Shown here piece by piece: positions 1 to 43,739 of a stretch of 43,739 bases of DNA (position 1 is the first letter of the stretch; every line of letters starts with the position of its first letter). A model generated the notes under the pieces. It did not search any database, had not been told where the DNA came from, and saw only the letters and a program-made list of their open reading frames with translations. The position numbers and the translations under genes were made by a program. This DNA comes from Flavobacteriaceae bacterium. GTDB taxonomy: Bacteria > Bacteroidota > Bacteroidia > Flavobacteriales > Flavobacteriaceae. Location: positions 1 to 43,739 of the forward strand of contig JABISF010000011.1 in the NCBI GenBank assembly GCA_018699935.1, given 5' to 3'.

Positions 1-56
1 ATATCCGCCTGAGGCGGACGGGGGATCGTGCCCCCCTCTCGCTACAAGATTTGAAT

Positions 57-83
57 AAAGCCGAGTACTGCTCGGTTTTTTTT
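57..83 (+). terminator. Intrinsic terminator of repeat unit 1
   Basis: The stem CCGAG/CTCGG closes a five-base loop and is followed by eight T residues. Upstream AAAG can extend the stem by pairing into the T-run. It reads on the plus strand, with nothing visible upstream that it would terminate. Confidence 0.7.
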
Positions 84-158
84 ATGGAAGGAGGATTTAT
101 ATCCGCCTGAGGCGGACGAGGGATCGTGCCCCCCTCTCGCTACAAGATTTGAATAAAG

Positions 159-180
159 CCGAGTACTGCTCGTTTTTTTT
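159..180 (+). terminator. Intrinsic terminator of repeat unit 2, one base shorter
   Basis: Same hairpin as in unit 1 but with one G missing from the right arm (CTCG before the T-run). This weakens the stem by one pair and accounts for the 97-base spacing to the next unit instead of 98. Confidence 0.6.
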
Positions 181-255
181 ATTCAAGGAGGCTTCATATC
201 CGCCCGAGGCGGACGTGGGATCGTGCCCCCCTCTCGCTACAATATTAGAATAAAG

Positions 256-278
256 CCGAGTACTGCTCGGTTTTTTTT
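256..278 (+). terminator. Intrinsic terminator of repeat unit 3
   Basis: Stem CCGAG/CTCGG with a five-base loop and eight T residues, identical to unit 1. It lies 50 bases beyond the stop of the convergent minus-strand flavoprotein gene and could shield that operon from plus-strand transcription entering from the left. Confidence 0.7.
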
Positions 279-327
279 ATGGAAGATTTCAAGATAAAAA
301 AAGTTCTAAAAAATAAAACCTCAAAAA

Positions 328-1551
328 TCACCCTAATTGACCTGCTACAAAACCGGTTGTCCATGCGGCTTGAAAATTATATCCCCCAGTGATGGCGTCA
401 ATATCAAGCACTTCTCCAGCAAAATAGAGTCCGGGATTTGATTTACTTTCCATGGTTTTAAGGTGGATGTCACCGAGGGCAACTCCACCACAGGTTACAA
501 ATTCCTCTTTAAAAGTAGTTTTTCCTGAAACGGAATAAGTGTCATTGGAAATGAGTTCCACCAAATGACGGGCTTTTTTCTTCCCTAATTCAATCCACTT
601 TTTGTCTGCAGGAATGTTGTTTTTTTCAACTAAAAACTGCCATAGCCGTTGGGGGAGGGGAAAAGCTTTTTGGTTTATTACGGTTTTTTGGGGGAAGCGT
701 AAAGCGCAGGCTTGCAACTGTTCAAAAAGAATTTCTGTATTGCGTTCTTCTACCCAGTTGACTTGAATTTCAAATTGGTAGTGATCCGCTGCCAAACTCC
801 GAGCTCCCAAAGAAGAGGCTTTGAGAATTGCCGGGCCGCTCATGCCCCAATGGGTAATCAACAAAGGGCCTTCTGTTTCAATAGCGTGACCTTTGATTTT
901 GATCCGTGCATTTTCAACCGCCACTCCCATCAGTTGGGTGATGGGCTCCTCCGGCATATTGAACGTAAACAAAGAGGGGACAGGTGGGATGATGGTATGT
1001 CCCAAATTTTTTAATCCATCAAAGCCGGACGCTTTTGGGCTACCCCCGGTCGTTATTATTACCGCATCAAAAATTTGCGTTTCCTGCTCTTTTTGAAAAT
1101 GAAGTATCCATTGATGCGCTTTCTTTTCAAGTTGGATGAGGTTCTTTTGATAATGGATGTTAATTCCCAAATTTTGCGCTTCTCCCATCAGGCAATCAAT
1201 GATGCTTTGGGATTGATTGGAAACAGGAAAAACCCGCCCATCGGGCTCTGCCTTCAAGGGAACTCCACGACTTTCAAACCATTGCCGTGTAGCTATTGTA
1301 GAAAAACGATAAAAACAATTTTTGAGTTGTTTACCCCCTCGAGGATAGGCTTCGCAAAGACTGTCGATGTCTTCAGTGGCGTTGGTGACATTGCATCGGC
1401 CTCCACCGGAAATTTTCACTTTAGCCAATACTTTTGAAGTTTTTTCAAACAAGGAAACAAGGGCATTGGGATGGTGTTTTTTTGCCGAAAGAGCGGCAAA
1501 AAAACCTGCTGCTCCGCCTCCAATGACGGCTACTTTTTTATATGAACTCAT
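328..1551 (-). CDS. BaiN/HI0933-family NAD(P)/FAD-dependent oxidoreductase
   Basis: The 407-residue protein has the full length usual for the HI0933/BaiN flavoprotein family. An N-terminal dinucleotide-binding motif GGGAAG is at residues 11-16, followed by the family signature SGGGRCNVTN around 48-57. The C-terminus ends in a GEVLDIDAITGGYNFQAAWTTG-type segment that closes the FAD site. Family members are cytosolic flavoproteins; some reduce double bonds in steroid-like substrates, but most have no known substrate, so no reaction is assigned. It is probably the last gene of a minus-strand operon, 42 bases after the DUF1569 gene. Its 3' end faces the repeat array. Confidence 0.9.
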   Translation of the reverse strand: MSSYKKVAVIGGGAAGFFAALSAKKHHPNALVSLFEKTSKVLAKVKISGGGRCNVTNATEDIDSLCEAYPRGGKQLKNCFYRFSTIATRQWFESRGVPLKAEPDGRVFPVSNQSQSIIDCLMGEAQNLGINIHYQKNLIQLEKKAHQWILHFQKEQETQIFDAVIITTGGSPKASGFDGLKNLGHTIIPPVPSLFTFNMPEEPITQLMGVAVENARIKIKGHAIETEGPLLITHWGMSGPAILKASSLGARSLAADHYQFEIQVNWVEERNTEILFEQLQACALRFPQKTVINQKAFPLPQRLWQFLVEKNNIPADKKWIELGKKKARHLVELISNDTYSVSGKTTFKEEFVTCGGVALGDIHLKTMESKSNPGLYFAGEVLDIDAITGGYNFQAAWTTGFVAGQLG

Positions 1552-1593
1552 AGCGGATAAAAGTACGTCGTTTGATTGTAAATTTTGGACGCA

Positions 1594-2022
1594 CTAGACC
1601 CCAAATTGTCTAAGATGGTGGCTCAGGTGATAGTCAGAGGCTTTGTGCCATTCTGATCGATTCAGTTTTCCAAAATAGAAATGCTCCGGAAAATCATAGT
1701 ATTCATCAAGCTGATAAAAGTCCCTTAAAAGGTTTGCCAATGCTTTTCGATCTTCTTCAAAAGTGGTGGGTGGGGTGCCATTTCCCTTCACTTGGTCGAT
1801 ACTGCGGGGAGCGGGAACGGTTTCACGGCTTTGCGCCCGCAGAAGTGCTTCCATAGCACTGATGGTGGGTTGTTCCTCAAGTTTTAGAAGCCCTAAAACA
1901 AATCGGTAAAAATCGGTACAATGACATACCATTTGATGGACATTCATCTGTCCGTATTTTGCTTTAGTGTTGGGAGTAAGTTGGCGGATACGATCTAAAA
2001 AAGTAATAAGGTTGGAATTCAT
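1594..2022 (-). CDS. DUF1569 (DinB-like) protein
   Basis: This 142-residue protein resembles the DUF1569 family, part of the DinB/YfiT four-helix metal-binding superfamily. Histidines that could bind a metal sit in the N-terminal part (NVHQMVCHCTDF) and near the C-terminus (DYHLSHHLRQFG). No substrate is known; some superfamily members are thiol- or mycothiol-dependent enzymes. Its ATG overlaps the stop codon of the upstream DUF1572 gene (ATGA), so the two are probably translationally coupled. The two neighbours belong to the same superfamily and may have arisen by an old duplication. Confidence 0.8.
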   Translation of the reverse strand: MNSNLITFLDRIRQLTPNTKAKYGQMNVHQMVCHCTDFYRFVLGLLKLEEQPTISAMEALLRAQSRETVPAPRSIDQVKGNGTPPTTFEEDRKALANLLRDFYQLDEYYDFPEHFYFGKLNRSEWHKASDYHLSHHLRQFGV

Positions 2023-2573
2023 GAGTTATCGTCTGTAAAATGTGCATTGCGTTTGGGTTGCGCAAATTTTCTTTGATTAAATTCTTGCGAACCTCCTTTG
2101 GCGATGGAAAGTGATTTCCAGTTTTGGTTTTGTAACATTTTCCCAATATACACGATTTGTCCAATATGATATGCATAATGAGCCAACTGCCGGTTGAGTG
2201 CTGCGGTAAGCGTATGTCCCTCATTTCGGATATAGAGAATTTTTTCCAATTGGGTTGCATTCAATCCGTTGAGCGTGTGAAACAACGTATTCCACCCTTC
2301 GTTCCATTTTGAAAGCACTTCTTTTTTTGTGCTAAGGGTGTTTTCAAATTCTTCCTCTCTGTTTCTTCCTGCTTTTTCTCCATCGGTAGTAAATATTTGT
2401 GTCCAACGAGAGCACATATTTCCATGTAGGTGATTAATAATTATGGCAATACTATTGCTTTCTGGATGGGGTTGCCAAAACCATTTTTCGGAGGGAAGTT
2501 GAGCCAAGGTTTTTTCACCCAATCGTTTGTAATATTGAAGTTCTTTGAGAATAGAATTTAGGTAGGAATTCAT
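2019..2573 (-). CDS. DUF1572 (DinB superfamily) protein
   Basis: The 184-residue protein matches DUF1572 of the DinB superfamily. Visible features are INHLHGNM near residue 47 and AHYAYHIGQIVYIGK near residue 130, the two helices that normally carry the metal-binding histidines. The function is unknown; the fold is used by metal-dependent transferases and isomerases. It lies between the DUF1059 gene (15 bases upstream) and the DUF1569 gene (4-base overlap) and is probably cotranscribed with both. The polar C-terminal tail of about 30 residues is less typical and could be disordered. Confidence 0.8.
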   Translation of the reverse strand: MNSYLNSILKELQYYKRLGEKTLAQLPSEKWFWQPHPESNSIAIIINHLHGNMCSRWTQIFTTDGEKAGRNREEEFENTLSTKKEVLSKWNEGWNTLFHTLNGLNATQLEKILYIRNEGHTLTAALNRQLAHYAYHIGQIVYIGKMLQNQNWKSLSIAKGGSQEFNQRKFAQPKRNAHFTDDNS

Positions 2574-2588
2574 AGCGTTTTACTTTTT

Positions 2589-2825
2589 TTATAAATCCTC
2601 CAAAGCATCAAATTCTTTTCTTTTAGCTTCCATCCAGGCTTTCATCTCCTCCGGAGTTTTCATAAGTTCTTGCATTTTTTTAAGAGCTTCAAGGTGAAGC
2701 ACGTCTCCTTTTTGGAACATTTCGCTGCCGTGTTTTTTACTTTCTGCGGCTATTTCATCAAAAGAATGGCCATAAAATTTCAGCTCACAGGCGCCTCCTA
2801 AATCGTTACAACTCATGGATTTCAT
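2589..2825 (-). CDS. DUF1059-family small protein
   Basis: The 78-residue protein starts MKSMSCNDLGGACELKFYG, which fits the DUF1059 pattern of a cysteine pair around a DLG motif, followed by a helical region. The second half is rich in Lys, Glu and Met and probably forms a long helix. No signal peptide or membrane segment is visible, so it is probably cytosolic. A second ATG at codon 4 is an alternative start. It appears to be the first gene of the operon running to the BaiN-like gene. The function is unknown. Confidence 0.75.
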   Translation of the reverse strand: MKSMSCNDLGGACELKFYGHSFDEIAAESKKHGSEMFQKGDVLHLEALKKMQELMKTPEEMKAWMEAKRKEFDALEDL

Positions 2826-2983
2826 AGGGATGTTTTTTTTATTGTATTAAAATATTTGGAAATACACCTCCAACAAAATTTATTTAAATTATATTTTTTA
2901 AACATAAACGATTTATTTCTAAACACCCTAAAAAATTGGATTGCGTAGGAATTTGGGGCATAGTATAGCTTTTGAGGTTTACT

Positions 2984-2991
2984 CAAAGATA
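2984..2991 (-). promoter_or_regulatory. Possible -7 element for the DUF1059 operon
   Basis: On the minus strand this reads TATCTTTG, an exact match to the Bacteroidota -7 consensus TAnnTTTG. The same octamer precedes the TerB-like gene at 14976. No convincing -33 TTG lies at the usual distance, and the leader would be about 150 bases, so the call is tentative. The rest of the 182-base gap (2826-3007) is AT-rich, with a weak 6-7 bp hairpin at 2970-2990 and nothing else recognised. Confidence 0.3.
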
Positions 2992-3007
2992 TAAAAAAAT
3001 GGTGAAA

Positions 3008-4663
3008 TTATTTTTTCCCGAAAACAGCTTGAAAAACCAGAGCAAAAAGAACCGTGAGTCCTGCCCCAATCACATTCAACCAAAGAAAGCTGACCGTGTC
3101 CCAATAAAAAAGCAGTAGGACAAAAGCTTCGGAGAGGAGTGCCGCCCAAAAGACTGCTTTACCTTGAACGTATTTGATAAAAATGGCTACCAAAAAAATC
3201 CCCAAAATGGTACCATAAAATACGGAACCGATAATATTCACCAACTGGATAAGATTTTCAAAGAGGTTTCCCACACTGGCAAAAAGAATGGCAATGACAC
3301 CCCACAGAAGTGTAAAGCCTTTGGAAGCATAGACAAAATGCGCGGGTGATTTATCACCCACATTGCGTTGGTACAAATCGATGGTGGTTGTGGCGGCCAG
3401 TGCGTTCAATTCGGAGGCGGTGGAACTCATGGCAGCCGAAAAAATCACCGCCAACAATAGCCCAATCAAGCCTGTGGGCAGATATCCCAAAATAAAGGAT
3501 ATAAAAACATAATCCTTGTCGTTGGTCTCTTGGTTGGGTGCTGCGGACTTAATCAAATCCTTGGCTTGCTGCCGTTGCCTTTTTTCGGTTTGCGTCAGCA
3601 TCTCAATTTCAGACTGAAAATTGGCAGTGCTTTGGGGTTGTAAGAGTGCGTTTTTAAGGGCTGTCTGGGTGGCTCTATTTTCCAATTCCAAGCGTTGGAA
3701 CGCAGGAGCCGAATCGGAATTTTTTACAAGAGCAACGGCTTTGGGATTAAAATTCAGTGGAGCCGGTTCAAATTGATAAAAAATAAAAACCATCACTCCC
3801 ACCAAAAGAATAAAAAACTGCATTGGGATTTTAAGGATGCCGTTCATGATCAAACCCATTTGACTTTCCTTAAGGGATTTGCCCGAGAGATAGCGTTGCA
3901 CTTGAGATTGATCGGTGCCAAAATAGGAAAGTGCCAAAAAGAGCCCTCCGGTCAAGCCACTCCAAAAAGTATAGCGACTGTTGAGATCAAGACTAAAATC
4001 CAAGACGTTTAATTTCCCGGCTTTTCCAGCGATGTTTAGGGCTTCTCCAAAACCGATGCCTTGTGGAAAAGCGTTGATGATGCATCCAAAAGCGATAAAC
4101 ATCCCCAAAAAGATGATGAACATTTGTTGTTTTTGGGTCACATTCACGGCTTTGGTTCCGCCAATCATGGTATAGGCAATGACCAAACTTCCTACTAGGA
4201 CGACAACCAACTTAAGATCCCAACCCAGCACCACACTCAAAATAATGGCAGGGGCATAAATGGTGATTCCGGCGGCCAGACCTCGTTGGATCAAAAACAG
4301 CACGGCAGTCAACGTGCGAACTTTGAGATTAAAACGTTTTTCTAAAAATTCATAGGCGGTATAGACGTTCAATCGATGATAGACAGGAATAAAAAACAAG
4401 CAGATGATGAGCATGGCAAAGGGCAAACCAAAATAAAACTGTACAAAACCCATCCCGTCGTGAAAGGCTTGTCCGGGGGTTGACAAAAAAGTGATGGCAC
4501 TGGCCTGTGTAGCCATAACGGACAGCCCCACCGTCCACCAACGGGCTTCATTGCCCCCTTTGAGGTATTCTTTGATGTTTTTATGACTGTTGTTGCGCCA
4601 AATCCCGTAGAACACAATAAAAGCCAAAGTGGCACCCAAAATAATCCAGTCGAGTGTTTGCAT
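3008..4663 (-). CDS. Sodium:solute symporter (SSS family)
   Basis: This is an inner-membrane transporter of about 551 residues with the many hydrophobic segments of the SSS family. Typical segments are visible: YLKGGNEARWWTVGLSVMATQASAITFLS near residues 34-62 and the GGTKAVNVTQ motif near 167. An SSS transporter couples substrate uptake to Na+; the substrate cannot be read from sequence. The ATG at 4663 is preferred over an in-frame TTG one codon upstream, because its A overlaps the TGA of the upstream microprotein. A polar, Gln/Lys-rich insertion at about residues 298-382 separates two membrane segments and is longer than usual. The gene is the last of the operon that includes the PIG-L deacetylase, so an amino-sugar or related substrate is possible but not shown. 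Confidence 0.9.
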   Translation of the reverse strand: MQTLDWIILGATLAFIVFYGIWRNNSHKNIKEYLKGGNEARWWTVGLSVMATQASAITFLSTPGQAFHDGMGFVQFYFGLPFAMLIICLFFIPVYHRLNVYTAYEFLEKRFNLKVRTLTAVLFLIQRGLAAGITIYAPAIILSVVLGWDLKLVVVLVGSLVIAYTMIGGTKAVNVTQKQQMFIIFLGMFIAFGCIINAFPQGIGFGEALNIAGKAGKLNVLDFSLDLNSRYTFWSGLTGGLFLALSYFGTDQSQVQRYLSGKSLKESQMGLIMNGILKIPMQFFILLVGVMVFIFYQFEPAPLNFNPKAVALVKNSDSAPAFQRLELENRATQTALKNALLQPQSTANFQSEIEMLTQTEKRQRQQAKDLIKSAAPNQETNDKDYVFISFILGYLPTGLIGLLLAVIFSAAMSSTASELNALAATTTIDLYQRNVGDKSPAHFVYASKGFTLLWGVIAILFASVGNLFENLIQLVNIIGSVFYGTILGIFLVAIFIKYVQGKAVFWAALLSEAFVLLLFYWDTVSFLWLNVIGAGLTVLFALVFQAVFGKK

Positions 4664-4749
4664 CAATTATAAATCTGCATAAAAAAATAAAAAGCGAGCC
4701 AATACAAAACGTTTACGGCAATCAATAAAATATAGGTCGATGTTTTCAT
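4663..4749 (-). CDS. 28-residue single-pass membrane microprotein
   Basis: Reading the minus strand from 4749 gives an ATG and 28 codons ending in TGA. The product begins MKTSTYILLIAVNVLYWLA and continues with an aromatic, hydrophobic FYFFMQIYN end, so nearly all of it would span the membrane. The start overlaps the PIG-L stop as ATGA, and the stop overlaps the symporter start (TGATG), giving coupling at both ends. This fills the 82-base gap exactly. Small membrane subunits next to SSS transporters are a known theme in bacteria (for example short DUF-type partners), so a transporter-associated subunit is a reasonable inference. No homologue is recognised by eye. Confidence 0.65.
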   Translation of the reverse strand: MKTSTYILLIAVNVLYWLAFYFFMQIYN

Positions 4750-7199
4750 TGACCGTAAGAAATGAGATTGGCAAACAAGCGATAGGCTCCAGCAACGCCA
4801 GCGGGCAGCTCTCTAAAAAAGCTCAAGCCCGTAAAAATAAATTTCCCTTTTCCATAATCCGCCACCAAAAGACTACCCTGCTTGGGCGACTCTCCCGTAT
4901 CGTGCATGGACAAAAGCGGTTCAAAAGCAGCATCCCAACGTTGGGCAAAATACAATCCCCGTTCCTGAACCCAGTCTTCAAAATCGGTTGCCGTGATTTT
5001 GTTCGGACTGTTCAACAAGGGATGTTGAGGTTGTAAAAAAGTGACAGCAGCAAATTCATCCGTCACGCGATCATTGGAAAATTGTATGGAATAAGGAGCG
5101 GCGATACTACTGTCAAAGCCCCGGCTGGTGTTGTATTGCACAACTACTGTACCTCCCTGTGCAACATATTCCCAAAGAATTTTGTTCTTAAACGACAAAT
5201 CCTTGTGTACATTAAACGCACGGATTCCCACCACCAAAGCGGGAAAAGGCAAAAGGTTTTCAAGGCGGATGTCATCGGGTTCGAACTCGGTTACGGCGAT
5301 GCCGATATTTCGTAAGCTCTCCGCTACTTTGTCTCCGGCACCGTTTAAATAGGCAACTTTATTCACTTTGGTTTTTAAATCGATTTTTACCGCTTTGGTT
5401 GCATTGGGTGCTACCAAATATTGTTTTGAAATATGAGGATATTCAATTTCATTTAATTGTAGACTATATGCTGTTGCCCCTTCCGTAACTAAAGCTGAAA
5501 ATATGCCGGTAGCATTCCCACTGGGGGGACGAACCTCAAAAACATATTCCTGACTGCTGTTGGCTTGATCAATCGCAACGGCTTGCGATTCCGGCTGCAC
5601 ACTCCAGTTTGCTGGTACACAAAGGCTGACCGCAGCTCTGACATTGGGGGCATGTGCTTTTACGGAAAGCCGTACTTTTTTGGGTTGATCGTCATTAAAA
5701 AGGATGACGGATTCATTCAATTGGGTGGTGATTTTTGGCAGTACTTGAAAGCCTGCTACAATTTCTCCCGCTACCCGATCGGTGGTTCGGTAATTCAGTG
5801 GAAGAGCAATCGGAATTAGGGTTCCTTCAATGTTGAGTTCCAAAATAGTGGTAATGGGATTTGGGGTTTCAGGCAAACCTTTGAGGGTTTCGTCCACTAC
5901 TTTATAGTTTCCGATATCCCCTTTTTGCAACAACCAATAAGGCGTTGTGGTCACATTTGGCAAAAGCAGCGCGTTTTGTTCTTGCCACAACGTATTTTGT
6001 TCCAGTTTCTGATGGATATTTACATTTAAAGCGCCTGTTGCTTTAACAATTTCTACAGCCAGTGGACTGGGGTTGGCCGCTTTTAGAACCGTATTGATGG
6101 AAGTATTTGCTACGGCGGTGGGGAGGTTGGTGTTGAATTGCAACCGTAAACCCAAACAATTTTGGATCAATTGGGCGACTTCTTTCAATTTGATTTCACG
6201 CCAATGTGCATTTTCCAAGGCGGCTATTTTTTTATAAATACGTAGCAATTGTGGAACACTGGCATAGGGATGCTCCAAATCAAATTCAGTCAAAGCAGTC
6301 TCCACCATTTGACCAATGGCGGCTCCGTTTTTAAGTCGGCTCCAAGTCGTGTCTATTCCAGCAAAAGGGTTGTTGTTTTCAATAGGCACACCATTGATGA
6401 GCTCCAAATATTCTTCTTGACTTCCCAGTTCGGGCGTACTTCCAAACCCTTGCGATTTGTGTTGGCTTCTGCTTTTTGCTGCTACTTCCGCATTGGTTCG
6501 TCCCAGCAATACATCATTGGGATTGCTTTCTATGGTAATCATATTGGTTTTATCGGCCTTTTCAAAGGCAGCACGGCTGCCATATGCCCACCAAGAGGTA
6601 TTGTAAAATTGTCGTTTGGGTTGCCACAGTTGTACGCGGCTGAGTTGTTCTGGATAGGCCTTGGGATCGGCGGCTAAGCGAAAGGCAGCCTCGCTCAAAA
6701 CTGCTGAACTGGTGTGGTGTCCGTGGGTACTTCCCGGTGTTCGATGGTCAAAACGATGGATGATAATATCGGGTTGGAATGCACGGATGCGATAAACAAT
6801 TTGGGCTAAAACTTCCTCTTTATTCCAAATGGACAAAGTTTCATCGGGATGTTTGGAATAGCCAAAATCATTAGCCGTAGTGAAAAACTGTTGTCCTCCG
6901 TCAATCTTTCGAGCTTCCAACAGCTCTTGGGTACGAATCAAGCCCAGACTTTCTCTCAATTCGGTACCGATTAGATTTTGCCCACCATCCCCGCGCGTCA
7001 TGGAAAGGTAGGCGGTTTGATAGTTGTAATGGTTGGAAAACAACGAAATCAAGCGGGTATTTTCATCATCGGGATGGGCTGCCACATACAGAACTGACCC
7101 AAGGGTGTTTAATTTTTTTAATTGTTTGAATATGGCGGCACCACTTTGCGACCAAGCAATTTGAAAAACGAAAAGGAGAATAAAAATTTTCTTTATCAT
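4746..7199 (-). CDS. Secreted PIG-L (LmbE-like) family deacetylase with C-terminal extension
   Basis: The 817-residue protein has a Sec signal peptide (about residues 1-18, ending WSQS). The N-terminal 250 residues are a PIG-L domain: the zinc motif AHPDDE is at 41-46 and the third ligand region HGHH at 159-162. PIG-L enzymes are Zn-dependent N-deacetylases of N-acetylglucosamine-type groups. The rest is much longer than a plain PIG-L enzyme and contains beta-rich segments, then near the C-terminus an alpha/beta segment (FPALVVGIRAFNVHKDL...GGTVVVQYNTSRGF) resembling a glutamine-amidotransferase-like fold. It is probably periplasmic. It follows the lipoprotein gene by 4 bases and is coupled to the microprotein and symporter, suggesting deacetylation outside the cytoplasm followed by uptake. 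Confidence 0.88.
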   Translation of the reverse strand: MIKKIFILLFVFQIAWSQSGAAIFKQLKKLNTLGSVLYVAAHPDDENTRLISLFSNHYNYQTAYLSMTRGDGGQNLIGTELRESLGLIRTQELLEARKIDGGQQFFTTANDFGYSKHPDETLSIWNKEEVLAQIVYRIRAFQPDIIIHRFDHRTPGSTHGHHTSSAVLSEAAFRLAADPKAYPEQLSRVQLWQPKRQFYNTSWWAYGSRAAFEKADKTNMITIESNPNDVLLGRTNAEVAAKSRSQHKSQGFGSTPELGSQEEYLELINGVPIENNNPFAGIDTTWSRLKNGAAIGQMVETALTEFDLEHPYASVPQLLRIYKKIAALENAHWREIKLKEVAQLIQNCLGLRLQFNTNLPTAVANTSINTVLKAANPSPLAVEIVKATGALNVNIHQKLEQNTLWQEQNALLLPNVTTTPYWLLQKGDIGNYKVVDETLKGLPETPNPITTILELNIEGTLIPIALPLNYRTTDRVAGEIVAGFQVLPKITTQLNESVILFNDDQPKKVRLSVKAHAPNVRAAVSLCVPANWSVQPESQAVAIDQANSSQEYVFEVRPPSGNATGIFSALVTEGATAYSLQLNEIEYPHISKQYLVAPNATKAVKIDLKTKVNKVAYLNGAGDKVAESLRNIGIAVTEFEPDDIRLENLLPFPALVVGIRAFNVHKDLSFKNKILWEYVAQGGTVVVQYNTSRGFDSSIAAPYSIQFSNDRVTDEFAAVTFLQPQHPLLNSPNKITATDFEDWVQERGLYFAQRWDAAFEPLLSMHDTGESPKQGSLLVADYGKGKFIFTGLSFFRELPAGVAGAYRLFANLISYGQ

Positions 7200-7203
7200 A
7201 CGA

Positions 7204-8079
7204 TTAATTTAAGCCCAAAGAATCACGAAAACGCTCATCTCCCAAATGATTTAGTTTCCAATAGGGGAGTTTTAAGGTTTTTATCCGAATGGCCGAAGTA
7301 GTTTCCGAGGGATCCTTTAAATTTTCTTCCGTCCAAGCTAAGATTTTATGAGGGGCTTCTTTTTCAAAAGTAATCGAAAGTTTTCGAGCAAAGTCCGGAT
7401 AGGTCAAATGATAGATGTATTGATCCGCTAGGGTTTCGAGTGTAGCCACCGCGGAGGCGAGTCCCAGGGGTTGATGTTTTAAACGAATAAATTCAAAAGC
7501 GGGGAGGAGTTCAATTTCACCCGTTGGAAGTCGTTCGGGTTGGGTGCGAATCCAGTGCCATAATTCATCCTCTGTAAGTGCGTCTTTCAGACTAACCGAC
7601 TGATCGCCTTCTCCTTCAAAATAGGAATGCCCAACAATTTTTAAATTATTTTTCCGATTGAGTTGGAAATAGGTTTGTCCACACCATTCCTGTATGGAGG
7701 TTGTAATTTTCACTAATGGAGTTGCCTGTTTCAATTTAGTAAAAGAACTATTCATGATGGAATAGGGATAAATTCCAGTTGTAAAATTCTTGTTGCGATT
7801 CAGTTTTAAAACCAAATTGGTGCTGTTTGATTTTTGGTTGGCTTTCACTTGTTGGTCAGCCAAAAAATCTTCAGTTACGTAGATCAGTACGGCAGTTCCT
7901 GTTCTAGGTTCGCCATAGCGCGATTGCGTAAGTTGAAAACTACTCAATTCGGCGGTGCCGTCAAACCAATAGTTTTTAAAGTCGTCATCCAACTCCAAGT
8001 GTTCCGATGCCTGCTGGAGTCCTCCGGACTGCTGGCAAGAAAAAAGTAAAATGGTGAAAAGAGATACTACATATTTCAT
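7204..8079 (-). CDS. Conserved lipoprotein of unknown function downstream of maf
   Basis: From the ATG at 8079 the product is 291 residues and starts with a lipoprotein signal, MKYVVSLFTILLFSC, with the lipobox cysteine at residue 15. An in-frame upstream ATG at 8124 would place 15 polar residues before the signal and overlap maf, so it is not preferred. The mature protein is a soluble, beta-rich polypeptide with no motif I recognise. It lies between maf and the PIG-L gene with short gaps. Proteins at this place are sometimes labelled septum formation inhibitor by association with maf, but nothing here supports such a role. Confidence 0.75.
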   Translation of the reverse strand: MKYVVSLFTILLFSCQQSGGLQQASEHLELDDDFKNYWFDGTAELSSFQLTQSRYGEPRTGTAVLIYVTEDFLADQQVKANQKSNSTNLVLKLNRNKNFTTGIYPYSIMNSSFTKLKQATPLVKITTSIQEWCGQTYFQLNRKNNLKIVGHSYFEGEGDQSVSLKDALTEDELWHWIRTQPERLPTGEIELLPAFEFIRLKHQPLGLASAVATLETLADQYIYHLTYPDFARKLSITFEKEAPHKILAWTEENLKDPSETTSAIRIKTLKLPYWKLNHLGDERFRDSLGLN

Positions 8080-8110
8080 AGGTTCAAGATATTGGGAATT
8101 TTTAAAAGTG

Positions 8111-8695
8111 TTATTCTTTGGCAATGATTTCTTTTATTTTTTCAAAAACTTGTGCCACGGGCAAGCCTACAATATTGGTATAACTCCCGTGTATTTCGCT
8201 GATATGTAGTGTTCCAAAGGGGTCCTGAATGCCATAAGCTCCTGCCTTGTCTAGGGGAGAGCCCGTGGCGATATAATCACGGATTTCTTGCGGTGAGATT
8301 TTGTTAAATCGCACTTCAGAAACGGCATGGATGCATTCCCATTGGTCGGAATACAAAAAACCTACCGCTGTAATGACTTGATGGCTGGCGTTGGAAAGTG
8401 CAGTAAGCATGGCCTCGACTTCTTGTTCATCTTTTGGTTTTCCCAAACATTGTTGGTACTGCCAAACAATGGTATCGGCCGTAATCACAAGTTGTTTATT
8501 CTTGATTTTGGATTGAAAAGGCGCAGCTTTTTGACGAACAATATGTTCCGCTATGGCAACCCCCTGCAGCGAAGCAGGAAACGTTTCTTCCACAGGAATC
8601 ACTTCTTTTTTAAAAGGAATTCCCAATTCTTCAAAAAAAGCTTGTCTTCTAGGAGACCCCGACGCTAGAATAATTTCAAAACCTTTTAAATCCAT
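8111..8695 (-). CDS. maf: Maf-like nucleoside triphosphate pyrophosphatase
   Basis: The 194-residue protein has the usual Maf length and motifs: ASGSPRR at 11-17, the catalytic-region ITADTIV at 71-77, GKPKD at 85-89, and a C-terminal AYGIQDPFG...GSYTNIVGLP block. Maf proteins are cytosolic enzymes that hydrolyse non-canonical or regular nucleoside triphosphates (dTTP/UTP type) to monophosphate and diphosphate. The gene starts 3 bases after the KdsC-like gene and is followed by the lipoprotein gene, inside a minus-strand operon. Confidence 0.93.
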   Translation of the reverse strand: MDLKGFEIILASGSPRRQAFFEELGIPFKKEVIPVEETFPASLQGVAIAEHIVRQKAAPFQSKIKNKQLVITADTIVWQYQQCLGKPKDEQEVEAMLTALSNASHQVITAVGFLYSDQWECIHAVSEVRFNKISPQEIRDYIATGSPLDKAGAYGIQDPFGTLHISEIHGSYTNIVGLPVAQVFEKIKEIIAKE

Positions 8696-8698
8696 AAA

Positions 8699-9229
8699 TT
8701 AATCTTTACCCGCACCAATATCCAAACGCCATTTTCCTTGTACCCGAAGCACCTGTTCGATGATTTCTCTCACACAACCGGCACCCCCGTTTTTGTGGGA
8801 CACATAATCTGCCATAGCCTTTACATCCGAAACAGCATCGGCGGGGCAGCATCCCAAACCTACTTTTTCCATCACTGGGATGTCTGGAATGTCATCTCCC
8901 ACATAGAGAATGGTTTCGGGGTCTAAATCGTAATTATCCATCAAATCTTGATAGGAGTCCAATTTGTGGTTGGCACCCAAATAGATGTCAAAAATCCCGA
9001 GCTCTTTCATCCGCGTTTCTATGCCTATATTCCGTGCGCCGGATATGATCACGATTTTATACCCTTGAATCAAAGCGCATTTCATGGCATAGCCATCCTT
9101 GGTGTCCATGGCTCGGAGCAGCTCGCCCTCGGTGGTGATTAAAATTTTACCATCCGTCAAAACACCGTCTACATCAAAGATGAAGGTTTTAATATGGGGT
9201 AATACATTTTTATAGTTGGCTGCTTTCAT
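8699..9229 (-). CDS. kdsC: KdsC-like HAD phosphatase
   Basis: The 176-residue HAD phosphatase has the nucleophile motif DVDGVLTDG at 19-27, the SGA motif near 63, and the acidic motif VGDDIPD at 110-116. Length and motif pattern match the KdsC type (C0 HAD without a large cap), which removes phosphate from KDO-8-phosphate in lipopolysaccharide core synthesis. Related enzymes act on other sugar phosphates, so the substrate is inferred. It overlaps the upstream DUF2520 gene by 20 bases and sits 3 bases before maf. Confidence 0.85.
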   Translation of the reverse strand: MKAANYKNVLPHIKTFIFDVDGVLTDGKILITTEGELLRAMDTKDGYAMKCALIQGYKIVIISGARNIGIETRMKELGIFDIYLGANHKLDSYQDLMDNYDLDPETILYVGDDIPDIPVMEKVGLGCCPADAVSDVKAMADYVSHKNGGAGCVREIIEQVLRVQGKWRLDIGAGKD

Positions 9230-9968
9230 GATGTTTTTGTATTGAAGTGGTGAGGGTGTTATAAATTGTTTTTAAAGTGGGGTCTTGGATGATTTCTAAA
9301 TGTCTTTGAAGGGTCATTGTATCGTTTCTGAGTGCTGGTCCAGTTTGCGCCGCTTCGGGGCTGAGGGCTTCAATTTTTTGTGCGGTTTCAGCAATCAGCG
9401 GTCGTAAAAGATCAAACGATAGCTGATGGGCTTTACAAAGTGCAGCCGCTTGCACATATAAATGATTGGTAAAGTTGTTCACCAAAACCGCAGCCAAATG
9501 GAGTACTTCCCTTTGATGGGAATTTAAGGATAGAGCAACAGCTCCCATGCGTTCCACCCACTGCATAAGTAAGGCGGTATCGTCTGTATTTGAGGCTTCA
9601 ACAGCAAAAGAGAGTTTGGAAAACGACACTTGTTGGCTAGTGCTAAAACTTTGAACGGGATAACACACCCCTCTGCGCGGGTGTGGCAAAAGCACGTCTA
9701 TGGAAACACTGCCCGCAGTATGCACCACTAAAGCATTTTTGGGGAGTTGTTGGGCGATGCTCCCAATTGCGTTGTCGGATACGGCCAAAAGATAGAGGTC
9801 GGCGGTTTTGAGCTGATTCAATTCCTTCACGATCGGGATGCCTTCCGGACTTATAGCACTACTCGCCGAACGGTCATACCACTGAACCAGAGGAGTTTCT
9901 TTTTGATCTACAAATGTTCGATACAATTGTTTCCCAAGTTTTCCGGCACCGAGTAGTATGACTTTCAT
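9210..9968 (-). CDS. DUF2520/Rossmann-like dehydrogenase-related protein
   Basis: The 252-residue protein starts with a nucleotide-binding motif, MKVILLGAGKLGKQLY (GAGKLG at 7-12), and has a helical C-terminal half of the DUF2520 type (HREVLHLAAVLVNNFTNHLY). The layout is like NADP-dependent 6-phosphogluconate or ketopantoate reductase-like proteins. The reaction is not known. It is probably the first gene of the seven-gene minus-strand operon ending with the symporter; no TAnnTTTG element is visible upstream. Confidence 0.85.
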   Translation of the reverse strand: MKVILLGAGKLGKQLYRTFVDQKETPLVQWYDRSASSAISPEGIPIVKELNQLKTADLYLLAVSDNAIGSIAQQLPKNALVVHTAGSVSIDVLLPHPRRGVCYPVQSFSTSQQVSFSKLSFAVEASNTDDTALLMQWVERMGAVALSLNSHQREVLHLAAVLVNNFTNHLYVQAAALCKAHQLSFDLLRPLIAETAQKIEALSPEAAQTGPALRNDTMTLQRHLEIIQDPTLKTIYNTLTTSIQKHHESSQL

Positions 9969-9999
9969 AGATAAGATGTAAAAATACTAAACCTAAACG

Positions 10000-10037
10000 A
10001 GGATGAAGAAAGGAAGTAAGGTTTTCATCCTTTTTTT
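10000..10037 (+). terminator. Orphan terminator-like hairpin in a divergent gap
   Basis: A perfect 8-bp stem AGGATGAA/TTCATCCT closes a 16-base loop (arms 10000-10007 and 10024-10031) and is followed by a T-run. It is oriented on the plus strand, but the gene to the left is transcribed away from it. It may be a leader attenuator of the haemoglobin transcript or the end of an unseen short RNA. The T-run also forms the left arm of a second hairpin at 10033-10052. Nothing else is recognised in the 157-base gap apart from a weak TAACTTTA at 10081-10088. Confidence 0.5.
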
Positions 10038-10125
10038 CTCAAAGGAGAAAAAGAAAAGGCGATTTTTTATATTCATTTAATAACTTTAAATTGTATTTAA
10101 CCTCAAAAAACTTAACTGAAACACT

Positions 10126-10509
10126 TTGAAAGCAATAGAAAACAGAGCTGATGTACAACTTTTGGTGACCGAATTTTATAAAAAAATAAGAACCGACGAA
10201 CTCTTAGGGCCAATTTTTAACAAGGCCATTTCGGATTGGCCACAACACCACGAACAACTCACCGATTTTTTGGAATCCCAATTGTTTTTTGTAGCAAAAT
10301 TCAAGGGAAATCCAGTGTTAAAGCACATACAAGTGGACGCCCAAAACAAGTATTCCATAGCTGCCCTACATTTTGGAGTATGGTTGAATTATTGGTTTGA
10401 AACATTGGATGCACTTTTTGAAGGGGAGTGCGCACTGCGGGCAAAAAATCGTGCGAGAAACATGGGGAGTCATTTTTATTTAAAAATTTATCAGGCAAGG
10501 CCGCAATAA
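10126..10509 (+). CDS. Group III truncated haemoglobin
   Basis: The 127-residue protein fits the group III (trHbP/CtbIII) truncated haemoglobins. FYKKIRTDELLGPIF contains the B-helix aromatic pair and the CD1 phenylalanine (F31). The proximal haem histidine is H82 in LHFGVWL. Such proteins bind haem and O2 or NO in the cytosol and are thought to act in NO detoxification or micro-aerobic metabolism. The only in-frame start giving full length is a TTG at 10126; there is no in-frame ATG near it and no clear ribosome binding site. It precedes the cytochrome c assembly gene, a plausible haem-related neighbourhood. Confidence 0.85.
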   Translation: MKAIENRADVQLLVTEFYKKIRTDELLGPIFNKAISDWPQHHEQLTDFLESQLFFVAKFKGNPVLKHIQVDAQNKYSIAALHFGVWLNYWFETLDALFEGECALRAKNRARNMGSHFYLKIYQARPQ

Positions 10510-10549
10510 AAAATCATTTTCCTTAAATTTACAGTCCAAATCTTACAAT

Positions 10550-10834
10550 ATGAAACTCTATCATTCTTTTGAACGTTTTTACCTCAGCAAATTTTATCTT
10601 TTTATTCCAGCGGCCATTATCATTTTGGCTTGTATGGCGGCTTTTGTAGCCTACTATCTTACGATTGACGGGCTCCATCCACTAAACTTTATTCAACTTA
10701 TTATTTGTGTTGCTGCTGCGGTAGGTTATTTGGCGGCAGTACTCGGGCAGATGCCTAGAAAAAGGACTTTTCAATATTTTTTTTACGGCTTACTCATCGA
10801 ACTTTTTTTACTTGTGATTAACATGATTTTTTAA
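10550..10834 (+). CDS. Small membrane protein with three predicted helices
   Basis: The 94-residue protein has three hydrophobic stretches at about 17-37, 47-66 and 76-93, joined by short charged loops (QMPRKRTF). No family is recognised. It lies between the truncated haemoglobin and CcsBA genes on the same strand, with 40 bases on the left and 68 on the right. A role linked to haem or respiratory assembly is only an inference from position. Confidence 0.65.
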   Translation: MKLYHSFERFYLSKFYLFIPAAIIILACMAAFVAYYLTIDGLHPLNFIQLIICVAAAVGYLAAVLGQMPRKRTFQYFFYGLLIELFLLVINMIF

Positions 10835-10870
10835 TCGGACAAAGTCTGTGAAGGTTTCTTTTACATGACG

Positions 10871-10878
10871 TATATTTG
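10871..10878 (+). promoter_or_regulatory. -7 promoter element for ccsBA
   Basis: TATATTTG is an exact TAnnTTTG match. Twenty bases upstream a TGTG at 10847-10850 could serve as a degenerate -33 element. The element overlaps an upstream in-frame TTG (10876), so transcription would start beyond it; this supports the ATG at 10903 as the true start of ccsBA. Confidence 0.6.
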
Positions 10879-10902
10879 CATCGCTTTAGAAGCAAATTTT
10901 CG

Positions 10903-13900
10903 ATGAAAAATCAACTCTTTAAATACCTTTTTTCTACACGTTTAACGGCAATAAACTTCATCCTGTACCCCACAGCCATGGCTTTTGGCACTTTTATCGA
11001 AAGCTGGTACAGTACCGATACCTCCAAAATTTGGATTTACAACGCTTGGTGGTTTGAACTTCTTATGGTTTTAATGGCCATTAATTTTGTTGGAAATATT
11101 TTTATTTATCGTTTAATGCGTAAAGAAAAATGGGCCGTGTTGCTGCTTCATCTTTCCTTTTTATTGATTTTGTTGGGCGCTTTTGTGACGCGTTATATTG
11201 GCTATGAAGGAGTGATGCCCATACGAGAAGGCGTTACTGAAAATCAAATGTTGTCCGATAAAACCTATCTCACGGTATATGTGGATGGGGAAATAGATGG
11301 GGTTGCACAGCGTAAAAAACTACAAGGCGATTTGTTGCTCTCCGAACATGTTGACAATAGTTTTCGTTGGAAAAATAAATTTAACGAGCAAGAATTTTCA
11401 ATTCAATATTTAAATTTTATTGAAAATGCTACGGAAGGCTTGGTTTTGGACGATAAAGGAGAACGCTACCTCAAGATTGTCGAAGCCGGAGATGGCAATC
11501 GTCACGACCACTATTTGAAAGAGGGAGATATTGCCAACATCCACAATATTTTATTTACGCTCAACCGTCCCCAAGAGGGAGCCATCAATATTCAAGTGGC
11601 AGAGGGATTATATACCATTGAATCCCCATTTGAAGGACAGTTTATGCGAATGGCCGATCAGTTCCAAGGAGTATTGGAAGCCAATGTGGCGACTCCTCTC
11701 CAGTTACGGGCTTTGTATACGCTTCCTAATTTCCAGTTTGTCATTCCCGAGCCTGCACTTCGAGGGGTTTTTGACATTGTCAAAGCGGATACCCAAGGCG
11801 AAGCAGTTCAAAATGCTTTGCGTTTGGAGGTCAGCGTAGGAAATGCCTCCGAACAAATCACCCTATTGGGGGGAAAAGGTTCGGTAAACGATCCCAAAAA
11901 AGTGACGGTGGGCAATCTTGATTTTTACTTGCAGTTCGGGTCGCTCCCCATTGAACTTCCTTTTGCCATTAAACTCAATGACTTTATTGCCGAAAAATAT
12001 CCCGGAACTGAGAAGAGTTATGCTTCATTTATGAGTAAAATAACCCTAGAGGACAAGACCACCTCGTTTGATTATGACATTTATATGAACCATGTTTTGG
12101 ATTATGAAGGTTATCGTTTTTTTCAAGCTTCTTTTAACCCCGACGAAAAAGGTACCATACTTTCTGTGAATCACGACCGATGGGGCACATGGATTACCTA
12201 TACGGGTTATATTTTACTTTATTTGAGTATGATTGGAATTTTCTTTATCGGCAAAACCCGTTTTAAAGACCTTTCCAAAGCACTGGATAAAATCAAAGCT
12301 CAGAAAAAAGTGCTTGGAGTAATGCTTCTTTTAATTGGATTAAACAGCTCGTTTTTGCAAGCACAAGAACATACGCATGTGCAGCAGTCCTCGATCGATT
12401 TTGACTCGATCATTCAGGCAAATGCGTTTTCCAAGGAACATGCAGCAACCTTTGGCAAACTCGTTATTCAAGATGCAGGGGGACGTATGAAACCCGCCAA
12501 TACGTTTTCTTCTGAATTATTAAGAAAAGTCAGCAAAAGTGATACTTACAAGGGGTTGAATTCCGATCAAGTCCTATTATCGATCATGAACAATCCGGCA
12601 ATTTGGTATAATGTTCCAATGATTTTCCTCAAAAGAGGAAATGACAGTATTCGCCAACTGACCGGACAAGATAAAAAAGCAAAATACGCTCCTTTATTAT
12701 CGTTTTTTGATAAGGATGGGAATTACAAATTAGCCCCGCAATTGGAAATGGCCTATCGCGCGGCAGTACCCAATCAATTTCAAAAAGATTTTATCGAATT
12801 GGACCGCAGAGTGAATTTGTTGTACTCTGCTTTGGAGGGAAAAATCATGCGAATTTTTCCGCTTCCAAATGACGATAATAACAAATGGGTGTCCTATCCC
12901 GAGTTGGAGGCAAGCAGCTTTCAGGGAAAGGATTCACTGTATGTGCGCAATATTTTGCCTCTATATTTTCAATCCTTACGTTTGGCACAACAAGACCAAG
13001 ACTATTCCCAAGCGCAAACGCTTCTGGAAAGCATTCACGGATTTCAAAAAAAGTTTGGTAGTGCGGTTTTGCCTTCGGAAGACAAAATCAATACCGAGAT
13101 TACCTACAATAAATACGATATTTTTAAAAAACTATACAGTTGGTATATCTATGCGGGTACGCTCTTTTTTGTGGTATTGATCTTTCAAATTTTTAATTCC
13201 AATAAATTTATTACGCTTTTGGTAAAGGGATTTAAAGGGTTGATGCTGCTCTTGTTCCTGCTTCATACGGCCGGGTTAATTGCCCGTTGGTACATTTCGG
13301 GGCATGCCCCTTGGAGCGATGCCTATGAATCCATGATTTATGTGGCTTGGGCAACACAATTTTTCGGTCTTGTTTTTGGTCGAAAATCCACCTTGACCAT
13401 GGCCTCCACTGCTTTTGTAGCAGGAATGATATTAATGATTGCGCACTGGAATTGGATGGATCCGGCCATCGCCAATTTGGTGCCTGTGTTAGACAGTTAT
13501 TGGTTGATGATACACGTTGCCGTAATTGTCGGAAGTTACGGTCCTTTTGCCTTGGCAATGATCATTGGAGCCGTTGCCCTGTTGTTGATGTTGGTCGCCT
13601 CCGAGAAAAACAAGGAAAAAATTAAATTGCAAATCAAAGAACTCACCATCATCAATGAATTGGCACTCACTGTCGGCTTGATTATGCTCACCATTGGGAA
13701 CTTTTTGGGTGGTATGTGGGCCAACGAAAGCTGGGGACGCTATTGGGGCTGGGATCCCAAAGAAACTTGGGCACTCATCAGCATTATGGTATATGCCTTT
13801 GTCATTCACATGCGTTTGGTTCCCGGATTACGTGGGGCTTGGATTTTTAATTTAATGAGTGTGGTAGCTTTTGCCAGTATATTGATGACTTATTTTGGGG

Positions 13901-14052
13901 TTAATTTTTATTTGGTCGGCTTGCATTCCTATGCCAGTGGGGATAAAATTATAACACCCAATTTTGTCTATTATGCTATTGTTGTCGTTACGCTTTTGGG
14001 AATTGCATCCTACTTCCGTTCTCGGGTTTTGTACGGTAAAAATATGGCATAA
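10903..14052 (+). CDS. ccsA: Fused CcsBA (ResB-ResC) cytochrome c assembly protein
   Basis: This is a fusion of about 1049 residues, with a ResB/CcsB-like N-terminal half and a CcsA (ResC) C-terminal half. The N-terminus has several membrane segments and a long periplasmic domain. A second hydrophobic stretch near residue 475 is followed by another soluble domain, then a block of C-terminal membrane helices. The tryptophan-rich haem-handling motif is visible at 944-953 (WGRYWGWDPK), and HAPWSDAYES precedes it. System II proteins export and ligate haem to CXXCH cytochromes at the outer face of the inner membrane. A single fused polypeptide is usual in this phylum. The ATG at 10903 is chosen because the upstream TTG lies in the promoter. 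Confidence 0.93.
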   Translation: MKNQLFKYLFSTRLTAINFILYPTAMAFGTFIESWYSTDTSKIWIYNAWWFELLMVLMAINFVGNIFIYRLMRKEKWAVLLLHLSFLLILLGAFVTRYIGYEGVMPIREGVTENQMLSDKTYLTVYVDGEIDGVAQRKKLQGDLLLSEHVDNSFRWKNKFNEQEFSIQYLNFIENATEGLVLDDKGERYLKIVEAGDGNRHDHYLKEGDIANIHNILFTLNRPQEGAINIQVAEGLYTIESPFEGQFMRMADQFQGVLEANVATPLQLRALYTLPNFQFVIPEPALRGVFDIVKADTQGEAVQNALRLEVSVGNASEQITLLGGKGSVNDPKKVTVGNLDFYLQFGSLPIELPFAIKLNDFIAEKYPGTEKSYASFMSKITLEDKTTSFDYDIYMNHVLDYEGYRFFQASFNPDEKGTILSVNHDRWGTWITYTGYILLYLSMIGIFFIGKTRFKDLSKALDKIKAQKKVLGVMLLLIGLNSSFLQAQEHTHVQQSSIDFDSIIQANAFSKEHAATFGKLVIQDAGGRMKPANTFSSELLRKVSKSDTYKGLNSDQVLLSIMNNPAIWYNVPMIFLKRGNDSIRQLTGQDKKAKYAPLLSFFDKDGNYKLAPQLEMAYRAAVPNQFQKDFIELDRRVNLLYSALEGKIMRIFPLPNDDNNKWVSYPELEASSFQGKDSLYVRNILPLYFQSLRLAQQDQDYSQAQTLLESIHGFQKKFGSAVLPSEDKINTEITYNKYDIFKKLYSWYIYAGTLFFVVLIFQIFNSNKFITLLVKGFKGLMLLLFLLHTAGLIARWYISGHAPWSDAYESMIYVAWATQFFGLVFGRKSTLTMASTAFVAGMILMIAHWNWMDPAIANLVPVLDSYWLMIHVAVIVGSYGPFALAMIIGAVALLLMLVASEKNKEKIKLQIKELTIINELALTVGLIMLTIGNFLGGMWANESWGRYWGWDPKETWALISIMVYAFVIHMRLVPGLRGAWIFNLMSVVAFASILMTYFGVNFYLVGLHSYASGDKIITPNFVYYAIVVVTLLGIASYFRSRVLYGKNMA

Positions 14053-14096
14053 TTTTTGGTTAGAGCGACTCAAATTTTTTTAAAACAACAATTATT

Positions 14097-14540
14097 ATGA
14101 AACCCTTACATTTTACCTTGAATCTATTCATTCTTTTAGTTTTAGTTTCCTGCACCAAAACCGCTGAGGTTGAACCCGAAGATGCTCTTTCCAAACAAGA
14201 GAAAATTTGGAAAGACCAAGGAATTACCGATTATGAATTCACTCTACAAATCACTTGTTTCTGTATCTACGAATACACGCTTCCCAAAAAGATCGTAGTT
14301 CGCAACAATGAAATTCAAACGGTAAACGGAATAGATTATTCCACTCTTGAATTCGAAACCTATATGACTTTGGATGAATTTTTTGATTATATCAGAGAAA
14401 GACAAAGCAAAAATCCTGTGGTTGAGGAGCTGACCTTTGATCCCGAATACGGATTCCCAACTTATATTTATTTTGATATAAGTAAGATGATAGCCGATGA
14501 GGAAGTCGGTTATACCATCAGCGAATTTAAAGCAAATTGA
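14097..14540 (+). CDS. DUF6174-type lipoprotein
   Basis: The 147-residue product has a lipoprotein signal with lipobox LVSC (Cys19). The mature part begins acidic and then shows DYEFTLQITCFC (Cys54 and Cys56) followed by a beta-strand pattern, as in DUF6174 proteins. These are cell-envelope proteins without assigned function. It is 44 bases downstream of ccsBA, so cotranscription is possible. It ends 3 bases from the convergent TerB-like gene. Confidence 0.75.
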   Translation: MKPLHFTLNLFILLVLVSCTKTAEVEPEDALSKQEKIWKDQGITDYEFTLQITCFCIYEYTLPKKIVVRNNEIQTVNGIDYSTLEFETYMTLDEFFDYIRERQSKNPVVEELTFDPEYGFPTYIYFDISKMIADEEVGYTISEFKAN

Positions 14541-14543
14541 TTT

Positions 14544-14960
14544 TTAAAAGGCCTCAATAAATTTATCTTCATCGATCCCTTTTCGAAGAAGTTCAAAAGA
14601 TTTTTCCATTATGGTTTCGGCTTCCTGAGTAGGAAAGCCCAGTCCAATGATAAAGCGTTTCATCATTTTTTTCTCGGCAGCATCAGCAATATGATCCACC
14701 ATCACCATACGGGATAAATCATACAAGCGCTCCAAACGTTTTTTTCCCGAATAGGGAGGATTAACAGGATGTGCAGCGGGGTTGGAAATAATGGCTTCGA
14801 TTTCAGGGGTTTCGATATCCAACCGTTGTGCCGTGCGATGGATAAAGGCAGATTCTTCGGGAGTAACCACTCCGTCGGCCAGAGCAATACTGGCGAGGGC
14901 AGCAAAGTGATCGCGATTTCGAGTTTTAAAGCCAGAGGAAAATAAATCAGATAGGGACAT
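14544..14960 (-). CDS. TerB-like protein
   Basis: From the ATG at 14960 the protein is 138 residues. It has the all-helical TerB-family pattern, with an acidic loop ALADGVVTPEE near 27-37 and a second half (DHIADAAEKKMMKRF). TerB domains are linked to tellurite resistance and membrane-associated metal-binding complexes, but stand-alone members in this phylum are uncharacterised and tellurite resistance should not be assumed. An in-frame ATG six codons upstream lies within the -7 element and is therefore rejected as the start. No other ter gene is near. Confidence 0.75.
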   Translation of the reverse strand: MSLSDLFSSGFKTRNRDHFAALASIALADGVVTPEESAFIHRTAQRLDIETPEIEAIISNPAAHPVNPPYSGKKRLERLYDLSRMVMVDHIADAAEKKMMKRFIIGLGFPTQEAETIMEKSFELLRKGIDEDKFIEAF

Positions 14961-14975
14961 AATCAAGTATTTTTT

Positions 14976-14983
14976 CAAAGATA
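14976..14983 (-). promoter_or_regulatory. -7 element for the TerB-like gene
   Basis: The minus strand reads TATCTTTG, matching TAnnTTTG. Transcription would start near 14970, just ahead of the ATG at 14960. The -33 region is not obvious. Confidence 0.5.
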
Positions 14984-15008
14984 AAAAAATGGTTTTGGCT
15001 ATGGGTTT

Positions 15009-15016
15009 TAATTTTG
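15009..15016 (+). promoter_or_regulatory. -7 element for the arginase gene
   Basis: TAATTTTG matches TAnnTTTG exactly. It would give a start near 15023 and a leader of about 25 bases before the ATG at 15047. It is arranged back to back with the TerB -7 element, about 26 bases apart. Confidence 0.5.
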
Positions 15017-15046
15017 GTTGTATTTTTAATCGCTAATCAACAATTT

Positions 15047-15982
15047 ATGAAACCCCTATTCATAATCAAAAACCGATCCGATATAGGTGCCGGCACACGT
15101 GGCTCCGACATGGGCATCGATGCGATAGAAATTGCAGCCATCAATGCAGACAATGATTTTTTTAATCGGCATCCGTTTTGCGATGTTCCCACCAACAATG
15201 AAACCATTTATAACCGGGTAAATAACACTACGGCCAAACGGATAAATTTTGTGGTGGAACAATGTGAACGGGTCAAAACGGCAACCCAAAATGCCCTAAC
15301 TCAAAATTATTTTCCGCTGCTTTTGTCTGGCGATCATTCTTCGGCTTTAGGCACTTTGGCGGGAATCAAATCCACCCATCCGGACTTGACATTGGCAGCC
15401 ATTTGGATCGATGCACATGCCGATTTGCATACGCCTTGGAGTTCTCCCTCTGGAAACATACACGGAATGCCGCTGGCCGCAGCTTTAGGACACGATAACA
15501 AAGCCCAGCAAATCAACACCGTTGCCGAAGCCACCTTGTCCAGTTGGGAACAACTCAAACAATTGGGTTCAGTAAGTCCCATGCTACTCCCGGAGCATTT
15601 AATTTATTTTGGCGTTCGCGACACCGAGGCAGAGGAAAACGCCATTATGGATGCCCACGGTATTAGAAATTATCCGGTACATGAAATCCGACACCGAGGA
15701 TTGCATTGCTGTGTTCAGGAAGCTTTGGAACAACTCCAAATGGTAGATTTAATCTATATCACCTTTGACGTGGATTCTTTGGATTGCGATTTAATATCTC
15801 GAGGAACCGGAACTCCCGTTTCCAAAGGATTCGACCCTCAAGAAGTGATCCAAATCATTCAAGGATTTCTTGCCAGCGAAAAAGTTGTCGCTTTGGAAGT
15901 TTGTGAGGTCAATCCCTTATTGGATCAAAAAGGAAATCGTATGGCCGAAGCAGCCTTTGAGGCGATCCAGGCAATTTTTTAA
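15047..15982 (+). CDS. rocF: Arginase-family ureohydrolase
   Basis: The product is 311 residues from the ATG at 15047. Binuclear manganese motifs are all present: GDHS at 95-98 (His97), DAHAD at 122-126 (Asp122, His124, Asp126) and FDVDSLD with Asp241 and Asp243. The RGTGTPVSKGFDPQE block resembles arginases, which split arginine to ornithine and urea, rather than agmatinases. Formiminoglutamase is an alternative but no hut gene is near. It is monocistronic in this window, with its own -7 element. It ends 2 bases from the convergent outer-membrane protein gene. Confidence 0.85.
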   Translation: MKPLFIIKNRSDIGAGTRGSDMGIDAIEIAAINADNDFFNRHPFCDVPTNNETIYNRVNNTTAKRINFVVEQCERVKTATQNALTQNYFPLLLSGDHSSALGTLAGIKSTHPDLTLAAIWIDAHADLHTPWSSPSGNIHGMPLAAALGHDNKAQQINTVAEATLSSWEQLKQLGSVSPMLLPEHLIYFGVRDTEAEENAIMDAHGIRNYPVHEIRHRGLHCCVQEALEQLQMVDLIYITFDVDSLDCDLISRGTGTPVSKGFDPQEVIQIIQGFLASEKVVALEVCEVNPLLDQKGNRMAEAAFEAIQAIF

Positions 15983-15984
15983 AG

Positions 15985-17016
15985 TTAATTTATCCCAAGA
16001 CGCAGTCCCAAGGAAACATTATGTTGAAGATGGGCTTGATTTTCAAACAGCTGTGACAAATCGATTTTTCCATAAAGTGTCATAACATGAGGCAAAGCTA
16101 CATAGGCACTGAAACCATAGACCAATTTGCTAAAATCCAATTCCGGGTCGTACTTTTCTTTTCCTAGGTCTGTTTTAAGTTTTTGAATGCTGTGGATGTT
16201 AAATCCACCAAACACCCCACCGCCAAGAACCAATCCATTTCGACGGTAGTTTTTTATATAAGAAGTACGACTGTCAGAATGCCGATGGACAAACCAACCC
16301 TTTTTGGATCCTAATTCCAAATGCAAGGGAAAAATCAAATTGCTGTAAATGAGTTTATTGGCTTTGAGTTCGCTGTCATAAGGCCGCAAATCCACCTGAT
16401 CGTTGTTGACATAAAACACCTGCTGGTCTCTTGGACTCAAGGAATTGACCTGAAGCGAAACACCGTATCGGAGATTGATTAGACTGGAGTTAGGAATCAG
16501 ATTGGCTTTCCAAGACCATCCCACTTCCACAAACCAAGATTTGGCAAAATCAAAACGGCTGTCTTCAAAAGGCACATTTTCCTCCAATAATTGATTAAAT
16601 CCCAAAGCAAAAACCAAATCATTGGACCAACCCTTGTATCGAATTTTTTCAAAACGATATGCTTTGACCGTTTCTTTAGGTTGGGAGAAAGTATTTTCCG
16701 TTTCGGATTTTGTTGCGCCCTCATAGAGTTCGTTCTCTTTGGCCAAATATTGTGCTTCGATTTTTCGAGCAGATTCCTCAGCATATTCCAATTTCAAGCG
16801 GTCTGCCTCTTCGGCAGTTATTTCTTGATGCAACAGTCGATCGTTGATGTCTTTGATGCGCTGTTTCAAGGCTTCTTTTTCGTTTTGAAGGAGTTGTTCT
16901 TTTTCTTCTTGCAGCAGTTCATTTCGGTATTGATTCCGTGCTTCTTGAGCATATCCACTAAGGGCAAACATACCCAATAAAATAAAAGTGTAAGGGTTGA
17001 AAAATTTCATCATCAT
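15985..17016 (-). CDS. Outer-membrane beta-barrel protein with N-terminal coiled coil
   Basis: From the first of three consecutive ATG codons (17016, 17013, 17010) the product is about 343 residues. A signal peptide (FILLGMFALSGYAQ) is followed by a Glu/Gln/Lys-rich coiled-coil stretch of about 80 residues. The C-terminal 200 residues alternate polar and aromatic residues and end in HNVSLGLRLGIN, typical of a beta-barrel outer-membrane protein. No ligand is recognised. It follows the DUF2807 gene by about 10 bases and is the last gene of the sigma-factor operon, so its amount in the outer membrane may be set by that sigma factor. Confidence 0.75.
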   Translation of the reverse strand: MMMKFFNPYTFILLGMFALSGYAQEARNQYRNELLQEEKEQLLQNEKEALKQRIKDINDRLLHQEITAEEADRLKLEYAEESARKIEAQYLAKENELYEGATKSETENTFSQPKETVKAYRFEKIRYKGWSNDLVFALGFNQLLEENVPFEDSRFDFAKSWFVEVGWSWKANLIPNSSLINLRYGVSLQVNSLSPRDQQVFYVNNDQVDLRPYDSELKANKLIYSNLIFPLHLELGSKKGWFVHRHSDSRTSYIKNYRRNGLVLGGGVFGGFNIHSIQKLKTDLGKEKYDPELDFSKLVYGFSAYVALPHVMTLYGKIDLSQLFENQAHLQHNVSLGLRLGIN

Positions 17017-17026
17017 TGGGGTTATT

Positions 17027-17845
17027 TTAATTGTAAGCGCGATAGCCTCTTGATCGGTTGCGATAAAAGTGTTGATGGTCAAAAGCATTGGCATCGTAGA
17101 TTTCACCCGCAATAGTTCTGCGGGCAGAAATTGTTGTGGGGTTTCCTTTAATTCCAATATTTCCTCCCATGACCACATTGGCATCTATGTTGTTTTCGGA
17201 ATAAATTCGAGCGTACCCCCCGGCAAAAACCCGAACTTGGGTGCTGTGCGTAATTAAATCCTCTGCTTCACAGCTGCCTCCTTCACTCACATACAATCGA
17301 TGTTCTTTTACTTTTCCCTGCAACTGCAACATCCCTCCGGTTCGGGATTTTGAAATCAAATATTCCGCCTGTATGGTTCCGCTGAATTGGGCACCCTCGT
17401 GGGCTTTTAGGACAATTTTTTCGTTTTTTAGGGGGCGCGTAGCTTCCACCACGGCCCCTTGGTGCATTTTTATACTGTGGATAGGGGCTTTGTAGTAGAG
17501 GTCGATATACGCATTGTTGTAGTGGAATAGTTCCGTCAATCGCATACGGATTTTCAAGGTATTTCCTTTGTGTGTGGCAACAATTCCTCCGTAGCGATCG
17601 CCATAAATCTCCATTCGATTTGTATCGGAAGGAATCAAGTTGACAATGATGCCCGAGTAGATTTTTAGGTGAGAAACGTCATTTTGCAATGCGATCTTCC
17701 TCGGCGTATCCAAAAGATTCATCTTTTTATTTTGCGCTCCTAAACTAACGCAGCAGCAGAGGAGAAGCATTGCTAACAAGGCAATAGTATATTTTTTTTG
17801 GGAATAATTATTTTTCATGGGTGTAGATCGGTTTATTTTTTTCAT
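17027..17845 (-). CDS. DUF2807 (head GIN domain) secreted protein
   Basis: The 272-residue protein has a signal peptide (ALLAMLLLCCCVSLGAQ) and then a right-handed repetitive beta pattern (KIRMRLTELF, IVLKAHEGAQFSGTIQAE, RLYVSEGGSCEAEDL, QVRVFAGGYARIY) characteristic of the DUF2807/head GIN domain. These are surface or periplasmic beta-solenoid proteins, sometimes called putative adhesins, with no biochemical function shown. A second ATG at codon 10 is an equally possible start. The gene lies 6 bases after the putative anti-sigma gene. Confidence 0.82.
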   Translation of the reverse strand: MKKINRSTPMKNNYSQKKYTIALLAMLLLCCCVSLGAQNKKMNLLDTPRKIALQNDVSHLKIYSGIIVNLIPSDTNRMEIYGDRYGGIVATHKGNTLKIRMRLTELFHYNNAYIDLYYKAPIHSIKMHQGAVVEATRPLKNEKIVLKAHEGAQFSGTIQAEYLISKSRTGGMLQLQGKVKEHRLYVSEGGSCEAEDLITHSTQVRVFAGGYARIYSENNIDANVVMGGNIGIKGNPTTISARRTIAGEIYDANAFDHQHFYRNRSRGYRAYN

Positions 17846-17851
17846 GATTTA

Positions 17852-18547
17852 TTATTTAGGGGGTTGAGAGGAATTGTCATCGTCCATAGAAATCTTCACT
17901 TTAGAGTAGCCATTTTTAATTAAGGTTATGATGCGGTTTTTTAAATACGTTTCCGACAGCAATTCCTTTTCAATAGCAACTAATAACTCTAGCGCTTTTT
18001 GTTGCTGTAGAGCGGTAGCTCCTTGTTGTTGTTTGATTTGCTCCATAGCAATTTGAATCAGTTCGTCGGCCTCAAGGGACAACAAACTGTCCTCGCTGAT
18101 TGGAGGTGCGCCGATGAATACGGTAGCTATTCTTGGAATGTGGTGGGAACCTGCCCCAGAAACCGGGAAGGGTAGGGGAAGTTTTTGGATCGTTTGCGCT
18201 CCTTTAAAAAACAGCGGTTGTAGTGGCGATCGATAGGCCACCGTATTTTGAGTCTCCTCAAAAATAATTTCAGGGGAAGGAGGCTGCGGTTCGGGAGCGG
18301 TTTCTTGTACCACTGTGGTTGCCGGTTTCACAGCTATAGATAGATTTGCCTCCCAAAAATAAAACACACTACTCAGTCCAAAGAGTAAAATCAGTAGTGC
18401 AACATAACGAAAATAGCGTTGTTTTTTGAAGGGTGTAGCGGGTTTGAGAAGTTGGTGTTCCAACTGTTCCCAGAGCTCGGGTGAGGGTTCAAGGCGGCGC
18501 GATGCTAGCGCTGCATTGATGATACGATCAACTTTTTTTGCTTTCAT
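17852..18547 (-). CDS. Putative anti-sigma factor (single-pass membrane protein)
   Basis: The 231-residue protein has a short basic cytosolic part with a PSPELWEQLEHQL motif, one membrane segment at about 47-66, and a Pro/Glu-rich then Gln-rich outer domain. This N-in, single-pass layout directly after an ECF sigma gene is typical of anti-sigma factors in this phylum. The start overlaps the sigma gene by 20 bases, so they are coupled. No zinc-binding anti-sigma motif (HxxxCxxC) is present, so the assignment rests mainly on context. Confidence 0.65.
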   Translation of the reverse strand: MKAKKVDRIINAALASRRLEPSPELWEQLEHQLLKPATPFKKQRYFRYVALLILLFGLSSVFYFWEANLSIAVKPATTVVQETAPEPQPPSPEIIFEETQNTVAYRSPLQPLFFKGAQTIQKLPLPFPVSGAGSHHIPRIATVFIGAPPISEDSLLSLEADELIQIAMEQIKQQQGATALQQQKALELLVAIEKELLSETYLKNRIITLIKNGYSKVKISMDDDNSSQPPK

Positions 18548-19097
18548 TTTTTTTTAGTGAATACGTTTTTATTTGCTGTTGCAAAACACTTCGACTTCGA
18601 GACAGATAGGATTTTGAAGTCCCCACAGGAATGTTTAATGTGGCAGCTATTTCTTTGTGAGTATAACCTTCTAGGGCATAAAGAACAAAAACCACTTTTT
18701 GATTTTCGGGAAGTTGGTCGATCAAAAATTGGAGGTCATGAACCGACAATTGAGAAGCCGAGGGCAGGGGTGCTGCGACAAAATGGGCGTCGTTGAGGTC
18801 GGTAAAAAAGAGGGGCTGTTTTTTACGTAAAAAACTCAATGCCTCGCGCACCATAATTTTCCGCAACCAAGCTCCAAAATGATCGGTTTTGCTAAATTGC
18901 CCCAAATGCGTAAAGGCTTTTAAAAAACCATTCATCAATACTTCCTCAGCATATTGAAGATCGTTGATATAATACCGACAAACACTCAGCATTTTGGAAG
19001 CATGGCGATCGTAAAGTGCTTTTTGCGCCTTGCGATTCGCTTTTTTTGCCTCCGCAATCAGTTCGGTTTCATTCAGATAAAGGGTACGTACTTTCAA
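18528..19097 (-). CDS. ECF-type RNA polymerase sigma factor
   Basis: The 189-residue sigma-70 family protein contains region 2 (about 14-80: KAQKALYDRHASKMLSVCRYY, then YAEEVLMNGFLKAF) and region 4 (about 125-175: LPENQKVVFVLYALEGYTHKEIAATLNIPVGTSKS). No regions 1 or 3 are seen, as expected for ECF factors. The start is a TTG at 19097; there is no ATG before codon 36. It heads a four-gene operon of sigma, anti-sigma, DUF2807 and outer-membrane barrel protein. The arrangement suggests a membrane-stress or surface-sensing circuit controlling the envelope genes. Confidence 0.9.
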   Translation of the reverse strand: MKVRTLYLNETELIAEAKKANRKAQKALYDRHASKMLSVCRYYINDLQYAEEVLMNGFLKAFTHLGQFSKTDHFGAWLRKIMVREALSFLRKKQPLFFTDLNDAHFVAAPLPSASQLSVHDLQFLIDQLPENQKVVFVLYALEGYTHKEIAATLNIPVGTSKSYLSRSRSVLQQQIKTYSLKKNESKKS

Positions 19098-19184
19098 GAC
19101 GTTGAGGTTTTGTTCTATAGATATAGACGCAATTTTTTGGGGGAAGGTTGCAATTTGGGGGTATTTATTTCACAAAAACAATAA

Positions 19185-21551
19185 TTATGCTTTTGGAGCA
19201 GCAGTAATTTGGGCTAAATAGCGATAATGATTTTTAGAGCTTTCACTTCCCGTTTTACTACGTTTTTTGGCAAGCCTATGAATTTTTTCACGGATACCTT
19301 CCACTTGCGATTGTATTCTAGGGTTGAGTTCGTCACTTGTTTTCAACAGCAAGACACGGTTAGCAAAATGAATTTGTAAAGCCATAAATGAAGAATCCAT
19401 TCCTTCCGCTGTTTCCATCAGTGTGGTATACAATTCGTTCAATAAGCGGTCGGGATGCATCCCATTTCCCGTCAAAGTAGTGGCCGTGGACAGCATCCGA
19501 TTTAATGTAGTTTCACTCAAAATACGTTGCAGCGCACTTTGTTGCAGGGCTTGTAACATTTTAAGCCCTCCCTCACCCTTGATTTTAGAAAGCAATTCAG
19601 CAGCGATCAACCAAGACTGGGTGCGCCATAAATGCTGATTCAAAAAGGATAAGGCCTGCAGTTGCTCTGCTTCCGCAACATTTTTATAGGGAATATTGGC
19701 TTGCCCTTTTGTCATTAATGTTTCATGCACTCCACCAATCATCTTAATCACATGATACATATAACGGCGATAGACCCCAATCATTTCGTTGTACAATTCC
19801 CCCAAGTCGTCATAGGATTGCCCCTTGTTTGTGGTCCAAGCGTCTAAGTTTTGTGCAACGATTTTTAAATTTTTTATTCCATAAGCACTGGCCTTGATGG
19901 GATCATCTCCTATGTTTTCTGTTTGCGTATCGGGATCATTCCCACCCGAACCAAACATATAAAGTGGATTCATGCTTTTGGCATCGACCATTTTTTGGAG
20001 CTCAGTTTTTTCTGTTTCGGCAGTAGTTCCCGGAAAAAAACGATAACCCCATTCGATGGCATAATCGTCATAGGGCCCCAGTTGGCGAACAAATCGAATG
20101 TTTTGATCTCCAGGTTGAGCAATATAATTATAACGGGCATAATCCATAATGGTCGTTGCGACACCCATTTTTTGAGTGAATGCCCCCGATCGAAGCGAGT
20201 CAACGGGATAGGCGGAACTGGCTTTCATATTGTGTGGCAATCCCAAGGCATGCCCCACTTCGTGGGAAATGACGCGACGCATCATTTCGCCAATTTCTTC
20301 CTCTGGGGTGTTGAGGGTTTGTGCTTTTGGGTTAGCAGCTCCGGTTTCCAATAGATATCGATTGCGATAGGAACGCAGATGATTGTGATACCAAATAATA
20401 TCACTTTCGATGATCTCTCCACTTCTCGGATCCGAAACACTGGGTCCCACCGCATTTCGCGTGGTAGAAGCTACATAGCGTACCGTGGAATACCGAATAT
20501 CTTCCGGACTGAATTCGGGGTCTTCCTCGGCGGTAGGGGGGTCTTTGGCAATAATAGCATTTTTAAAACCCGCCTTTTCAAAGGCAGCATTCCAATCTTC
20601 AATACCCTTTTTAAAATAAGGACGCCATTTGAGAGGAGTGGCAGGGTCTAAATAATATACAATGGGTTTTTTGGGAGTGACCAATTGTCCGTTGGCATAA
20701 GCCACTGAATCCGAAGGTTCCAAACGCCAACGCCGAATGATATGTACTTCATCCGATTTCAACGCCTCAGAACTGTAATTGTATTTTTTCAGCGTAAACC
20801 AACCCACCCGAGGGTCTTCATAACGCACTTGCAAGGGCGTTTCGGGCAATAAAATAATTGAGTGATTGATGTTAAAACTCATCACTCCCGAGGGATTAAA
20901 AGATTTTGGACTGCTTGCGTCATAGGTCAAAACATGGCGTACTTCAATATTTTTGGGGAAGCTCTGAACCTGTTCGATAAAACTGCGTTTGCTGTCCGGA
21001 CTGCCCAATCCGTATTCTTTTTTAATGGTGGGTCTGATGATATTAAAACCGGGAGAATCTTTGGAAAAATAATCCGTAACATCAATCAAAAAACGATCTT
21101 CCTCACTGTTTTTTATATCAAATGCAGCAAGGATGGGAGGGAAGTTATTTTGTTCTACACTCAATTCAATAGGGTCTGCCGCCTGGGCAGTATTCACAAA
21201 CGAATATTGTTGCAGCAAAATCTTTTTATCCTTCTTTTTAAAACGAATGAGCAGTTGACTGGCTTTTGATCCGGCATTGGTATAGGCAGAAAAGTTTTCG
21301 GGCAATTCTACATAACGTGTAACCATCAACAAATCTTTTTGGAGCAAGTCGTCGGGAATCAGAAAGTAGAGTTTGTCTCCCTTCAAATAGCTCGTTATCA
21401 GACCCTCATCCTTTTGAAAGTCTTGGGTTAAAGAATCGATGGATTTTTTTAAATCTTGCTTATCCTGTGCGAAAGTGACTTCAAGGAGAAGTCCGAAAAA
21501 AAGAAAAATAAGAAAAGAACGGAGGGGGCGGTAAAAGCGTGTAAGATTCAT
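19185..21551 (-). CDS. Secreted zinc-dependent metalloprotease (DUF5117/DUF4953)
   Basis: From the ATG at 21551 the protein has 788 residues and a signal peptide (SFLIFLFFGLLLEVTFAQ). The zinc motif HEVGHALGLPHN begins at His430, giving the HExxHxxGxxH pattern of metzincin-type proteases, within a region of DUF5117/DUF4953 type (WNAAFEKAGFKNAI, DIRYSTVRYVASTTRNAVGPS). Such proteins are common, exported and little characterised in this phylum. Upstream in-frame ATG codons would put an implausible leader before the signal peptide. It is divergent from the beta-propeller gene, with 107 bases between them and no clear -7 element. Confidence 0.85.
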   Translation of the reverse strand: MNLTRFYRPLRSFLIFLFFGLLLEVTFAQDKQDLKKSIDSLTQDFQKDEGLITSYLKGDKLYFLIPDDLLQKDLLMVTRYVELPENFSAYTNAGSKASQLLIRFKKKDKKILLQQYSFVNTAQAADPIELSVEQNNFPPILAAFDIKNSEEDRFLIDVTDYFSKDSPGFNIIRPTIKKEYGLGSPDSKRSFIEQVQSFPKNIEVRHVLTYDASSPKSFNPSGVMSFNINHSIILLPETPLQVRYEDPRVGWFTLKKYNYSSEALKSDEVHIIRRWRLEPSDSVAYANGQLVTPKKPIVYYLDPATPLKWRPYFKKGIEDWNAAFEKAGFKNAIIAKDPPTAEEDPEFSPEDIRYSTVRYVASTTRNAVGPSVSDPRSGEIIESDIIWYHNHLRSYRNRYLLETGAANPKAQTLNTPEEEIGEMMRRVISHEVGHALGLPHNMKASSAYPVDSLRSGAFTQKMGVATTIMDYARYNYIAQPGDQNIRFVRQLGPYDDYAIEWGYRFFPGTTAETEKTELQKMVDAKSMNPLYMFGSGGNDPDTQTENIGDDPIKASAYGIKNLKIVAQNLDAWTTNKGQSYDDLGELYNEMIGVYRRYMYHVIKMIGGVHETLMTKGQANIPYKNVAEAEQLQALSFLNQHLWRTQSWLIAAELLSKIKGEGGLKMLQALQQSALQRILSETTLNRMLSTATTLTGNGMHPDRLLNELYTTLMETAEGMDSSFMALQIHFANRVLLLKTSDELNPRIQSQVEGIREKIHRLAKKRSKTGSESSKNHYRYLAQITAAPKA

Positions 21552-21658
21552 GCTTGCGTTTTTTTGCAATATCGTAAAATAAAGCAAAAGTGGCTGCATT
21601 TCACCTCTGCTTATAAAAAATGTGTACCTTTTTGTTCTATTCAAATCAAAATTTAAAC

Positions 21659-24600
21659 ATGAAAAAAGTAATATTTTCAATGTTGCCATGGGTGTTCCTT
21701 TTGGCGATATTTTCTACTTCAGCGCAAAAAAAGAAAGACACAAAAAACGCAAGCTCAGCAGATGAAATTTCTTTGGATGCCTTTAAGATGCGAAATATTG
21801 GCCCCGCTTTTCTTTCAGGTAGAATCGCCGATATCGTTTTCGATCCTCAAGATGACAACGTCTGGTATGTGGGTGTTGGCTCAGGTGGCGTGTGGAAAAC
21901 CGAAAATGCAGGGACCACTTGGACCCCTATTTTTGACGATCAAGAATCTTATTCCATTGGGTGTCTTGCCATTGATTCTCAAAACCCGGCGCATATCTGG
22001 GTAGGTAGTGGTGAAAATGTCGGGGGGCGTCATGTCGCTTATGGTGATGGTGTCTATTTTAGTGCCGATGGAGGTAAAAAATGGAGAAATGTAGGCTTAA
22101 AAGACTCCCAACACATTTCCAAAATCATTATTCATCCGGAGAATTCCAATGTTGTTTGGGTCGCTGCACAAGGTCCCTTATGGAATAAAGGAGGAGATCG
22201 AGGAGTGTATAAAACCACGGATGGAGGCGCCCATTGGAAACAAGTTTTGGGCGATACTGCTTGGATGGGTGCCACCGATCTTATGATCGACCCAAGAAAT
22301 CCCCAAGTTTTATATGCTGCCACTTGGGAACGCCATCGAACGGTAGCAGCCTATATGGGCGGTGGTCCCGGAACCGGAATCTATCGCTCCGATGATGGTG
22401 GTGAAAACTGGACAAAACTTACCCAAGGCCTACCGGATTCCAATTTGGGAAAAATCGGTTTGGCCATCTCACCACAACATCCCGATGTGGTGTATGCTGC
22501 CATAGAAGAAGATTTAACGAAGGGGGGCGTCTATCGCTCCAACAACCGTGGCGAAGCCTGGGTAAAAATGTCCGATGCGGTTTCAGGAGGTACGGGCCCC
22601 CACTATTATCAGGAGCTGTATGCCAGCCCGCATCAATTTGATAAACTCTATTTGATGAATGTTCGCGTACTTACTTCAGACGATGGCGGGAAAACCTTTG
22701 TGCAATTGAAAGAAGAAAAGAAACATTCCGACAACCACGCTTTGGTATTCAAAAAAGACGATCCCAATTATTTGATGTTGGGAACAGATGCCGGTATCTA
22801 TGAAAGTTTTGATGGCGCGGAAAACTGGCGTTATATCAAAAACCTTCCACTCACTCAATTTTACAAAGTGGCGGTCAATAATGCCGAACCTTTTTATCAT
22901 ATTTTTGGTGGAACTCAAGACAATGGTTCTGCGGGAGGGCCCTCAGCGACGGACGAAGCGGAAGGAATCGCCAACAAACATTGGTACAAAACCCTTTTTG
23001 CAGATGGCCATCAATCGGCAACGGATCCCGAATTCAACGATCTCATCTATGCCGAAACTCAGCAAGGGGGATTGCATCGTATTGATTTGACCACCGGAGA
23101 ACCTGTATTTGTTCAGCCACAAGCAGCGGTGGGCGAACCCCATGAACGTTTTAATTGGGACGCCCCCATTTTGGTAAGTCCGCACCATCCAGCACGCTTG
23201 TATTTCGCCTCCTATCGGGTCTGGAAATCAGAAAATCGGGGGGATGATTGGACCCCCATCTCAGGGGATTTGACCCGGAACGAAGAACGCATCACCCGAC
23301 CTATTTTGGGGCGTCAACAAAGCTATGACAACCCATGGGATGTGGGCGCCATGTCCAACTACAACACCATTACCTCCTTGACGGAATCTCCACTAAAAGA
23401 GGGCTTACTCTATGCCGGAACCGACGATGGATTTATTCAAGTGACAGAAGATGGGGGAAATCAGTGGCGAAAAATCCCAGTTACTGCTTTGGGATTGCCG
23501 GAACGTTCTTTTGTAAATGATATCAAAGCCGATTTCTTTGATGAAAACACGGTATATGTTGCCTTAGACAATCACAAGGAAGGGGATTTAAAACCCTATT
23601 TGTATAAAAGTACCGACAAAGGAGCCACTTGGAAATCCATCAGTAGTAATCTTCCCCAGCCCAATTTGGTTTGGCGGTTGGTTCAAGACTTTATAAATAA
23701 AGACCTATTGTTTATTGCTACTGAAAAAGGGCTCTACACCTCCCTTAATGGCGGAACATCGTGGCAACAACTTCCGGGAACCCCCCGCATTTCCTTTCGA
23801 GATTTGACCCTTCAAAAAAGAGAACACGACTTGGTGGCAGCTTCTTTTGGGAGGGGATTCTTTGTTTTGGACGACTTAAGTGCTTTGCGAGAAATGCAAG
23901 GAGAAAACCTGAGCCGAAAAGGCAAACTGTTTCCGCCAAGAACCGCCAAATGGTATATTCCCAAAAGCATTATCGGAAACACTGGAGCGGATTATTATTT
24001 TGCGGAAAACCCCACCTTTGGGGCTGTATTCACCTATCACCTTTCTCAAGAATACAAGTCTTCGAAAGCCATACGCAAAGCATCGGAAAAAAAGTTAAAT
24101 GAAAAAGCTCAGCAGGTCCCTTTTCCGGGTTGGGATGCCTTGGACAGAGAGACGTTGGAAACGGAGGCGATGGTTGTTTTAGAAATTCAAGATGAACAAG
24201 GAAACATCATACGGAAAGTAAAAGAGAAGGCCGCCAAAGGCAGTCATCGTATCGCTTGGAATCTCAGACATTACAATCCTTTTCCAATTAAAGAAAACGG
24301 CGAAGCCGGAGGGTCAAACGGTGCCTTGGCCAGTCCGGGAACCTACAACGCACGTTTGTTTTTGGAAGACAAAGGAAAAACGGAATTGCTGGATGGCCCG
24401 GTTAGATTTGAGGTCAAACGTATCCACAAAGGCGTACTCCAAGGGGTTTCCTATGCCGATTACAACCGTTTTCGGGAAGAAACTTCAGCTGTGATTCGAA
24501 CCATCAGTGCCCTTGATGATGCGGTAGACCGCAGTTTGAATAAAGTGAAAGCACTGCGGACAGCAGCTTTAAAATCTACCCTCCCGACGGGGGCTATGGA

Positions 24601-24910
24601 AGCAAAATTAGTGTCCGTAGAGAATCGACTTCATCAACTAAAAAAGGAAATGGAGGGAAGTCCCGCTCGAAATGCTATCGGAGAACGCAATCCTGCGGGT
24701 ATGCAGACTTTCTTGTACATTGCGCTAAGAGGTTTGCGAAGTACCTACGGACCAACACCATTGCACCGAAAGGGATTGGAACAAGCACGTCAGTTGGCAA
24801 CCGCAGCAACCGCGTTAGTAAAATCCATTTCGAAAGACGAATTACCGGCTTTGGAAAAAGAACTTAAAGCAGCCAATGCTCCCTATATCATGGGACAAGG
24901 AATTGAATAG
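21659..24910 (+). CDS. Large secreted sortilin/sialidase-like beta-propeller protein
   Basis: The product has 1083 residues from the ATG at 21659, with signal peptide KKVIFSMLPWVFLLAIFSTSAQ. At least eight Asp-box-like motifs of the form S/T-x-D-G-G-x-x-W are visible (SADGGKKW, TTDGGAHW, SDDGGENW, TSDDGGKTF, TEDGGNQW, STDKGATW, SLNGGTSW), indicating one or two beta-propellers as in VPS10/sortilin-like and BNR-repeat proteins. The C-terminal 300 residues have a beta domain and a helical Lys-rich tail. Databases often label such proteins glycosyl hydrolase, but I see no catalytic residues that would show this. It is probably periplasmic or surface-exposed. Confidence 0.85.
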   Translation: MKKVIFSMLPWVFLLAIFSTSAQKKKDTKNASSADEISLDAFKMRNIGPAFLSGRIADIVFDPQDDNVWYVGVGSGGVWKTENAGTTWTPIFDDQESYSIGCLAIDSQNPAHIWVGSGENVGGRHVAYGDGVYFSADGGKKWRNVGLKDSQHISKIIIHPENSNVVWVAAQGPLWNKGGDRGVYKTTDGGAHWKQVLGDTAWMGATDLMIDPRNPQVLYAATWERHRTVAAYMGGGPGTGIYRSDDGGENWTKLTQGLPDSNLGKIGLAISPQHPDVVYAAIEEDLTKGGVYRSNNRGEAWVKMSDAVSGGTGPHYYQELYASPHQFDKLYLMNVRVLTSDDGGKTFVQLKEEKKHSDNHALVFKKDDPNYLMLGTDAGIYESFDGAENWRYIKNLPLTQFYKVAVNNAEPFYHIFGGTQDNGSAGGPSATDEAEGIANKHWYKTLFADGHQSATDPEFNDLIYAETQQGGLHRIDLTTGEPVFVQPQAAVGEPHERFNWDAPILVSPHHPARLYFASYRVWKSENRGDDWTPISGDLTRNEERITRPILGRQQSYDNPWDVGAMSNYNTITSLTESPLKEGLLYAGTDDGFIQVTEDGGNQWRKIPVTALGLPERSFVNDIKADFFDENTVYVALDNHKEGDLKPYLYKSTDKGATWKSISSNLPQPNLVWRLVQDFINKDLLFIATEKGLYTSLNGGTSWQQLPGTPRISFRDLTLQKREHDLVAASFGRGFFVLDDLSALREMQGENLSRKGKLFPPRTAKWYIPKSIIGNTGADYYFAENPTFGAVFTYHLSQEYKSSKAIRKASEKKLNEKAQQVPFPGWDALDRETLETEAMVVLEIQDEQGNIIRKVKEKAAKGSHRIAWNLRHYNPFPIKENGEAGGSNGALASPGTYNARLFLEDKGKTELLDGPVRFEVKRIHKGVLQGVSYADYNRFREETSAVIRTISALDDAVDRSLNKVKALRTAALKSTLPTGAMEAKLVSVENRLHQLKKEMEGSPARNAIGERNPAGMQTFLYIALRGLRSTYGPTPLHRKGLEQARQLATAATALVKSISKDELPALEKELKAANAPYIMGQGIE

Positions 24911-24928
24911 TGGTTGATTAGGTTCTTT

Positions 24929-24963
24929 AAAAGGCTACTTCCCTCGGAAAGCAACCTTTTTTT
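24929..24963 (+). terminator. Intrinsic terminator after the beta-propeller gene
   Basis: An imperfect hairpin with AAAAGG and CCTTTT outer arms and an inner CTT/AAG stem is followed by seven T residues. It lies between two convergent genes, and the A-rich left flank lets it work in both directions; the minus-strand channel gene ends right beside it. Confidence 0.55.
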
Positions 24964-26215
24964 ATGCTTTATACGCGGGAGGATTGAGGGTATATTCGAA
25001 GCATTCCAAATGAAAGTATCGAGTTACTGCCAAGAGATGGTCAAAAATATCCGCGCTGATATGTTCGTAATGTACCCATTCTTTATCGGAGATAAAGGCG
25101 TAAATCTCAATCGGGATTCCCTGCGGACTGGGTGCCAGTTGACGACACATGACAGTCATGTTTTGATTGATTTTGGGATGCTTTTTTAAATAGGCTTCCG
25201 TATAATTTCGAAAAACACCCAAATTGGTCATATTTCGCCCATTGACAGGGATGGTCGTGTCAGCTTCAAGAGCATCATTATAGCGTTCAATTTCCTCTTT
25301 GAGATCTTTAATATAGCGATTAATTTTTTCGATTTTCTCCAGCTCTTTTACCTCCGTTGGGCTTAAAAAACGAATGCTCCCCACTTTAATCAATAGCGAA
25401 CGTTTGATTCTACGCCCCTCCGATTCGCTCATTCCTCTCCAATTTACAAAGGAATCAGAAACAAGTTTATAGGTGGGAATGGAAGTAATGGTTTTATCAA
25501 AATTTTGCACTTGAACCGTAGATAGGCTGATAGAAACAACATCCCCATCGGCATCGCTGTTTTTCATGGTGATCCAATCCCCAATCCGAACTGTGTCATT
25601 GATAGTAATTTGAACACTTGCCACAAATCCTAAAATAGAATCTTTAAACACAAAAAGCAAAACGGCGGACAATGCCCCAATGGTAGTAAGAAAACTGACC
25701 ACATCTTTTCCGGTGAGGATGGACAGAATCAAGATGATTCCTATAAACCACAAAAAAATCATGACGACCTGGATATAACTATCTATCGGCTTGTCCTTGA
25801 AAGCAGGCAGCAGTTTTAAATAATCACGAATGGTATTTAAAAGCGATCGAATCAGCGCAATGAAGATAACCACAGTTGCTGCCTCAACAATATTTTCTAT
25901 GGCTCCATAAATGACTTCGTTGGATTCAAATAAATTGGGAATTACGGAATGAAAATAAAATAAAGGAACTAGGTAAGAAACCCTTTTTGGGAACTTGTTT
26001 TGGGTGAGTAAATCATCAAATTGGGACTTTGTTTTCTCGGCGATACTGTGTGCGACCTGAAGGATCAATTTGCGGGTGACCCAAAAAATAATTCCTCCCA
26101 GAATCAAATGAATAATCAACAGTAGACTCAAGCTTATTAGTGTCGAAAAATCTGAGGAAATTCCATGGTCTATTAAAAACTGATTTAAAAATTCTTTGAT
26201 GCCAGCGTAGCTCAT
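24962..26215 (-). CDS. MscS-family mechanosensitive channel (YbdG/MscM-like)
   Basis: The 417-residue protein has about five hydrophobic segments, the last forming the pore helix region (VVSFLTTIGALSAVLLFVFKD). This is followed by the MscS beta domain (ITINDTVRIGDWITM, STVQVQNFDKTITSIP) and a soluble C-terminus. Its length and the extra region (LEKIEKINRYIKDLKEEIERYNDALEAD) fit the YbdG/MscM subfamily rather than the short MscS. It would sit in the inner membrane and release solutes on hypo-osmotic shock. It has its own -7 element just upstream. Confidence 0.9.
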   Translation of the reverse strand: MSYAGIKEFLNQFLIDHGISSDFSTLISLSLLLIIHLILGGIIFWVTRKLILQVAHSIAEKTKSQFDDLLTQNKFPKRVSYLVPLFYFHSVIPNLFESNEVIYGAIENIVEAATVVIFIALIRSLLNTIRDYLKLLPAFKDKPIDSYIQVVMIFLWFIGIILILSILTGKDVVSFLTTIGALSAVLLFVFKDSILGFVASVQITINDTVRIGDWITMKNSDADGDVVSISLSTVQVQNFDKTITSIPTYKLVSDSFVNWRGMSESEGRRIKRSLLIKVGSIRFLSPTEVKELEKIEKINRYIKDLKEEIERYNDALEADTTIPVNGRNMTNLGVFRNYTEAYLKKHPKINQNMTVMCRQLAPSPQGIPIEIYAFISDKEWVHYEHISADIFDHLLAVTRYFHLECFEYTLNPPAYKA

Positions 26216-26235
26216 TTTGTAATTATTTTTGATTG

Positions 26236-26243
26236 CAAAATTA
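26236..26243 (-). promoter_or_regulatory. -7 element for the MscS gene
   Basis: The minus strand reads TAATTTTG, an exact TAnnTTTG match about 20 bases before the ATG. No good -33 element is found at the usual distance. The same octamer is found ahead of uxaC and of the arginase gene. Confidence 0.45.
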
Positions 26244-26318
26244 GAAGAATTAAAGTTTATCCCTATTGATTTGTGAACAATTACTCCCGTTTGTTTTAAA
26301 GGGGGTGCTTATTCCTAA

Positions 26319-27785
26319 TTAGAGGTCAAATAAATCTTGTGCTTTTTCACGGATGACAGCAATCAAAGTAACAAAGTCGGAAGCTTGCGTATGCGGGTTC
26401 ATTACAACCACTCTCAGATAGCGTTTTCCATCGATTTCGCAGGAAGTCAGATAGAAAGCCCCATGGTTGACTAAAGCATAACGCAATTCCAATTGTTGGG
26501 CATCGTTCAATTGATCCGGGCGGTATTGAAAACAAAGAATATTGGTTTGCGGACGATATAAACAATGAAAATCATCGGTCGCCGAAAGGATTTCATAAAA
26601 GCGGAGTGCTTGTTCAAAGCGCGTTTCTACATAATGGGTCAATTTGCTTTCACCCTCCAATGCCAAGGCCCAAAAAAGTTTGGTGCCCAAAGCCGACTTT
26701 GTACATTCTATGGTGTAGGGCATGGTGTCCATTCCAATCACTTTGGAATCGTGAAACACATAACTTCCTTTTTGCTGAAAATTTTGAAGGAGATGCGCTC
26801 CATTTTTAAATAATACGGCTGTGCAAAGGGAAGGTACACGCATCATTTTGTGGGCATCCCAAATGAGGGAATCGGCTTTTTCTACGCCCTTCATTTTGAA
26901 GCGTTGTTTATCCGACATTAGTACAACAGCCCCATGAGCACCATCCACATGGAACCACAGTTGCTGTTGCTGACAAAAATCGGCAATTGCTTCAATGGGA
27001 TCGAATAGGCCCGTTGAGGTGGCACAGGCGTTCGCGACTACTGCCATGACTCTTTTCCCTTTACTTTTAACCTGTTGATAAACAGCGGCTAGGGAAGCAA
27101 CATCCATCACTTCATGCGCATCCACAGCTACGGGGATAAAAGCGTTTTTTCCCAACCCCATGAGTGACAGTGCGCGTCCGATGGAATAATGCGTGTTGGC
27201 AGGGCCCAGGACCACTAGGTCGTCGGGATTGCCTTCTGTCCATGCTTCGGGAGCAATTGCGGCGCGTGCAGCAGTTAGTGCCGTTAGGTTGGCAATCGAC
27301 CCTCCATGAGTTAAAACGCCATTCGCTCGATGGGGTGTAAATTCAAAATCATAGAGCTTGTCATCTTCCAACCAACCCACTTTTGCCAACATCCAATTGA
27401 TCATAAATCCCTCTAGGGTAGCTGGGGCTGGACCCATTTCGTAGAGCGAGCCAGGGTTGTTGATGGTGCCGTGGATAAAATCTGGAATGCCAGAGAGCTC
27501 CTGGGGCACGGCAACCTGATGTCCCATATATCGGGGGTTTTTAAGATGATTGGTGTGAGTCAGATAGGTGGCTACAAAATCAACAATATTTTCCTGAGAC
27601 GAAAAACCGGATTCAATTAATTTTTTTAGGGCTAATTTTTCTGCAATTATCTTCGGCTCTTCTTGCTGCAGTACGGCTTTAGCATTGGCCTCACTCTGCG
27701 CAATATAATCAGAAAGTAAAGTGCTTACAGCATTCGTAGTGGCAGTGATGGAGGTGGGAGAGAAGGTGGGTTTGGGTGATTTCAT
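26319..27785 (-). CDS. Group II PLP-dependent decarboxylase
   Basis: The 488-residue protein is a group II pyridoxal-phosphate decarboxylase of the aromatic amino acid/diaminobutyrate decarboxylase type. Visible markers are the THGGSIANLTAL cofactor loop, HVDGAHGA, and the Schiff-base lysine in WDAHKMM (Lys313). Possible substrates are 2,4-diaminobutyrate, aromatic amino acids or glutamate; none can be chosen from sequence alone. It follows the DUF983 gene by 26 bases. No siderophore or polyamine genes are near to support a pathway. Confidence 0.88.
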   Translation of the reverse strand: MKSPKPTFSPTSITATTNAVSTLLSDYIAQSEANAKAVLQQEEPKIIAEKLALKKLIESGFSSQENIVDFVATYLTHTNHLKNPRYMGHQVAVPQELSGIPDFIHGTINNPGSLYEMGPAPATLEGFMINWMLAKVGWLEDDKLYDFEFTPHRANGVLTHGGSIANLTALTAARAAIAPEAWTEGNPDDLVVLGPANTHYSIGRALSLMGLGKNAFIPVAVDAHEVMDVASLAAVYQQVKSKGKRVMAVVANACATSTGLFDPIEAIADFCQQQQLWFHVDGAHGAVVLMSDKQRFKMKGVEKADSLIWDAHKMMRVPSLCTAVLFKNGAHLLQNFQQKGSYVFHDSKVIGMDTMPYTIECTKSALGTKLFWALALEGESKLTHYVETRFEQALRFYEILSATDDFHCLYRPQTNILCFQYRPDQLNDAQQLELRYALVNHGAFYLTSCEIDGKRYLRVVVMNPHTQASDFVTLIAVIREKAQDLFDL

Positions 27786-27811
27786 AAAAGAGGATTACAA
27801 AAGTCGGTGTA

Positions 27812-28198
27812 CTACTTTGAATTACTATTTTTTTCTGCCTCAGCATCATAAGGAATAAAAAAACCGGCCCATAAAACTTTGGAAAGGGCATTGATATAGG
27901 GCATCAAAATGATTAAGGACGCACAAATTAAAATAAAATTTTGGATCATATTTAAATTCAATCCGAGCAATAATTGCAACACATAAAGGGCGACACTCAT
28001 GCCGACACCCAAACCGTAGGAAACATACATAGAGCCATAAAAAAAACTGGGTTCGATTTTAAAATGCACCTTACAACGGGGACAGCTTTCGTTTACTTTA
28101 TTAAAATAGTTCAAATTATAGGGATGCCCTACCAAGAGCTTTCCTTTTCTACAACGGGGACATTTTAATCGAAGAATGGACAGTAATTTCCCCTTCAT
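27812..28198 (-). CDS. DUF983 membrane protein
   Basis: The 128-residue protein has two CPRC zinc-ribbon motifs (residues 14-17 and 39-42) followed by two hydrophobic segments, the layout of DUF983 proteins. The last part is charged. The family is small, membrane-bound and uncharacterised. It starts 49 bases after the stop of the last uronate-operon gene; no strong terminator is visible between them, so read-through is possible. Confidence 0.85.
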   Translation of the reverse strand: MKGKLLSILRLKCPRCRKGKLLVGHPYNLNYFNKVNESCPRCKVHFKIEPSFFYGSMYVSYGLGVGMSVALYVLQLLLGLNLNMIQNFILICASLIILMPYINALSKVLWAGFFIPYDAEAEKNSNSK

Positions 28199-28247
28199 TT
28201 TTTTGTTTAAAAGTAAGCTAATTCTCAGGATTGAAAAAATCGAGCAG

Positions 28248-29597
28248 CTATTTCTCTTGAGCCAAAATTAAAGCGTTTGTGGTAAGTCGGTATTTGGAAA
28301 GCATATTGGTGATTTCCCAATCCGGAATTTGAGTGGCTTTAAAAAACGAGATAAATCTTTTGGTAACCCCAGCAAAATGTGCTTCATGACCTTCTCTCAA
28401 AGCCTTGGGAATGCTGATTTGATAGCGTTTGCCTTCATTTTCTAGGGCAACACCCGGATAGGTTTTTTCCAATTGAGCAATGGCTTGTGCTAGTGCCTCA
28501 GCATCAAATCCTTCTGAAGGTTCTACATAAAGTGAGGGAATATAATTTTGCGCAGCTCCTTGTTCGATGGAAAGAGCAGCTTTCGTTCCACGCATCACCG
28601 AGAAGTGCGTATCTCCTGTACCTGCTGGGGCTTCGTAATCCCAGCGAACAGAAACCTTGGCATGATGTCCTTTGATGCGATAGTGAATGCTTCCGTTGGC
28701 AAAAATATGCAAGCTGTCTTCCAGCACGTTTTTTTGTAGGTAATCCGGAATTGAGTTGGTTCCGGTCACTTTATAAAAAGCCTCTTTGCTGATCACTGTG
28801 GGCCAGCGTTCCGCGGCATCCAATTGTAGGTCGGCATCGTTGATTGCTGTTTCTGGAAAACATTCCCAAAACGTTAGGTCGACCAAATGGGTGGTCACAT
28901 CCGCAATACCTTCTCCTTGTTGGTCGGTGTCAAAAAACCAAGCCGGACGAATCAAAGGAGCACCGGATACATATTTAAAATAGTGATGTACGGATTCTTT
29001 GGTAATGGCGGGGGTTTCCGCAGTCCCTTGCCGCAAGCTGCCAAAAACAGCAGGAATTTGAGACAGTTCTTTTTGAAGAACGGTGGTGATTTCAGAACGT
29101 TCCGTCATAATATCATAGAGAAGAAGTCCTTTTTCGCTCGCCTTTTGGAAGGCTTGTTCCAATTTCGGATAGTCCTCCGCAGTGATCGCCATGGGTTTGT
29201 CGGCATACACATGGAAGCCGTTTTCGATGGCCGCCAGAATATAGTCCGTCTTTTTTTGGTTGTTACCCGATAACATCACCACATTGCCTTTTTTTTCTTG
29301 GAGCATTTTTTCAAAAAAATAAGCTCCTTTATAAACCACAGAATTCCAATGGGTAGGGGCTTCTGTTCGCGAGTTGTAGGCGTCTATTTTACTCAGATGA
29401 AGGTCTACATCGGGGGTGTCTGGAGCATACACCCGAACGTCGGGAGCAATCTCAACATAGTCACTCTTTTGGACCAATGCCGCATGAAAATGTCCTGGAT
29501 CTAAGGTAATCCAATGAATGGGATATTTTTTTTCCGGGGATTCACATTGAGCCATTAACAAAATTCCCAAAACCCAAGCAATATTTTTTATCCGCAT
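28248..29597 (-). CDS. Lipoprotein Gfo/Idh/MocA-like protein
   Basis: The 449-residue protein has a lipoprotein signal with lipobox LMAQC (Cys18). The following HWITLDPGHFHAALV replaces the normal GxGxxG dinucleotide motif. The Gfo/Idh/MocA active-site motif EKP appears as DKP at 133-135 (HVYADKPMAIT). The family fold seems kept, since a C-terminal DYEAPAGTGDTHFSVMRGTKA segment resembles the substrate domain. Sec-exported proteins fold outside, where NAD(P) is scarce, so whether it is a redox enzyme is uncertain. It overlaps the upstream Gfo/Idh gene by one base (TAATG) and appears to close the uronate operon. Confidence 0.8.
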   Translation of the reverse strand: MRIKNIAWVLGILLMAQCESPEKKYPIHWITLDPGHFHAALVQKSDYVEIAPDVRVYAPDTPDVDLHLSKIDAYNSRTEAPTHWNSVVYKGAYFFEKMLQEKKGNVVMLSGNNQKKTDYILAAIENGFHVYADKPMAITAEDYPKLEQAFQKASEKGLLLYDIMTERSEITTVLQKELSQIPAVFGSLRQGTAETPAITKESVHHYFKYVSGAPLIRPAWFFDTDQQGEGIADVTTHLVDLTFWECFPETAINDADLQLDAAERWPTVISKEAFYKVTGTNSIPDYLQKNVLEDSLHIFANGSIHYRIKGHHAKVSVRWDYEAPAGTGDTHFSVMRGTKAALSIEQGAAQNYIPSLYVEPSEGFDAEALAQAIAQLEKTYPGVALENEGKRYQISIPKALREGHEAHFAGVTKRFISFFKATQIPDWEITNMLSKYRLTTNALILAQEK

Positions 29598-30979
29598 TAG
29601 TATTTGATATTGGTTGTACCATAAGGAGCTCTTTGCGGACGACTCAAATAGGCGTTTGCTTCCGCATCATTGACAAATCTTTCGGTTTGAGGATTCCAGT
29701 TTAATTTTCGTGGAAGTTTCATTGCGATATTACTGATCAGACAGACCGTACACGCACGATGTCCTATTTCAACAGGAGAAATAGGTTCCTTGTCGGATTG
29801 GATACAATCCAACCAGTTGCCGTGTTGTTCTGTACTTTCGTACAAATGAATTTCGTTGGGTCCAATGACCGAATCCAATAGTTTTGGATCACTGGCATCT
29901 AAAGATTTCACGCCATTATTTTCGGGAATGGGATCAGAAGCCGTTGCTCTGTAGGCCCCTCGGGTAACAAAGATCCAGCCTTCCTCACCTTCATAACGAA
30001 TTCCATTGGGAAAACCGCCGCTAGTAGACATGGTAAGTCCATTTTGATATTCCGCTTTAACCATAAAATCTCCATGAACATTCCAACTTCCCGATTTAGG
30101 AAATTCAGCCACAGCTTCTACACTTATAGGGCCGGTATATTCGGTATTCATTCCCCAAGCAGCAGAATCAAAATGGTGTTGCCCCCAACCCGTGATCATG
30201 CCGGCACCAAATTGCTCATGGCGCAACCATCCAGGTCGTCCATAGCCCTTTTGTGGATGAACAAGCATTTCGGAATACTCCATTTCTGGCGTGGCGCCCA
30301 ACCAAGCGTCAAAATTTAGACCCGTGGGAATGGGTTCCGTTTGCGCCATAGGACCTGCGGGATCGCCTGGAAGCCCCACTTTAACATTGACCAATTTACC
30401 GATTCGACCATTTCTGACCAATTCAGCAGCATATCGAAATTGTGGCGAGGAACGCTGTTGGGTTCCTACTTGCAGTATAATTCCTTGCTGTTTTACAATA
30501 TCACTCAACATCCGCCCTTCTTCCACAGTGAGGGAGGTGGGTTTTTGTAAATAAACGTGTTTGTTTGCCAAAGCCGCTTCAATCGCAGGTTGTGCGTGCC
30601 AATGATCCGGAGTACTAATGATGACTGCATCAATGTCTTTGTCGGCAATAAGCGCCTTGTAATCGTCATACATTTTGGTATCCACTTTGGTTCCCTTTTT
30701 ATCGTAAAAAGCATCGACCAGCACTTTTGCATCTTCGGTACGATTGCGATCAAAATCACATACGGCAACGATTTGTGCTACGTCGTGTTGCATCGTGCCG
30801 GGCAAATCATGTCCTCTGGCAATTCGTCCACAACCGATTTGACCAATCTGAATACGATTGCTTGGAGCATTTTTTCCAAAAACAGAAGCGGGGACTATGG
30901 AAGGGATGGCCACAGCGGCCAAGGTGGTGGAAGATGTTTTTTTAATAAAATTTCTTCTACTGATGTTTGATTTTTTCAC
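29597..30979 (-). CDS. Tat-exported Gfo/Idh/MocA oxidoreductase
   Basis: The 460-residue protein has a twin-arginine signal, SRRNFIKK, at 7-14 and a hydrophobic stretch to about 36, so it is exported folded, probably with its cofactor bound, as known for Zymomonas glucose-fructose oxidoreductase. The NAD(P) motif is GCGRIA at 49-54. The EKP motif is QKP at 145-147, and the segment GTQQRSSPQFRYAAELVRNGRIGKL is typical of a large exported subfamily. It uses a GTG start. It lies 37 bases after the DUF6807 gene. A periplasmic sugar or uronate oxidation is inferred; the substrate is unknown. Confidence 0.88.
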   Translation of the reverse strand: MKKSNISRRNFIKKTSSTTLAAVAIPSIVPASVFGKNAPSNRIQIGQIGCGRIARGHDLPGTMQHDVAQIVAVCDFDRNRTEDAKVLVDAFYDKKGTKVDTKMYDDYKALIADKDIDAVIISTPDHWHAQPAIEAALANKHVYLQKPTSLTVEEGRMLSDIVKQQGIILQVGTQQRSSPQFRYAAELVRNGRIGKLVNVKVGLPGDPAGPMAQTEPIPTGLNFDAWLGATPEMEYSEMLVHPQKGYGRPGWLRHEQFGAGMITGWGQHHFDSAAWGMNTEYTGPISVEAVAEFPKSGSWNVHGDFMVKAEYQNGLTMSTSGGFPNGIRYEGEEGWIFVTRGAYRATASDPIPENNGVKSLDASDPKLLDSVIGPNEIHLYESTEQHGNWLDCIQSDKEPISPVEIGHRACTVCLISNIAMKLPRKLNWNPQTERFVNDAEANAYLSRPQRAPYGTTNIKY

Positions 30980-31016
30980 GAGACTAAGGTTTTATAAGTT
31001 ACTATTTTAAGGATTG

Positions 31017-32219
31017 TTATTTTTCTAGGCGCAATACTCTTGGCTGTGCAAATGCTCCCCATGCCCAATCGGCCACTTCTGGAGACATTTCTCCGTCATA
31101 AACGAGCATACGATAGCGTAAGGTATATTTTTTTCCCGGTTCTAACAACCAATCTGTTGTTTTGGTAGTTGCCATATTGGCAAATAAATCTCCTCTGCCG
31201 TATTGATCTTCCGGCCAAATCCGCAAGGGTTCGGGGTGATTGTAATTGTCGGGGTGGGACATCATCACGGCACCCCCTTTCCCTTCTGGCAGGGCTCCGT
31301 CTACAATACACCATCGGGCAGTAGTTCCGTCAGCATTTTTATGGGTCATTCCCTCGGAGCTCAATACTCGGCTGTTTTTGTTGTCCCAAAATTCCGTTGT
31401 CCGCCATCCAAATCCACCATATCGATATTTGATAATTTTAAAGGGTTGCTCCGTGGCGCACTCATAATCAATAACAAAATCTAATAAATAATGCGAAGCA
31501 TCCAATGGCGTTACACGGACCGTTTGAACTTCGTTTAAAACGATTTTCTCCGCACCATTTTTTAATACAACATGTTCTTGGAGGGCACTGTATTCACTGA
31601 AAATAGGGCCTGTTTTTTGATCTAAAAATTTAGCAAAACGCACGGTTCCTTCTTTTTTTACCAAATTCCAAAAATCGATGGTATCTCCTTCTACAAGGGT
31701 GTGTGTCCATGGATTCCAAATCCCGTAATGGTGGTAGTGATCTTTGGGCTGAATTCGGGTCAGCCGTTGTTCCGAAGGGGTGTTTAAGGGATGGATATAG
31801 CCACTTCTTCGGTAGGCCGGATCAACCCCCTCGGGGGCTTCGGTGACTTCGTATTGATAATCCATTAATTTTTTACCCCGGTAAAGGATACTCAAATGCC
31901 CGTCTTCTTTTTTCATTTCCAAGTCGGAGGCTGTGTTTTCGGTATCTCCGTTTCCAAGCTTGATGGACACTGCTCCAGATTCGCTGGGATCGAGTTTCCA
32001 AAGGATGTTTTCCCCATCCTGTTGATAGGCGACAGCACTTTGCTTTCCATTCTCATTTTTTAGAATTTCTAGTGGGTTTGCTTGTGTAGCTCCAATCGGA
32101 ATACGTATGATTTCAGGAAGCAAACCTTTTGCTTCTAGGGTAATGGGCGCTTCAGCACAGCTATAAAAAAGGAGACCAAGTGCGCTTAAAATTACAGCGG
32201 ATTTCGTGATGTTTTTCAT
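31017..32219 (-). CDS. DUF6807 (PmoA-like) lipoprotein
   Basis: The 400-residue protein has a lipoprotein signal with the lipobox cysteine at residue 21 (GLLFYSC). The mature protein contains the DUF6807 pattern (YRRSGYIHPLNTPSEQRLT, PKDHYHHYGIWNPWT, FGWRTTEFWDNKNS), a beta-rich domain with conserved His residues in HYHHYG. Databases call some of these PmoA (methane oxygenase) by mistake; there is no methane link here. Such genes occur beside Gfo/Idh/MocA genes in sugar loci. It lies 2 bases after the cytoplasmic Gfo/Idh gene and is inferred to act on a carbohydrate in the periplasm or at the cell surface. Confidence 0.82.
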   Translation of the reverse strand: MKNITKSAVILSALGLLFYSCAEAPITLEAKGLLPEIIRIPIGATQANPLEILKNENGKQSAVAYQQDGENILWKLDPSESGAVSIKLGNGDTENTASDLEMKKEDGHLSILYRGKKLMDYQYEVTEAPEGVDPAYRRSGYIHPLNTPSEQRLTRIQPKDHYHHYGIWNPWTHTLVEGDTIDFWNLVKKEGTVRFAKFLDQKTGPIFSEYSALQEHVVLKNGAEKIVLNEVQTVRVTPLDASHYLLDFVIDYECATEQPFKIIKYRYGGFGWRTTEFWDNKNSRVLSSEGMTHKNADGTTARWCIVDGALPEGKGGAVMMSHPDNYNHPEPLRIWPEDQYGRGDLFANMATTKTTDWLLEPGKKYTLRYRMLVYDGEMSPEVADWAWGAFAQPRVLRLEK

Positions 32220-32221
32220 GT

Positions 32222-33226
32222 TTACGGTTGATTATTTTTTGATGATTCATAGAGTTCGGTAATCAGGGCAACGGATTTTCGGGCGGTTGCTAAATCTACT
32301 TTTGGTGACTTTTTTTGCTCAAGCGCAGTGATAAAATCATCCAATACGGCCTGGTGCAAGCGGATGTCGTTGATTTTCGGATCGGCTTTGCCTTCGGCAG
32401 CTTCTTTTTGGGAAGACGAAACAGGAATTGCATCAATCGTAGAAGAGGTAATTTTTCCTTCCGAAAAACACACACTGCCTCCACTTCCATAGATTTCAAT
32501 ACGCTCGGGATGGCCAGGAAACAAAGCGGTACCGCCACTGAGTGTTCCCACAACACCATTTTTAAACTCTGCATAGGCTACAGCAATGTCTTCTCCCTCT
32601 ATGCGATGCACCTTGGTGTCAATCTTGCCGTAAATATATTTCAAATCTCCTAGTAAATCCAACCACAAATCAATGGTGTGTATGCCTTGATTCATAAGTG
32701 CCGCTCCTCCGTCGTAGAGCAAAGTGCCCCGCCAAGGACTGAAAGAATAATATTCCGGGGGTCGATACCAGTGAATTTGCGCATTACTGAGTAATAGATT
32801 TCCAAGTAGTCCTTCCGTAATCGCTGCTTTTAAGCGCTGGTATTCCGGATTCCACCGATTTTGATACACCACGCCCAAAGTTATTTTTTCAGTATTGATG
32901 AGCTTTTCAATAGCATCGATTTTTGGCAAGGTCACTTCGAGGGGTTTTTCGCAAAGGATATGCTTTCCGTGTTGCGCCGCTAGTGTAATGGCTGCTCCAT
33001 GATTGCCACTTTCATTGCAAACCACCACAGCATCCATTTTTGGGTGGGAATAAAACGCTTCAACGGTTTCAAAGTGATCCGTTTCAAAAGTGGTACTCAG
33101 CAATTCACCACGGCCTATATGAGGACTCAAAAATCCCAGAAGTTCAGCATTGGGGTGTGCTTGAATACATTGTGCATGCACTTTTGCAATCGATCCACTT
33201 CCCACAATTCCAAACCCAAGTTTCAA
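32222..33226 (-). CDS. Cytoplasmic Gfo/Idh/MocA oxidoreductase
   Basis: The 334-residue protein has a canonical Rossmann motif GSGSIA at 9-14 and the EKP active-site motif at 93-95 (HILCEKPLEVT). GAALMNQGIHTIDLWLDLLG resembles the substrate-binding helix with catalytic His and Asp. No signal peptide is present, so it should use cytosolic NAD(P). The start is a TTG, the only option giving a complete motif. It is 40 bases downstream of uxaA in the same operon and probably oxidises or reduces a sugar or uronate derived from the imported substrate. Confidence 0.88.
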   Translation of the reverse strand: MKLGFGIVGSGSIAKVHAQCIQAHPNAELLGFLSPHIGRGELLSTTFETDHFETVEAFYSHPKMDAVVVCNESGNHGAAITLAAQHGKHILCEKPLEVTLPKIDAIEKLINTEKITLGVVYQNRWNPEYQRLKAAITEGLLGNLLLSNAQIHWYRPPEYYSFSPWRGTLLYDGGAALMNQGIHTIDLWLDLLGDLKYIYGKIDTKVHRIEGEDIAVAYAEFKNGVVGTLSGGTALFPGHPERIEIYGSGGSVCFSEGKITSSTIDAIPVSSSQKEAAEGKADPKINDIRLHQAVLDDFITALEQKKSPKVDLATARKSVALITELYESSKNNQP

Positions 33227-33266
33227 GTTATTTTATTTTAAATTAGAATTCATCTTTTCATTTTTT

Positions 33267-34895
33267 TTAGAGGGAAACCCCTCTTTTCCATGGAATAAAA
33301 TCATGTTGTTGCAAGCGAGCAGCTTTGGTTTCCACTTCGCCACTTGCCGTTTTGATAATTAGCTCCAAGAGCAGATCTCCCAAGGTTTCTAAATCGTGGT
33401 TTTCTGTAATCATCGTACCACAATTAAAATCAATGATGTCCGACATTTTTTCCGCCAACGTGGTATTACTGGCCACTTTGATGACCGGCGTGATGGGATT
33501 TCCTGTAGGGGTTCCCAAGCCAGTAGTGAACAAAATGATATTGGCTCCCGATCCCGCCATGGCCGTGGTGCTTTCCACATCATTGCCGGGTGTACAAAGT
33601 AAAGAAACTCCATCGACTTTGACATATTCAGTATAATCCAAAATATCGTTGATGGGAGAGTTGCCTGATTTTTTCGCAGCTCCTGCTGATTTTATGGCAT
33701 CGGTAATCAGTCCATCTTTGATATTCCCCGGCGAAGGATTCATATCAAAACCCGATCCCACAGATTCAGCGGAGGTTTCATATTGATGCATCAAACTCAA
33801 AAAACGGTCGGCTAAAGCATCGGATTGACAGCGGTTGGCAAGCTCTTGTTCCACCCCGCAGAGTTCCGGAAATTCCGATAGTATGGATTTTCCGCCCAAG
33901 ACAGCGAGTAGATCACTCACCCTTCCCAAAGTAGGATTGGCGGTAATCCCCGACAATCCATCGGAGCCGCCACATTCCAAACCGATGGTCAATTTGGAAA
34001 GTGGAGCGGGTTGACGTTTAATGGCATTTGCTTTTTTGATGGCAGCAAAAGAATCCGAAATAATGGTATTTAAGAAGGTCTCAGTAGTCCCGGCTTTTTG
34101 TTGATCAAAAATCAAAACGGGTTTTTCAAATTGAGGATTTATTTCTTGGAGTGCTTCCTCAAACAATTTAATTTCTAAATTTTGACATCCCAAACTCAAA
34201 ACACTTGCGCCGGCCACGTTGGGATTGTTTACATAACCCGCCAAAAGACGTGCCAATGATTGGGCATCTTGACGAGTTCCGCCACAGCCCCCTTGATGGG
34301 TGATGAATCGGACTTTGATATTGTCAAAAGCGTGTTGGGTTGGAGCGGTGTCCGCTGAACGTTCTTCTGTCGATCCCTCTTTTCCTTGAAGGAGGTTACT
34401 CAACAATTGCTGATAAGGATCTTTCTTTGGGGGTGCCAATTCCTTTTCAAAGATTCCTTTCAACACTTGGATATTTCTGTTTTCACAAAAAACAAGGGGA
34501 AAAAATAACCAAATATTATCGGTACCCACCTGCCCATCGGGACGGTGATAGCCCATAAAGCTGCTGTTTTTCCATTTGGAAACATCGGGTGCCTCCCAAT
34601 GCGAATCCGCCGTTTTTTTGAGTACCTTTTCGGTTTGGTGAATGACATTTTCGGTGGTTAACAAGCCTCCTTGAGGAATCGGCTGCGTAGCTTTGCCCAC
34701 CAACACTCCATACATATAAATGGGGGTGTCTTTTTCAAAATCAATCAGTGCCAATTTGTGTTTGATCTGAATGGCTGCTTGTGTAGTGATTTCGAGCGAT
34801 CCAACATGTATTGTTGCGTGTTTGGGAATATCACACAAAGCGACGGCCACATTGTCGTTGGTATTGATTCGTAGCGCTTGAGCGGATGCTTTCAT
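33267..34895 (-). CDS. uxaA: Altronate dehydratase (fused SAF and catalytic domains)
   Basis: The 542-residue protein has the N-terminal SAF domain (about 1-90) and the large C-terminal D-galactarate/altronate dehydratase domain (GYHRPDGQVGTDN, FITHQGGCGGTRQDA, GLECGGSDGLSGITANP). It dehydrates D-altronate to 2-keto-3-deoxygluconate (KDG) using Fe2+ or Mn2+. Single-chain versions are common in this phylum. The start overlaps the uxaB stop by one base (TAATG). The position after UxaB and in an operon with KdgK and the aldolase fits the galacturonate pathway exactly. Confidence 0.92.
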   Translation of the reverse strand: MKASAQALRINTNDNVAVALCDIPKHATIHVGSLEITTQAAIQIKHKLALIDFEKDTPIYMYGVLVGKATQPIPQGGLLTTENVIHQTEKVLKKTADSHWEAPDVSKWKNSSFMGYHRPDGQVGTDNIWLFFPLVFCENRNIQVLKGIFEKELAPPKKDPYQQLLSNLLQGKEGSTEERSADTAPTQHAFDNIKVRFITHQGGCGGTRQDAQSLARLLAGYVNNPNVAGASVLSLGCQNLEIKLFEEALQEINPQFEKPVLIFDQQKAGTTETFLNTIISDSFAAIKKANAIKRQPAPLSKLTIGLECGGSDGLSGITANPTLGRVSDLLAVLGGKSILSEFPELCGVEQELANRCQSDALADRFLSLMHQYETSAESVGSGFDMNPSPGNIKDGLITDAIKSAGAAKKSGNSPINDILDYTEYVKVDGVSLLCTPGNDVESTTAMAGSGANIILFTTGLGTPTGNPITPVIKVASNTTLAEKMSDIIDFNCGTMITENHDLETLGDLLLELIIKTASGEVETKAARLQQHDFIPWKRGVSL

Positions 34896-36355
34896 TAGCG
34901 AAGTGAGGTTATATAGGTTTCAAATCCTTGTTCAACACCTTGATTTTCTATCACGGTTAAAGCCATTTTTAAATGATCGATCAAATCCGATTCCCGGCTG
35001 AGATCTACATCCCAAAGGATTTCGTTTTTCAAGATATTAATTATTGTTTTATGCAGTTGGTCTGCTTTCCAACAATTTTCAAAAAAGGCAATTTGTTCCG
35101 CATCGTCCTTTAGCGGCAAAACAGCCCCTTGCCAATTTCCTTGATAGAATCGAAGTAAACAAGCAAACGAAAAGCACAAATAGGGAGGGTATTCGCCAGT
35201 CGCTTCTTTAAAGGCTAAAATACTGGGTAGAACACGTACCTTAAATTTGGAAATGGAATTCAATGCGATACTGGCCAAATAATGATTGACAAAAGGATTT
35301 TCAAAACGTTCAAAAACGGCTTTGGAAAATTGTTCCATTTCAGCGGCATCTCCTTCCAAATGCGGGGCAATTTCGTTTAGTACAGCATGTTGTAAAAAAG
35401 TACTTGTAAAATCATTTTTCATAGTTTCCGCCACCGTGCTGTTGCCAAACATGATGGACAAGGGAACAATACAGGTGTGCGCACCATTTAAAATACGGAC
35501 TTTTCGGGTTCGGAAGGATTGGAGGTTGTCAACGATTTTTACATCCAAATTGGTTTGATCTAAAGGAAGTTTTTGTTGTAATTCTTCGCCTCCTTCAATC
35601 ACCCATAAAAAAAACGGTTCAGCCACCACCATCAATTGATCGTCAAAATCGGTGAGGGCTTTACAAGCCGCTTCGTTTTCTTTAGGATAACCCGTAACGA
35701 TGCGATCCACCAAGGTGTTGTGAAAGGAACAAGCGGAGTGGAGCCAGTGCGAAAAAGCCGGAGCTAATTGCCAATCTTCAATGTATTGAAAAATAATTTT
35801 TTCAAGGCTGTCAGCATTGTAATTGATCAACTCGCAAGGCAAGATGGCTACCCCGGCGGCGGCATCTCCTTTAAAATGATTCCAGCGTTCCCACAGCCAG
35901 CGCGTTAACTTGGCGGGAAAGCTTTTGGGCGGTGTTGAATCAAACCGATCCTCAGCGTCATAACTGATTCCCGCTTCGGTGGTGTTTGAAATAATGAAAT
36001 CAATAGTTTCCAGCTGAGCAGTGTTCAAATAGCCTTGAAAATCTTCGTAGGGATTATTGCATCCTACGAGGGTTTGCAGGGTTTTGTATTCCTCCACAGT
36101 TTGTCCTTCTTTAATCCCGTTGAGAAATAAGGTATAGGCACCCTGTTGTTTTTCGATGAGTGGAATCAATCCTTGGGCGATGGGTTGAATCACGATGATT
36201 CCGGCGTTGAAATCGGAATTGGCATTCATTTGATCGACCAAATCGCCGATGAATGCTCTTAAAAAATTCCCCTCACCAAATTGTAATATACGAGGGGGTA
36301 AAGTGTTATAAAAATTCACTAGCTGTTTTTTGTTTTTGGATGTTTTATAAATCAA
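34895..36355 (-). CDS. uxaB: Tagaturonate reductase (altronate oxidoreductase)
   Basis: The 486-residue protein belongs to the mannitol dehydrogenase family. It shows the N-terminal NAD-binding region (RILQFGEGNFLRAF) and the central motif with catalytic residues VRILNGAHTCIVPLSIMFG, as in UxaB. It reduces D-tagaturonate to D-altronate with NADH. Fructuronate reductase (UxuB) is a close paralogue; the partner UxaA and not UxuA downstream favours UxaB. The start is a TTG that overlaps dctM by 11 bases. Confidence 0.9.
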   Translation of the reverse strand: MIYKTSKNKKQLVNFYNTLPPRILQFGEGNFLRAFIGDLVDQMNANSDFNAGIIVIQPIAQGLIPLIEKQQGAYTLFLNGIKEGQTVEEYKTLQTLVGCNNPYEDFQGYLNTAQLETIDFIISNTTEAGISYDAEDRFDSTPPKSFPAKLTRWLWERWNHFKGDAAAGVAILPCELINYNADSLEKIIFQYIEDWQLAPAFSHWLHSACSFHNTLVDRIVTGYPKENEAACKALTDFDDQLMVVAEPFFLWVIEGGEELQQKLPLDQTNLDVKIVDNLQSFRTRKVRILNGAHTCIVPLSIMFGNSTVAETMKNDFTSTFLQHAVLNEIAPHLEGDAAEMEQFSKAVFERFENPFVNHYLASIALNSISKFKVRVLPSILAFKEATGEYPPYLCFSFACLLRFYQGNWQGAVLPLKDDAEQIAFFENCWKADQLHKTIINILKNEILWDVDLSRESDLIDHLKMALTVIENQGVEQGFETYITSLR

Positions 36356-37640
36356 ACATTTTTGGTAGCCATAGTGTAATTTGAGGGATAAAAGTAATTA
36401 ACATCAAAGCGAGTATCATCGCCAAAAACATTGGAATCAAAGGTCGAATGACCTTTTCAATACTGGTTTTGGCGATTCCAATTCCGACAAATAGCACCGA
36501 ACCCACGGGAGGGGTACACAGTCCAATACAGAGGTTGAGTACCATAATGATTCCAAATTGAATTGGGTCGATACCCAAGGTCGTAACCACGGGAAGAAAG
36601 ATGGGGGTAAAAATCAAAACCGCAGGAGTCATATCCATAAAGACACCTACGAAAAGCAGCAATAAGTTGATTATTAATAGGATGACGATCTTATTGTCAC
36701 TGATATTTAAAAGGAAGTCGCTCAAATTTTGAGGAATATTCTCATAGGACATGATCCACGACATACTCATGGAGGCAGCAATCAGTAGCATTACTATGGC
36801 ACTGGTTTTTGCGGATTCCAATAAAATATTAGGCAAGTCTTTTACCGATATTTCTTTGTAAACAAACCCAAGAACAAGGGTGTAAAGCACTGCGATGGCT
36901 GAAGCTTCTGTGGCGGTGAATAAACCGGCAACGATGCCACCAATAACGATAACCAATAATAACAAACTCGGAAAAGCAATTATAAAAGTTTTGAAAACTT
37001 GTTTGAAAGAACTTCTTCCGAAGGTTTTATAGTTGTGTTTTTTAGCCCAAATTCCAGCGACAATCATTAGGAAGAGTCCGGTTAAGATCCCTGGAATATA
37101 TCCAGCTAAAAACAAAGCGGCAATGGACACGCCTCCACTGGCCAAGGAATAAACAATGAGAACGTTACTGGGGGGAATGATCAATCCAATGGTGGCCGAG
37201 GTGATGTTGACCGCAGCTCCGTATTCTTTGGCATAGCCTTCTTTTTCCATTTCCGGACCTAGGATACTACCCATGGCCGAAGCGGAAGCCATGGCCGATC
37301 CGGCAATCGCACCCATCAGCATGGCCGCAATGATGTTGATCAATGCCAATCCTCCGGGGAATGCTCCCACGATGGTTTTGGCAAAACTGATCAGTCGGTC
37401 GGCAATTCCCCCATGCGTCATCAATTGTCCCGAAAGCACAAAAAAGGGAATGGCCAGCAGCGCAAAACTATCCAAGCCAGTGGCCATGCGTTGGGCAATG
37501 GTCGTGACTGCCGGCAGCATGGGAATGGACACCACGATAGTGAGCAAAGCAGAAATGGCAATACTCCAAGCCACAGGGGTTCCAATGGCAATAAAAAAGA
37601 TAAAACTTAAAACGAGAATGAAAACAGGTAGTAATTCCAT
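36345..37640 (-). CDS. dctM: TRAP transporter large permease (DctM)
   Basis: The 431-residue membrane protein has about 12 hydrophobic segments and the DctM family pattern, with GAIAGSAMASASAMGSILGPEM and ATIGLIIPPSNVLIVYSLASGG near the middle and LCIGLCTPPVGSVLFVG near the C-terminus. It is the transport subunit that uses the Na+ gradient together with DctQ and the binding protein. It lies 2 bases after dctQ. Its place in a uronate operon points to hexuronate uptake. Confidence 0.95.
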   Translation of the reverse strand: MELLPVFILVLSFIFFIAIGTPVAWSIAISALLTIVVSIPMLPAVTTIAQRMATGLDSFALLAIPFFVLSGQLMTHGGIADRLISFAKTIVGAFPGGLALINIIAAMLMGAIAGSAMASASAMGSILGPEMEKEGYAKEYGAAVNITSATIGLIIPPSNVLIVYSLASGGVSIAALFLAGYIPGILTGLFLMIVAGIWAKKHNYKTFGRSSFKQVFKTFIIAFPSLLLLVIVIGGIVAGLFTATEASAIAVLYTLVLGFVYKEISVKDLPNILLESAKTSAIVMLLIAASMSMSWIMSYENIPQNLSDFLLNISDNKIVILLIINLLLLFVGVFMDMTPAVLIFTPIFLPVVTTLGIDPIQFGIIMVLNLCIGLCTPPVGSVLFVGIGIAKTSIEKVIRPLIPMFLAMILALMLITFIPQITLWLPKMFDL

Positions 37641-37642
37641 GA

Positions 37643-38101
37643 TTATGCTGAACGTTGCGTGAGTTTATAAAAAATAATGAGCAAACCACTCACCGGAACA
37701 ATGGCATAGACCAAAGCAAGTGGGATTTGTAAAGAAGGTGAATATTGCTCCAACTTCATGGTGATATACACCAAGCGTCCACCGCCGATAACCAGTCCAA
37801 AAAGGGCAAGTGCGATAATGCTGAAAGAGATAAAACGCGCTAATAATTTTTGCACTTTGGGGCTGCTTTTCTTTGCAAAAACATCAATAGCTACGTGCTC
37901 ATTTCTTCCCGCAACATAGGCGGCACCGAGAATTCCCAGCCAAATCATTAGATAGCGTGCCAACTCATCGGTGAAGGAACTGGGATTGTCTGTAAAATAA
38001 CGGGTAAATACTTGCCACAATACATTGATCACCATCACACCCAAAATGGCCACTAAAAACTTGCCGATTAAGGCATCTACTTGGGCTCTAATTTTTTTCA
38101 T
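37643..38101 (-). CDS. dctQ: TRAP transporter small permease (DctQ)
   Basis: From the ATG at 38101 the protein has 152 residues and four hydrophobic helices (LVAILGVMVINVLWQVF, YLMIWLGILGAAYVAG, FISFSIIALALFGLVIG, IPLALVYAIVPVSGLLII), as DctQ proteins do. The WLGILGAAY segment is the conserved family motif. An upstream TTG start exists but the ATG, which overlaps the dctP stop by 14 bases, is the likelier start. Confidence 0.92.
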   Translation of the reverse strand: MKKIRAQVDALIGKFLVAILGVMVINVLWQVFTRYFTDNPSSFTDELARYLMIWLGILGAAYVAGRNEHVAIDVFAKKSSPKVQKLLARFISFSIIALALFGLVIGGGRLVYITMKLEQYSPSLQIPLALVYAIVPVSGLLIIFYKLTQRSA

Positions 38102-39059
38102 TGCGGATACGTTCAATTAAGTTTGCTATTACAGGGTCTTTGCTAAAATCATCATACATGGCTTTGGTGGCCTCTTGAAACGGGGCTTTTTCAGGATAAC
38201 TCACTTCCACCCCTGCATCGATGACGGCTTTTAGCGATTCGTTTTCAGACTGTGTCCACAATCTTCGTTGATCGATGATGGATTTATCCAAAGCTTCTTG
38301 CAACCATTTTTGTTCTTGCGCGCTCAACCGATTCCACAAATGTGTACTCACCAAAAGTATGTCCGGGATCATGGTGTGTTCATCGATAATGTAATATTTA
38401 CACACTTCGTAATGCCGGGAAAGATAGAAACTAGGGGGGTTGTTTTCGGCTCCGTCCACCACACCTTGTTGAATCGACGTGTAGAGTTCACCCCACGAAA
38501 TTGGAGTAGGGGAGCCTCCCAGTTGTTTTACCATTTCAAATGCCGAAGCACTTTCTTGTACTCTGATTTTTAAGCCTTCCAAATCTTGGGGCGTTTTGAC
38601 GGGGCGCTCTCGTGTGTAGAAACTGCGACTCCCCGAATCGTAATAGCCCAACCCTTTTAACCAATAATCTTCACCTTCTTTGAGGAGGGATTTCCCCACA
38701 TCTCCATCCAAAACTCGGAACAGGTGTTCTTTGTCATCAAATAGAAAAGGCAGTCCGAAAATGCGCATGTTTGGAGCAAAATTTTCCATCACGGCTCCGG
38801 AAACTTTGGTCATGTCCAAACTACCAATTTGAAGTAATTCCAGACATTCGCGCTCACTGCCCAATTGTTGGTTGGGATAGATTTGCAAACGCATTTTTCC
38901 TTCCGAAAGGTCATTTAAATAGTCATCGGCCTTCACCATCGCTTGGTGCACCGAGTGGGTGACATCCAAGCCATGACCCAAGCGGATGAGGCGTGTTTTG
39001 GAATCACTGGCACAGCCGGTCATTAAAAATAGTAGTAAAAGTAGTGACAGCTGTTTCAT
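38088..39059 (-). CDS. dctP: TRAP transporter solute-binding lipoprotein (DctP)
   Basis: The 323-residue protein has a lipoprotein signal with lipobox LMTGC (Cys16), so it should be lipid-anchored in the periplasm rather than freely diffusing. The DctP family features are clear: GLKIRVQES carrying the conserved substrate-carboxylate arginine, PTPISWGELYTSIQQGVVDGAENNP, and a helical C-terminus. TRAP binding proteins for D-galacturonate and D-glucuronate are known beside uxaC-type genes. It is 5 bases after the KDPG aldolase gene. Confidence 0.93.
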   Translation of the reverse strand: MKQLSLLLLLFLMTGCASDSKTRLIRLGHGLDVTHSVHQAMVKADDYLNDLSEGKMRLQIYPNQQLGSERECLELLQIGSLDMTKVSGAVMENFAPNMRIFGLPFLFDDKEHLFRVLDGDVGKSLLKEGEDYWLKGLGYYDSGSRSFYTRERPVKTPQDLEGLKIRVQESASAFEMVKQLGGSPTPISWGELYTSIQQGVVDGAENNPPSFYLSRHYEVCKYYIIDEHTMIPDILLVSTHLWNRLSAQEQKWLQEALDKSIIDQRRLWTQSENESLKAVIDAGVEVSYPEKAPFQEATKAMYDDFSKDPVIANLIERIRNEKN

Positions 39060-39064
39060 GCGTT

Positions 39065-39730
39065 TTATTTTAAGGATTGAATCGTTTGGAGGGTTTTGGC
39101 AACGGTGGCTTTTAGGCCTTGGAAATCTCGTTGTTCGATGACCGTTTTAGAAATCAACTGCGAGCCCATGCCCACACAAGTAACACCTGCACCAAACCAA
39201 GCCTTTAAGTTTTCTTCCGAGGTGTCTACGCCTCCTGTGGGCATTATGCTGGTCCAGGGTTGCGGGCCTTTGATGGCTTTGACAAATTCGGGACCGTAGA
39301 TGTTTCCTGGGAACAGTTTTACGATTTCCGCTCCGCGTTCTTCAGCAGCAGCAATTTCGGTCAAGCTGCCACAGCCCGGCGACCAGAGTACTTTCCGACG
39401 GTTGCAAACAATGGCAATATCCTCTCTGTAGACTGGGGTCACAATAAAATTAGCGCCGTTTTTCATATAGTCACTGGCGGCAGCGGCATCCGTTATGGAG
39501 CCAACACCCAATATCATTTCGGGGAGGGCTTTTTCAGAAAAAAGCACCAATTCCCGGAACACTTCGTGGGCAAAATCGCCCCGATGGGTGAATTCCAAAA
39601 GTCGGGCACCTCCTTCATAACAGGCTTGAAGCACCTGTTTGGCGATTTCCACATCTTTGTGATAAAAAAGGGGAACCAAGCCCGTTTTTTGCATTTGTTC
39701 GACAACCTGTAGTCTTGTAAATCGTGCCAT
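39065..39730 (-). CDS. eda: 2-keto-3-deoxy-6-phosphogluconate (KDPG) aldolase
   Basis: The 221-residue class I aldolase has the Schiff-base lysine at 138 in EIVKLFPGN, equivalent to the lysine of the KDPG aldolase family. GGVDTSEENLKAWFGAGV and VGMGSQLI are the phosphate-binding end. It splits KDPG to pyruvate and glyceraldehyde-3-phosphate. It begins 11 bases after kdgK, so the two last pathway steps are adjacent. Some relatives also cleave 4-hydroxy-2-oxoglutarate. Confidence 0.93.
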   Translation of the reverse strand: MARFTRLQVVEQMQKTGLVPLFYHKDVEIAKQVLQACYEGGARLLEFTHRGDFAHEVFRELVLFSEKALPEMILGVGSITDAAAASDYMKNGANFIVTPVYREDIAIVCNRRKVLWSPGCGSLTEIAAAEERGAEIVKLFPGNIYGPEFVKAIKGPQPWTSIMPTGGVDTSEENLKAWFGAGVTCVGMGSQLISKTVIEQRDFQGLKATVAKTLQTIQSLK

Positions 39731-39741
39731 CTTTTTTTATT

Positions 39742-40782
39742 TTATCTAGCAACTCTGCCCGAAGCATCGCCGCCCATTAATTTTTCAACTTCACTCACGG
39801 TCACCAAATTGGCATCTCCTTTTATGGTGTGTTTTAAACAAGAAGCCGCCACTGCAAAATTCAAAGCGTTTTGATCATCCTCGGGATAGGTCAAAAGCCC
39901 ATAAATTAACCCCCCCATAAAAGAGTCTCCACCGCCCACACGGTCAACAATATCAGTGATTTGGTACTGCGGACTTTCATACATGGTGGTTCCGTCGTAA
40001 AGCACTCCTGCCCAGGTGTTGTGTGAGGCTGAAATGGAACCCCTGAGGGTGGTGATTACTTTTTTGGCTTTGGGAAATTTCTTCATCATTTGCTCGCAAA
40101 CGGATAAAAAGGCAGCCGCTTTGACTTCATGACCTTGGGTGGTGATGTCCAATCCTTCCGGTTTGATGCCAAAATGCATTTCAGCGTCTTCCTCATTCCC
40201 CAAAATAATATCGCAATACGAAGTGAGTTCGGTCATAATGCCTTCGCGATCGCCGCCGTATTTCCACAATTTGGCTCGGTAGTTAAGATCGGTAGAAATA
40301 GTGATGCCAAGAGCGCTTGCAGCTTTGACTGCTTCCAAACAGGCGTCTGCAGCTCCCTGAGAAATAGCAGGAGTGATGCCCGTCCAATGAAACCAGCGCA
40401 CTCCTTCAAAGACGTTTTTCCAGTCAATCATCCCGGGCTGAATCTCCGAAATGGACGAATGTGCCCGATCGTAAACGACCTTGCTGCCACGACTTACAGC
40501 TCCCGTTTCTAGAAAGTAGATGCCCAAGCGTTCGCCTCCTCTTAAAATATGGTTGGTTTGTACTCCGCGTTTGCGTAATTCCATAAGGGCACAATCGCCC
40601 AAATCATTTTGGGGCAAGCGAGTGACAAAGTCCACATCGACACCATAATTGGCAAGGGACACCGCCACGTTGGATTCTCCACCGCCATAGACCACGTCAA
40701 AGGAGTTGGTTTGTGAAAATCTCAAAAATCCTGGAGGTGACAAGCGTAGCATGATCTCTCCAAAAGTTACAACTTTATTCAT
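39742..40782 (-). CDS. kdgK: 2-keto-3-deoxygluconate kinase (PfkB family)
   Basis: The 346-residue PfkB-type sugar kinase has an N-terminal GEIMLRLSPPGFLRF substrate-binding segment typical of KDG kinases, and the C-terminal VGGGDSFMGG motif with the catalytic base Asp286. It phosphorylates KDG to KDPG with ATP. It is the second gene of the operon, 37 bases after uxaC. Confidence 0.92.
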   Translation of the reverse strand: MNKVVTFGEIMLRLSPPGFLRFSQTNSFDVVYGGGESNVAVSLANYGVDVDFVTRLPQNDLGDCALMELRKRGVQTNHILRGGERLGIYFLETGAVSRGSKVVYDRAHSSISEIQPGMIDWKNVFEGVRWFHWTGITPAISQGAADACLEAVKAASALGITISTDLNYRAKLWKYGGDREGIMTELTSYCDIILGNEEDAEMHFGIKPEGLDITTQGHEVKAAAFLSVCEQMMKKFPKAKKVITTLRGSISASHNTWAGVLYDGTTMYESPQYQITDIVDRVGGGDSFMGGLIYGLLTYPEDDQNALNFAVAASCLKHTIKGDANLVTVSEVEKLMGGDASGRVAR

Positions 40783-40819
40783 ATATTATTTATAATGTGG
40801 GTTGGTTGATTAAGTGAAT

Positions 40820-42217
40820 TTAATAATTAAAATATTCTTTTGCATTGTGATAACAAATATCTGAAACAATTTTCCCGATCCATTGGGGGTCGTTGGGCAA
40901 CAAGCCCTTTTCGATATCTTGACCGAAGAGATTACATACCAAACGTCGGAAATATTCGTGTCTTGGAAATGACAAGAAACTTCTGGAGTCTGTCAGCATC
41001 CCAATAAAACAACTAATGAGTCCCATATTGGACAAGATATTCATTTGATCGGTCATTCCGTCCAATTGATCCAAAAACCACCATCCGGAACCCCACTGAA
41101 TTTTGCCTTTCAAGGAACCGTCATTGAAATTTCCAATCATGGTAGCCATCATTTCGTTGTCCCCGGGGTTGAGGTTGTAGAGTACCGTTTTGGTCAATTG
41201 ATTGTTGCTGTCCAACCGATCCAAAAAACGCGAAAGTGCATGGGCAACTGGATATTGACCGATGGAATCCCAACCGGTATCGGGCCCCAAAAGTTGGAAC
41301 ATTCGCGTGTTGTTGTTGCGCATGGCTCCCAAGTGAAACTGTTGAACCCAGCCTTTTTCGTGATATTTTTCACCCAAAAACAATAGGAGTGCCGTTTGAA
41401 ATTGAGCAGATTCGTCAGCTGTCACCGCAGCTCCGGACCTGCGTTTGGCAAAGATTTTTGACAAACGAGCAGCATCCGTTTCTTGATAGGGAATGGTGTT
41501 GAGACCATGATCCGACAAGCGGCAACCGTTTTCATGAAAAAAGTCCAAACGTTTGGTCAAGGCCAAACACAAATCATCATAAGTGGCGATGTCGATTCCA
41601 GCCACTTCCCCAAGGCGATCGATATAGGCATTGTAGGCGGGTTGATCAATCAAAACGGATTTATCAGGTCGAAAGGCCGTGCTGACCTTGATGGCAAAAT
41701 CAGAAGCCGCCAAGTTTTGATGATGTTCCAAAGTATCGGTGGGGTCTTCGGTAGTGCACAACACTTCCACCTTCATGCGAGTAAGGAGTTTTTGTGCGGA
41801 GAAGTTTTCAGTGCTGACTTGTGCCGAAGTACTGTCGTACACGCGTTTGGCATTCTGGGGGGTCAACAATTCGTATTCGTCAAAATAGCGTGCCAATTCC
41901 AATTGTGACCAATGGTACAATGGATTGCGTAAGGTATAAGGAAGGGTAGTCGCCCACTTTTGGAATTTTTCCTCATCGGAAGCATTGCCCGTAATGTACT
42001 TCTCATCAATTCCAAAGGTGCGCATGGCGCGCCATTTGTAATGATCTCCAGCAATCCAAAGGTCAGTAATGTTTTTGTATTGATGATCCTCGGCGATGGC
42101 CTGTGGAGGAAGGTGATTGTGATAATCGATAATTGGTAAATCCTTTGCAAAATCGTGATACAGCGATACAGCATAGTTATTTTGAAGAAGAAAATTATCG
42201 TGGATGAATTGTTTCAT
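40820..42217 (-). CDS. uxaC: Glucuronate/galacturonate isomerase
   Basis: The 465-residue protein is a UxaC-family amidohydrolase-fold isomerase. DYHNHLPPQAIAED carries the first metal-site His residues, and PTDTLEHHQ and RPDKSVLIDQP follow. It converts D-galacturonate to D-tagaturonate and D-glucuronate to D-fructuronate in the cytosol. It heads the uronate operon. A -7 element lies 60 bases upstream, and a LacI-type operator adjoins its -33 region. Confidence 0.95.
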   Translation of the reverse strand: MKQFIHDNFLLQNNYAVSLYHDFAKDLPIIDYHNHLPPQAIAEDHQYKNITDLWIAGDHYKWRAMRTFGIDEKYITGNASDEEKFQKWATTLPYTLRNPLYHWSQLELARYFDEYELLTPQNAKRVYDSTSAQVSTENFSAQKLLTRMKVEVLCTTEDPTDTLEHHQNLAASDFAIKVSTAFRPDKSVLIDQPAYNAYIDRLGEVAGIDIATYDDLCLALTKRLDFFHENGCRLSDHGLNTIPYQETDAARLSKIFAKRRSGAAVTADESAQFQTALLLFLGEKYHEKGWVQQFHLGAMRNNNTRMFQLLGPDTGWDSIGQYPVAHALSRFLDRLDSNNQLTKTVLYNLNPGDNEMMATMIGNFNDGSLKGKIQWGSGWWFLDQLDGMTDQMNILSNMGLISCFIGMLTDSRSFLSFPRHEYFRRLVCNLFGQDIEKGLLPNDPQWIGKIVSDICYHNAKEYFNY

Positions 42218-42276
42218 TAATGATGTACTTTATGATGATTTTGTAAACATTTAGACTGCGATATAAATAGGAAGGT

Positions 42277-42284
42277 CAAAATTA
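42277..42284 (-). promoter_or_regulatory. -7 element of the uronate operon promoter
   Basis: The minus strand reads TAATTTTG, an exact TAnnTTTG match. The expected -33 position is about 20 bases further, close to the operator at 42321-42332; no strict TTG is present there, which suits a promoter under specific control. Confidence 0.55.
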
Positions 42285-42320
42285 AAATACTTTGATTCAA
42301 TATAAAGTATAACACAGTAT

Positions 42321-42332
42321 GTTAACGTTAAC
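42321..42332. promoter_or_regulatory. LacI-type operator O1 in the uxaC-susC gap
   Basis: GTTAACGTTAAC is a perfect 12-base palindrome with a central CG, the pattern bound by LacI-family repressors. It lies about 105 bases before the uxaC start and just beyond its -7 element, and repeats the core of operator O2. Confidence 0.65.
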
Positions 42333-42437
42333 GAAAATACTTAAATTTTAATATTATTTGTCAATCTCGGTCATAAAAATATTTTGACCCCCTCTTTTTT
42401 ATACAGAACAGTGAGAATTTGTCAATTATTTAAGGTT

Positions 42438-42480
42438 AATATTCATTATTAGCGTATATATTTTCCAAAAAATGAATATT
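42438..42480. promoter_or_regulatory. 10-base inverted repeat between the two operators
   Basis: Arms AATATTCATT (42438-42447) and AATGAATATT (42471-42480) are perfect complements 23 bases apart. The repeat is unlike the operators and could bind a second regulator or form a hairpin. The wider gap 42218-42612 has no gene and is strongly AT-rich. Confidence 0.4.
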
Positions 42481-42533
42481 TCTCGATTTAATTTTCGATT
42501 TTTTTTAATTCTTATTTGGTTTTTAAAATAGAA

Positions 42534-42541
42534 TACCTTTA
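42534..42541 (+). promoter_or_regulatory. Possible -7 element of the susC promoter
   Basis: TACCTTTA matches TAnnTTTG except for its last base. A TTTG at 42515-42518 is 15 bases upstream, shorter than usual. If correct, operator O2 lies just after the transcription start, where a bound repressor would block elongation. Confidence 0.3.
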
Positions 42542-42563
42542 TTTTAACGAAATATTAAGCAAA

Positions 42564-42583
42564 GTTCGTTAACGTTAACGAAC
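42564..42583. promoter_or_regulatory. LacI-type operator O2 upstream of susC
   Basis: GTTCGTTAACGTTAACGAAC is a perfect 20-base palindrome centred on CG. It includes the full 12-base O1 core and lies 30 bases before the susC ATG. A perfect palindrome of this length is very unlikely by chance. Confidence 0.75.
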
Positions 42584-42612
42584 ATTATACTAATTACTAA
42601 TAAACAAAACAA

Positions 42613-43739
42613 ATGAGAAAATTACTTTCGAATGGTATTAAGATGTTCTTTTTCTTGAATATTGTTTTCATTTATGCCCAAACATCAGTGCGTGGGGTAG
42701 TGACGGATGCCGAGACAGGCACGCCACTTCCGGGGGTGAATGTCATTATTCAAGGAACAAGCACCGGAGTTTCCACAGATTTTGATGGGAACTATCAAAT
42801 TAACGCTGAATCTGGGCAAACCTTAGAGTTTTCCTTTTTAGGATTCGAAACGCAAGCAATTGCGGTAAGCAGTGATCAACTGAATGTGTCCTTGGCACCT
42901 TCTACCAATTTCCTAGATGAAATTGTAGTAACAGGATACGGTACTCAATCCCGTAGAGAGGTTACAGGATCCATTGTAAGTATTGGAAGTGCGAGTATAG
43001 AGAAAATTGCTACAGGTAGTGGTGTAGATGCCATTAAAGGACAGGTAGCAGGGGTCGATATAACTTCTGGAGGCGGACGACCAGGTCAAAACCCTGTAGT
43101 TCGGGTTCGAGGACGTCGCTCAATTTCTGCATCCAACGATCCGCTGTATGTTATTGATGGAATTCCACAAACAAGTAGTACAGGAGATGGAGCTATCTTT
43201 GATATCAATCCACAAGACATTGAGTCTATGGAAATCCTTAAGGATGCAGCTGCCACCGCTATTTACGGTTCTAGAGGAGCCAACGGGGTTATCTTGATTT
43301 CTACCAAACGCGGTAGAACAGGTGCTACAAAAATTAATTATTCAGGGTATTACGGAATCACTTCTGTTACTAATATTCCTGATATGATGAATGGCGAAGA
43401 GTATGCGGCAGGAAGACGTGAAGCATTCCGTCAAGACGAAAACAGTCGATATTCTTATGCAGGTACCATTCCTAACGACGAAGCTGTTTTCTTAGGTGAT
43501 GCTGCTCAATTGGAATCTATTAGAACTGGAAGATCATTCGACTATTTAGATGCCGTTTTAAATCAGGGATTTCAAAATAGTCATCAACTTTCAGCCAATG
43601 GTGGTTCTGAAGACACTCAATATAATGTTTCCTTAGGTTATTTTAAAGAAGATGGTATTATCGACCAAATGGACTTTGAACGTGTTACAGGTCGACTTAA
43701 TTTAGACCACAGAATTAACGATACGTTCAAGTTTGGAAT
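42613..43739 (+). CDS. SusC-type TonB-dependent outer-membrane receptor (5' part)
   Basis: The frame is open from the ATG at 42613 to the window edge, giving 375 residues of a protein that should be about 1000. A signal peptide (MFFFLNIVFIYAQ) is followed by a CarboxypepD_reg-like domain (about 26-113: VRGVVTDAETGTPLPGVNVIIQ), the TonB box-like DEIVVTGYGTQ near 114-124, and the plug domain (RVRGRRSIS, PLYVIDGIPQ, MEILKDAAATAIYGSRGANG). SusC proteins import oligosaccharides through the outer membrane with TonB. Divergence from a uronate operon suggests a uronate-containing glycan such as pectin. A susD gene is expected next but lies outside. Confidence 0.93.
   Translation, partial: MRKLLSNGIKMFFFLNIVFIYAQTSVRGVVTDAETGTPLPGVNVIIQGTSTGVSTDFDGNYQINAESGQTLEFSFLGFETQAIAVSSDQLNVSLAPSTNFLDEIVVTGYGTQSRREVTGSIVSIGSASIEKIATGSGVDAIKGQVAGVDITSGGGRPGQNPVVRVRGRRSISASNDPLYVIDGIPQTSSTGDGAIFDINPQDIESMEILKDAAATAIYGSRGANGVILISTKRGRTGATKINYSGYYGITSVTNIPDMMNGEEYAAGRREAFRQDENSRYSYAGTIPNDEAVFLGDAAQLESIRTGRSFDYLDAVLNQGFQNSHQLSANGGSEDTQYNVSLGYFKEDGIIDQMDFERVTGRLNLDHRINDTFKFG

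Follow-up and report, generated by a model that had tools for sequence, protein, structure and literature searches.

The hexuronate operon of a Flavobacteriaceae bacterium runs on, behind uxaA, into four genes of other families, which raises the question of what these genes do there and whether they act together. They lie in the window, the whole stretch of DNA analysed (43,739 nt; assembly GCA_018699935.1, contig JABISF010000011.1, positions 1-43,739, forward strand), from a genome of 2.17 Mb. The UxaC, UxaB, UxaA, KdgK and Eda members together make up an isomerase-type hexuronate operon, with UxaA and KdgK assigned by Pfam family only; against the galactarate dehydratase model, UxaA scored far under the cut-off. 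Because the galacturonate genes (uxaC, kdgK, eda, the TRAP genes, uxaB and uxaA) are all present upstream in the operon, the four extra genes are dispensable for galacturonate catabolism as it is known, as the initial annotation had held. Its description of four minus-strand reading frames at 28248-33226 with gaps of at most 40 bases or overlaps is also accurate: the spacing is 40 nt from uxaA to cytGFO, 2 nt from cytGFO to DUF6807 and 37 nt from DUF6807 to TatGFO, with a 1-nt overlap between TatGFO and lipoGFO. The observation has to be extended by a divergent SusC-like gene and by two operator-like palindromes between this gene and uxaC. For a SusC/SusD pair, the window holds only the start of the SusC-like gene before the contig end intervenes; the same-genus relative G703 has SusC-SusD at this place.

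Features of the window, with the basis of each assignment
Feature	Coordinates	Strand	Remarks
lipoGFO	28248..29597	-	Gfo/Idh/MocA-like lipoprotein, PF16490 C-terminal domain
TatGFO	29597..30979	-	Tat-exported (predicted) Gfo/Idh/MocA protein; GTG start
DUF6807 (PF14100) lipoprotein	31017..32219	-	predicted all-beta; candidate lyase/hydratase
cytGFO	32222..33226	-	cytoplasmic Gfo/Idh/MocA; TTG start
uxaA, altronate dehydratase	33267..34895	-	family and context (D-galactarate/altronate dehydratase family)
uxaB, tagaturonate reductase	34895..36355	-	NF002969, 586 bits, exceeds cut-off
TRAP large permease subunit	36345..37640	-	named by reading the sequence; conserved beside trapQ and dctP
TRAP small permease subunit	37643..38116	-	named by reading the sequence
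DctP, TRAP solute-binding protein	38088..39059	-	beside the TRAP permease genes
eda, KDPG/KHG aldolase	39065..39730	-	family match, exceeds NCBIfam cut-off
kdgK-like PfkB sugar kinase	39742..40782	-	best matches and context; no NCBIfam model over cut-off
uxaC, hexuronate isomerase	40820..42217	-	first operon gene; family match, exceeds NCBIfam cut-off
Operator-like palindrome, 3-mismatch copy with exact GTTAACGTTAAC core	42317..42336	.	~100 bases upstream of uxaC
Perfect 20-base palindrome GTTCGTTAACGTTAACGAAC, operator-like	42564..42583	.	~30 bases upstream of the SusC-like gene
SusC-like TonB-dependent receptor	42613..43737	+	divergent from operon; runs off contig end

The four genes had been taken for one unit, and the comparison with other genomes does not bear this out. 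What recurs is DUF6807-TatGFO-lipoGFO; of the 60 family loci fetched, 26 keep this order. All three genes occur in 33 of 80 named loci, where adjacency is not constant, and a phylum sample anchored on PF16490 contained TatGFO in 18 and DUF6807 in 14 of its 25 loci. The module is not obligate: in 25 of the 80 named loci, of which some are truncated at a contig end, DUF6807 stands without TatGFO. PF16490 gave a single match in 28 of the 30 genomes that have it. Over the stretch available, three Flavobacteriaceae MAGs and one uncultured Bacteroidetes assembly (L100, L101, L104 and L099) have the gene order of the window; the L101 stretch begins inside kdgK, that of L104 begins at dctP, and L100 and L242, being one 55,055-base contig, were counted once. 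The gene order of the window is not due to chance.

cytGFO, on the other hand, belongs to a uxaB-uxaA-cytGFO cassette outside the recurring unit. Three relatives lack this cassette at the corresponding site, and among 20 fetched family neighbourhoods cytGFO lies away from the block in 19; GFO-like genes are abundant, and the cytGFO search listed as many as 50 preliminary candidates in a genome. The protein combines PF01408 (76 bits against a cut-off of 24) with PF22725 and PF02894, and G11, K94 and H183 are invariant (n=6). Its best PDB relatives are 3q2k, 3q2i and 8tdi (glucuronide-3-dehydrogenase, 3.1e-22), the first two of which we take to be WlbA, a UDP-sugar uronate 3-dehydrogenase. A W..(R)P..YY....WRG/A stretch is common to cytGFO, 3q2k/3q2i and the P2B11 glucuronide-3-dehydrogenase (8tdi); cytGFO differs from the last in being cytoplasmic and sitting in the uxaBA cassette, and the match to it reaches 82 bits only, over residues 63-258.

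As proposed earlier, the four products fall into three compartments, judged from signals read by eye: none was seen in cytGFO, TatGFO has a twin-arginine motif (SRRNFIKK), and DUF6807 and lipoGFO have lipoboxes (FYSC and LMAQC, respectively). Since the block proteins are thus mostly exported, action before TRAP uptake is the favoured one of the two orders initially considered. Both cytGFO and TatGFO are members of the Gfo/Idh/MocA superfamily, with the PF01408 Rossmann domain, the GxG loop and the catalytic Lys present. TatGFO joins PF01408 (72.9 bits against a cut-off of 24) to PF19051, and G49, G51 and K146 are conserved in at least 97% of 57 sequences. It is distantly like BT_2158_fam (6.5e-38); its score with the model for BT_2158-type glycoside 3-dehydrogenases (NF058561), 130.5 bits over residues 7-284 only, lies far below the cut-off of 750. 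In lipoGFO, PF16490 is matched at 8.1e-116 and PF01408 only in part (30.7 bits against 24, profile positions 53-113 only). The glycine-rich loop is replaced by T-x-DPGHFHA-x-L-x-QK, whose Asp takes the position of the first glycine in 34 of 34 sequences, and Lys134, Asp233 and His237 are invariant (n=23). lipoGFO, its cofactor loop altered in this way, may not bind NAD.

The DUF6807 protein covers positions 2-269 of the 270 in PF14100 (4.5e-66, 223.7 bits against a gathering cut-off of 27). Three residues, His163, His164 and Arg273, do not vary, and Glu230 and Asp247 hardly do. A profile search of the PDB with E values up to 5 gave no sequence relative. The predicted structure (pLDDT 90) weakly resembles mutarotase-type sandwiches: in Foldseek, galactose-mutarotase-like folds (GalM, LacZ, the PL26 rhamnogalacturonan lyase and heparin lyases) were matched with a probability of ~1 and E values down to 1.6e-05, although rmsd values were large, viral capsid proteins were among the matches, and all TM-scores were below 0.5 (0.28-0.49 by query length, with 7-12% identity, among the 50 matches listed). 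No profile relation of the window type of DUF6807 to DUF1080/PF06439 was found by hhalign (11.3% probability, 13 columns); a second DUF6807 type gave 54.7% over 63 columns. We regard DUF6807 as a candidate lyase/hydratase.

Is the block tied to uronate genes, as the initial annotation supposed? Genome-wide it is. UxaC is present in 27 of 27 block genomes versus 90 of 272 others (Fisher, 1.3e-12), and in 49 of 52 DUF6807 genomes versus 68 of 247 others (Fisher, 4.4e-20), both uncorrected for relatedness and genome size. Locally the tie is weaker: a hexuronate gene lies within the fetched stretch at 10 of 26 family, 14 of 33 named and 7 of 25 phylum loci. Thus the outcome that had been named as speaking against the proposal, a block mostly without uronate genes, describes the immediate surroundings (fewer than half of the loci) but not the genomes. 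Neighbours in the 26 family loci include ThuA (23), LacI (15), SusC (12), SusD (12), UxuA (9) and UxuB (9). In G703, a single contig carries the operon, SusC, SusD, LacI, two DUF1080, a second DUF6807, GFOs, UxuB and UxuA.

The palindrome core occurs at four places in the window genome: two in the window, one in a DUF1080/GFO cluster and one in a rhamnosidase/rhaM/GFO cluster. G703 has it at three places: ahead of uxaC, next to a DUF1080/DUF6807/GFO set and at the rhamnose-type cluster. Sharing of the palindrome by the operon and a cluster of GFO and DUF1080 (3-keto-disaccharide hydrolase) genes in one genome agrees with the oxidative 3-keto context suggested earlier. The support comes from its placement only. 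Across 11 genomes the word is not over-represented (19 places versus 22 for a backwards control; 8 versus 5 in G184, 1 versus 6 in G231 and 0 versus 3 in G004), and in G050 its sole place falls outside such a locus. A scan of 16 block or related loci, allowing up to three mismatches, found it intergenic in L090 only; weak matches in L065, L099 and L100 lie inside reading frames.

From gene order, families, by-eye export signals, conservation, genome co-occurrence, the palindrome and the DUF6807 fold prediction, we infer the reactions and the substrate of a possible route. We judge it an even call that DUF6807-TatGFO-lipoGFO is a periplasmic module for an oxidoreductive (3-keto-type) route, freeing or converting hexuronates from a SusCD-imported glycan. 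TatGFO, with bound NAD, would oxidise a ring hydroxyl of the uronoside, probably at C3. DUF6807, with its invariant histidines, would then catalyse beta-elimination and/or hydration as the acid/base step, alone or together with the palindrome-sharing DUF1080 proteins, and lipoGFO, with its altered cofactor loop, would return the hydride to the keto-uronate. The free uronate would then pass through the TRAP transporter to UxaC-UxaB-UxaA-KdgK-Eda. cytGFO would be a lineage-specific addition with uxaBA, probably a cytoplasmic uronate-type 3-dehydrogenase or a keto-uronate reductase salvaging imported keto-uronates. Methylated or unusual uronates are possible substrates.

Other readings have to be weighed against this one. 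DUF6807 might be a mutarotase/epimerase of uronates or keto-uronates, or a binding protein, with the GFOs as epimerases or dehydrogenases of free uronates and no glycosidic bond being cleaved. The Foldseek matches to GalM and other aldose-1-epimerase-like proteins point this way, the conserved His, Arg, Glu and Asp residues suit acid/base chemistry, and the operon contains a TRAP transporter; TRAP transporters import small acids. Mutarotation alone, however, accounts neither for the two exported GFO proteins paired with DUF6807 nor for the DUF1080-shared palindrome, and we consider this reading doubtful. Chance accretion of redox genes that share no pathway, downstream within a polysaccharide utilisation locus, would fit the abundance of GFO-like genes and the position of cytGFO away from the block; it is improbable given that the triad keeps its order across large distances and tracks UxaC, and that PF16490 is mostly single in a genome.

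The block might also act on methylated hexuronates, removing their 4-O-methyl ether and leaving the unmethylated uronate for UxaC. After oxidation at C2 or C3 beside the ether, methanol would leave through elimination or hydrolysis of the enol ether, and a final reduction would yield the uronate; this chemistry is a proposal of the present analysis. In loci with an alpha-glucuronidase to cleave the bond, additional redox chemistry would have to serve another purpose, and a literature search on 4-O-methylglucuronate demethylation, with all terms combined, found no paper. Among the 33 named full-block loci, 10 have some xylan marker (CE15 glucuronoyl esterase 6, GH10 6, GH115 3, GH67 2; each family confirmed on one representative). 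Such loci are nevertheless a minority, with relatives of the four families in none of 26 family loci and markers in 2 of 25 phylum loci. Moreover, the window operon is without a xylan gene and feeds the galacturonate branch, and the sole GH67 of its genome is on another contig. A periplasmic cycle of oxidation, elimination/hydration and reduction by DUF6807, TatGFO and the PF16490 protein, stripping 4-O-methyl groups and releasing methanol, seems to us unlikely, as does demethylation by the block in general. If real, in glucuronoxylan loci it would demethylate methyl-glucuronate after the alpha-glucuronidase and before UxaC, and in loci like that of the window it would demethylate other methylated uronates.

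If the oxidoreductive release of hexuronates is correct, PF14100/DUF6807 and PF16490, families without assigned function, gain a pathway. Bacteroidota could then free or re-tool uronic acids without needing GH28, GH67, GH88/105 or GH115, the four hydrolase families tested: G703 has the whole system and its genome (95% complete) gave no match to GH88, GH115, GH67 or GH28. Given the large share of uronates in plant and algal glycans, genome-based predictions of which organisms degrade them would change as well. With so few genes and a palindrome to work from, the idea lends itself to direct testing.

The proposed route has relatives among known systems. In the Bacteroidota 3-keto-glycoside pathway (BT2157-BT2159; DUF1080/PF06439 plus Gfo/Idh/MocA), the DUF1080 protein BT2157 is a 3-ketotrehalose hydrolase (PMC9007349). 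Exported GFOs, the DUF1080-shared palindrome and the distant relation of TatGFO to BT_2158_fam are points of likeness, but the window unit holds DUF6807 and PF16490 in place of DUF1080, is tied to hexuronates, and has a TatGFO under the curated cut-off. The O-glycoside beta-eliminase pathway of Agrobacterium tumefaciens, as outlined in PMC10628242, comprises oxidation, an eliminase, a hydratase and a Gfo reductase, the same logic of C3 oxidation, elimination, hydration and reduction as proposed here; its eliminase is a Mn2+ TIM barrel there, whereas DUF6807 is predicted to be all-beta. The use of 3-keto-disaccharides by thuAB (ThuA plus a GFO) is echoed by the ThuA-family genes near the block, but the window operon is without ThuA, two ThuA genes being elsewhere in the genome. 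To our knowledge, ThuA's own reaction is unsettled. In two of the fetched family loci (L094 and L097) a ThuA gene is interposed within the triad, and in L098 the triad genes are apart.

The window is the entire contig C58 of a 2.17-Mb draft genome (G000) that is 87.9% complete. As the initial annotation described, uxaA is closely followed by a cytoplasmic Gfo/Idh/MocA (GFO) gene (cytGFO), DUF6807 (PF14100), TatGFO and lipoGFO (PF16490); we found the same genes, at spacings of 40, 2 and 37 bases and then a 1-base overlap. By eye, the window's TatGFO carries a twin-arginine motif, and its DUF6807 and lipoGFO proteins carry lipoboxes. A simple twin-arginine pattern matched 55/60 members of the TatGFO cluster. 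Because a simple lipobox pattern matched just 11/80 DUF6807 and 12/34 lipoGFO proteins, the predicted lipoprotein nature of these two is less well supported for the families at large than for the window proteins.

Features of the hexuronate operon and its surroundings in the window
Feature	Position	Strand	Remark
Operon		minus	order: uxaC, kdgK, eda, dctP, two TRAP permease genes, uxaB, uxaA, cytGFO, DUF6807, TatGFO, lipoGFO
cytGFO	32222-33226	minus	between uxaA and DUF6807
DUF6807-TatGFO-lipoGFO	28248-32219	minus	
3-mismatch palindrome copy	42317-42336		between uxaC and SusC-like gene
Perfect 20-base palindrome	42564-42583		between uxaC and SusC-like gene
SusC-like receptor	starts 42613		divergent from uxaC, cut by contig end
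DUF4953 Met-zincin	19185-21689	minus	
Large sortilin-like protein	21620-24910	plus	

PF14100 is present in 52/299 family genomes, at 85 places, and stretches were fetched around 60 of the 84 places other than the window. DUF6807, TatGFO and lipoGFO occur in one fixed order in 26 of these 60, with a ThuA gene inserted in two (L094 and L097). An alignment of 12 DUF6807 proteins was also used to scan named genomes. Among the best 80 of at least 543 confirmed stretches, 33 contain the complete set, not necessarily side by side, 22 contain DUF6807 plus TatGFO, and in 25 DUF6807 occurs without TatGFO, some of these being truncated by contig ends. In an independent sample anchored on PF16490, this family was found in 30/395 phylum genomes, the window's included. 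Neighbourhoods from 25 of the 29 others (G001, G032, G491 and G632 were left out, the last two having fragments) contain TatGFO in 18 cases, DUF6807 in 14 and ThuA in 10. From the family, named and phylum counts, we conclude that the triad is the recurring unit and that TatGFO-lipoGFO is its most constant pair. A complete triad was also seen in L130, a Sedimentisphaerales MAG named as a planctomycete, which reflects either inter-phylum transfer or faulty binning; the block is likewise present in the cultivated Saonia flava (L115). DUF6807 matches also lie inside open frames of ~1300 aa at seven places (G189:C14, G129:C7 and five others), and the domain thus seems to be part of much larger proteins as well.

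The initial annotation treated all four genes as one block. The triad does recur together, but cytGFO proved to be separate. In the window and in the related loci L099, L100, L101 and L104, uxaB-uxaA-cytGFO lies between the TRAP genes and DUF6807; in L102, L103 and L105, the TRAP genes are directly followed by DUF6807, and uxaB-uxaA-cytGFO is missing. The PLP-decarboxylase, MscS and sortilin-like genes downstream in the window are common to L099, L101, L102, L103 and L105 (DUF983 is kept among the flanking genes in only L102 of the three loci without the cassette), indicating one site on the chromosome that either has or lacks the cassette. UxuB and UxuA lie near the block in L102 and L103. 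Relatives of cytGFO (E <=1e-50) were found in 27/397 family genomes, the window's included; when 20 neighbourhoods of the 26 other relatives were fetched, the block was near just one, the same-genus L242 (the contig of L100). Given the cassette missing at the same site and this 1/20 count, we rejected cytGFO as a member of the unit. There are counter-cases: in L083 one stretch holds both a 47% cytGFO relative and a DUF6807 gene of the second type (a subfamily other than the window's), a relative of DUF1080 (3-keto-disaccharide hydrolase family, PF06439) lies near 3/20 cytGFO relatives (L248, L249 and L261), and weaker cytGFO relatives (32-34%) occur in 3/25 of the PF16490 phylum loci. The best solved relatives of cytGFO are 3q2k and 3q2i, then 8tdi (3.1e-22), deposited as a glucuronide-3-dehydrogenase, and on this basis cytGFO would be expected to be a uronate-type C3 oxidoreductase. 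The strict motif W.RP..YY...WR was rejected as a uronate signature, with 1/2,639 proteins matched, the window's cytGFO alone; a looser form is common to six cytGFO sequences.

To relate the block to hexuronate catabolism, the PF14100 and UxaC samples were taken as identical (299 genomes each, 236 genera, same handles). UxaC is present in 117/299 family genomes: in 49/52 with DUF6807 versus 68/247 others, and in 27/27 block genomes versus 90/272 others, both comparisons being uncorrected for kinship and genome size. Block genomes here are those of the 26 same-order loci (L077 counted, L098 not) together with the window. Broken or partial UxaC matches in G269, G270 and G290 were kept among the background genomes, a choice that biases against the tie. 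Locally the tie is looser than at the genome level, with a hexuronate gene within the fetched stretch in 10/26 family, 14/33 named and 7/25 phylum loci. After an overlap filter, used for the family and named counts alike, by which L077 drops (its TatGFO is displaced by a longer overlapping ORF) and L098 enters, the neighbours in 26 family loci were ThuA (23), LacI (15), SusC and SusD (12 each), UxuA and UxuB (9 each), DUF7133-cytochrome c (9) and TRAP (6). Across L062-L097, no other extra neighbour is as frequent as ThuA-family genes. No relatives of GH67, GH115, GH10 or CE15 were found in the 26 family loci. Such glucuronoxylan-type neighbours occur in 10/33 named full-block loci (GH10 in 6, CE15 in 6, GH115 in 3, GH67 in 2), with each family assignment confirmed on one representative. 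A tree built from 153 DUF6807 sequences places the window in a group with L099-L105 and L242 (support 1.0), every member of which belongs to a hexuronate operon. A two-domain cupin (e.g., L118:13927-14709), possibly a further pathway enzyme, was seen near DUF6807 in 12/33 full-block and 8/25 TatGFO-less named loci.

Promoter and terminator scans of the window were not above shuffles (25 vs a mean of 29.9, and 21 vs 17.7, respectively) and were unused except that the palindrome first appeared in the terminator list; no such palindrome occurred in 100 shuffles of the window. Its 12-base core, GTTAACGTTAAC, is present at four places in G000. Two are in the window. Contig C85 carries the third, which has a DUF1080-GFO pair on one side and a further GFO on the other, and contig C59 carries the fourth, next to a GH78 rhamnosidase, rhaM and a GFO gene. 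In G703, from the same genus, the core is present three times: one copy precedes uxaC, another separates a DUF1080-GFO-DUF6807-DUF1080-LacI set from a GFO-UxuB-UxuA set, and the last is at a cluster that by eye appears to be the same rhamnose-type one. The operon, SusC, SusD, LacI (L262:8274-9332) and both of these sets share one contig in G703. A third same-genus genome, G137, has UxaC and neither DUF6807 nor the palindrome word. The core was also found in L090 and in seven loci with second-type DUF6807 and DUF1080 (L047, L049, L054, L056, L057, L060 and L061), five of which have uxaC. In 11 genomes, hand-picked and several of them chosen since the word had already been seen there, the core is not over-represented (19 places vs 22 for a backwards control; 8 vs 5 in G184, 1 vs 6 in G231). 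In G018, G222 and G231, the only genomic copy of the core lies at a locus of this kind; in G050 the single copy is away from one. The case for the palindrome rests on placement, not frequency. The block is probably in a common regulon with known 3-keto-sugar enzymes, and this link is the strongest hint to its chemistry. Ten DUF1080 matches are present in G000, of which two share an open frame. In the G703 locus (L262:8274-17156), second-type DUF6807, two DUF1080 genes and a Tat-GFO adjoin the window-type operon, placing two parallel forms of the system next to each other.

By analogy with the DUF1080 pathways (PMC9007349), and with an Agrobacterium pathway in which oxidation is followed by beta-elimination, hydration and reduction by a Gfo protein (PMC10628242), we infer a periplasmic scheme in which TatGFO would oxidise, DUF6807 would eliminate and/or hydrate, and lipoGFO would reduce, after which the uronate would be taken up by TRAP. 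The core beside the rhamnosidase cluster points to a possible joint uronate-rhamnose regulon, and our guess at the substrate, from the same hint, is a glycan containing both sugars. BLAST with one representative per family, which remote members can escape, gave nothing for GH88/105, GH115, GH67 or GH28 in G703. In G000 it gave nothing for GH88/105 or GH115, and the single GH67 and single GH28 are on contigs other than the window's. A different role, demethylation of 4-O-methyl uronates, gains no support from PMC4765114, because the thuAB-like genes there are tied to maltose, not xylan; the searched literature yielded nothing on 4-O-methylglucuronate demethylation with methanol in catabolism.

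The possibility that window-type DUF6807 is a remote DUF1080 was rejected by profile comparison. Searches of the PDB gave no match by profile and two rows by sequence (E 0.13 and 0.23), taken as chance. An AlphaFold2 model from 53 sequences is mostly beta (pLDDT 90.1, pTM 0.89), and its Foldseek matches, with probability ~1 but TM-scores <0.5, include LacZ, GalM-type mutarotases, PL26 rhamnogalacturonan lyase, heparin lyases and a viral capsid protein. A predicted fold common to mutarotases and lyases would fit an acid/base step on a sugar ring and favours neither. Among 153 aligned sequences (two subfamilies, duplicates included), Tyr121, His163, His164, Trp184, Arg273, Trp303, Asn325 and Pro329 never vary, and Asp160 (144), Glu230 (146) and Asp247 (151) are near-invariant. 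LipoGFO matches PDB 4oo3, an unnamed protein, at 3e-148. At the site of the glycine-rich NAD loop of GFO proteins, 34/34 relatives have T-x-DPGHFHA-x-L-x-QK, in which Asp replaces the first glycine; Lys134, Asp233 and His237 are invariant in 23 sequences. In TatGFO, the GxG loop is normal and 103/460 positions are >=97% conserved (57 sequences).

Earlier work has established the 3-keto strategy, GFO dehydrogenases and the hexuronate pathway. DUF6807 paired with TatGFO and PF16490, the hexuronate tie and the palindrome were not found in print in a search that left most subscription journals outside; DUF6807 turned up there as a number only, and nothing was found for 'PmoA family protein' together with 'polysaccharide utilization'. 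A suggestive parallel comes from PMC11036162, in which a functionally unassigned Gfo/Idh/MocA (GH109) protein, most strongly expressed on arabinogalactan, is described together with a mannonate dehydratase near PUL 8. Elsewhere in the window, the longest frames of the Met-zincin and sortilin-like genes (together 19185-24910) overlap at their 5' ends, and the true start of one is probably further inside.
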